A DNA stretch of 52,506 bases, taken from assembly GCA_017503235.1 (NCBI GenBank), contig JAFVTL010000013.1:1-52506 (forward strand). The letters are read 5' to 3'. The translations under genes were made by a program, and so were the position numbers. Numbering within the stretch: position 1 is the first letter of the stretch; the number at the start of each line of letters is the position of its first letter. Below, one piece after another: positions 1 through 52,506 of this stretch. The notes under the pieces were generated by a model. It saw only the letters and a program-made list of their open reading frames with translations, made no database searches and was not told where the DNA came from. The stretch comes from Bacteroidaceae bacterium (GTDB lineage Bacteria; Bacteroidota; Bacteroidia; Bacteroidales; Bacteroidaceae).

Positions 1-73
1 ATTGGCCTTTATCTCCCCAAGGAGCGAAGCGACTATCTCCATTTAACTCCCTCTATCTCCCATGAACAAACAC

Positions 74-95
74 GGGACGCAGCACGCTACGTCCC
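74..95. repeat. REP-like palindrome in intergenic DNA
   Basis: GGGACG at 74-79 pairs with CGTCCC at 90-95, and AGC/GCT pair inside, giving a compact hairpin. The first 300 bases hold no credible gene; besides this element and a second hairpin at 153-171 nothing else is recognised. Confidence 0.45.
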
Positions 96-144
96 TACTG
101 GTTGGTGTTCACAGGTTCTTTGTTTCACTTAGGGTGACATGGAA

Positions 145-171
145 AAAGAAAAATCCGCGTCATCTGCGGAT
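145..171 (-). terminator. Possible secondary terminator of the esterase/GH operon
   Basis: ATCCGC at 153-158 pairs with GCGGAT at 166-171. Read on the minus strand the stem is followed by a T-rich tract (TTTTTCTTTTT). It lies beyond the main hairpin at 306-347 and could be a backup, or just a palindromic intergenic repeat. Confidence 0.35.
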
Positions 172-295
172 GAAAAATCGAGGAAGTTCAGTGTAACTTG
201 CTGGGAATCAGCCGAGGCTGAACTTAGTGACGATGAATATCAACTTCAACTCCCTATATATAGGAGGCATTGAGAATGATTCGTACATTCGGATT

Positions 296-347
296 GAAAA
301 ACAAGATTCCCGAGATTCAGCAAAACTTGTTCGTGAATCCCGGGAAT
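296..347 (-). terminator. Rho-independent terminator closing the seven-gene xylan operon
   Basis: Fourteen-base arms at 306-319 and 334-347 pair with a single G-T wobble around a 14-nt loop. On the minus strand the stem is followed by CTTGTTTTTC. It lies 22 bp past the stop of the last esterase gene. Confidence 0.75.
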
Positions 348-369
348 AAACTATATTAGCAATGTCCGG

Positions 370-1305
370 TTATTTCCGTACTCCGTTCAAGAAATCAACC
401 ATCTTCTGAAGGTTTTCCTTCGTATACATGTTGAAACCATGACCACCACCTTCAACGATGACACATTCACACTTGGCTCCTGCTTCCTGCAAAGCCTTGT
501 AGAAACGTTCACCCTGACATACGGGCACTACATTGTCCGCTGTTCCATGGAAGATATGGATGGGAGGATTCTTTTCGTTGGCGAAGAAAATCGGGCTGAG
601 CAACGCATACTTGTTTTCATTGCCTTCCATCGGAACGCCAATCATCACTTCTTCAGGCGACTTAGGCATCTTCATACCTTCGCCACAGTCCATGTTCTGA
701 AGGTCAACGGGACCCGACCAGTCGCAAGCTGCATTCACATCGCTGCTTTCCGAAGTATAAGCGCCCAACGAGCCTTCTAGGTCAATGGTATCATCACCCA
801 AGGTATAGGTCTTCAGTCCGGTAGTTACCGCTGCCAATGAAGCCAAATGGCCGCCTGAGGAGAAACCGCTTGTAGCAATGAACGAAGTGTCCAATTTATA
901 CTTGGCTGCTTCACCACGGATGAAACGGATAACCGCCTTGATGTCATGAATCTGTGCCGGATAGAGTGCATCGGTGCTGGCACGATGGTTCGGAGTCACT
1001 ACCGCATAGCCGGCATCGAGCAAAGCGGCACAAATGGTATGCAAATCGGCCATTCCCTTCGAGTTGTTGCTGAACCAGGCACTGCCATAGATATGTACAA
1101 CTACCGGATAGGATTCCTTTTCCACCTTAGGCAAATAAATGTCCAACGTATGGAACGCTTCACCATCACCGACATAATTGAGGTCGGCAAACTTCTGTGA
1201 ATACTCAATCTGGCGGTCACTGGCCTGACTGCCACCAAATGCAATCTGTGCGGATGCAGTGGCCGCGCAAGCCAATGCAACCAAGGAAACAATTAGTTTT
1301 CTCAT
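370..1305 (-). CDS. Secreted alpha/beta-hydrolase esterase (acetyl/feruloyl xylan esterase-like)
   Basis: This is an alpha/beta-hydrolase of the BD-FAE/carboxylesterase type, about 311 residues, probably removing acetyl or feruloyl groups from xylan or its oligosaccharides. The nucleophile motif is GFSSGG, the acid lies in GTADNVVP and the histidine in GGGHGF near the C-terminus. An N-terminal signal peptide (MRKLIVSLVALACAATASAQ) directs export to the periplasm or surface. I chose the ATG at 1305 because the signal peptide begins there and a longer reading would overlap the upstream gene, whose stop is at 1319. It is the last gene of the operon, followed by a hairpin terminator. The fold is clear; substrate is inferred from context. 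Confidence 0.85.
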   Translation of the reverse strand: MRKLIVSLVALACAATASAQIAFGGSQASDRQIEYSQKFADLNYVGDGEAFHTLDIYLPKVEKESYPVVVHIYGSAWFSNNSKGMADLHTICAALLDAGYAVVTPNHRASTDALYPAQIHDIKAVIRFIRGEAAKYKLDTSFIATSGFSSGGHLASLAAVTTGLKTYTLGDDTIDLEGSLGAYTSESSDVNAACDWSGPVDLQNMDCGEGMKMPKSPEEVMIGVPMEGNENKYALLSPIFFANEKNPPIHIFHGTADNVVPVCQGERFYKALQEAGAKCECVIVEGGGHGFNMYTKENLQKMVDFLNGVRK

Positions 1306-1318
1306 GTCTTTTAAGTTA

Positions 1319-8802
<7,484 letters not shown>

Positions 8803-8824
8803 AATATTCGAGTTACAGATAGAA

Positions 8825-10777
8825 TTATTTTTCAAGAACAACACCGCCATTGAAAGGAATAGTCAGTGTCACTTCCTGCTTCTTGTTTATCTTCAATGGC
8901 TTCAAGCTACCATTCAAGTCCTTGTCATCGCTATAGTATTGTACCGTTTCACCCGCTGCAAACATCGGGAGTTTCAATTTCAGTTTCAATGTTTCCTTCT
9001 GACCATTGATAGCAACCACAAACCACTTGTTACCATGACGGCGAGCCATTACGACATATTTGCCAGGATAGCCATCAATGAAACGAACTTCATCCCAAAG
9101 TGTAGGAACTTGCTTCATAAAATTGATAGCCCATTCAGGAGCATCGGTCAAGTTGTTAGGAGCCATGGCAAAATGTTGCACCGGACTTTGGAACAATACT
9201 GCAGTAGCAAGAGCAAACACATCCGAAGTCTTACGCTTGCTTCCTCGAGGTCCATTATTGGCGTTATAGAACTTATTCAAAGTGCTGCCTCCAAAATCCA
9301 TGCTACCCACGACATTGCGGATGAACGGATGGATACAGGCATTGAACGCTTCATTATCGCAATTACCCTGAGAGAAATGCAAGTTTTCACTGGCAAGGAC
9401 TGCTTCACTTGACGCATAATTCGGATACATACGTTCCCATCCGCGAGGTAAAGTGCAACCATGGAAAATACAAAGAATACCATAATCATTGGCGTCAGCC
9501 AAAATATCTTCATAAAGCTTCATAGTCACTTGCTTGTCGCCTCCGAAAAAGTCTACCTTTATACCTCGTATACCGATACTTTGCATCCATTTCATTTCTT
9601 TACGACGGGCGATTGTGTTATCCATAATGCCACGAGGTCCCTGTGGGGCATCGTTCCAATAACCATTGGAGTTATACCAGAGATAGATTCCTACCCCCTT
9701 CTTGGCCCCATATTCTGCCAATTCTTTGATTCTTTCGCGACCGATTTGAGTATCCCACAAAGCATCAATCAGTATGGATTCGTAACCCATAGCAGCCGAG
9801 AAATCGATATAACGTTTTTGTTCATCATAATTGGTCGCCCCATCCATACCGATAATCCAACTCCAAGAGCCTCGTCCATAAACGTATTCTTGAGAAGGTT
9901 CATAAAGCGGCTTCACCAAATCGAAAGGAACGGTTGTTTCAACTATCGGAGCCAACGTTTCACCGATGGTGATGGTGCGCCATGGAGTTTCACCCGGCAA
10001 TGGAATACCTGGAGCTACCGTTCCATTTCCATTGTTTTCTTCGGGTTGCGGATAACCGATTGTATAAAGACCATCTTTATGCCCCATCAAACGACTGGCA
10101 CAATAGGCACTACTTACACCTGTTTCCGAAATAAGTATCCAACCTTTATCATTGTTCTTGAACAAGCAAGGGAAGGTATAACCTTCTCCCCAACCATTCT
10201 TTCCGACAGGCTCATCCAACGTATATCCAGTTTCATAACTTGGATAAGTGCGGGCGAAACCGCCCATCGGTTTAACTTGCGGACAAAGGAAAGTCGTGGT
10301 ACCTTGCGGCATCATAAAGCCTGTTGATTCGCTTTCTACGATACAGCTGAGGGTTTGCCTTTGAGGATACATGCGATATTTGAAAGCCACATCATTATTT
10401 CCGATACTGAACACAACATCAAATATCACCTTTCCTTCTTTTTCAAAAGTATAGGTTACTTCGTTAGCTAAATAATTAGCCCGTCTTTGTTTGATGGTAG
10501 GAACGGTATAGTCCTCATCGATTTGTTTCACTATTACATCACCATCCTTCAGATTCATTCCTTGGGTAAAGTCACCGATATTCGTTTTCAAACCTAATGG
10601 TGAATTTTGAATAAACTCCACTCCATTATAACTGACGCAATACGATGGCTTGCCACCTTCGTCTGATACGGTAACAACCATTTTGCCATCAGGGCTATTG
10701 AACGTTTTCTCTAAAGCAAAAGCAGGCATCGAAAGACAAAGGCCTGCCACAATAATTCCTAATGTATTTTTCATCAT
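8825..10777 (-). CDS. GH97 glycosidase, retaining alpha-galactosidase type
   Basis: About 650 residues with signal peptide (ending AFALEK). The GH97 layout is complete: N-terminal beta-sandwich, central (beta/alpha)8 barrel and C-terminal beta domain. GH97 splits into inverting SusB-like alpha-glucosidases, which lack an Asp nucleophile, and retaining alpha-galactosidases, which have one. Here GIKVDFFGGDKQ supplies an Asp at the barrel position, so I predict the retaining, alpha-galactosidase-like type. This agrees with galactosylated side chains suggested by the GH95 enzyme downstream. The start may be either of two adjacent ATGs (10777 or 10774). Confidence 0.9.
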   Translation of the reverse strand: MMKNTLGIIVAGLCLSMPAFALEKTFNSPDGKMVVTVSDEGGKPSYCVSYNGVEFIQNSPLGLKTNIGDFTQGMNLKDGDVIVKQIDEDYTVPTIKQRRANYLANEVTYTFEKEGKVIFDVVFSIGNNDVAFKYRMYPQRQTLSCIVESESTGFMMPQGTTTFLCPQVKPMGGFARTYPSYETGYTLDEPVGKNGWGEGYTFPCLFKNNDKGWILISETGVSSAYCASRLMGHKDGLYTIGYPQPEENNGNGTVAPGIPLPGETPWRTITIGETLAPIVETTVPFDLVKPLYEPSQEYVYGRGSWSWIIGMDGATNYDEQKRYIDFSAAMGYESILIDALWDTQIGRERIKELAEYGAKKGVGIYLWYNSNGYWNDAPQGPRGIMDNTIARRKEMKWMQSIGIRGIKVDFFGGDKQVTMKLYEDILADANDYGILCIFHGCTLPRGWERMYPNYASSEAVLASENLHFSQGNCDNEAFNACIHPFIRNVVGSMDFGGSTLNKFYNANNGPRGSKRKTSDVFALATAVLFQSPVQHFAMAPNNLTDAPEWAINFMKQVPTLWDEVRFIDGYPGKYVVMARRHGNKWFVVAINGQKETLKLKLKLPMFAAGETVQYYSDDKDLNGSLKPLKINKKQEVTLTIPFNGGVVLEK

Positions 10778-10839
10778 ACGATTTATGATTAAAGACAAAA
10801 AGGTTACCATCCACTAAGAATGGTAACCCGATTCATTCA

Positions 10840-12015
<1,176 letters not shown>

Positions 12016-12042
12016 TTATTTATTTCAATACAACAAATTCAT

Positions 12043-13254
<1,212 letters not shown>

Positions 13255-13501
13255 CAAGCCACACAAATAGGCATCCGAGGCATTCGTAATCATACCAATT
13301 ACAAGAAGGGGTGGCAATACGCCAAAGCGATATGAAAAAGTGATTACTCGCACAACATCCGTTTGACAAAGAGAAAACGTCACTTTACAAAGCATAAAGC
13401 ATCACTTTACGATAAAGAAAACGACGCTTTGTTTCCATCCTGTTTTCCGCCTCGCACCTCCCGTCATAAAACCAGATTTTCCTACTCGTACATCCACGAG
13501 T

Positions 13502-13539
13502 ATAAAAATCCCCGCATACTCCTCTCGGAGAACACGGGG
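13502..13539 (-). terminator. Rho-independent terminator of the GH10 lipoprotein gene
   Basis: CCCCG at 13,510-13,514 pairs with CGGGG at 13,535-13,539, with CTCC/GGAG pairing inside. On the minus strand the stem is followed by ATTTTTATA. It isolates the GH10 gene from the operon starting near 13,190. Confidence 0.6.
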
Positions 13540-13590
13540 AACCATTAAAATGCACAATTTACCAATTCTTCAGAATTGATATATTTTAGG

Positions 13591-14706
13591 TTACTCGCCC
13601 AACAATTCTTTCACAAATTGCTTGGGTTCATAATTTCTGTCAAACAACAAAGGATAATCCGTACGGCCTCGCATCGGAAAATCATTCTTCCATGAATCTC
13701 CGTCGGTTACTCCCCAAAAGGTCACACGGGAGATATGACGGGAATGCTTGACAAACAAATTCATAAATTCCATCATCCGCTTGTTCCATGCCTCCAATTC
13801 ACGGGAAGGCAATTCATTGGGATAAGGATTCATGCTTTGCTCAAAACTGACCGTATCCGTAACATTCGCACTATATCTCACCATAGGCAATGCGCTCATG
13901 TCAAATTCTGTAATCATAACCTTCACATTCAATTTGGAGAAAGCTTCTATACTGGCTTCAAAATCCGATATTTGAGGATACTCCATCCCCACATGTCCTT
14001 GCATGCCCACCGCATCAATGCGGATTCCGCGCGCCTTCAAATCTTCCACCAACTTGATAACCGCACGACGTTTTCCTTCGAAGTGCATGTTGTAATCGTT
14101 ATAGTAGAGTTCTGCTTCTGGATCGGCCTCGTAGGCGTATTGGAATGCCAATGGTACAAACTCTTCACCCAAGATCTGATAGAACTTGCTATTGCGGTAG
14201 CTTCCATCTTCAAGGATAGCTTCATTGACGACATCCCACCCATGCACACGTCCTTTATAGCGCTTTACTATGGTTGTAATATGATCCTTCATTCGTTGTT
14301 TCAACACCTCAGGCGAAACATCTGCCCCATTTTCATCCGTACAGAACCAGGAAGCAAGTTGGGAATGCCAAATCAAGCAATGTCCTACAACGAACATCCC
14401 ATTTTCTTCACCAAATGCCACAAAACGGTCTGAAAGTTCAAAGTCATACACATTCTCCTCCGGATGTATAATCATACATTTCATGCAATTCTCAGGAACA
14501 ATAGAATTGAAGTGGGTCTTGACAATATCGAGTGCCGCAGAGTCCTGACCCTGCAATTGCAAATGATTGATGGCCACTCCGACCAGGAAATGATTGCCCA
14601 ATACATTTTTTAAGTTACGCTCGCTTTCTACGACTGGCTTTCCACTACAAGCCATCAACAACATACATGCCAACGATGCGGCGTACAATAACTTTTTGTT
14701 TTTCAT
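13591..14706 (-). CDS. GH10 endo-1,4-beta-xylanase lipoprotein
   Basis: A 371-residue single-domain GH10 xylanase that cuts the beta-1,4-xylan backbone. The acid/base Glu is residue 162 (WDVVNEA) and the nucleophile Glu is 267 (ITEFD); GHCLIWHSQ and YYNDYN are further GH10 signatures. The N-terminus ends in a lipobox (LLMACSG, Cys20), so it is membrane-anchored, probably at the cell surface. It has no carbohydrate-binding insertion, unlike the second GH10 at 18,207-20,480. It stands alone between its own promoter/operator and its own terminator. The predicted leader is about 148 nt, long compared with the other two xylan units. Confidence 0.95.
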
Positions 14707-14860
14707 GACAGGTATTACTTATACTATTCCAATACTATTTCATCGATTACGATAGGCTTGAAACCTAACGACCAAAATCCAACTATATATAAATGAGAAA
14801 ATAACAACATTGTCAATAGACAAAATATCTTCATGGTATTCGTGCATTTTAATAGCACTT

Positions 14861-14968
14861 CAAAATTAGAGATTCTAAAAGGAATAAGAAAGAAACGGCA
14901 TTACAACGTCTTTCCACAACGTTACATGTAGATTACTTTTTGTTACATATCCCTTTGTTAATATTACA
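14861..14968 (-). promoter_or_regulatory. Promoter and four-copy TGTAA operator of the GH10 gene
   Basis: The minus-strand -7 box TAATTTTG lies at 14,861-14,868. TTACA (TGTAA in transcribed sense) starts at 14,901, 14,922, 14,943 and 14,964: four copies with an exact 21-bp period. Thirty-two nt separate the first copy from the -7 box. The remainder of the 400-bp gap (14,707-15,105) contains only AT-rich sequence with no credible gene. Confidence 0.72.
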
Positions 14969-15105
14969 AACAATAAATATAGTAAATAAAATGTTAACCA
15001 AATGGATGATTAGAATCAAATTTGACAAGAATATGATTATTCTAACAAGAGTCGCTTCATCGAGCAGAAGTTTATTCGTAAAGAAATTATGGTCGCCAAT
15101 CCATA

Positions 15106-16572
15106 TCACTCCACTTGAACAGCAGTTTCATTGATTGCAAAATCTGCAATTTCACGACTGCTGATTTCTATTTTCCCGTTGACCAGTTCGGGAATGTTGT
15201 ATGCATTCATCTGCGCTTCGTAGAAACTCTTCGGATTACGCTGTGGTAGCAAGAAAGGCTTACGAGGAGAACCATTTTCATCTATATAAGCAATATAGGG
15301 CTGGGTATAAAGCCCGTTTTCCCGACGGCTACTGAAAACCAGCCAACGGCTATTACTGCTCCACGAATGATAGCTCTCCACATTATCACTGTTCAGTATG
15401 TCCAGACGTTGAGTATCTCCAGTTGCCAAATCGACCATATACAAATCTGCATCCTTGTGCCAAATGGAGAAATTACCGTAATCACTCAGCGTATACACTA
15501 AAAAACGGCCATCAGGAGACAAGCGAGGAAACGATACACTACGTCCTTCAGTTGGAGCACTATAAATGGTATCCACTTCCGTACCGAACGTACGATTTTC
15601 TTCATCGAAACCTATCCTGCATAAGCTATACTTTACTTCCTGATATTGTTGTGGCATGGAATCTACAGCATGCGCACTGCAATAATAAAGAGACTTTCCA
15701 TCCGGTGAAAAGGTAGGAAATGTTTCATATTCATCGGTCGAGTTCAACAATCCCGAAGTAAACACTTCCCGACGGTTGACATCATACACCACTACATCCG
15801 ATGCATCATCGCATACCTCAATGCGATTAGGATCCTTCATGTGAAGGAATTGGAAGGTCTTGTTCACCGAAAAAGCAACAAAATCACCCGACGGATGCCA
15901 ATATGGATAAACCAAAGCTGAAAGGGTATGGTCCGTTTTTGTATCCAGTTTTTCTTTCCTTCCATCCTTGAACAAATAGGTTGCCGCCAATTCTGAGCGA
16001 AAATGAAATAGCATCCGTTCCGGATTACGATTGCAGAACGAATGGCAATTCACACAATTGCCCTTCCCCTGTTCATTCTTATAGACAGCTGTTTCTTCAA
16101 AACTCTCCAAATGACGCTGATAAATCCCCATCTCCTTCCAAAGGCTATAGCCCGGTGGAATCAAACGATACGTCATATAAGGGTCTATTTCTTCTGCCAC
16201 ATGGACAGAAAAGGGTCGATATGCCTTCCAGCCATCCGCTTCTCTTTCACATAAAATAAACTGGATAGATTGTCCTGTATTTTTATTCAATAGATTCTTC
16301 CACCATCCTTCATCAAAAGAAAAGACATTGGCTTCGGCATAATAATCAAGTGTATCTTCAGAAGCAATCACACGAACGCCCCATTTTGAATCCGAATCAA
16401 CCAACACTTCAAAATCAAGGGGAGCAATGTTTACTGGGACTGTCACATCCTTATAGTCAGGATAAATTTCAACGACTTCATTCGTTTGTCTGACGTTCTG
16501 CATAGAAGGAGTACAACCAGCCATACACAAAACCATCACAAACGCCACAAGTGGGAATAATCTATTTCTCAT
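15106..16572 (-). CDS. Beta-propeller (PD40/TolB-like) lipoprotein with a c-type heme motif
   Basis: A 488-residue lipoprotein (lipobox CMAGCTPS). The C-terminal two thirds carry WD40-like PD40 repeats, for example FPTFSPDGKSLYYCS, FPRLSPDGRFLVYTLS and YHSWSSNSRWLVFSSR, typical of TolB-like propellers. At about residue 175 is GNCVNCHSFC, a CxxCH sequence of the kind that binds heme c covalently, placed just before the propeller. No second heme motif is seen. Its start overlaps the upstream gene's stop by 4 nt (ATGA), so the two are translationally coupled. Function is not known; an envelope redox or sensing role is possible. It sits within the xylan locus but lacks the shared operator. Confidence 0.75.
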   Translation of the reverse strand: MRNRLFPLVAFVMVLCMAGCTPSMQNVRQTNEVVEIYPDYKDVTVPVNIAPLDFEVLVDSDSKWGVRVIASEDTLDYYAEANVFSFDEGWWKNLLNKNTGQSIQFILCEREADGWKAYRPFSVHVAEEIDPYMTYRLIPPGYSLWKEMGIYQRHLESFEETAVYKNEQGKGNCVNCHSFCNRNPERMLFHFRSELAATYLFKDGRKEKLDTKTDHTLSALVYPYWHPSGDFVAFSVNKTFQFLHMKDPNRIEVCDDASDVVVYDVNRREVFTSGLLNSTDEYETFPTFSPDGKSLYYCSAHAVDSMPQQYQEVKYSLCRIGFDEENRTFGTEVDTIYSAPTEGRSVSFPRLSPDGRFLVYTLSDYGNFSIWHKDADLYMVDLATGDTQRLDILNSDNVESYHSWSSNSRWLVFSSRRENGLYTQPYIAYIDENGSPRKPFLLPQRNPKSFYEAQMNAYNIPELVNGKIEISSREIADFAINETAVQVE

Positions 16573-18068
16573 TGTTTATCCTCCTTCAATGATTTCGAAT
16601 ATACTTCATAAAACTGAGACAATATTTTTTGGGACGAGTTGGCATTCAGAATATCCTTCATATCCTTCAACAGGCTTTCATACCTCACATAAGGACTCGT
16701 CGGTGAAATGGAAGCTTGTAACTGTCCTAAAACCGAATCTTCGGATACTGCCTTGTCGTTGCTCAAAAAACGACGCATACTTGTTGCCCATTCCTTATAA
16801 TACAAGGTCTTTTCCAATAAAGCAATATACTTTTCTGCAACGCCATAAGCCCCCAATACTAAATTGGTTTGTATCATCACCTGCAATTCTTTTGGATGGC
16901 AAGTACCCGGTGTCAATAAGTTAGCGTCAAATGCCGCCTGTCGTGCCTCACTCACATATCCCCATGAAAAATAAATTTTACTTAACAGGCGCTTTCCGTT
17001 CTTCAAATGAGGATCGGCCCACATCAATAGCTGTGTCGGATTTTGTTGATTATATTGTCCATATCTTCCCACCAATTGTTCTTTCTCTGCCAAAGCTAAA
17101 TTTAGATAACTAAGTAAATAAGTCGGTGTTCTTCGGTCAGCCGTTTCAATAATCCGACTCCATTCACCATTATCCGCCCAATATTGTTCTTGCAGGAAAC
17201 GATAGCCTCGATGACTATGCACCTTTGTATATAAATTAAAAGCCAAATAAAAGGCAAACACACCGCCTAATACAGCCAACAAGGCTGGTGAAACTTTATC
17301 AGAAGGAATCTTGGCAAGAAGACAAGCTATCAACAGCAATAATGGAAGTATTACCCAAGCATAAGCAGGAAAGAAATACGTAGAAGGCCAATCGTAATAC
17401 ATATAAGGTGTAAATGCCGATTCCATATCCTTCACTAAAGACAAACGGACAAAAGTAAAGCCAACCAGAAATGCAACAGCGATATAGGACAGACTCCACC
17501 ATCCGCGTAATTTTCTCTCAAGCAATTCCATCAAGCAAGCAGTAATTGAAAATACAACAGCCACACTACCGGCCAACCAATAAAGCCCTACTACCATACC
17601 CATCCCTATACACATGCGAATAATCCAATGCCGTGAAAGCAAAGAATGGTATCCCCATAATGCCACTACAAACATCAGATAGGCAATATGTCCTTGAAAA
17701 CGATAATAATCATTTTCAAAACATAGATACAAGAACACAAGAGGAATGAGAGAAAGACCTGTCATCGCAATTCCCGGAAACTTCTTACGAAGAATTAGAT
17801 AAAATAGGAACGCTATGAGCAGATAACAAACCGCAACCATAATAGTACCTACATAAGGGATACACCAAAATTGAGTCAAAAAGGAAGCCACGACCAAAGC
17901 AGTTCCGCCCGGTTGTTGCATTTTATTCCAAAGGTCTGTTGCATCATACAGGAACAAATGATTACTTTCCAATGCAAAGAAACGGTATTCCTGTGTATAT
18001 TGAATACCTGTTAGCATCAATGCAAACACTACCAGTGCGCCTATAATAAGATAGGTATTTGTACGCAT
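16569..18068 (-). CDS. DUF6057-like polytopic membrane protein
   Basis: A 499-residue protein with roughly nine or ten hydrophobic membrane segments in the first 290 residues, then a soluble helical C-terminal part (about 300-499) that looks like TPR-type hairpins (LLSYLNLALAEKEQL, EARQAAFDANLLTP). It resembles the uncharacterised DUF6057 family of Bacteroidetes. I see no catalytic motif. It is followed by the heme-motif lipoprotein with a 4-nt overlap, so the products likely act together in the envelope. Its own promoter lies at 18,109. Confidence 0.7.
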   Translation of the reverse strand: MRTNTYLIIGALVVFALMLTGIQYTQEYRFFALESNHLFLYDATDLWNKMQQPGGTALVVASFLTQFWCIPYVGTIMVAVCYLLIAFLFYLILRKKFPGIAMTGLSLIPLVFLYLCFENDYYRFQGHIAYLMFVVALWGYHSLLSRHWIIRMCIGMGMVVGLYWLAGSVAVVFSITACLMELLERKLRGWWSLSYIAVAFLVGFTFVRLSLVKDMESAFTPYMYYDWPSTYFFPAYAWVILPLLLLIACLLAKIPSDKVSPALLAVLGGVFAFYLAFNLYTKVHSHRGYRFLQEQYWADNGEWSRIIETADRRTPTYLLSYLNLALAEKEQLVGRYGQYNQQNPTQLLMWADPHLKNGKRLLSKIYFSWGYVSEARQAAFDANLLTPGTCHPKELQVMIQTNLVLGAYGVAEKYIALLEKTLYYKEWATSMRRFLSNDKAVSEDSVLGQLQASISPTSPYVRYESLLKDMKDILNANSSQKILSQFYEVYSKSLKEDKQ

Positions 18069-18108
18069 TTTGAAAACTGATACAGATGGAATTTATTATT
18101 ATTGCGTA

Positions 18109-18116
18109 CAAATGTA
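18109..18116 (-). promoter_or_regulatory. Predicted -7 box of the DUF6057/propeller pair
   Basis: TACATTTG on the minus strand matches TAnnTTTG and lies 40 bp before the ATG at 18068, just after the terminator of the xus operon. No TTACA copy is found at the spacing seen in the xylan promoters. Confidence 0.5.
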
Positions 18117-18150
18117 ATGAAAATTGTTCTTTTATTAGGGGAATCGCTAA

Positions 18151-18184
18151 AAAAATAAGAGGATGCATCGAAATGCATCCTCTT
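18151..18184 (-). terminator. Rho-independent terminator of the GH43-xusABCDE-xyn10C operon
   Basis: Arms at 18,158-18,169 and 18,174-18,184 pair with one bulged base around the tetraloop CGAA (TTCG on the minus strand). On the minus strand a run of seven T residues (with one A) follows. It lies 23 bp past the xyn10C stop. Confidence 0.8.
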
Positions 18185-18206
18185 ACTGTTTATTGATGTT
18201 TAGGTA

Positions 18207-20480
18207 TTATTCACCTGCCAATGCTTCAGCGAAGCTTGCATAGATATGCTTGCGCTGGTAGCCTTGAGTCCAAATACCAACAGGTTCATCTGCTCTCCAA
18301 CCAGAGGTCTTCGGAGCATCTGTCAAACACCATTGTGTGATACCATATTGTTGAGCTTCTGGTATAATGTTCAAATAGTTAGAAATGATGAACTTGTAGA
18401 ATCCTGCCATTTGCTTCTGTTGTTCTTCAGTTACTTGTCCGGTTGTCAAAGTTGTACCGGATGCATCTACATAGCCCATATCCAATTCTGAAATCTTCAC
18501 CAACTTGCCAGTTTCTGCCATCAATTCAAACATATTGATGATAGCAGCTTCCTGAGCAGCCTGAGTTTCTGCATTCCCGTGGAAGGATACGTGCATCTGA
18601 GTACCGATACCGTCAATTTGGGTTACACCGTCAGCTTCCCAAGTTTCAATCCAATGGATCAAACTCTTCAGCTTCTTGTTACCATCCCACCATGATTCGA
18701 GGTTGTAGTCGTTGATAAACAACTTCAAAGGTTCTGTACCTTGATAGTATTCGCGAGCCTTAGCTACAACGAAACGTACATATTCTTCATCACCGAGATA
18801 ATCTTGCCAGTAGAAGTTGTTGGCAGGATCACCATTGTCTGCTGACCACAAGTCGTAGTATTCACCACCACTACCAGAAATAGGTTCGTTAACAACATCC
18901 CAAGTAGTTACGTAACCTTCTGTAGCAGTCATCATACCCTTAATCCAGTTGTCCATCGCCCACTTCAATGTGTCAGCCTTTTCTTCCGGAGTCAAAGGAA
19001 TTACACCACCACCAGCAGTTTCAACAATATACTTGTCAATGATACGAGCCGGTCCAGGATTACCACGCTTTTCCTTAGCGACAAAGTTAGCTGTTCCAGT
19101 TGGATCGTCACAATTACCATTGACAATCAGTTCTTCACCATTCAACTTGAAGCTGAGGTTATCGAAGTAATAGCGGTTAGCTTCTCCAAAATCGTTCAAG
19201 TTGAAAGCAAATGAATAACATCCGTCTTGTTCAGAGGTCATTGAACCAGAGCTTGTGTACGTTTCCCATTCAGGTGTGAAGTTTATAGTTCCGATTGCTG
19301 CCCAATGTTTGTATTCTCCCGGTGCGTTGTGAGTTTGAGTTCCAGCACTTGCTTCCTTATCAGCACGAACATCCATAGATACAGACCATGAGTCACCAGT
19401 TTTGAAAGAAACGCCTTCGAATACCAACCAGAACTGAGTATCCCATGGAGCTTCTACCATATTGTCCGATTCTACCATGATACAAGTACGTTCCACTTCT
19501 TCAATGGATGGCTTTTCTTCCATGACTGTGTATTCATAGCTGTCAACAATGCGCGAAGGAACCATGTCACCTCGTTTTTCCTTAGAAACAAAATTGGCAG
19601 TACCTTCCGGATCATCCATATTACTATTGGTTATCAGTTCTTCACCATTAACGCTGAAACTAATGTTATCGAAGTAATACTTATTAGCTTCTGCAAAGTC
19701 ATTCAAATTGAAGGCAATAGACATTCCACCAGCAGCTTGAGCATCAAATGTACCTGTTTTCTCAAATGTTTTCCATTCTGTTGTAAATTCTACATTACCG
19801 ATGGCATTCCAATGTAAATATGCACTTGGCTCAGCATGGACTTGAGTACCAGGGGAAGCAGCTTTGTCTGCGCGTACATCCATTTTTACAGCCCAAGTAT
19901 CACCTTCATTGAACTTCTTGTCAACTACAATCCAAAACTGGGTATCCCAAGGATATTCAGCCATATCATCCGATTCAACAATGATGCAAGTACGTTCTTC
20001 TGTTTTAGTTACAGGAACCAATTCTGGAACGTAATTCTCATCAATTTTATCAGCAATGATACCATTCAGATACTTATTGTTCTGTTGGGAGTGCCATGCT
20101 AAGGTATGACCATAAATGGTCGTTCCTGCATCTCTAGCAGCAGTCACAAAACTTTGTACTGTACCAAAGTTCATCTTACCATTGTTGTCCACAACTGATG
20201 AGTATTTCATGGCATTGCCTGCAGTCACTTCATCGAAGTTGGAATTCACCAAACGGAATGTTAATCCCTGTCCGGAATAATCCTTAGCATCGATGGCGGC
20301 TCCCAACTTCATGTTGGGATTCGCCTTGTAGGTCTTCAAAGGTTCATAGTCATTGAGGTATTCCAATGAACCCATGTTTGCCGGTTTCTGTACATCAAAC
20401 GCCAACGGGTCGTTGTCTACACATGAGGTAGCCGCAAACGCCAGAAGCAGAGCACCGAATAAATGTTTTGTATATTTCAT
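18207..20480 (-). CDS. xyn10C: GH10 endo-xylanase with two inserted carbohydrate-binding modules (Xyn10C type)
   Basis: A 757-residue surface lipoprotein (lipobox FAATSCVD) whose GH10 barrel is split. The first part (LGAAIDAKDY to GHTLAWHSQ, about residues 55-140) is interrupted by two homologous modules (about 160-310 and 330-490), each starting ERTCI and containing VESD and PWDTQFW: CBM4/9-like xylan-binding domains. The barrel resumes with the acid/base Glu532 (WDVVNEP) and nucleophile Glu665 (ISELDMGY). This arrangement is the hallmark of the Xyn10 protein encoded at the end of the conserved xus cluster. It binds xylan and cuts it at the cell surface, feeding the XusA-XusD importers. Confidence 0.93.
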   Translation of the reverse strand: MKYTKHLFGALLLAFAATSCVDNDPLAFDVQKPANMGSLEYLNDYEPLKTYKANPNMKLGAAIDAKDYSGQGLTFRLVNSNFDEVTAGNAMKYSSVVDNNGKMNFGTVQSFVTAARDAGTTIYGHTLAWHSQQNNKYLNGIIADKIDENYVPELVPVTKTEERTCIIVESDDMAEYPWDTQFWIVVDKKFNEGDTWAVKMDVRADKAASPGTQVHAEPSAYLHWNAIGNVEFTTEWKTFEKTGTFDAQAAGGMSIAFNLNDFAEANKYYFDNISFSVNGEELITNSNMDDPEGTANFVSKEKRGDMVPSRIVDSYEYTVMEEKPSIEEVERTCIMVESDNMVEAPWDTQFWLVFEGVSFKTGDSWSVSMDVRADKEASAGTQTHNAPGEYKHWAAIGTINFTPEWETYTSSGSMTSEQDGCYSFAFNLNDFGEANRYYFDNLSFKLNGEELIVNGNCDDPTGTANFVAKEKRGNPGPARIIDKYIVETAGGGVIPLTPEEKADTLKWAMDNWIKGMMTATEGYVTTWDVVNEPISGSGGEYYDLWSADNGDPANNFYWQDYLGDEEYVRFVVAKAREYYQGTEPLKLFINDYNLESWWDGNKKLKSLIHWIETWEADGVTQIDGIGTQMHVSFHGNAETQAAQEAAIINMFELMAETGKLVKISELDMGYVDASGTTLTTGQVTEEQQKQMAGFYKFIISNYLNIIPEAQQYGITQWCLTDAPKTSGWRADEPVGIWTQGYQRKHIYASFAEALAGE

Positions 20481-20511
20481 AACTTATTGTATTAAATGTA
20501 AGAAACTACTG

Positions 20512-21531
20512 TTACTTGGCTGCTGTGCTGAACCATTCAGACTTCACACCTCTGTCACGCCAAACCAAAGTGTCTTTTGTCTGACACTTGATACCGGCAT
20601 ATTCCAGCGTGTAATCCAAATAGAGTGCATCGCGGTCTTCATTACCCCAGCTCTTCTTGTCACCATCTACTACATATTGTCCACTACCGGTTGCTGTTAC
20701 ACCTTCCGTGTCGGAAGTGATGGTACAATTTCCGCTGGCATCAAAAGTAAGCAACAATACAGCATTCATGTTTTTACCTTCTGCATCCTTGGCCGGGTGA
20801 GCCCAAGCGATTGTATTCAAAGAACGGGTAGTGATTCCGTCCACTACTTCATCCTTTTCTACATATTGTTTGTGACGTACGGTAGTTCCTTCGATTTCAC
20901 CACTGTAGTTGTCTACACCGCGACGAAGATAATTGGCGTCATACTGGTTGATGTACTTCACAGCATACAGAATGTAATCCTTTGGTAATACGTCCCAATC
21001 ACCAGCTACACCGTATTTAGGATTAGATAGCATAGGAACACCACTCAAGATAGAGTCTGCACCGTTTACGCTGGTCATCTTTACAGGAATTACATAGTTG
21101 GTGTTTACAGCTTCTGGGTCAGCAAAGAAAGCATCAGTCAACTGTACGGTTACACCACCCAGGATTTCCCCCTTCTTGATAGTAATTTTATCACCAGAAA
21201 GCGTATAATAAGATGAAGGCATAGCTACCACATCCTTACCGTTTCCTTCGAAAATCAAACCATCACAAATGGAGTTATCGACGGTAATGCCGATTTCTAC
21301 ATCCTTCTTGTTCGAGTACACACCACCCATGGTAGCCATAATTTGGCATTGGTGGAGGTTATCAAGTGTGGTGTCGTAAAAGTCCTCACCCAAAGTAATG
21401 GTACGAATCGGGCTCTGATATGCGAAATATACAGTTGTGTATTCGTAATCAGGGAATTCCCAATCACCGTTTTCACAGGAAGAGAACATACCACACGCCA
21501 ATGTCAACAGTATAAATAATACTTTTTTCAT
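20512..21531 (-). CDS. xusE: XusE-type surface lipoprotein (DUF1735-like)
   Basis: A 339-residue lipoprotein (lipobox MFSSCEN) in the position of SusE/XusE between xusD and xyn10C. The N-terminal half has the DUF1735 pattern (YTTVYFAYQSPIRTITLGED, then IEGITVDN-like strands and MPSSYYTLSGDKITIKKGE). The C-terminal part (about 180-339) is a separate beta-rich domain. No catalytic motif is seen. It likely binds xylan at the surface as an accessory glycan-binding protein. The gene is 26 bp after xusD and 31 bp before xyn10C. Identification rests strongly on gene order. Confidence 0.8.
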   Translation of the reverse strand: MKKVLFILLTLACGMFSSCENGDWEFPDYEYTTVYFAYQSPIRTITLGEDFYDTTLDNLHQCQIMATMGGVYSNKKDVEIGITVDNSICDGLIFEGNGKDVVAMPSSYYTLSGDKITIKKGEILGGVTVQLTDAFFADPEAVNTNYVIPVKMTSVNGADSILSGVPMLSNPKYGVAGDWDVLPKDYILYAVKYINQYDANYLRRGVDNYSGEIEGTTVRHKQYVEKDEVVDGITTRSLNTIAWAHPAKDAEGKNMNAVLLLTFDASGNCTITSDTEGVTATGSGQYVVDGDKKSWGNEDRDALYLDYTLEYAGIKCQTKDTLVWRDRGVKSEWFSTAAK

Positions 21532-21557
21532 TTTTCTACAAATTTACTTGTTCAACA

Positions 21558-23360
21558 TTACTTCCAGCCGTCGTTTTGCAACAATTCGCTGAATTTAACA
21601 ACTTCACTGTATGGTAGTGGACCATAATACATATAATCTTTATAGTCACGCACTTCCACATCCGGAATTTCAGTATAAGTAGTTCCGGTGATACTCATAC
21701 CCTTAGCTGTTTCGGTCAAAGAAACTTTCCAACGGCGGAGATCCCAGAAGCGATGGCCTTCGAAGCAGAGTTCCAAACGACGTTCGTTACGAATCAATTC
21801 ACGCATCATGTCCTTGTCGTTGGCGCAAGCGTCCAAATAAGCGTCAGTAGTACCTACACAAATACCAGCACGTTCTCGAATAGCCTTGATGACATCGTAT
21901 GCAGTAAATCCGTGGTTTCCACCCTTCGGGCCCCAAGCTTCATTGGCAGCTTCAGCAAAACCTAAAAACATTTCTGTATAACGAATCATCGGCTTATAGT
22001 GATTGGTATTTACTGTTGCGTTAGAGCTTGGATTTGTTTCCTGAACCAACAATTTTCTCATATAGTAACCGGTACGAGTAGATTGTTCTGTCTTATTTAC
22101 AGCATCAATGGTACCAGTACCTTCATCTCCGGCATCAGTAGCTATATAAATAGGAGTATTCTGTATACCCGCAGTCTGGCCATTATACAAAATATAAAGA
22201 GCTAAACGTGGGTCACGATCCTTATAGGGATCTTGAGGATTATAACCGCTACCGGAAGCTGAAATCGGCAAACCATTAGCCATTGGGAAGGCATCTACCA
22301 AGTTTTGAGTCGGATTGACACGACCATTACCTGACAAACTCGGAGGGAAGTTATCTCTTTCGAGAGTTACACTTGGATCTTGGCGGTTATCTCTCCAGAG
22401 GATTTCTTTCGGATTGATACCTGTTTCAAATTCCTGAATAGCCTTACTATCTGCATACCAGATATGACCAATCGGGTCAACTTCTGCTACCGGATTGCTA
22501 CCCAAACCTTTCAGTACCGTTGCCATTTGGTTGGCGGCTTCTTCCCAAGTAATGCCTGAACCTGCGCTATATGCCGGGCTGGCAGCCAGCAAAGCAGCCT
22601 GGGCACGGATGGCCTTGGCGATGCGTCCGTTCATACGATTGGAAGCCGCTTCATCAAATACACGGTTGTATTGAGAATAAGTTGCACCCAATGTTGAATA
22701 CTTAGAGGGGACATTGCTATCGCTATCCACAGCCTTGTAATCTTCTGGAAGAAGTTCAAGTGCTGCATCCACATCATCGTAAATTTGTTGGATACATTCA
22801 GCGAATGTCGCACGAGGCTTGTTGAACTCAGAATCCGCATTCTCGTATTCGGTTACAATAGGAATACCCAACAATTCATTGCCTACCCAACCGGCTTGTT
22901 GAAGTAACAACAGATAGGTGTAAAGTGCACGCATACCATAGGCTTCACCTTTGAAACGCATAGCGAACATTTCTCTTACAACAGGGTTGTAAGCCCATTC
23001 TACCTTGTCAGCTAATTCAATAGTTTGATTCAAGTATTGGATGGAACCGCGCAAGTTTTGCCAATTGGACATCGGGTTGTTGGATGCTGTCCAACCACCG
23101 GTCGCCATACGACGATAGTTGTTACCTGGGTCATTGGATACCGCATCATCGGTTGCCACATCATTGAATGACCAGGATGTCAACGGATTACTGATATAGG
23201 CATGTGTCAGAATACCCACCGCCCAGTCTGGTAGCACTTCCAATGCTGTCTCATCCTTATGGTTTTCGACAGCCGGTTCGAATACATCGTCACAACTTGC
23301 GAACGACGCCATCAAAGGAGCTACCAAAGTAAGTAATATTGCTTTTCTTATCTTTTTCAT
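21558..23360 (-). CDS. xusD: SusD/RagB-like xylan-binding lipoprotein, second pair
   Basis: SusD-family outer-membrane lipoprotein of about 600 residues; it caps the TonB-dependent transporter encoded upstream and presents xylo-oligosaccharides to it. The lipobox is FASCDD. Family signatures include EAYGMRALYTYLLL, the region IAKAIRAQAALLAASPAY and the C-terminal block RNERRLELCFEGHRFWDLRRW. The open frame extends to 23390, into the xusC stop; the signal peptide starts at MKKIRKAILL, so I place the start at 23360 (23372 is possible). Confidence 0.93.
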   Translation of the reverse strand: MKKIRKAILLTLVAPLMASFASCDDVFEPAVENHKDETALEVLPDWAVGILTHAYISNPLTSWSFNDVATDDAVSNDPGNNYRRMATGGWTASNNPMSNWQNLRGSIQYLNQTIELADKVEWAYNPVVREMFAMRFKGEAYGMRALYTYLLLLQQAGWVGNELLGIPIVTEYENADSEFNKPRATFAECIQQIYDDVDAALELLPEDYKAVDSDSNVPSKYSTLGATYSQYNRVFDEAASNRMNGRIAKAIRAQAALLAASPAYSAGSGITWEEAANQMATVLKGLGSNPVAEVDPIGHIWYADSKAIQEFETGINPKEILWRDNRQDPSVTLERDNFPPSLSGNGRVNPTQNLVDAFPMANGLPISASGSGYNPQDPYKDRDPRLALYILYNGQTAGIQNTPIYIATDAGDEGTGTIDAVNKTEQSTRTGYYMRKLLVQETNPSSNATVNTNHYKPMIRYTEMFLGFAEAANEAWGPKGGNHGFTAYDVIKAIRERAGICVGTTDAYLDACANDKDMMRELIRNERRLELCFEGHRFWDLRRWKVSLTETAKGMSITGTTYTEIPDVEVRDYKDYMYYGPLPYSEVVKFSELLQNDGWK

Positions 23361-23389
23361 AATTACATTCATTTTAGCTGATTCAATCA

Positions 23390-26212
23390 TTAAAATGTAG
23401 CTTTCAGACCAAGGTTGAAGAAACGAGTCTGTGGAGCACTGCCCACATTCATTTCCAAGTGCTCACGTTCCTTGGCAAAAGTCAACAAATTGTAACCGGC
23501 TGCAAATACGCTCAGACCTTTTACGAAACTGTTGCTGAAAATCTGTTCCGGCAGGTCGTAGGTTATCTGCACCTGACCCAAAGTGATGCGGTCTGCATCG
23601 TACATCCAAAAGTCAGAATTACGATTGTTATTGGCACCATCGGTTGTAGTCAGACGAGGATAGATAGCTGTAGCGGCTGTCTCCGGAGTCCAAGTATAAC
23701 GGGCGATTTCCGAATACTTGCTATCAGCACTCAACCAATAGTAAGAACTGTTCTTCATGCCCTTACCGCCGAAGAATCCATTTGCCATCGCAAAGAAGGT
23801 GAAGTCTTTCCACTTCAAAGTAAGGTTTATGCCCAAACGGAACGGAGTGTCATGACGTCCCAAAAATACTTGGTCGTGATCGTCAATCTGACCATCGTTA
23901 TTTTGATCCTTATAACGGAGGTCACCCGGCTTCACTTCACCGAAAGTCTGGCTCGGAGCATTAGCGATTTCTTCTTCGCTGGTGAAGAATCCCAAGCTTT
24001 CAAGTCCCCATAGACCATTTAATTCACGACCTGTTTTGTATTCGTATGCATTGCTAACATCAGCTTCATCACGTTGTGTAGCTTCTGTGGTATAATACAT
24101 ACCGCTTACACCCAACTTGGTTTCCACTTCACCCAATTTGAACTTGCCGTAAACACTGAAATCAAATCCTTGACGAAGGTCGTTGTTATAATTAACATAA
24201 GGAATAATATTTGAAGTTGGATAGCCATTCTGAATGAAGTAAATCGGATAAAGAGCATCAGTCTGAGTAATACCACCATTCATTTCACTACGGAAATAGT
24301 TGAAATCGAAAGTCAATGCTTGGTTCCATAATGAACCGCGTAAACCAATATTGACTTCTTTTCGTTGGATATAGTCCATGCTCGGATTAGAACCACGTTC
24401 AAATTCTGTTGCACTTTCACCTTCATTGTCCGCCCATGAATACCAACCACCACGCTTGATAACCGCTTTCCAAAGATAATAGTCACTGATATCCAAATCC
24501 TGTTCAATGATACCATAAGAAGCAGTCAACATCAAATCATCGAATGCTGTATCATCAAAGAAGCTTTCAGCGGTCGGACGCCATCCTAAAGTTACGGTTG
24601 GAGAAAAGCCCAAACGTTGCTTGGTTGGCAACTTGGTTGAATAGGGCAATGCAGCACTGAAGTCCACATAATACTTCTGCTTGTAGTTATAAGAAGCCTG
24701 TGCACCCAAGTTTACATTAGTTGTACGATGGTATTCACCATTACGCTGAGTCTGCCATACGTTACCCAATACCATAGCGAACACATTGTGACCTTCACCG
24801 AAACTACGGTTGTAGTCGAATTGTGCAGATACGTTATAAGTGTAACGATAAGTTGTATTACTGATGTTTTCATTAACACCCTTGCTGTCTACAGTCTCAT
24901 GAGTGTTCACTTCACCAATCATTTCTTTACCATTATAGCTGGTCCATATTGGTTCAAAAATACCATATTGGTTGTCGTAACCCTGATTATAAGTAGTTGA
25001 GTAGTCGATACCGTAACGAGCACGGAACATCAATCCCTTTGTCAAGCCCTTCAAATCAACATTAAACAGCGTGTTGAACTGGAACTGACGGCTAACGAAC
25101 TTGCTGTCACCAGCAGCATATGCATCAGCAATCGGATTTGTTTTATCTTGCAAGGTACCACCGAAGAAGTATTTGCCATCAATCAGATAGTTACTGTTGT
25201 AGACGGTTGCCAAAGTAGCTTCTGCACTCGGGTCGAGGTATTCCAATGGAATCAGTGGGGCAACACGGTGCGGACGAAGGGTGGCTGCATTACTCCACCA
25301 ATTACCTTTAGCTGTATATGAATCATAGAATGTTACATTCGCATCAGCCTGAGCGGTCAAGATGTCGTTCAGTTTCATATCGATATTACCACGAACAAAG
25401 AAACGGCTGGTGTAGTTGTCCTCATTCTTACCGACTGTCACCAAATCACCTTGACGATAATAACCGAAAGTTGTATAATACTTCACACGTTGGTTACCAC
25501 CAGTTACTTCTACGATACCTTCAGTACGGTTATAGGCTTTTTTGATGTAGTCTGAAGAATACATATCCAAGTTCGGATAACGGTATGGATTGATACCAGA
25601 ACCATGATTGTAAATTTGTTCTTCAGTATAATAATCCGATACTGGACGATTTGGATTATCGCTATACAAGGCCTTATTGTAGTATGTCATGTATTCTGCG
25701 GAACCCATGTACTTCGGAAGAGACTTGGCGAAATGGAAACCTGAATTGATGTGCAGGTTGATTCTCAAGTCACCTTCCTGACCACGCTTGGTGGTAATCT
25801 GGATAACACCCTTAGCGGCACGCGGACCATAGAGAACTACAGCCTGAGCACCCTTAAGAATGGTAATTTGGTCTATTTCTGTAGGAAGTACGTTGTTGGC
25901 ATCACGAACCATACCATCCACTACTACCAGATACTCATTGTTACCCCAGATATTGCCGTTTACACCACCCACTACGTTTTCAACGAAGTCCAAACTGTAG
26001 GTTGTGTATGCTTTCTTTGACAATTCTTCCACGTCGATGACAGAAACACCACCAAGAAGGTCTTTCTGGTCTGTGGAACGGAATGCCACATGTACTTTGT
26101 CGCCGTTGTCCGCCAACAGTTCTTCAGAGGTCAGCTCATCTTGAGCATACGCACTCATGGAACCGAAAGCGAGCGTTGCGCAAACTACGAGTCCTTTATA
26201 TATATGTTTCAT
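23390..26212 (-). CDS. xusC: SusC-like TonB-dependent transporter, second pair (short form)
   Basis: TonB-dependent outer-membrane transporter of 940 residues: signal peptide (MSAYAQ), plug domain (about 40-150; LLGGVSVIDVEEL, YGPRAAKGVIQITTKRG) and a C-terminal beta-barrel ending in an aromatic residue (LGLKATF). It lacks the carboxypeptidase-regulatory-like N-terminal domain that the first transporter (28,194-31,304) has, and is about 100 residues shorter. It should import xylo-oligosaccharides with the SusD protein encoded next. The reduced N-terminus matches XusC-type proteins of the conserved xylan cluster and may change how it couples to TonB. Confidence 0.93.
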   Translation of the reverse strand: MKHIYKGLVVCATLAFGSMSAYAQDELTSEELLADNGDKVHVAFRSTDQKDLLGGVSVIDVEELSKKAYTTYSLDFVENVVGGVNGNIWGNNEYLVVVDGMVRDANNVLPTEIDQITILKGAQAVVLYGPRAAKGVIQITTKRGQEGDLRINLHINSGFHFAKSLPKYMGSAEYMTYYNKALYSDNPNRPVSDYYTEEQIYNHGSGINPYRYPNLDMYSSDYIKKAYNRTEGIVEVTGGNQRVKYYTTFGYYRQGDLVTVGKNEDNYTSRFFVRGNIDMKLNDILTAQADANVTFYDSYTAKGNWWSNAATLRPHRVAPLIPLEYLDPSAEATLATVYNSNYLIDGKYFFGGTLQDKTNPIADAYAAGDSKFVSRQFQFNTLFNVDLKGLTKGLMFRARYGIDYSTTYNQGYDNQYGIFEPIWTSYNGKEMIGEVNTHETVDSKGVNENISNTTYRYTYNVSAQFDYNRSFGEGHNVFAMVLGNVWQTQRNGEYHRTTNVNLGAQASYNYKQKYYVDFSAALPYSTKLPTKQRLGFSPTVTLGWRPTAESFFDDTAFDDLMLTASYGIIEQDLDISDYYLWKAVIKRGGWYSWADNEGESATEFERGSNPSMDYIQRKEVNIGLRGSLWNQALTFDFNYFRSEMNGGITQTDALYPIYFIQNGYPTSNIIPYVNYNNDLRQGFDFSVYGKFKLGEVETKLGVSGMYYTTEATQRDEADVSNAYEYKTGRELNGLWGLESLGFFTSEEEIANAPSQTFGEVKPGDLRYKDQNNDGQIDDHDQVFLGRHDTPFRLGINLTLKWKDFTFFAMANGFFGGKGMKNSSYYWLSADSKYSEIARYTWTPETAATAIYPRLTTTDGANNNRNSDFWMYDADRITLGQVQITYDLPEQIFSNSFVKGLSVFAAGYNLLTFAKEREHLEMNVGSAPQTRFFNLGLKATF

Positions 26213-26241
26213 TGTTATTCTATTTTAACGTTAACAAATTC

Positions 26242-28182
26242 TTACCAACCCGGATTTTGGCCAAAGCCTTCAAACATCTGTACATCGTCAGTCAGAATTG
26301 GCAACCAGTAATGCTTGGCAATCAAACGACGTTCTACCAATATGTCTTCATCCCAGTTCAGCACCTTGTTTTCCTTCGGGTCAACTTCCGGATCCAATGG
26401 CTGAGCACGGTCGAAACGCTGGGTAGTCTTGATGTTGAATGGATATTCGGTCAAAAGCAACCAACGACGGAGGTCATTGAAACGATGGGCTTCGAATGCC
26501 AATTCAACGGCGCGTTCACGAATCAATTCCGGCATGAACACTTCAACATTGGTCGTATACTTTTCAGCAACAGGGCCTACACCGGCACGTTCACGGATGG
26601 TATTGATTGCTTCAACGGCATTCTTCTTGAATGTTGGGCTTGCAGTAGTCGGTCCATAAGCTTGTGCAGCTGCTTCAGCATACAACAAGTATACTTCAGC
26701 CAAACGCAACCAGCTAAGTTTCAGATAGAGAGCGTTACCCCAACCATCATGAACCTTGTCCCATCTGTTAGAGAGCAACGGAATGAACTTGTAGTTCAAA
26801 TAACCGGTACGGGTATGGTGGTCTTGGGAAGCCACATATTTACCGCCATTACCCAAATCTGCATACTGAAGTTTGATAGACAGCGAGTCTTTTTCATCAG
26901 TGATATCAACCATCTTAATTCCATCATAAATGATGTCGTGATAGAAACGAGGGTCGCGGTCTTTCCAAGGATGAGTCTTGTCAAAACCGGAATCCGGGTC
27001 GTTCAGCGGCATACCGTTGGCCATACCGTAATAATTTACATAGTTGGCAGTCGGACACAAAGTGATACCGTCACCTGAAGCCATATCATTAATCTGATAA
27101 GAGTTGGACTGACGCCAGAATGAGTCACCATTATCATATTGCGGACTGCGTACAATTGCTTCTGTACTACCCGGCATCAACCAGTTCTGCTTGTGGGTAT
27201 AGAACAAGTCACTGTACTTTTCGAATGGAACCAACTTGTATTGAGTTTCACCATTTTCAACCATGGCCAATACTTCACCCAATACATCGGCTGCCTTCTT
27301 GGCATATTCTTTATTATAGCCCATATTGATGCTTTGGATTTCACCGTTGCTTCCGAAATTAACGGTAGACTTTCCATTAACTCCCTGTTCCATCAAAGGA
27401 CTGGCTGCATAGAGGTAAGTCTTGCCGAGATAAGCCAAAGCCCAAATCTTATTGGCACGCAATTCATTGTTTCCATCTGTACGACGACCGATTTCAGTGT
27501 CGTCCCAGTCAACCGGTAACAAATCTGCGGCAGCCTTGAAGTCAGCAGCCATCTTATCTGCATTTTCCTGATAAGTTTCACGAGGCAAATCAAAATTTGT
27601 TTCGTTAGATGGAATTGCATAATCAATGTAAGGCATACCACCCCAATAAGTAGTAATATTGAAATAGAACCAAGCGCGCATAAAGTGGAGCTGTCCTTTT
27701 ATCATGTCGCGTTCCGCTTGTGAAGCATCTGTCATCAAACCATTTTCAAGCGCTTCAAAAGCCATGTTACACTTACGGATACCGTACCAGTGGCTGCTCC
27801 AGATGTTCTTTCCGAAACGAGCTTGTTCAGTATTGGCTTCTACACGATACAAATAGTTGGATTGCTTGGCACGAGTATCCCCCAAAAAGGCGTCACGATA
27901 TGTACCACGGTCCACACTATGACCGAACATATAGTCAGCTTCGTTGAGGGTCAAGAGTTCATCTTCTCCCCAGTTGAAAGAACTTACCCAGAAATGTCTC
28001 ATGACATCGGGTCCTAAGTTGTACATTTCTTCTACAAATCCCTGGAAGTTCTTGAAGTTCTTGAAGGCTTCATCTTCTCCAATGATAGCATCGGGGGATT
28101 TGTCCAAATAATCGGTACAGGATGTGATACCCATCAAAAGGGCAGCTATACCGCATAATAATATATTGAATTTATTTTTCAT
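26242..28182 (-). CDS. xusB: SusD/RagB-like xylan-binding lipoprotein, first pair
   Basis: SusD-family lipoprotein of about 646 residues partnering the transporter encoded just upstream. The lipobox is MGITSCTD. Typical SusD features are KGQLHFMRAWFYFNITTYWGGMPYID, the TPR-like helices around NELRANKIWALAYLGKTYLYA, and the C-terminal LIRERAVELAFEAHRFNDLRRW. It binds xylan chains outside the cell and hands them to XusA. The start is at 28182 or at 28188, both a few bases after the xusA stop; MKNKFNILL looks the better signal peptide start. Confidence 0.93.
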   Translation of the reverse strand: MKNKFNILLCGIAALLMGITSCTDYLDKSPDAIIGEDEAFKNFKNFQGFVEEMYNLGPDVMRHFWVSSFNWGEDELLTLNEADYMFGHSVDRGTYRDAFLGDTRAKQSNYLYRVEANTEQARFGKNIWSSHWYGIRKCNMAFEALENGLMTDASQAERDMIKGQLHFMRAWFYFNITTYWGGMPYIDYAIPSNETNFDLPRETYQENADKMAADFKAAADLLPVDWDDTEIGRRTDGNNELRANKIWALAYLGKTYLYAASPLMEQGVNGKSTVNFGSNGEIQSINMGYNKEYAKKAADVLGEVLAMVENGETQYKLVPFEKYSDLFYTHKQNWLMPGSTEAIVRSPQYDNGDSFWRQSNSYQINDMASGDGITLCPTANYVNYYGMANGMPLNDPDSGFDKTHPWKDRDPRFYHDIIYDGIKMVDITDEKDSLSIKLQYADLGNGGKYVASQDHHTRTGYLNYKFIPLLSNRWDKVHDGWGNALYLKLSWLRLAEVYLLYAEAAAQAYGPTTASPTFKKNAVEAINTIRERAGVGPVAEKYTTNVEVFMPELIRERAVELAFEAHRFNDLRRWLLLTEYPFNIKTTQRFDRAQPLDPEVDPKENKVLNWDEDILVERRLIAKHYWLPILTDDVQMFEGFGQNPGW

Positions 28183-28193
28183 TTCCATTCAGA

Positions 28194-31100
28194 TTATAAA
28201 GTGATTCTCAAACCTAAATTAAAACGTCTCTGTGTCGGATAAGCACTCCAACCACCGGTATTTGATTCACGGTCGTCCGGCATATCGGTCCACAAGAAGA
28301 GGTTGTTACCATTCAGGTATACTCTCAAGCTCTTCAAACCTACAGCCTTCAGCCACTTCTGTTGGTTGAATGTATAGGCCAATTCGGCATACTTCAAGCG
28401 GAGGTATGAACCATCGAACAAGAAGCGGGTACCTTCTGCATAACTCGGTTGCTTGGTTGTATAGCGTGGCAGAGGAACATCAGCATTCTGATTGTCCTTT
28501 GACCAGTAGGAACCTTCTTCGAATACAGAGTTACGTACACCGCCGTCAAAGCCTCTCAAACCTACACTACGAGTTACATTGTTCACACCATAGAACTGCA
28601 CGAAGAAGCTCCAACCTTTATAGTCAAAACCAATCTGAGCGTTCATGGTATTTTGAGGAGAACCAGTAAATCCGTATGGGATATTATCGTATTGTGTAAT
28701 CACACCGTCACCGTCATAGTCAAGGATGATGTAGTTACCCGGCATACGGTATTCATCGTTTGAATCAAGAGGAGTAGAACCGTACAATTCATCCCAGTTG
28801 TTATAGTAGCCATAATCCACATAAGCATAAGTTTGGCCGATAGCCTTGTTAGCGCTCTTTTGGTATTCAGGCTTCAACTTCGGGTCGTCACGAGAAATAA
28901 TCTTGTTTTCAGCATGAGTGTACGATGCGTTACCCCAAAGACGCCAGTCTCTGTTCAACTGCTTGTTCCAACGGAGTTCGATTTCGTAACCTTGGCTTTC
29001 TACTTCACCGAGGTTGGCAACAGGTGCAGTTGCACCGAAGTAAGAAGGAACAGCACGGTCACCACCATTCATCAAAATGTCTGTACGCTTTTCCTTGAAG
29101 TAGTCCACCGAACCGGCAAGCAAACCACCGAGGAAGGAGAATTCAGCAGCCACGTCAAACTTGGTAGCAACTTCCCACTTCACATCCGGGTTACCCAATT
29201 GGCTTTGTGAATAGATTTGATAGATAGAAGCACCACCGGTCAAGCCTTGAGTAAATGTACCTCCCTTGTTCCATGTATCCATATACAACCAACGGCCATT
29301 GACATTGTCATCACCAATCTGACCCAAAGAAGCACGGAATTTGAACATATCCAGCCATTTGAGGTTCAATTTCTTGATGAAAGGTTCTTCAGAAAGCATC
29401 CAACCTACAGCTCCTGATTGGAAGAATGCGAAACGATTGTCTTCAGAGAACTTTTCTGAACCGTTGTAAGCACCGTTGTATTCGAACATATAGCGGCTTG
29501 CATAGTCGTAAGTTGCACGGAATACCCAGTTTTCACGGAAATAAGGAAGCATACTGCCTGTAGCATACTGTTCACGGCTGAAGTTACCCATAGCACCCAC
29601 ATTGTGGTTACCGAACTTGCGGTTGTAGTTCACCTGAGCCGAATAGTTGATACGACGATAAGCACCACCTACACCACCGGCAGAAGTCGACCAGTTATTG
29701 TTGTTCTTGTAGTCAAAACGGTTGGTAGCAGTTGTAGTTGCCTTGAAATATTCAATACCTGTTTCCGGGTCAATCCACTTATATTCGTTTTCTTCCCAGT
29801 CATTGGTATCATCCACACCACGTCCACCTTCAGAGAAGCTGTTGTCGAATGCCAATCTCAATTGTGCGCTCAAGCCCTTGGTCACGAAATCCAAGTTCTG
29901 ACGCAAAGTAAAGTCGGTCATCAACTGGTCATTGGTGTTGATACCGATACCACCGGTTGACAGATATTCCATGGAGTTCTGAGCTGCCTGAGTTTCAGCC
30001 GGACGATAGTAACCGAAAGTACCATCGCTATACTTCGGGCGGAAAGCATCCGGTGCGATACCGTAGAAAGCAGACCAAACCAAGTTTTCATACTGAGACA
30101 TGGTAGCCTTTCTTACACCATGAGAACCGGACAAGTTCACAGAAAGTACAGTAGTATTGGTCAAGTTGAAGTCCAAGTTTGAACGTACGTTGATACGGTC
30201 GTAACCGAAGCCCGGTTCATAACCACGGGTGTTTGTCACCTTCTTATAGATGTCACCTTCGTGGGTGTAATCCACGTTTGCAAAGTACTTCACGAACTTG
30301 GTACCACCTGAAATACTAACGTTTGCATTGTAAGTCAAAGCTACATCCTTCAACAATTCGTCTACCCAGTCAACGTTCGGATAACGTTCATATTCAGCCA
30401 AGTTAGCCGGATAACGATACTTTCTCAATGTTTCATACGGAGTATACTTTTCCCATGCGGAAGGCATAAAAGGCAATTCGCTTTCGATAACTTCATTACG
30501 TACACTTAACGCATCGTAAGAGTCCATCAATTGCGGCAACTTTGAATAAGTCTTGAAAGTTGTGCTTGCGTTGATGTTAACTACAGCCTTACCTTCTTCA
30601 CCACGCTTGGTATTAATCAAGATAACACCGTTCGCACCACGCACACCGTAAACAGCTGTTGCAGAAGCATCCTTCAATACAGAAATAGAAGCTACGGAGT
30701 TGATATCCACGCTACCCATTTCACGTTCGATACCATCGACGAGAATCAAAGGCTTGCTGCTGTTCCAAGATGTAGCACCACGGATGATGATTTCAGGATC
30801 TTCCTGACCTGGCTGACCGGTAGTAGTCATAGTTACCACACCCGGAAGGTTACCAGACAATGCCTGACCCAAGCTGGTTACACCACCGGTACGTTCAAGC
30901 ACCTTGCTGGTTGTCTGAGTAATCGCACCTACTACAGAAGCTTTCTTCTGCTGGCCGAAACCTACTACAACGACTTCTTCCAACTGTTGGGAGTCATCTT
31001 CCAATTCAATTTTCATGAGTCCTTTGGACACTTTCACTTCTTTTGTCTGCATACCGACAAAAGAGATAACCAAGACAGCTTTGTCATTAGGCACGTTCAG

Positions 31101-31304
31101 TTCGAAATTACCGTCTATATCTGAAATTGTACCTACTGAAGTGTTACTTTTTAAAACAACTGAAGCACCAATGACGGGTTCACCGTTGCTGTCTACAACA
31201 ACCCCTTTCACCGAGAGGCCCTGTGCCATTGCATTCATGCAGCAGAATAGCATAAGGAGAATCAGCGAAGGAATCGTCCGAATTTGTTTCATTACATTTT
31301 TCAT
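28194..31304 (-). CDS. xusA: SusC-like TonB-dependent transporter, first pair
   Basis: Full-length SusC family protein of 1036 residues. Order: signal peptide (MNAMAQG), carboxypeptidase-regulatory-like domain (about 30-110; VKGVVVDSNGEPVIGASVVL), a TonB-box-like stretch (EEVVVVGFGQQKKASVVGAI), plug (about 130-240; YGVRGANGVILINTKRG) and 22-strand barrel ending RRFNLGLRITL. It imports xylo-oligosaccharides across the outer membrane. A 162-bp spacer separates it from the GH43 gene upstream; I find no TAnnTTTG box in that spacer, so it is probably read through from the GH43 promoter. A six-base-pair stem (AGACTG/CAGTCT) lies in the spacer. Confidence 0.95.
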   Translation of the reverse strand: MKNVMKQIRTIPSLILLMLFCCMNAMAQGLSVKGVVVDSNGEPVIGASVVLKSNTSVGTISDIDGNFELNVPNDKAVLVISFVGMQTKEVKVSKGLMKIELEDDSQQLEEVVVVGFGQQKKASVVGAITQTTSKVLERTGGVTSLGQALSGNLPGVVTMTTTGQPGQEDPEIIIRGATSWNSSKPLILVDGIEREMGSVDINSVASISVLKDASATAVYGVRGANGVILINTKRGEEGKAVVNINASTTFKTYSKLPQLMDSYDALSVRNEVIESELPFMPSAWEKYTPYETLRKYRYPANLAEYERYPNVDWVDELLKDVALTYNANVSISGGTKFVKYFANVDYTHEGDIYKKVTNTRGYEPGFGYDRINVRSNLDFNLTNTTVLSVNLSGSHGVRKATMSQYENLVWSAFYGIAPDAFRPKYSDGTFGYYRPAETQAAQNSMEYLSTGGIGINTNDQLMTDFTLRQNLDFVTKGLSAQLRLAFDNSFSEGGRGVDDTNDWEENEYKWIDPETGIEYFKATTTATNRFDYKNNNNWSTSAGGVGGAYRRINYSAQVNYNRKFGNHNVGAMGNFSREQYATGSMLPYFRENWVFRATYDYASRYMFEYNGAYNGSEKFSEDNRFAFFQSGAVGWMLSEEPFIKKLNLKWLDMFKFRASLGQIGDDNVNGRWLYMDTWNKGGTFTQGLTGGASIYQIYSQSQLGNPDVKWEVATKFDVAAEFSFLGGLLAGSVDYFKEKRTDILMNGGDRAVPSYFGATAPVANLGEVESQGYEIELRWNKQLNRDWRLWGNASYTHAENKIISRDDPKLKPEYQKSANKAIGQTYAYVDYGYYNNWDELYGSTPLDSNDEYRMPGNYIILDYDGDGVITQYDNIPYGFTGSPQNTMNAQIGFDYKGWSFFVQFYGVNNVTRSVGLRGFDGGVRNSVFEEGSYWSKDNQNADVPLPRYTTKQPSYAEGTRFLFDGSYLRLKYAELAYTFNQQKWLKAVGLKSLRVYLNGNNLFLWTDMPDDRESNTGGWSAYPTQRRFNLGLRITL

Positions 31305-31466
31305 TACAATTAGTTTAAGAATTTATAATTCACTTAAAAAATTCATTTGTAAGAGACTGCTATCGTCAGTCTGCATTACGGATAGATTTTAGTTTACTTT
31401 TACTTCACGTTTCTCAATAATAAATAGATTTAATTAGACATATAAGGGTTGTTTCTCTCATTTTTT

Positions 31467-33200
31467 TCATTTTTTAGTGGCGTACAGCGCAATGGTTGTA
31501 CCGGTAAATCCTCCAGCTACAGCTGTAGACAGATAACCGGCGTCTACATTATCGCAAAGGCTCTTCCATTCTTTACCTTTATCTATAGAATAGAGGAAAT
31601 CATAGGTCAGTCCTTTGGATACGACTTTCAAGTCAAAGCAAGTAGCGTCTGCCGGCACCGGATTTGTAGCCAGAACCTTATCTTCACGTCCGATTTGAGT
31701 CAAAGTAATCTGGCGTCCGTTTTCCGATTGGCTAACAGCCATGAAATATTGATGGAATTCATCCTTGAAGAGCAAAAGACCTGCTTTCTCTTCGGCGCTT
31801 TCAGGATTGAAATACATTCTTGTTTCTGTCTGGAACTCATGATGCTGCATACGGCGGCATACCAAAGCCGGCACGTCTCTTTCCTTGGAACTCTTTTCAC
31901 CACACTTCAAGGTAAGGTATCCCGGAGTTTCGGTCAAAGAATAGAGGTCGGTGGCTGGACCACGAAGGGTCATCCATTGCATATCCAAAATTGAATCTCC
32001 AAATTCTTCAGACACGCTGAAGTTACCAAAAGTGACGTTTTCACCGCGCTTCACGCCCTTACGGCATTGAATCATCGGTACCACTTCGTCACCTTGCGTG
32101 ATGATGGGGAATCCGTCTTCGCTCCATTCTACAGGCAAGAGGAATGTTTCGCGTCCCAAGTTTTCGAAACGGTTGTTGATAGGACGACATGCCAAGAATA
32201 CGGCCCACCAGTCTCCTTCAGCCGCTTGAACGAGGTCTGCATGACCGGCGCAAGTGATAGGATTCGGGCGGTTGGGCGACAAATGACGCTGAGTCAAGAT
32301 AGGATTGCGTTCCCAAGCCTTGAAGGGTCCCCAAGGAGAATCGCTTCGGAAAATCACTTCCGAATGGTTGACGCTGGTACCACCTTCTGCGTCCATCAAG
32401 TAATACTTGCCGTTGATTTTATACATATGCGGACCTTCAATCCAGATAGGCTTTTCTTCTGGATGAACGCCTTTGTTCACAATAATCTTGCGAGGGCCCA
32501 CCATCTTGTCGTTCTTCCAGTCAAACTCCTGAACTCGGATAGTACGGTGTCCGTCATATTCAGCCTTGAAATCGGGTGCCTCGTCGTTATTAACCACATA
32601 AGCCTTGCCATCTTCATCAAAGAAGATGCTAGGGTCAATACCTCCTACTTCAGGGACACGAATCGGGTCGCTCCATTCGCCGAACGGATCTTGAGTCTTC
32701 ACATAGAAGTTGCCAGCACCGACATTGGTTGTAATCATGTAGTAGGTCTTGTTGTGAGGATTATAGCTGATGGCCGGCGCAAAGATACCGCCGCTAACAT
32801 GCTGACCTACCATGTTGACCAGTTGGGAAGGACGGCTCAACACATGCCCCACCTGCTTCCAGTTTACCAAGTCACGGCTATGGAAAATAGGCACACCGGG
32901 GAAATAGGTGAACGTCGAAGTCACCAAAAAATAATCGCCTTCACCGTTGGTACAGATGCTCGGGTCAGAATACCAACCCGGAAGGATAGGCGTATAGAAA
33001 CTATTTTCGCCTTGTAACGGATTTTCTTTGTAGAAACTGTCGTCACCCTGATAAGTGAAATAATCAAACAAAGCGACCGACTTACCGATTTCAGGAGCCT
33101 GTCCGCTTCCTCCCTGCATACCACATGAGGCTATCATACCGCCCATACCGGCAACAAGGACCAGCGTTGAGGCGAATTTGGATAGAACTTGGTTTTTCAT
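31467..33200 (-). CDS. GH43 beta-xylosidase/alpha-L-arabinofuranosidase lipoprotein
   Basis: First gene of the xus operon: a 577-residue lipoprotein (lipobox MIASCGM). The GH43 propeller (about residues 65-370) carries the three acidic residues: base Asp79 (WYSDPS), Asp189 (GGIDPSIF) and acid Glu255 (WIEGPH). The C-terminal beta-sandwich (about 390-577) is the usual companion domain of xylosidase-type GH43 enzymes. It should remove xylose or arabinose from xylan or its oligosaccharides; which sugar cannot be told here. Its promoter carries the shared operator, and the leader is about 34 nt. Confidence 0.92.
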   Translation of the reverse strand: MKNQVLSKFASTLVLVAGMGGMIASCGMQGGSGQAPEIGKSVALFDYFTYQGDDSFYKENPLQGENSFYTPILPGWYSDPSICTNGEGDYFLVTSTFTYFPGVPIFHSRDLVNWKQVGHVLSRPSQLVNMVGQHVSGGIFAPAISYNPHNKTYYMITTNVGAGNFYVKTQDPFGEWSDPIRVPEVGGIDPSIFFDEDGKAYVVNNDEAPDFKAEYDGHRTIRVQEFDWKNDKMVGPRKIIVNKGVHPEEKPIWIEGPHMYKINGKYYLMDAEGGTSVNHSEVIFRSDSPWGPFKAWERNPILTQRHLSPNRPNPITCAGHADLVQAAEGDWWAVFLACRPINNRFENLGRETFLLPVEWSEDGFPIITQGDEVVPMIQCRKGVKRGENVTFGNFSVSEEFGDSILDMQWMTLRGPATDLYSLTETPGYLTLKCGEKSSKERDVPALVCRRMQHHEFQTETRMYFNPESAEEKAGLLLFKDEFHQYFMAVSQSENGRQITLTQIGREDKVLATNPVPADATCFDLKVVSKGLTYDFLYSIDKGKEWKSLCDNVDAGYLSTAVAGGFTGTTIALYATKK

Positions 33201-33240
33201 GATTTTACGTTTAAAAGTTTCAATGCATTTTTTCTCGGTA

Positions 33241-33326
33241 CAAAACTAAATAATCGCGAGCTAAGAATCTTTGCGAATTGTTACATGTAATTTTTATATT
33301 ATTACATATTTTAATAGTATGTTACA
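33241..33326 (-). promoter_or_regulatory. Promoter and three-copy TGTAA operator of the GH43-xus operon
   Basis: The minus-strand -7 box TAGTTTTG lies at 33,241-33,248, about 41 bp before the GH43 start codon. TTACA (TGTAA in the transcribed sense) begins at 33,281, 33,302 and 33,322, spaced 21 and 20 bp. Thirty-two nt separate the first copy from the -7 box, as at the other two xylan promoters. The rest of the gap to 33,660 is AT-rich with no credible gene. Confidence 0.72.
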
Positions 33327-33673
33327 ATTATTTTCGTTTCCGTTTCGCGTTATTTCACATATATCTGTGTTTCAATTAATTAAGAATGTAACATACATAT
33401 ATTGGAAGATATACACAAAAAGTATTGCCAAATCAGACAAGGAAACCCTACAGAACCCAACAAGTTCACAAAATATGAATCAGATGAATCATAATGCGCT
33501 AACCTTCTGATTCACAACATCAAACCCTGACACTTTTGACAGATGTTTTTGATACCTATTGGTTCTGGCTTAATATAGGAGCATCAAAATATATAAGGAA
33601 GGATTTTATGCACAAAATAGCTCCAAACGAGCAGAATCTGAACACCCATGACGCATTATTCGGATGTTTTTGT

Positions 33674-33681
33674 TAACTTTG
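33674..33681 (+). promoter_or_regulatory. Predicted -7 box of the ABC exporter gene
   Basis: TAACTTTG is an exact match to TAnnTTTG, 33 bp before the ATG at 33715. No convincing -33 TTTG is present at 19-21 nt. Confidence 0.55.
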
Positions 33682-33714
33682 CGGCTGAAAATCAACCATT
33701 CTACTGAAAACAAC

Positions 33715-35547
33715 ATGAAAGAATTCATCGGAATACTCCGTCGCTTCGTTCCCCCTTACAAAAAATATCTAGCGTTGAACGTGCTGTTCAATATCCTCTC
33801 GGCCATACTGAACATCTTTTCGTTCGCGCTCATCATGCCTATCCTCCAGATTCTTTTCAAAATACAGGAATCCAGCTACGTCTTTATCCCGTGGAACTCA
33901 GACCTTTCTTTCAAGGACATCGCCGTAAACAATTTCTATTATTACGTCACCTGCCTCATCGAACAATACGGTGCCAGCACCACATTGCTATTCCTGGGTT
34001 TATTCTTGGCCGTAATGACCTTCTTCAAAACCGCCTGTTACTTCCTTTCATCGGCAACACTTATCCCCATACGAACAGGGGTAGTTCGCGACATCCGCAC
34101 CCAAATGTACAACAAGATACTGGAGCTCCCAATCGGTTTTTTCTCTGAAGAACGGAAAGGAGACATCATCGCACGAATGAGTGGAGACATCAACGAGATA
34201 GAGAACAGCATCATGTCATCTTTGGACATGCTATTCAAAAATCCGATTCTAATCTGTTGTTATTTCGGAGCCTTGATAGCGCTCAGTTGGCAACTCACCC
34301 TCTTCACCGTGACCGTACTTCCACTGATGGGATGGATTATGGGGAAAGTCGGCAAGAAGCTGAAACGCAAGTCCTTGGCTGCACAAAACCAATGGAGCGA
34401 CCTGATGTCACAAGTAGAAGAAACCTTGGGAGGGTTGCGAATCATCAAAGCATTCATTGCCGAGAAAAAGATGAGCCATCGTTTCCTGCAATCCAACAAT
34501 TTATACCGTAATACCATCAGCCGTGTCAACACCCGCCAACAATTGGCACACCCCATGAGTGAATTCCTTGGCACATTGCTCATTGTATTCGTCCTTTGGT
34601 TTGGCGGCACGCTGATTCTGAATAACAACGGAGGAATCGAAGCGCCGACTTTCATTTATTATTTGGTCATCCTCTATAGTGTCATCAACCCCCTAAAGGA
34701 GTTTTCAAAGGCCGGATACAACATCCCCAAAGGCCTTGCAAGCATGGAGCGTGTAGACAAGATTCTGATGGCCGAAAACAAGATGCCAATTGCAAAAAGC
34801 CCCCAATCCATCGAAGTTTTCAAAGAAAAGATAGAACTTCGCAACGTTAGTTTCAAGTACGACACGAAGTGGGTGCTCAAGGATATAAACCTCACCATCG
34901 AAAAGGGAAAGACCATCGCTTTGGTTGGACAATCCGGATCCGGTAAGTCAACATTGGTCGATTTGATCCCCCGTTATCACGACGTACAAGAAGGCGAAGT
35001 GCTGATTGACGGAATCAATATAAAGAATACCACTTTCCAGGATTTACGCAGCATCATGGGCAACGTCAATCAGGAAGCCATCCTGTTTAATGACACCTTC
35101 TATAACAACATAGCTTTCGGCGTAGAAAATGCAACCTTGGAGCAAGTGATGGAAGCGGCAAAAATCGCCAATGCACACGAATTTATCATGGCCAGTGAAA
35201 ACGGATATGACACGATGATAGGTGACCGCGGAGGAAAACTTTCAGGAGGCCAACGCCAACGGGTCAGCATTGCACGTGCCATCCTAAAGAATCCACCGAT
35301 TCTGATTTTGGACGAAGCTACATCAGCACTCGACACAGAAAGCGAACGCATGGTACAGGATGCCTTAGAAAAACTGATGGAGAATCGTACAACCATTGCC
35401 ATCGCCCACCGTCTTTCTACCATTCGCCACGCCGATGAAATCTGCGTCCTTCATGAAGGACGTATCGTAGAAAGGGGCAAGCACGATGAGCTATTGGCCT
35501 TGGACGGTTACTACAAGCGCCTTTGCGACATGCAACAGATGAAATAG
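33715..35547 (+). CDS. MsbA-like ABC exporter (fused membrane and ATPase domains)
   Basis: A 610-residue half-transporter. Residues about 1-340 form a six-helix ABC exporter membrane domain. Residues about 360-605 form the ATPase: Walker A GQSGSGKST, signature LSGGQRQR, Walker B ILILDEATSALD and the switch His in AIAHRLS. It is most like MsbA/lipid A or multidrug exporters of Bacteroidetes, which work as homodimers in the inner membrane. The start at 33715 (MKEFIGILRR) fits the predicted promoter; a start at 33664 would lie upstream of it. It faces away from the xylan locus and ends at a long bidirectional terminator. Confidence 0.9.
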   Translation: MKEFIGILRRFVPPYKKYLALNVLFNILSAILNIFSFALIMPILQILFKIQESSYVFIPWNSDLSFKDIAVNNFYYYVTCLIEQYGASTTLLFLGLFLAVMTFFKTACYFLSSATLIPIRTGVVRDIRTQMYNKILELPIGFFSEERKGDIIARMSGDINEIENSIMSSLDMLFKNPILICCYFGALIALSWQLTLFTVTVLPLMGWIMGKVGKKLKRKSLAAQNQWSDLMSQVEETLGGLRIIKAFIAEKKMSHRFLQSNNLYRNTISRVNTRQQLAHPMSEFLGTLLIVFVLWFGGTLILNNNGGIEAPTFIYYLVILYSVINPLKEFSKAGYNIPKGLASMERVDKILMAENKMPIAKSPQSIEVFKEKIELRNVSFKYDTKWVLKDINLTIEKGKTIALVGQSGSGKSTLVDLIPRYHDVQEGEVLIDGINIKNTTFQDLRSIMGNVNQEAILFNDTFYNNIAFGVENATLEQVMEAAKIANAHEFIMASENGYDTMIGDRGGKLSGGQRQRVSIARAILKNPPILILDEATSALDTESERMVQDALEKLMENRTTIAIAHRLSTIRHADEICVLHEGRIVERGKHDELLALDGYYKRLCDMQQMK

Positions 35548-35562
35548 ATTCAAATGAACATC

Positions 35563-35607
35563 AATAAAAGCGAAGGAGGCAGTTACCCTGCCTCCTTCGC
35601 TTTTATT
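35563..35607. terminator. Bidirectional Rho-independent terminator between convergent genes
   Basis: Twenty-base arms (35,563-35,582 and 35,588-35,607) pair perfectly around the loop TTACC. A-rich bases on the left and T-rich bases on the right end of the stem let it serve the ABC exporter (plus) and the mrp gene (minus). Confidence 0.9.
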
Positions 35608-35649
35608 GGATATAATACGCCCTTTTTAATCGGGGTTCTTTATTGAAAA

Positions 35650-36750
35650 TCATTTCTTCAATTCAACAATACGTGTTGGTTCCTGTCCTGCATTACGAAG
35701 TTCTGTCTGCTTCACTACATTTTCCGCCAAAGCCAAGAAGGCTTGACCGGTGATGGAGTTTTCATCAAGAGCAGCCGGAGTACCCTTATCACCATTTTCA
35801 CAGATACTCTGCACAATAGGAATCTGTCCCAACAAAGGAACATTCATCTCTTCAGCCAATTGCTTGGCTCCTTCTTTACCAAAGAGGTAATATTTATTTT
35901 CGGGTAGTTCAGCAGGAGTAAACCATGCCATATTTTCCACCAAACCAAGAATAGGTACATTCACCTTGTCGTTGGTATACATATTGATACCCTTACGTGC
36001 ATCAGCCAAAGCAACTTGCTGCGGAGTGCTGACGATTACAGCACCGGTAATGGCAAGCGTCTGTACCAAAGTCAAATGAATGTCACTGGTACCCGGAGGA
36101 GTATCAAGAATGAAATAATCCAAATCTCCCCAGTTTGCATCGCCAATGAGTTGCTTCAAAGCATTGCTCGCCATACCTCCGCGCCACAAAGTCGGTTGGT
36201 CAGGGTCCACAAAGAAGCCGATGGAGAGCATCTTGATTCCATACTTTTCAATGGGTACAATCAAATCACGACCGTCAATGGTTTCAGCATACGGACGAGC
36301 CTCTTCTACTTGAAACATTTTCGGCATGGAAGGCCCGAAGATATCGGCATCGAGCAACCCGACTTTGTAACCCAATTTAGCCAATGCCACCGCCAAGTTT
36401 GCGGAAACGGTTGACTTACCTACCCCACCCTTACCTGACGATACAGCTATCACATTTTTCACCAACGGAAGCATTTTACCAGGTTCTGGACGAGCCGCCT
36501 GACGACTCTCTGTACTGATAGTCACTTGCACGTCGGGAGATATATAGGTATGAATTGCAGTCTCTGCCGCCTTCACCATGGATTTCATAAAAGGATCGGT
36601 CGGTTTCTCAAAAGTCAAGGAGAAACTGACACTCATTCCGTCAATGCGGATATTATCGGCTACCATATCAGCCTCAACGAGATTCTTTCCGGTGCCGGGA
36701 TAACGCACGGTTGCCAGTGCGTCGAGTATGAGTTTTGGATAAAGAGTCAT
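35650..36750 (-). CDS. mrp: Mrp/ApbC family ATP-binding protein
   Basis: A 366-residue P-loop ATPase of the Mrp/NBP35 family, which carries Fe-S clusters to apoproteins in the cytosol. The N-terminal MIP18/DUF59-like domain (about 1-90) precedes the deviant Walker A SSGKGGVGKST and the DTPPGTSD motif. The usual CxxC near VENM, which bridges the Fe-S cluster in E. coli Mrp, is replaced here by MAWFTPAELPENKYYLF, and the whole C-terminal half has a single Cys (QSICENG). Fe-S binding by the canonical ligands is therefore doubtful. It follows trmB in the same direction, separated by an inverted repeat. Confidence 0.92.
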   Translation of the reverse strand: MTLYPKLILDALATVRYPGTGKNLVEADMVADNIRIDGMSVSFSLTFEKPTDPFMKSMVKAAETAIHTYISPDVQVTISTESRQAARPEPGKMLPLVKNVIAVSSGKGGVGKSTVSANLAVALAKLGYKVGLLDADIFGPSMPKMFQVEEARPYAETIDGRDLIVPIEKYGIKMLSIGFFVDPDQPTLWRGGMASNALKQLIGDANWGDLDYFILDTPPGTSDIHLTLVQTLAITGAVIVSTPQQVALADARKGINMYTNDKVNVPILGLVENMAWFTPAELPENKYYLFGKEGAKQLAEEMNVPLLGQIPIVQSICENGDKGTPAALDENSITGQAFLALAENVVKQTELRNAGQEPTRIVELKK

Positions 36751-36765
36751 AGTTATCTATTTTTT

Positions 36766-36836
36766 TCACCACAGATTACACAGATTAGCACAGATTCTTT
36801 AATTATTTCTGTGTCAATCTGTGTAATCTGTGGTGA
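36766..36836. repeat. Intergenic inverted repeat of CACAGATT units (R1)
   Basis: Arms of 29 nt (36,766-36,794 and 36,808-36,836) agree at 27 positions. Each arm is three CACAGAT(T) units in tandem at 9-10-nt spacing, behind TCAC. It fills the gap between trmB and mrp and would form a long hairpin in the transcript. Confidence 0.85.
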
Positions 36837-36844
36837 GTCAATTT

Positions 36845-37603
36845 TCATTTACTTGTTTTCAATCCGCTACGTTTGCTTCGGTTGTAGCTTCTGTATTCAT
36901 CAAGTTCAATCTCCACATCAGGTTCACGAAGTTCACCTTCCTGTGGCAAACGAAACTTCATATACTTGATATTCAATCCACGATCAAGCCATTGTTGTTC
37001 GTAATAGGTACGGATGCCGAGTATATCATCCACCAAACCCGAATGATAAAGGTCATCCGTACAGAACTCTACTGGGAACTTATTTTCCTCCACCATGTAT
37101 TTGGTGTAAGTAAACATGAAATTGCTGTCCGTCTTAAGGTGAATCAAGCCATCGGGTACCAAAAACTTGCGATAACGATTCATAAAATAGGTAGAGGTCA
37201 GACGTTTGGTAGCTTTCTTCATCTGAGGGTCAGAGAAGGTCAACCATATTTCGCTGACTTCACCTTCAGCGAAAAAGCGATCAATAATCTCGATGTTCGT
37301 ACGAAGGAAAGCGACATTCTTCATGCCTTCATTCAAGGCATCGGTAGCTCCTGTCCACATACGGGCACCCTTAATATCCACGCCAATGAAGTTCTTGTCG
37401 GGATACATGCGTCCCAAACCGACAGTATATTCGCCGCGTCCACATCCCAACTCAAGGACAATCGGATTGTCGTTCTTAAAGAAGTCACAATTCCAATTAC
37501 CTTTCATTTCGAAAGGTACGTTATCCACCACCGAGTAAGGATATTCAAATACATGCGGATAATCCGCCATATCTGCAAACTTCGCCAGTTTTCCTTTTCC
37601 CAT
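36845..37603 (-). CDS. trmB: tRNA (guanine-N7-)-methyltransferase
   Basis: A 252-residue SAM-dependent methyltransferase that makes m7G46 in tRNA. The SAM-binding motif is [25 protein letters not shown] and the TrmB signature [15 protein letters not shown] follow, where many relatives have FPDPW. The start at 37603 (MGKGKLAKF) is standard for the family; the longer frame runs back into the R2 repeat. It lies between ilvE and mrp, with an inverted repeat on each side. Confidence 0.93.
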
Positions 37604-37615
37604 AGTTATGTAATT

Positions 37616-37692
37616 TTCACCACAGAGTAACACAGAGTTCCACAAAGTTAATAATTAAAACTCCGTGAGACTCTGTGCCACTCTGTGGTGAA
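37616..37692. repeat. Intergenic inverted repeat of CACAGAGT units (R2)
   Basis: The left arm reads TTCAC then CACAGAGT units with 2-nt spacers; the right arm is the reverse complement with the same units but different spacers (AA against GG, TC against CT). The units pair while the spacers do not. It fills the ilvE-trmB gap. Confidence 0.85.
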
Positions 37693-37701
37693 TTCAAAAT
37701 C

Positions 37702-38724
37702 TTATTCAATCACAACCTTTGTCCAGCCATGTACATCCGGTTCGATACCATATTGTACACCACGCAATTTATTGTAAAGCATAGTGCTGACAGGACCCGG
37801 CTTTCCATCTTGGCTGAATACATAGCTCTTGCCCTTTTCAGGGTCGTCGATACGCTGGATAGGGCTGATAACTGCAGCTGTACCACAAGCGCCCGCTTCT
37901 TCAAAGGTTTCGAGTTCTTCTTCAGCAATCGGACGACGTTCTACCTTCAAGCCCAAGTCTTCAGCCAACTGAATCAAACTCTTGTTGGTGATAGACGGAA
38001 GAATGGAAGTAGAAGCCGGAGTGATATAAGTGTTATTCTTGATACCGAAGAAGTTGGCCGCGCCACATTCATCGATATATTTCTTTTCCTTGGCATCAAG
38101 GTAGAATTCAGCAGAATAACCGGCATCGTGAGCTTCCTTGCTGGCGCAAAGGCTGGCAGCATAGTTACCACCCACTTTATAAGTACCTGTACCAAGCGGT
38201 GCTGCACGGTCGTACTTACGAGTAATCACATATGGATTGGCTGAAAAACCACCCTTAAAATACGGGCCTACCGGAGTTACAAAAATCAGGAACATATATT
38301 CATTGGCCGGCTTCACACCTACCTGTGCACCTGTACCGATAAGCAACGGACGGATGTAGAGGCTTGCACCGCTTTCGTATGGAGGAATATAAGCTTCATT
38401 CAATTTCACAACCTTAGCCACCATTTCTTCAAACAATTCTGTTGGAAGCTCAGGCATCATGATACCCCGACAAGTGCTTTGCAAACGAGCTGCATTTTCG
38501 TCCATACGGAACACACGTACCTTACCATCCGGACAACGATATGCCTTCAAGCCTTCAAAAGCTTCTTGACCATAGTGCAAGCAAGTAGCCGCAATATGGA
38601 TATTCAGCGTTTCTTCTGAACTTACTTCAATTTCACCCCATGCACCGTCACGATACCAGCAACGTACATTATAGTCGGTCTTCATATAGCCGAAAGACAG
38701 ACTTGACCAATCAATTTCTTTCAT
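37702..38724 (-). CDS. ilvE: Branched-chain amino acid aminotransferase
   Basis: A 340-residue PLP-dependent class IV aminotransferase that interconverts Leu, Ile and Val with their 2-oxo acids. The PLP lysine is in GTYKVGGNYAAS; HYGQEAFEGLKAYR and YIDECGAANFFGI are further family motifs, and SYVFSQDGKPGPVSTMLYN closes the fold. Length and start (MKEIDWSSL) are typical. It leads the probable ilvE-trmB-mrp unit. Confidence 0.96.
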   Translation of the reverse strand: MKEIDWSSLSFGYMKTDYNVRCWYRDGAWGEIEVSSEETLNIHIAATCLHYGQEAFEGLKAYRCPDGKVRVFRMDENAARLQSTCRGIMMPELPTELFEEMVAKVVKLNEAYIPPYESGASLYIRPLLIGTGAQVGVKPANEYMFLIFVTPVGPYFKGGFSANPYVITRKYDRAAPLGTGTYKVGGNYAASLCASKEAHDAGYSAEFYLDAKEKKYIDECGAANFFGIKNNTYITPASTSILPSITNKSLIQLAEDLGLKVERRPIAEEELETFEEAGACGTAAVISPIQRIDDPEKGKSYVFSQDGKPGPVSTMLYNKLRGVQYGIEPDVHGWTKVVIE

Positions 38725-38764
38725 GTTGATATATATTTTTAGATTTCTTGCTTCTAATTTTCAG

Positions 38765-38772
38765 CAAAAGTA
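38765..38772 (-). promoter_or_regulatory. Predicted -7 box of ilvE
   Basis: TACTTTTG on the minus strand matches TAnnTTTG and lies 40 bp upstream of the ilvE start codon, in the 83-bp gap after xseB. Confidence 0.5.
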
Positions 38773-38807
38773 CATGTTTTACAAACAATTTCCAATTAAA
38801 TGCTGAA

Positions 38808-39005
38808 TTATTCAGTTTCCTCCAACATTTTCTTTATATCCTCTTCCGTTTGGTATAGCTTGCTTCGACAGAATTCTATCAGTTTCTTCGCTTCCTTCAG
38901 CTGCTCGCCCAAAGAGTCAATATCCAATTCATTATTCTCCATCTTGCCAACGATTTCTTCCAATCGTTTCATGGCCTGTTCGTATGTTTCTTTTTTCGCT
39001 GCCAT
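38808..39005 (-). CDS. xseB: Exodeoxyribonuclease VII small subunit
   Basis: A 65-residue two-helix protein with the XseB pattern YEQAMKRLEEIVGKMENNE and LKEAKKLIEFCRSKL. It forms the stalk complex with XseA, which degrades single-stranded DNA to oligonucleotides. It starts 2 bp after the xseA stop, in the same direction. Confidence 0.95.
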   Translation of the reverse strand: MAAKKETYEQAMKRLEEIVGKMENNELDIDSLGEQLKEAKKLIEFCRSKLYQTEEDIKKMLEETE

Positions 39006-39007
39006 AG

Positions 39008-40255
39008 TTATTTCTTGATTTTCATAATTACACTTTGACTTTCTCCTTTTGCATAACGAGTAGTAACCACATCCCCTTCTTTCAGCATGGAAATATCTGT
39101 AACTGCTTTACCGTCCAACAAGGTTATGCTATATCCACGTTTGAGCAAATGTTCAGGAGATGCAGTTCTGACTTGATGTTCCAATAGCTGTAAACGGTGT
39201 TTTTCTTTCAACAACCTTTCTTGTAATGCTACATCAATCCGATGCTGAATACCCTTCACAGCATAATGTCCCGCCTGTAAACACATCCGTACATTCATTG
39301 GAATACGTTCAGACAGCCGGTTTAGGCGGGTATGTTCCCAATTCAAACGTTCCTCCACTTTATTGACAACACGAGTCGCATGATCTTCCAATTTCAGAGC
39401 CGTCTCATACAGCCATCCAATCAGATATTCAGCAGCTGCAGTAGGCGTCTTCACCCGGGTATGCGCTACGATATCCAGCACCGTTTCATCACGTTCATGA
39501 CCAATCCCTGTAACAATCGGGAGAGGAAACTGCGCACAATTAGCCGCCAGATTATAAGTGTCAAAACCGGATAAATCGGAAGTGGCACCCCCTCCACGAA
39601 TGAGAACCACTACATCCCATTCATCCAACTCCTGATAGACAGATTCAAGTGCCGAAATGATTGATTCCTCCACCCGTTCTCCCTGCATGACAGCAGGAAA
39701 CAGTTTGGTTTGAAACGACAAGCCATATGGATTATTCCTCAACTGATCACAAAAGTCACCATATCCTGCCGCAGTCGCTGAAGAAATGACCGCTATCCGC
39801 TGGGGAGCTAACGGCATATCCAATTCCTTATTCATCGTAAGGACTCCTTCTTCTTCAAGACGAAGAATGATTTCCCGACGCCGACGGGCCATATCGCCCA
39901 ACGTATAAGTCGGGTCAATATCAAGCACCGTCAATGAATATCCATAAAGTTCATGAAATTCCACAGAGACCTGCACCAGCACTTTAATGCCGGAAGCAAA
40001 CTGCTGACCGGTTTCTTGTTCAAAATAAGGTTTCAACATCTTGAATATATTACTCCAGATGGTTCCTCTCGCCTTGGCGATAAGATGATTGCCCCCAGTA
40101 TCCTTCTGCACAAACTCCAAATAACAATGACCGGAGCTATTGCTACGCACGTCACTCAATTCAGCTTGCACCCAATAAGTGTCCGGCAAATGATTGTGAA
40201 GAGCTTGCTTCACAAACCTGTTCAATTCAAATAACGACAATACCTGTTGACTCAT
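39008..40255 (-). CDS. xseA: Exodeoxyribonuclease VII large subunit
   Basis: A 415-residue XseA. The N-terminal OB fold (about 1-100; YWVQAELSDVRSNSSGHCYLEF) precedes the catalytic domain with IAVISSATAAGYGDF, DVVVLIRGGGATSDLSGFD and GIGHERDETVLD. A coiled-coil stretch follows, ending with the RGYSITLLDGK strand region. Its ATG overlaps the stop of the upstream protease gene by 4 nt, so the protease, xseA and xseB form one operon. Confidence 0.96.
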   Translation of the reverse strand: MSQQVLSLFELNRFVKQALHNHLPDTYWVQAELSDVRSNSSGHCYLEFVQKDTGGNHLIAKARGTIWSNIFKMLKPYFEQETGQQFASGIKVLVQVSVEFHELYGYSLTVLDIDPTYTLGDMARRRREIILRLEEEGVLTMNKELDMPLAPQRIAVISSATAAGYGDFCDQLRNNPYGLSFQTKLFPAVMQGERVEESIISALESVYQELDEWDVVVLIRGGGATSDLSGFDTYNLAANCAQFPLPIVTGIGHERDETVLDIVAHTRVKTPTAAAEYLIGWLYETALKLEDHATRVVNKVEERLNWEHTRLNRLSERIPMNVRMCLQAGHYAVKGIQHRIDVALQERLLKEKHRLQLLEHQVRTASPEHLLKRGYSITLLDGKAVTDISMLKEGDVVTTRYAKGESQSVIMKIKK

Positions 40256-41643
40256 TTTACATCAGATTGTCCTGACAATTGTCTATTCCTCCATTGTTCC
40301 TTATATGCTTTCCAAAGATTCGGCACGCCATAGCCATAAATATTATCAGGACAATCCATTCGGTCGCCTGATTGTTGCACCGCCTTGACCACTTCTTTTG
40401 CCGTAAGCCACGGACAAGCCTGCCAAAAACAAGCCACTACCCCACACAATGTAGGTGAAGCGAAGGAAGTTCCATTGGCTCTCGACACACTGCCACTGGT
40501 GCCGGCAACCACTGACGATACGCCCACAGCCATCACATCGGGTTTGACACGACCATCCACCGTATTCCCGACCGACGAAAACTCAGCATTACTCAAATCA
40601 TGATGAAGAGCGCCCACTGTCAGTACGTGTTCCGCATCGCCCGGTGGAGTTATTTTTTTCCATTGGCCACTGCCCGAATTTCCGGCGCTACATACAACCA
40701 CCATTCCCTTATCGGCAGCCATGGATGCAGTATGAGACATCAGCGAACCATGACCATCCAAATCCCGATAGCGATAATTGTCCGCTTCATCATCAAATGC
40801 ATAATATCCTAACGACGTGTTCACGACATCCACTCCTACACTATCGGCAAATTCCATCGCCGCTATCCAATAATCCTCCTCCACCGGTTGTTCAGAATCC
40901 GCATCCTCACTACGCAAAAGCCAATAAGAAGCACCGGGAGCGGTCCCCACAAAAACATTCGGGATATTGGCAGCCATGCACGAAAGGACTTTCATCCCAT
41001 GCGAGTTCTCAGCGTAAATATCCGATTGGGGATTGACAAAATCACGGGTCCCCAACAATTGCATCTGATCAAACAAACTGATTTCATCGGCATTGTAAAA
41101 GCCGGCATCAATCACAGCCACCTGCATGCCCATCCCCATAAATCCGGCTGTATGAAGGCTATCTCCTCCATGAATGGCTATCTGTCGGAAAGCCGGCCCA
41201 TAATACAAACTGCCCAATTCCACCGCATTCTTCACTTCTTCTTTTCGGGAAGCATTACGTGGAGGGATGCTGTCGGGTTCGGTCCATACTTTTCTTGCAG
41301 ACACGACAAATGGCAAAGCCTTCAGACGTTCGGCCAACAGCGTATCATTCAGCGTTACCAATGCCGTATTGTTCCATTTGCTGGTAGCTACAACCGGTGC
41401 GCCTATCTTTTCAACCGTTTCCAAATAAGTTCCACTCACCGGCAAGTCTGTACTGTCTATCGGCAGCTGTTGACGGTTGCGGCGTTCTATCGCCCGCATA
41501 CTCAAGAACTCCTGAGGACGGTCGACGGAATATTCCGTATTCGCCTTGTCTTTAAAAGTCACCCTATATTTATAGGACTTCTGCGCTTGCACGGGCAAGG
41601 TTAATAACGCCAATCCAATAATAGCTTTCAATAATTTCATCAT
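40252..41643 (-). CDS. Secreted subtilisin-like serine protease (S8)
   Basis: An about 463-residue exported S8 peptidase. Signal peptide: MMKLLKAIIGLALLTLPVQAQ. An N-terminal pro-domain-like part (about 20-130) is followed by the triad: Asp in VAVIDAGF, His in NSHGMKV and Ser in NGTSFASP, with the oxyanion Asn in CSAGNSGSG. Bacteroidetes commonly place such a subtilase upstream of xseA; the reason is not known. The start is one of two adjacent ATGs (41643/41640); the longer frame runs through the divergent promoter region. Confidence 0.9.
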   Translation of the reverse strand: MMKLLKAIIGLALLTLPVQAQKSYKYRVTFKDKANTEYSVDRPQEFLSMRAIERRNRQQLPIDSTDLPVSGTYLETVEKIGAPVVATSKWNNTALVTLNDTLLAERLKALPFVVSARKVWTEPDSIPPRNASRKEEVKNAVELGSLYYGPAFRQIAIHGGDSLHTAGFMGMGMQVAVIDAGFYNADEISLFDQMQLLGTRDFVNPQSDIYAENSHGMKVLSCMAANIPNVFVGTAPGASYWLLRSEDADSEQPVEEDYWIAAMEFADSVGVDVVNTSLGYYAFDDEADNYRYRDLDGHGSLMSHTASMAADKGMVVVCSAGNSGSGQWKKITPPGDAEHVLTVGALHHDLSNAEFSSVGNTVDGRVKPDVMAVGVSSVVAGTSGSVSRANGTSFASPTLCGVVACFWQACPWLTAKEVVKAVQQSGDRMDCPDNIYGYGVPNLWKAYKEQWRNRQLSGQSDVK

Positions 41644-41703
41644 ACAATGGATTTTAGCCTCTTTCCGATCAATGAATCGAGGAAGAATGCGGTTGTTTTC
41701 GCA

Positions 41704-41731
41704 CAAAGATAAAGAAACTTTGTTACCTTTG
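41704..41731. promoter_or_regulatory. Overlapping divergent promoters of the subtilase and MATE genes
   Basis: A minus-strand -7 box TATCTTTG (41,704-41,711) serves the subtilase and a plus-strand box TACCTTTG (41,724-41,731) serves the MATE gene. Only 12 bp separate them, so polymerase at one should hinder the other. Confidence 0.55.
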
Positions 41732-41756
41732 TAGCATATTTCAATCAAAAACAAAT

Positions 41757-43151
41757 ATGACTCAAAAAGGAAATGCTACCGAACTCGGCACACAGCCCAT
41801 CGGTAAGTTACTGATGCAATACGCCATACCGGCCATCATCGCCATGACCGCTTCTTCACTTTATAATATGGTAGACAGCATCTTCATCGGTCAGGGAGTA
41901 GGTCCATTGGCCATTTCAGGGCTCGCCATCACTTTCCCATTCATGAATTTAGGTGCCGCCTTCGGAGCGATGGTAGGGGTTGGAGCCTCCACGCTCATAT
42001 CGGTCAAGTTAGGACAACGCGATTATAGTACGGCACAAACTGTTTTGGGCAATGTCGTCACACTGAATACCCTTATCGGTCTCGCCTATACCTTTATATG
42101 CCTGATGTTCCTCGATCCTATTCTGCACTTCTTTGGAGCAAGTCCCGATACCATCGGCTATGCCCGTGACTATATGCAGATCATTCTCGTCGGAAACGTC
42201 ATTTCGCACATGTATTTGGGACTGAACGCCGTGCTTCGCGCCATGGGACATCCACAGAAGGCGATGTATGCCACCATTAATACGGTCATCATCAATACCC
42301 TCCTCGACCCCCTGTTCATTTACGTCTTCGACTGGGGCATCCGTGGCGCGGCCATTGCCACCATCATCGCACAGGTTGTCAGCCTGGTATGGCAATTCAA
42401 GATTCTGACTGACAAGAACGAGCTGCTGCATTTAAGACGTGGAATCTACCGCTTACAATCCAAGATTGTCAGAAACATCATTGCCATCGGTCTGTCACCA
42501 TTCTGCATGAACGTGGCTTCATGTTTCATCGTCATTTTCATCAACAAAGGACTGAAACAATACGACGGTGATATGGCTATCGGCGCCTATGGCATCGTAA
42601 ACCGGTTGGTGTTCATCTGTGTGATGATTGTCATGGGAATTACCCAAGGCATGCAGCCCATCGCCGGATACAACTATGGCGCCCAACAGTTCCAACGGGT
42701 CACCAAGGTGCTGAAGCTTGCCATCGGGGGAGCTACCATCATGACTTGCATCACCTTTCTGATAGGCGAACTGATGCCTGAAATAGCCGTATCACTCTTC
42801 ACGACCGACGAAGGCCTCATCAGCCGGGCTGCCGAAGGATTCCGCATTGTGGTACTGGTATTCCCCATTGTAGGATTCCAGATGGTAACGTCCAACTTCT
42901 TCCAAAGCATCGGCATGGCCAACAAAGCCATCTTCCTGTCGCTTACCCGACAGTTGCTGTTCCTTCTCCCCTGCCTCATCATCCTTCCCCGGTTTATGGG
43001 AGCATCGGGCATTTGGTGGAGCATGCCCATCAGCGACACCATAGCCAGTGCGGTAGCTGCGGTGATGCTATACAAGCAATTCCAGGCGTTCAAACTGAAT
43101 CATAACAACTCACCACAGAGTACACAGAGTCACACAAAGTCTTCCATTTAA
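41757..43151 (+). CDS. MATE family efflux transporter
   Basis: A 464-residue MATE/NorM-type cation-drug antiporter of the inner membrane with about 12 hydrophobic segments. MATE signatures are IPAIIAMTASSLYNMVDSIF, AISGLAITFP, AVLRAMGHPQ and ITQGMQPIAGYNYGA. The last dozen residues (NNSPQSTQSHTKSSI region) are encoded by the left arm of intergenic repeat R3, so the native stop was probably lost or overwritten and the tail is repeat-derived. Substrate cannot be told. Confidence 0.93.
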   Translation: MTQKGNATELGTQPIGKLLMQYAIPAIIAMTASSLYNMVDSIFIGQGVGPLAISGLAITFPFMNLGAAFGAMVGVGASTLISVKLGQRDYSTAQTVLGNVVTLNTLIGLAYTFICLMFLDPILHFFGASPDTIGYARDYMQIILVGNVISHMYLGLNAVLRAMGHPQKAMYATINTVIINTLLDPLFIYVFDWGIRGAAIATIIAQVVSLVWQFKILTDKNELLHLRRGIYRLQSKIVRNIIAIGLSPFCMNVASCFIVIFINKGLKQYDGDMAIGAYGIVNRLVFICVMIVMGITQGMQPIAGYNYGAQQFQRVTKVLKLAIGGATIMTCITFLIGELMPEIAVSLFTTDEGLISRAAEGFRIVVLVFPIVGFQMVTSNFFQSIGMANKAIFLSLTRQLLFLLPCLIILPRFMGASGIWWSMPISDTIASAVAAVMLYKQFQAFKLNHNNSPQSTQSHTKSSI

Positions 43152-43182
43152 AATCTCCTTGAAACCCTGTGTACTCAGTGGT
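43110..43182. repeat. Inverted repeat of CACAGAGT units overlapping a coding end (R3)
   Basis: The left arm from 43,110 reads TCACCACAGAGTACACAGAG and onward; the right arm ending at 43,182 has the complement (CCCTGTGTACTCAGTGGT), matching at 16 of 18 positions. Same family as R1, R2 and R4. The left arm lies inside the 3' end of the MATE gene. Confidence 0.8.
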
Positions 43183-43204
43183 AAAAAACAAAATAAATAA
43201 GACC

Positions 43205-43834
43205 ATGAACGACCATTACGTTATCAACCTCGGCCGCCAGCTCGGCAGTGGCGGTAAGGAAATCGGCGAAAAACTCGCCCAAGCATTGAACATCGCTTTT
43301 TTCGACAAGGAACTGATCAAACTGGCTTCGGACGAAAGCGGACTATGCAAGGAATTCTTCGAAAGAGCCGACGAGCGCGCACAACAAACGATGCTGGGTG
43401 GCTTGTTCGGAGGACGATTCCCGTTCATTACCGACAGCACTTTACCCTATGGCTCTTACTTGAACAACGACTCGCTGTTCAAGATTCAGAGTGACGTCAT
43501 CCGAAGTCTGGCCGAGAGCCAGTCGTGCTTGTTCGTCGGACGATGCGCCGACTACATTCTGCGCGACCATCCCCGCCAAGTGAACATCTTCATCTCCGCT
43601 TCGAAGGAAGCGCGCATCGAACGGCTGATGCGTCTGAACAACATCACCGAGGAGCAGGCAGAGGAACTGATGGAAAAGGCGGACAAGAAGCGTGCCGCCT
43701 ACTATAATTATTATAGTTACAAGACTTGGGGAGCAGCTTCCACCTACCATTTGTGTATCGACTCGTCGGTGATGGGCATCGACCGCACGGTGGAATACCT
43801 CCTTCAGTTCATCAAGCACAAGCTGGGGCTATAG
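43205..43834 (+). CDS. Cytidylate kinase-like protein
   Basis: A 209-residue P-loop protein of the cytidylate kinase-like family, distinct from the housekeeping Cmk. The nucleotide-binding loop is GRQLGSGGKEIG; a second block is CLFVGRCADYIL with an arginine-rich RIERLMRLN stretch as in nucleoside monophosphate kinases. Its substrate is unknown. I use ATG 43205 (MNDHYVINLG); an upstream GTG would lie inside repeat R3. It follows the MATE gene in the same direction by 53 bp. Confidence 0.87.
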   Translation: MNDHYVINLGRQLGSGGKEIGEKLAQALNIAFFDKELIKLASDESGLCKEFFERADERAQQTMLGGLFGGRFPFITDSTLPYGSYLNNDSLFKIQSDVIRSLAESQSCLFVGRCADYILRDHPRQVNIFISASKEARIERLMRLNNITEEQAEELMEKADKKRAAYYNYYSYKTWGAASTYHLCIDSSVMGIDRTVEYLLQFIKHKLGL

Positions 43835-43852
43835 CGGTTACGGCAGCGTGAG

Positions 43853-43958
43853 AACTCGCTCAGTACTCTATACGAAGTACTGCAGTACTTTCTATGAAGT
43901 ACTATAGTACTTTACACGAAGTACTGGAGTACTTATTAGTAAGTACTGAGTTGTACTT
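43853..43958. repeat. Array of AGTACT palindromes with a 22-bp period
   Basis: Sixteen-base palindromes of the form AAGTACTnnAGTACTT start at 43,875, 43,897 and 43,919; diverged copies lie at 43,853 and 43,941. All are exactly 22 bp apart. The first two (AAGTACTGCAGTACTT and AAGTACTATAGTACTT) are perfect palindromes. The array lies right after the cytidylate kinase-like gene and resembles a set of dimer-binding sites. Confidence 0.85.
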
Positions 43959-44048
43959 GAGTTGTACTGAAATAAGTTGACAGGTTAAACTTAGAATCCT
44001 ATATAGGTTTACATTAAAAAGACTTATTCCTATATGAGTTTACGCATT

Positions 44049-44210
44049 GTTCGTCTCATCGGATGTGTCATCCGATGGTATAGAGGTAGGGGTCTCTGAC
44101 CTCTTAAAGCTATATCGGGTCAAAGCTTCGTTCGTCTCATCGGATGTGCCATCCGATGGTATAGAGGTAGGGGTCTCTGACCTCTTAAAGCTATGTCGGG
44201 TCAAAGACCC
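44049..44210. repeat. 81-bp tandem duplication with internal hairpins
   Basis: Two copies (44,049-44,129 and 44,130-44,210) differ at only a few positions. Each holds a perfect 9-bp stem with a 3-nt loop (CATCGGATG/CATCCGATG) and a second imperfect stem around AGAGGT/ACCTCT. An open frame starting with TTG spans it, but I regard it as noncoding. Together with the palindrome array it fills a 430-bp stretch without genes. Confidence 0.85.
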
Positions 44211-44217
44211 TGATACT

Positions 44218-44247
44218 CAAAAACGGCGGATAGAGAATATCCGCCGT
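44218..44247 (-). terminator. Second hairpin terminator downstream of the fimbrillin-like gene
   Basis: ACGGCGGAT (44,223-44,231) pairs with ATCCGCCGT (44,239-44,247). On the minus strand the stem is followed by five T residues. It backs up the hairpin at 44,289. Confidence 0.6.
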
Positions 44248-44284
44248 GACAGGAAATATTCGTTTAAGGGGTTTTTAATAGTAT

Positions 44285-44312
44285 AAAAAAGGCTGCACCG
44301 AAGTGCAACCTT
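44285..44312 (-). terminator. Rho-independent terminator of the fimbrillin-like lipoprotein gene
   Basis: AAGGCTGCAC (44,289-44,298) pairs with GTGCAACCTT (44,303-44,312) with one wobble. On the minus strand the loop is TTCG and the stem runs into TTTTTT. It lies 10 bp past the stop. Confidence 0.8.
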
Positions 44313-44322
44313 TAAGAGATTA

Positions 44323-45234
44323 TTATTGGGGGATGGGGGTAATCCATATATTTACACCGGGAGTAGGACCATCAAAAATCACGGCATCGCCATTTTTCAA
44401 GGTACTCCTTCCTGAAAAATCACGGTAATATCCATTATCAGTACCATAAAGATAAAAGCAAAAAAAGCCTAAACCGCCTTGCTGATCAACTGCCTCTTCA
44501 AATCCATCCGGTGCTTCTTGCCACGGACTGGCATAGATTGAAATGCCATCTTTATTGTCATGAACCCAAGCACCATATTCAATACCGGGTTCTCCCACGG
44601 GATTCAATTCAACACCACCGGCTGTAATTTTTCCACCGGCATAGACATCAATTGTTCCCTCATAACCCACAGAATAACCATCCGCTATATCCAAACCGCG
44701 GATAGTGAATTGCGCTACTTGTGGAATCATGGTGATGTTCAATGTCAAAACGCCATCAGTAAAGCTATAAGTACCATCTTCGCAAGTCATTACACATTCG
44801 CCTCGATTAAAAATTTCTGCATTCGATTTAATGGATACATATTCTGCATTATAATAAATTCCCCTAATACCCGAAGAGAAATAGGCAGCCTTTGCTGTGC
44901 CAGTAGATGCTATTGTTTGCCACGATGTTTGTTTTACATAATCTCCATCTACTCCAACATACTCATAGTAAGCAGTTTCCCATGGGTTTTCGTTATTTCC
45001 AGTATATGTCAGTTTCAAATAGGCATTACTTTTACCATCCAACACCACTATCACTTCATCGCCCTCTTCCCAACCTTGGCGGGCAGCACGAGCATCTTCG
45101 CCAAAGCCCGGCTTATCCATATTTACCACCACCTTAACGGCCTTCTTTTCGCTCACTTGGATAGCATCCTCTTCCTGGCTGCATCCGGTAAAGGCAAGCA
45201 CAAGGGCTGCCAATGCAAAAAATATCTTTTTCAT
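44323..45234 (-). CDS. Fimbrillin-like lipoprotein of unknown function
   Basis: A 303-residue lipoprotein (lipobox AFTGCSQ). After a charged linker the pattern VKVVVNMDKPGF...ARQGWEEGDEVIVVLDG, then beta-rich segments, resembles the fimbrillin/Mfa-like lipoproteins of Bacteroidales that form or anchor thin surface fibres. No enzyme motif is seen. It is preceded at 34 bp by a 41-codon gene with a shared promoter. Assignment is by overall pattern only; it could be another surface beta-sandwich protein. Confidence 0.6.
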   Translation of the reverse strand: MKKIFFALAALVLAFTGCSQEEDAIQVSEKKAVKVVVNMDKPGFGEDARAARQGWEEGDEVIVVLDGKSNAYLKLTYTGNNENPWETAYYEYVGVDGDYVKQTSWQTIASTGTAKAAYFSSGIRGIYYNAEYVSIKSNAEIFNRGECVMTCEDGTYSFTDGVLTLNITMIPQVAQFTIRGLDIADGYSVGYEGTIDVYAGGKITAGGVELNPVGEPGIEYGAWVHDNKDGISIYASPWQEAPDGFEEAVDQQGGLGFFCFYLYGTDNGYYRDFSGRSTLKNGDAVIFDGPTPGVNIWITPIPQ

Positions 45235-45268
45235 TTTTCGTTCTTGTTTTAGTTGTTAGACACTCTGT

Positions 45269-45394
45269 TTATGCCTTATCCCAGTCTTGTTCATTGCTAA
45301 ACCATTGACCGGATACTGCAAATCCCTTCTCTACTTCCACTTCTATGACCTCCACTTGTGGAGCTTCATAGTCCAAAAAATCATTTTTGTTCAT
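45269..45394 (-). CDS. Small 41-residue acidic protein upstream of the fimbrillin-like gene
   Basis: A short open frame starting MNKNDFLDYEAPQVEV and ending NEQDWDKA. The middle has an alternating Glu/Val stretch (EVIEVEVEKGFAVS), which suggests a beta strand followed by a Gly-Phe-Ala-x-Ser turn. Support comes from its position between a good -7 box (45,441) and the lipoprotein start, with a 34-bp gap, and from its resemblance to small Tyr-x-x-Pro-x-Val-Glu peptides I recall from Bacteroidales genomes. It has no signal peptide. It might be a precursor peptide or a leader; function is unknown. Confidence 0.6.
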   Translation of the reverse strand: MNKNDFLDYEAPQVEVIEVEVEKGFAVSGQWFSNEQDWDKA

Positions 45395-45440
45395 ACATTT
45401 GTAATATTTAAACGGTTAAACTGATAGTTCAAAAGGAGGG

Positions 45441-45448
45441 CAAAAATA
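45441..45448 (-). promoter_or_regulatory. Predicted -7 box of the small protein/fimbrillin-like pair
   Basis: TATTTTTG on the minus strand matches TAnnTTTG and lies 46 bp before the 41-codon frame. Confidence 0.5.
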
Positions 45449-45498
45449 GTAATAAAATAATAAATCAACTCTTTTTCCACCTATTTATTAAAAAAAGC

Positions 45499-47553
45499 TC
45501 ACCGGTTCTTCTCCTTCAGATACGCATAGAAGGCATGCTGCGACCGGACTTCCGACTCCTTGTCTGCTTGCTTGTACACATTGCGCAGATGTTCGTCCAC
45601 CCAAACGGCCTTCCGGTTGTCCGCCAGCTGGATGTGCAGCATATCCATCATCTCACGCTTCAATTTTGCGTCGAGCACCGGGGTTATCGCCTCTATCCGG
45701 CGGTAGAGGTTACGTCGCATCCAGTCGGGCGAGCCCAAGAAGACTTTTTCTTCGCCTCCGTGGTAGAAATACCACACACGGGCATGTTCCAAAAAGCCGT
45801 CCACAATGCGGGTGATGCGAATGTTACGGCTATACGGTTGATTGGGTATCAGGCAACAGATGCCACGGACTATCAAATCGATCTGCACACCCGCTTCGCT
45901 GGCCCGATAGAGTTCGTCTATCATGGCCTTGTCTTGCAGGGCATTCATTTTCAAGACAACATGTGCCGGCCTTCCGGCCAAAGCTTCCTGCTTTTCATAC
46001 TCCAGCAGTCCGAGCAACTGCGGCACCAAGTTGAAGCGCGGCACCAACAGGTGCTTGAAACTGGGTGCTTCCAACTCACGTCCCAATACGCGGAACAACT
46101 GATGCAAGTCGTCCACTATCTCGGGATTGGAAGTGAACAAGGCTGAATCTGAATATACCGTAGCCGTCTTTTCGTTGAAATTACCCGTACTGATGTAGGC
46201 GTAGCTGGTCTTGGCTTTTCCATCCTTTTCGCGACACAACACCAGTGCCACCTTGGCGTGTACCTTCAATCCGGGGATACTATATATAATATGTATACCC
46301 GCTTTCTGCATCAGTTCGGCTGTCGCCAGGTTATTCTCTTCGTCGAAACGCGCCTTCAGTTCTACAAACACCGTTACTTTCTTGCCGTTCTGGGCGGCGG
46401 CTATCAGTGTATTGATGACTTCCGAATGGGGAGCCACCCGGTATTGCGTAATCATGATTTCCTTTACCGCCGGGTTGTGGACCGCTTCGTAGAGGAAATG
46501 GATGAAATGGTCAAACGAATGGTAAGGATAGTGCAGCAACAGGTCACGTTTCGCCACATACTTCAAGATGCTCTGCTTCTTGTTCAGGTAATTCAACGTC
46601 ATGGGCGGCATCGGTTCCCCCCGCTTCAAGTCGGGATTCGGATTGGGCAGATGAGCCAAATCCTCCAGGTTAAGATGCTTGTCGCCCGGCACCAGTTCGT
46701 CGGGGTTGATGCCGAAAGCGTCAATCAGATAGTTCAGGAAATCGGCAGGCATATGCCGGTCGTAGACAAAACGGCATACCGCACCAATCTTGCGCTTCTT
46801 CACCTTTTTCTTCAACTGTTCTACCATCACTTCTGCCGACGGTGCGTCATCCACCATCACATCGGCATCGCGGGAAATCTTGCAACAATGGCTGCAATCC
46901 ACCTCGTAACCGGGGAACATCAAACCAATGTTAAGCTTGATGATGTCCTCCATATACATCAAGTAATAGTTGCCATCCTTCTGTGGAAGCTCGACAAAAC
47001 GGGGCACCTTGCTATAAGGCAGTTTCATGATGTAGTACTCGGTCACCCCGTTGTCCTTTCTCCGCAAACGGGTGCACAGATAAAGACGGTCGGCACGCAG
47101 GAATACCTTTACACGGCTACGGCTTACAGGAACAGGCTGCAGGTAAGGGAAGATTTCTTCACGGAAGAAGTTGGTGATGAATTCATTGTGGTCGGGGTCA
47201 ACTTCCTGACGGTGTTGATAGAAAACAATCCGGTTCCGTTTCAATTCGGGCAGGATACTGTTCTGGAAAATGTCAATACGGTCTTCAAGCTGTCTGTTCA
47301 CTTCATCGGCAATCCGGCCAATCAGTTCGCGGGCTTCATCCTGAGTCATGTCTTCGCTATAGCCTCCCCGGGCTACTGCCTTATGCTCGGCTACGCGAAC
47401 CTTATAATATTCTTCCAGATTGGACGAATAAATGGCAATGAAATTGATACGGTCATAGATGGGAACAGTCGGATCGGCTGCCTCCAATAATACCCGATAG
47501 TTGAATGACAACCAACTGATATCACGGTTGAAATAACGGTATTTGTTATCCAT
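45499..47553 (-). CDS. ppk1: Polyphosphate kinase 1
   Basis: A PPK1 of about 684 residues that makes polyphosphate from ATP reversibly. It begins MDNKYRYFNRDISWLSFNYRVL, the standard N-terminal domain start. The phosphohistidine region is IPGLKVHAKVALV; the second active-site His lies in YFYHGGEEKVFLGSPDW, and STGNFNEKTATVYSD is also conserved. The open frame reaches 47574, but that would overlap the predicted -7 box at 47,572-47,579. The ATG at 47553 or 47556 is therefore the start. Confidence 0.96.
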   Translation of the reverse strand: MDNKYRYFNRDISWLSFNYRVLLEAADPTVPIYDRINFIAIYSSNLEEYYKVRVAEHKAVARGGYSEDMTQDEARELIGRIADEVNRQLEDRIDIFQNSILPELKRNRIVFYQHRQEVDPDHNEFITNFFREEIFPYLQPVPVSRSRVKVFLRADRLYLCTRLRRKDNGVTEYYIMKLPYSKVPRFVELPQKDGNYYLMYMEDIIKLNIGLMFPGYEVDCSHCCKISRDADVMVDDAPSAEVMVEQLKKKVKKRKIGAVCRFVYDRHMPADFLNYLIDAFGINPDELVPGDKHLNLEDLAHLPNPNPDLKRGEPMPPMTLNYLNKKQSILKYVAKRDLLLHYPYHSFDHFIHFLYEAVHNPAVKEIMITQYRVAPHSEVINTLIAAAQNGKKVTVFVELKARFDEENNLATAELMQKAGIHIIYSIPGLKVHAKVALVLCREKDGKAKTSYAYISTGNFNEKTATVYSDSALFTSNPEIVDDLHQLFRVLGRELEAPSFKHLLVPRFNLVPQLLGLLEYEKQEALAGRPAHVVLKMNALQDKAMIDELYRASEAGVQIDLIVRGICCLIPNQPYSRNIRITRIVDGFLEHARVWYFYHGGEEKVFLGSPDWMRRNLYRRIEAITPVLDAKLKREMMDMLHIQLADNRKAVWVDEHLRNVYKQADKESEVRSQHAFYAYLKEKNR

Positions 47554-47571
47554 CATATTATTAGATTTGGC

Positions 47572-47589
47572 CAAATATAGTTATCTTTG
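47572..47589. promoter_or_regulatory. Back-to-back divergent -7 boxes of ppk1 and the phosphodiesterase gene
   Basis: Minus-strand TATATTTG (47,572-47,579, for ppk1) and plus-strand TATCTTTG (47,582-47,589, for the phosphodiesterase) match TAnnTTTG and are two bases apart. Leaders are about 10-20 nt on each side. Confidence 0.55.
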
Positions 47590-47608
47590 CGATAATAAAC
47601 AAAGAAAT

Positions 47609-48103
47609 ATGACGAGAATTGGATTATTGTCCGACACACACGGGTTTTGGGACGACAGATACTTGAAGCATTTTGAGCATTGCGATGAGATATGGCATGC
47701 CGGGGATATCGGTTCGCTGGAGGTAGCTGAACGGTTGGCCGCTTTCCGTCCGTTGCGTGCTGTCCATGGAAACATTGACGGAGGAAACATTCGAATCACG
47801 TATCCATCAATCAACCGCTTCACCATCGAGGGAACCGACGTCCTTATCAAGCACATTGGCGGTTATCCGGGGAACTACGACGCTTCTATCCGTAGCAGTC
47901 TGTTTGTACATCCGCCCAAACTGTTCATCAGCGGACACTCGCACATACTGAAGGTGAAATACGACAAGACTTTGGGCTTGTTGCATATCAATCCCGGAGC
48001 TGCGGGCAACTATGGTTTCCATAAAGTAAGGACGCTGGTAAGATTTGCCATCGACCAAGGCGAATTCAAGGACCTGGAAGTGATTGAATTGGCAGAAAGA
48101 TAG
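47609..48103 (+). CDS. YfcE/MJ0936-type metallophosphoesterase
   Basis: A 164-residue phosphodiesterase of the calcineurin-like fold. Metal-binding motifs: LLSDTHGFWDD, WHAGDIGS, VHGNID, FISGHSH. Such small enzymes cleave phosphodiesters in vitro with Mn; the natural substrate is unknown. The start at 47609 (MTRIGLLSDTHG) is 20 bp after its -7 box. It is convergent with the ABC-F gene, with repeat R4 between. Confidence 0.92.
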   Translation: MTRIGLLSDTHGFWDDRYLKHFEHCDEIWHAGDIGSLEVAERLAAFRPLRAVHGNIDGGNIRITYPSINRFTIEGTDVLIKHIGGYPGNYDASIRSSLFVHPPKLFISGHSHILKVKYDKTLGLLHINPGAAGNYGFHKVRTLVRFAIDQGEFKDLEVIELAER

Positions 48104-48132
48104 CTTTCAAACAAACACTGATCTTTTTTAAA

Positions 48133-48210
48133 GGCACGGATTATACGGATTAACGCGGTTTTTATGTATATAAACACAAACTTTTCCGTGCAATCCGTGT
48201 AATCCGTGCC
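48133..48210. repeat. Inverted repeat of CACGGATT units (R4)
   Basis: The left arm starts GGCACGGATTATACGGATTA; the right arm ends in the complement (ATCCGTGTAATCCGTGCC). Units are CACGGATTA, a variant of the CACAGATT/CACAGAGT units of R1-R3, at the same 9-10-nt spacing. It sits between convergent genes. Confidence 0.82.
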
Positions 48211-48246
48211 TAAAATAAAAAGGATGTGTCATATGGCACACCCTTT
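48211..48246 (-). terminator. Rho-independent terminator of the ABC-F gene
   Basis: Arms at 48,219-48,230 and 48,235-48,246 pair with one mismatch and one wobble around ATAT; a T-rich tract follows on the minus strand. It starts just past the stop at 48,249. Confidence 0.7.
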
Positions 48247-48248
48247 CA

Positions 48249-49889
48249 TTATTTCTTTCGTTCCAGTTCCTGCAAGCTTTCCAGCTTCTTGGTCTCCAGG
48301 AATTCGTAAATGCCGCACAGATGTTCCTTCACTTTCTTGTTGCCAAACTCATACACCTTCGTTACGAGACCGTCCAGAAAGTCACGGTCGTGGGATACGA
48401 CAATCAGTGTGCCATCGAAATCCACTAAGGCTTGCTTCAGAATATCTTTCGTCTTCATGTCGAGGTGGTTGGTCGGTTCGTCCAATATCAAGAGGTTAAC
48501 GGGTTCGAGCAAAAGCTTGATCATCGCCAGACGGGTACGCTCACCACCACTCAACACCTTTACCTTCTTCATGGAAGCCTCGGGGCTACCGAACATAAAC
48601 GCACCGAGCAAATCGCGAATCTTGTTACGGATATCCCCCTTTGCCACATCGTCGATGGTCTGGAATACGGTCAAGTTTTCATCCAACAACGATGCCTGAT
48701 TCTGTGCAAAATAGCCGATCTGTACATTATGACCAAGTGTCAAGGTGCCCTCATGGTCGATTTCGTTCATGATACACTTCACCAACGTGGACTTACCTTC
48801 ACCGTTCTTACCCACGAAGGCAACCTTGTCGCCACGTTCGATGGTCAACGAAGCATTCTTGAACACTACATGGTCGCCATAGGTCTTCCCTACTCCATCC
48901 ATAATGACCGGATAGTTACCGCTTCTCGGTGATGGCGGGAACTTCAAGCGCAACGCCGAGGTATCTTCTTCATCCACTTCGATGATTTGCAGTTTTTCGA
49001 GCATCTTCACACGGCTCTGAACTTGAAGCGTCTTGCTATACGTACCCTTGAAACGTTCGATGAAATCCTTCGTTTCCTGAATCATCTTCTGTTGTTCTTC
49101 GTATTGCTTCATCTGCTGTTCGCGACGTTCCTTGCGAAGAACGAGGTATTGCGAATAGTTCACCTTATAGTCGTAGATGCGTCCCATCGTCACTTCAATG
49201 GTGCGGGTGGTGATGCTGTCCACAAACTTGCGGTCGTGGCTGATGACAATCACCGCCTTGGCACTGTTAATCAAGAAGTCTTCCAACCATTGGATGGATT
49301 CAATGTCGAGGTGATTGGTAGGCTCGTCGAGCAACAACACATCCGGATTCTGCAGCAGCAATTTGGCCAATTCAATACGCATTCGCCATCCACCGCTGAA
49401 GTCACTTGTCGGCTTGTCGAAGTCCTCACGCAAGAAACCGAGGCCGAGCAACGCCTTTTCTACATCTTCCTCAAAGTGTGTCAAATCGATGGCATAGAAT
49501 TTCTCGCTCATCGTCGATACCTTCTCAATCAAAGCCATGTATTCATCGCTTTCATAGTCGGTACGTTCGGCCAGTTCCTTGTTGATGGCTTCGATTTCCG
49601 CTTCCATTTGATGCAAATGGGCGAAAGCTTGTGATGCTTCTTCAAACACCGTACGACCGTCCTCGGTCATCAAGTGCTGCGGAAGATAGGCCACGACACA
49701 ATCCTTCGGCGCCGTCACCTTTCCACGGGTAGGCTGGCGTACACCGGCCAAGATCTTCAACAAAGTAGACTTTCCGGCACCGTTCTTACCCATCAAGGCG
49801 ATGCGGTCCTTTTCATTGATTTGAAAGGAAATGTCACTGAACAAGGTGGTACCGCCGAACTCGACGGTCAATCCATCGACTGAAATCAT
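48249..49889 (-). CDS. ABC-F family ATPase (ribosome-associated)
   Basis: A 546-residue cytosolic protein with two ABC ATPase domains and no membrane segments. Walker A motifs are GKNGAGKST and GKNGEGKST; signatures are FSGGWRMR and LSGGERTR; Walker B motifs end in LLDEPTNHLD and LILDEPTNHLD. The linker (about 240-310, rich in Arg, Gln, Glu) is the P-site tRNA interaction motif of ABC-F factors. These proteins act on stalled ribosomes; the subclass (YbiT/Uup-like) is uncertain. It is 18 bp downstream of the transporter gene in the same operon. Confidence 0.93.
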   Translation of the reverse strand: MISVDGLTVEFGGTTLFSDISFQINEKDRIALMGKNGAGKSTLLKILAGVRQPTRGKVTAPKDCVVAYLPQHLMTEDGRTVFEEASQAFAHLHQMEAEIEAINKELAERTDYESDEYMALIEKVSTMSEKFYAIDLTHFEEDVEKALLGLGFLREDFDKPTSDFSGGWRMRIELAKLLLQNPDVLLLDEPTNHLDIESIQWLEDFLINSAKAVIVISHDRKFVDSITTRTIEVTMGRIYDYKVNYSQYLVLRKERREQQMKQYEEQQKMIQETKDFIERFKGTYSKTLQVQSRVKMLEKLQIIEVDEEDTSALRLKFPPSPRSGNYPVIMDGVGKTYGDHVVFKNASLTIERGDKVAFVGKNGEGKSTLVKCIMNEIDHEGTLTLGHNVQIGYFAQNQASLLDENLTVFQTIDDVAKGDIRNKIRDLLGAFMFGSPEASMKKVKVLSGGERTRLAMIKLLLEPVNLLILDEPTNHLDMKTKDILKQALVDFDGTLIVVSHDRDFLDGLVTKVYEFGNKKVKEHLCGIYEFLETKKLESLQELERKK

Positions 49890-49907
49890 ATTTAATCCGT
49901 TTATTTA

Positions 49908-51578
49908 TTATGAAGCCAATATCAATATCAACAACTGAGCAGTGAGGATACGGAGGAACATCGTTACCGGATAAACCGTAGAGTAGCCTACAGCAGGAGC
50001 ATTGTTGTTGGCCGTTTGGTTGGCATAGGCCAAAGCCGGCGGGTCGGTGGTACTACCTGCCATCAATCCCATCAGCATGAAATAATTCATCTTATAACGC
50101 ATACGGGCAATGACTCCCATCACCAATAACGGGATAACCGTTATCAGAAAGCCACAACCAACGTATAACAATCCGTCACCTTCCACTACCGTCTGCACGA
50201 AGTTGGCTCCCGCCTTCACACCGACACTGGCAAGGAACAAAGCAATCCCTATCTCGCGAAGCATCAGGTTGGCACTCATAGTGGTATAAGTCACTAACTT
50301 CAATTTGTACCCGAAACGTCCTATCAGGATAGCTACAATCAACGGTCCACCTGCCAATCCTAATTTTACTGGAGTAGGGATGCCAGGGAAGGCTATTGGC
50401 AAGCTACCGAACAGGATACCCAAGAAGATACCGACGAAGATGGTCACAATATTGGGATGATCGAGGCGTTTCAACGAATTACCCATCAGATTTGCAACCC
50501 GCTCAACCGCATCCTGCGGTCCTACAACCATTACACGGTCGCCGACCTGCAAGGTCAAATTGTACGATGCAAATATATCCATGCCCGAACGGTTGACACG
50601 AGTAATATTCACTCCATAAAGCGTTCGAAGATGAAGTTCTCCCAAGCGCTTGCCGTTCATCTTTGATTGGGTAACCAAAATGCGTCTGGAAATCATCGGC
50701 ATGTCTTGTTTTTCCCAATCCACTTTAATCTTCGGACCAATAAAAGCGATAATGGCTTCCGCATCATCTTCCGCGCAAACGATAAACATCTGGTCGCCTA
50801 CATGGAAGACCGTATCTTTGGAAGGGATGTTCACATGGCCGTTCTGGAGGATACGGGAAATGACAAAATCGCGTCCGATGAAATTCTTTACTTGCATCAA
50901 AGTCTTTCCATTCAGGGCTTCATTACGAACCTCTATGTGCATCATATAAGGAGTGAGGTGCGGATCGGCAGCTTCCTGTTGTGCAATTTCCTCTTCCTCC
51001 TGCTTTAAATTGATTTTACAGAGCAAACGCACTAAAATAATGGAACCTATGATACCCAACACGCCCAACGGATAGGCACAGGCATATCCCATCGCTATCT
51101 GCGGACCATCGTACTCCAATTGGGACAAGGCCTCATTCGCCGCACCAAGTCCCGGAGTATTGGTTACGGCCCCACAAAGGATACCTACCATCATGGGAAG
51201 TTCAATCCGACCTCCTAAAGCATAATACAGCCCTACGGCTACTGCTATATTCAGCAGGACTACACCTACGGCTATCATATTCATGGAAACCCCTCCTTGC
51301 TTGAAGGAAGTGAAGAAGGAAGGGCCTACCTGCAGACCGATGCAAAAGACAAAAAGTATCAGCCCGAAGTCTTGAACAAAGTTAAGGATTTGAGTATTTC
51401 CTGTAAATCCGAAATGTCCACATACAATACCTGCAAACAATACGAAAGTTACCCCTAATGATACTCCAAAGAATTTGATTTTCCCTAATAATACTCCTAT
51501 TGCCACCACAAAAGCATACAGCAACATAATATGGGCAATGGAATTCTCGTCTGTCAACAGACCATTTAACCAATCCAT
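49908..51578 (-). CDS. AspT/YidE-type transporter with two RCK_C domains
   Basis: A 556-residue inner-membrane protein of the aspartate:alanine exchanger (AAE) family. Two five- to six-helix halves (about 10-195 and 380-556) flank two cytosolic TrkA-C/RCK_C domains (about 210-290 and 295-375; [20 protein letters not shown] and [21 protein letters not shown]). Both halves carry the family's Gly/Pro-Thr motifs ([16 protein letters not shown] and [12 protein letters not shown]). The substrate is unknown. A TTG-initiated extension at 51584 is possible but ATG 51578 (MDWLNGLL) is preferred. Confidence 0.92.
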
Positions 51579-51624
51579 ACTCAAAAAAACTAAATTTATT
51601 ATCCTTTTTACCTAAAAACGGATG

Positions 51625-51632
51625 CAAAATTA
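51625..51632 (-). promoter_or_regulatory. Predicted -7 box of the transporter/ABC-F operon
   Basis: TAATTTTG on the minus strand, 46 bp before the transporter start codon at 51578. Confidence 0.5.
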
Positions 51633-51684
51633 GTCATTTCCCTTCTGCCTGCCTAATAAAAGAGAAACAAAAATTGAGCAAATC

Positions 51685-51718
51685 TTTGTAATAGTTTAAA
51701 AAGGAATTATTACATTTG
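51685..51718 (+). promoter_or_regulatory. Predicted promoter of mutA
   Basis: TTTG at 51,685-51,688 and TACATTTG at 51,711-51,718 match the Bacteroides -33 and -7 elements with 22 nt between them, close to the usual 19-21. The start codon lies 51 bp further on. Confidence 0.6.
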
Positions 51719-51769
51719 CCCGAATACTATAATTTAAGGAGACAATTAACCTTTTTAATATCAAAAACT

Positions 51770-52506
51770 ATGGCAGATAGTAAAGAAAAACTCTTTTCAG
51801 ATTTTCCTGGCGTTTCGACCGAAGCGTGGATGGAAAAGATTACAGCCGACCTCAAAGGCGCTGACTTTGAAAAGAAATTGGTTTGGAAGACCAATGAAGG
51901 ATTTAAAGTGAAACCTTTCTACCGTCAGGAAGACTTGGAAGGCTTGAAGACCACTGAAGGACTTCCGGGACAATTTCCTTACGTGAGAGGTACCAAGAAA
52001 GACGACAACACATGGTATGTTCGTCAAGACATCAAGGTGGAATGTGCCAAGGAAGCCAACGCCAAGGCACTCGATTTGTTGAACAAGGGTGTGGATTCGC
52101 TCGGTTTCAACATCAACAAGAAGGACCTTTGTCCGGAATATATCGAAACATTACTCGAAGGCATTTGTGCCGAATGTGTGGAATTGAACTTCTCTACTTG
52201 TCAGGGTGCTACCGTTACATTGGCAAGCCTGCTCGTGGAATACTTCACCAAGAAGGGTTACGACTTGGCTGCTTTGAAGGGTTCTATCAACTACGACCCG
52301 ATGGGCAAGATGCTCGCCAAGGGTAAGGATATGAGCAACTACATCGCTACCGCCAAGGTGTTGGTAGAAATTATGGCTGCTCTCCCGAAGTATCGTTGCA
52401 TCACCGTAAACGCTCTCGAACTGAACAATGCCGGTTCTTACATCGCTCAGGAATTGGGTTATGCCCTCGCTTGGGGTAACGAATACCTGAATGCCTTGAT
52501 TGAAGC
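51770..52506 (+). CDS. mutA: Methylmalonyl-CoA mutase small subunit (3' end outside window)
   Basis: The frame opens at 51770 with MADSKEKLFSDFPGVSTEAW and stays open to the window end (245 codons seen of roughly 600 expected). The N-terminus has the mutase beta-subunit pattern: WMEKITADLKGADFEKKLVWKT, GFKVKPFYR, then barrel segments INYDPMGKMLAKG and YRCITVNALELNNAGSYIAQELGYALAWG. It is the non-catalytic partner of the B12-dependent MutB, expected just downstream, and serves the succinate-to-propionate route by which Bacteroides disposes of sugar carbon. The start is set by the promoter at 51,711. Confidence 0.95.
   Translation, partial: MADSKEKLFSDFPGVSTEAWMEKITADLKGADFEKKLVWKTNEGFKVKPFYRQEDLEGLKTTEGLPGQFPYVRGTKKDDNTWYVRQDIKVECAKEANAKALDLLNKGVDSLGFNINKKDLCPEYIETLLEGICAECVELNFSTCQGATVTLASLLVEYFTKKGYDLAALKGSINYDPMGKMLAKGKDMSNYIATAKVLVEIMAALPKYRCITVNALELNNAGSYIAQELGYALAWGNEYLNALIE

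Follow-up and report, generated by a model that had tools for sequence, protein, structure and literature searches.

The window, as the whole 52,506-nucleotide stretch analysed is called here, is contig C19 of a 2.6-Mb draft genome (G000; 145 contigs, 84% complete) of a Bacteroidaceae bacterium, and carries three units of xylan genes on its minus strand. The xus unit opens with a GH43 gene whose product has a beta-xylosidase C-terminal domain (31467..33200), continues through genes for a TonB-dependent receptor, a SusD, a second receptor, a second SusD and a DUF5627 protein (20512..31304), and closes with a large GH10 protein (18207..20480). A separate GH10 gene lies at 13591..14706, followed by an esterase/GH unit (370..13164) encoding two putative esterases, a GH97, a SASA-esterase/GH2-type protein, a SASA-esterase plus GH95, a SASA-esterase plus GH43, and a BD-FAE. 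All of these genes were assigned with Pfam, and from their strand and spacing we infer that the esterase/GH genes form one operon. Behind the xus promoter, a stretch at 33452-33500 is repeated at contigs C58, C94 and C143 of the same genome with 87-98% identity; this dispersed repeat probably runs on to about 33620.

Ahead of each unit, on the minus strand, stands a candidate operator composed of TGTAA half-sites (TTACA on the plus strand). The xus operon has an array of three (33281..33326, with half-sites at 33281-33285, 33302-33306 and 33322-33326), which was delineated from the sequence and from related promoters. Four precede the GH10 gene (14901..14968, the first plus-strand bases of TTACA being 14901, 14922, 14943 and 14964), an arrangement also present in genome G030, and a pair precedes the esterase/GH operon (13229..13254, with half-sites at 13229-13233 and 13250-13254). 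In Bacteroidetes, the housekeeping promoter consists of a TAnnTTTG -7 box and a TTG -33 element at 19-21 nt from it. The corresponding -7-type boxes in the window, again on the minus strand, are TAGTTTTG for the xus operon (33241..33248), TAATTTTG for the GH10 gene (14861..14868) and TTACTTTG for the esterase operon (13189..13196). An earlier reading of the window, made from the sequence only, had listed the nine TTACA positions, their 21-bp steps (20 bp once) and three 32-nt gaps to the box, every one of which was recovered exactly; its description of the boxes as TAnnTTTG-like holds without mismatch for two promoters, but the third is off by one base. The GH10 start codon is found ~154 nt from its box (14707-14860 lying between), whereas this distance is ~40 nt in the xus unit; a long leader on the GH10 transcript is therefore possible.

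No TTG is present at 19-21 nt from the box in any of the three window promoters. The same was seen more widely in an alignment of 24 promoters, hand-picked and partly orthologous, of which only three, none from the window, have TTG at this distance. In this alignment the distal 21-bp unit has the form TGTAACA-N6-AAA, of which the proximal unit retains just TGTAACA; the distal AAA block, which formed no part of the search, is found in 22/24, 24/24 and 19/24 of these selected promoters at its three positions.

Frequency of the pattern against controls

Within the window, six TTACA pairs occur at 20 or 21 bp; when dinucleotides were shuffled within 500-bp blocks, 300 replicates gave 0.26 such pairs on average and never more than 3. 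The opposite orientation gave no pair at these spacings. Across the genome, the bare TTACA-N15/16-TTACA pair showed no excess, with 22 matches (six from the window) and 22 in the reversed control. Short words alone therefore say little, and the TTACA/TGTAA pair, which is not specific by itself, was rejected as a genome-wide signature. The sequence-only reading had also proposed a whole-genome search for the full rule. When run as TGTAACA-N14-TGTAACA-N30-TAnnTTTG with up to three mismatches, this rule was rare and mostly located at xylan genes, giving seven matches in the source genome, three of them in the window, against one in the control. At this tolerance, and with a one-base shift of the box permitted, the three named promoters are the only places in the window that match.

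The distance to the box was then left free, in a scan of 427 genomes (61 of the genus and 399 drawn from the family, 33 being common to both) that required two exact copies of TGTAACAT at 21-bp spacing and a box at 20-48 nt, counted from TGTAA. This gave 23 strict matches, 21 of which have the box at 31-33 nt and 13 at exactly 32, the other two lying at 35 and 24 nt; the reversed control gave no match in the same genomes. Removing look-alikes left 15 of 17 matches at 31-33 nt. As the genus portion of this free-gap scan overlaps a rule-enforcing scan, the ten matches outside the genus, unused in finding the rule, form the cleaner test, and eight of these fall at 31-33 nt. When the spacing between half-sites was freed, 30 of 48 pairs showed a step of exactly 21 bp, and the control gave 16 matches. 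An origin of the arrays in chance, or in AT-rich sequence, could appeal to the bare pair being at control level across the genome, but is scarcely credible in view of the shuffles of the window and the excess of the full rule over its control, and is contradicted by a distance and a spacing that stay fixed in scans leaving them free.

Conservation and the genes behind the box

Conservation at orthologous promoters, on which the sequence-only reading had staked its proposal, is borne out in both groups of GH43 and xus promoters compared. In 24 of 30 GH43 promoters fetched from the genus, exactly 32 nt separate the box from a half-site and another half-site follows 21 or 42 bp further up, when one mismatch is tolerated in each half-site. 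Three of four Prevotella-type xus promoters (L052, L055 and L056) have TGT(A/T)ACA pairs and a box at 32 or 33 nt; the fourth, L050, has no box that could be found, though a hybrid two-component regulator (HTCS) of the C109 family described below is present, and such HTCSs adjoin the xus loci of both L050 and L052. The SusC promoters of seven loci outside the Prevotella-type group have no box. In G026 the xus promoter is without TGTAACA, having instead GTCRCAT-like words 21 bp apart, and the HTCS of this genome has a divergent helix. Site and regulator might have changed together in this genome; however, the self-match of the promoter at 21 bp does not reach significance (p 0.33), and a scan of the G026 genome (31 matches, 15 in the control) revealed, among the 30 of 31 matches examined, no further promoter in which the two words are accompanied by a box at the spacing of the rule.

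Elsewhere in the source genome, the box heads a run of genes on contig C109 for a DUF5597/GH35-like protein, an MFS_2 transporter, GH10, GH43, a GFO/IDH oxidoreductase, GH67 and an HTCS. On C9 an exact pair lies at a GH115 gene and is separated by 53 nt (32+21) from a box of sequence TATCTTTG. Another GH115 promoter is probably marked by the box found where C42 ends; as this contig stops before any gene, the site was given to GH115 from gene sizes and the gene order in G031. The GH115 gene of G036 has two boxed promoters ~250 bp apart with differing half-sites (L169:3653-3718 and 3899-3964). A variant with TGTATCA in both half-sites is located on C51, upstream of a SusC/D pair that adjoins another HTCS. 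Counting against the operator reading is C115 (L046:7847-7912), where a good TGTAACA pair stands with a weak box and lacks a gene in the same orientation. Near this pair, the other strand encodes a large protein that shares 41% similarity with the big GH10 of the window.

A downstream ORF was found for each of the 23 strict free-gap matches, and 16 were scanned for domains, comprising three GH43, three SusC-like proteins, one esterase, one GH8, one GH115, one protein with CBM4_9, one with a fasciclin domain, four without a family, and a Peripla_BP/HisKA sensor fragment, the last behind the match with the aberrant 24-nt distance. Several of the seven unscanned ORFs begin with residues similar to those of scanned ones. 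Within the window, the genes for PD40 and DUF6057 proteins (15106-18068) have no box of their own; their relatives in G036 and G031 are preceded by a box at 33 nt (L171:11321-11387 and L095:12862-12928), which ties these proteins to the xylan regulon.

A candidate regulator and its rivals

No HTCS was found among the 28 ORFs of the window scanned (63 listed; all ORFs >690 aa covered), and a regulator of this type encoded inside the window was rejected. The HTCS of C109 (1364 aa) has a Reg_prop/Y_Y_Y periplasmic sensor, a histidine kinase, a receiver and an AraC-type DNA-binding domain, and its sequence resembles those of HTCS sensors and of a receiver/DNA-binding fragment whose structures are solved. 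The earlier proposal that an AraC-type xylan regulator reads the box thus gains support from the rarity of the rule, the kept promoters and this protein, though not from an HTCS in the window itself. With a family threshold of E up to 1e-180, C109-family HTCSs occur in 25 of the 61 congeners, and each of these 25 belongs to the 27 that have a GH43 homologue (Fisher 4e-15, a value that ignores kinship). Box matches number 166 (18 in the control) in the 25 HTCS-bearing congeners and 49 (27 in the control) in the other 36. At the threshold used, no HTCS was found in G014 (12 box matches; draft 85% complete) or in G030 (3 box matches, including the GH10 array; draft 80% complete). In G008, the HTCS is located between two boxed operons. 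Of 32 aligned family members, 31 conserve an SR.HL.RK stretch, which we take to be the first recognition helix; the exception is G026, and the stretch differs in the three other full-length HTCSs of the source genome.

The 21-bp direct-repeat architecture has already been published. Motifs predicted for 16 HTCSs of Bacteroides thetaiotaomicron are direct repeats averaging 21 bp, with tandem sites on one DNA face, two turns apart, read as monomers or dimers and placed before polysaccharide-use genes (Ravcheev et al. 2013; PMC3878776, as far as covered). The arrays described here likewise contain direct repeats of conserved sites about 21 bp apart before polysaccharide-use genes, which at the C109 genes and the G008 locus include or adjoin an HTCS gene, and they are conserved before related genes in other genomes, with the exceptions of G026 and L050. 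They differ in having two to four copies, whereas the B. thetaiotaomicron motifs have two sites each; in the parts of that paper covered, the regulator table of the 16 motifs names none for xylan, and a fixed -7 distance was not seen (PMC3878776). The literature searched, mostly open-licence and covered in part, gave no description of the xylan motif or of the 32-nt distance.

Two xylan regulators offer a parallel in role. XynR of Prevotella bryantii is an HTCS needed to induce xylan-use genes (Miyazaki et al. 2003, as cited in PMC8002723, covered in part), and so resembles the present case in being an HTCS for xylan induction where a xus system is present. The literature covered gave no DNA site for XynR, and the likeness to the present case is one of role. 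The sequence comparison covered the HTCSs of two Prevotella-type loci, at 38-39% identity. In Bacteroides xylanisolvens, the single xylan HTCS of PUL 43 is needed for two separate loci, the second of which, like the C109 run, contains GH67, GH10 and a sugar transporter; no operator is described in the parts of the source covered (PMC4855328).

In the light of the rule and its conservation, of the genes that follow it and of its co-occurrence with the HTCS family, the arrays are very likely operators of a XynR-like xylan HTCS, whose tandem monomers would stand in for the -33 element. In the proposed mechanism, periplasmic xylo-oligosaccharide would lead to phosphorylation of the HTCS, whose AraC-type domains would bind head to tail on one DNA face, two helical turns apart; the promoter-nearest monomer, ~30 nt before the -7 box, would contact RNA polymerase in place of the -33 element, and extra upstream half-site copies would recruit more monomers. 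The AAA block and the missing TTG fit tandem AraC-type monomers with the last one beside RNA polymerase, and the two- to four-copy arrays, together with the C9 site at 32+21 nt, fit a 21-bp register. At araI, AraC binds close to the upstream edge of the promoter, on direct half-sites spaced by about 21 bp, an arrangement that the present arrays resemble; in contrast to an HTCS, AraC is a soluble one-component regulator and acts at an E. coli -35/-10 promoter.

Which protein reads these operators is a separate question, and we are confident, on sequence grounds, that it would be an HTCS of the C109 family. A reader of another type, such as a SusR-like protein, an ECF sigma factor, a CRP-like protein or a soluble AraC-family protein, gains some room from a regulator search of the genome that covered HTCSs and from an HTCS reading that rests on sequence. 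It is nevertheless improbable, as the half-sites are direct rather than inverted, the -7 box belongs to the housekeeping type and the co-occurrence is with the HTCS family; moreover, SusR-like sites are 67 or 77 bp apart, against a 21-bp average for HTCS sites (PMC3878776, in the parts covered).

A closer contest is that between HTCSs. The C109 HTCS is probably the main reader, though this is held with less assurance than the assignment to its family, and it is possible, if distinctly less likely, that the operator is the same but the HTCS of C51 is the main reader here, or that C51 and C109 share the role. The helix SRVHL.RKLKELTNQ is common to both proteins and their DNA-binding domains are very similar; C51 is also nearer than C109 to the HTCS between the boxed xylan operons of G008 (55% vs 49%), and G036 (draft 79% complete), with boxed xylan promoters, has a C51-like HTCS (63%) and no C109-like one that was found. 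Against this, the C51 HTCS adjoins only the SusC/D pair with the TGTATCA promoter, it is C109 and not C51 that sits among boxed xylan genes, and in G031 a C109-like HTCS (69%) occurs together with boxed promoters.

The source genome also encodes, on contig C78, an HTCS-like protein of ~800 aa (L041:9536-11941) that stops after the membrane segment and comprises a Reg_prop/Y_Y_Y sensor only, with no kinase or DNA-binding domain found downstream. Similar ~800-aa sensor-only open frames are present in two relatives (G036:C21:137402-139771 and G031:C20:8549-10897), and their similar size suggests that the C78 protein is not a random truncation.

Beyond the xylan regulon

The sequence-only reading had treated the geometry as specific to xylan. 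This stands for the full TGTAACA rule, which is mostly found at xylan genes, but not for the layout, which is shared with the TGTATCA SusC/D promoter and with an HTCS regulon of fructan type in related genomes. The fructan-type locus L165 contains GH32 enzymes and SusC/D, and the matching locus L204 of another genome has an HTCS with a periplasmic-binding sensor. The half-sites of these loci are GATGnAACATT, with the 21-bp step and the -7 box distance of the xylan promoters (L165:315-380 and 7300-7365; L204:5720-5785; L207:9031-9096 and 16016-16081). With the gap left free over 31 allowed values, all eight matches to the fructan pattern have the same gap, against one match in the control. The sites were first found by a geometry-enforcing scan and the free-gap pattern was drawn from those matches, so the eight, which come from five species and apparently two promoters, are neither independent nor unbiased.

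A general rule for HTCS-activated genes of Bacteroidales, in which head-to-tail half-sites of any sequence would lie 21 bp apart, the nearest at 32 (33) nt from the -7 box, with the activator replacing the -33 element, has in our estimation an even chance of being correct. If it is true, sequence could reveal the sites, the start points and the regulons of HTCSs that are still unstudied, a prospect that stems from xylan and fructan regulons with different sensors both fitting the rule. Among the major switches of fibre use by Bacteroidales of the gut are HTCSs, many of which have no known DNA site; the present analysis offers a candidate operator for the xylan switch and a list of genes expected under its control, and the spacing rule may be transferable to further HTCSs as well as to inducible promoters for commensals.
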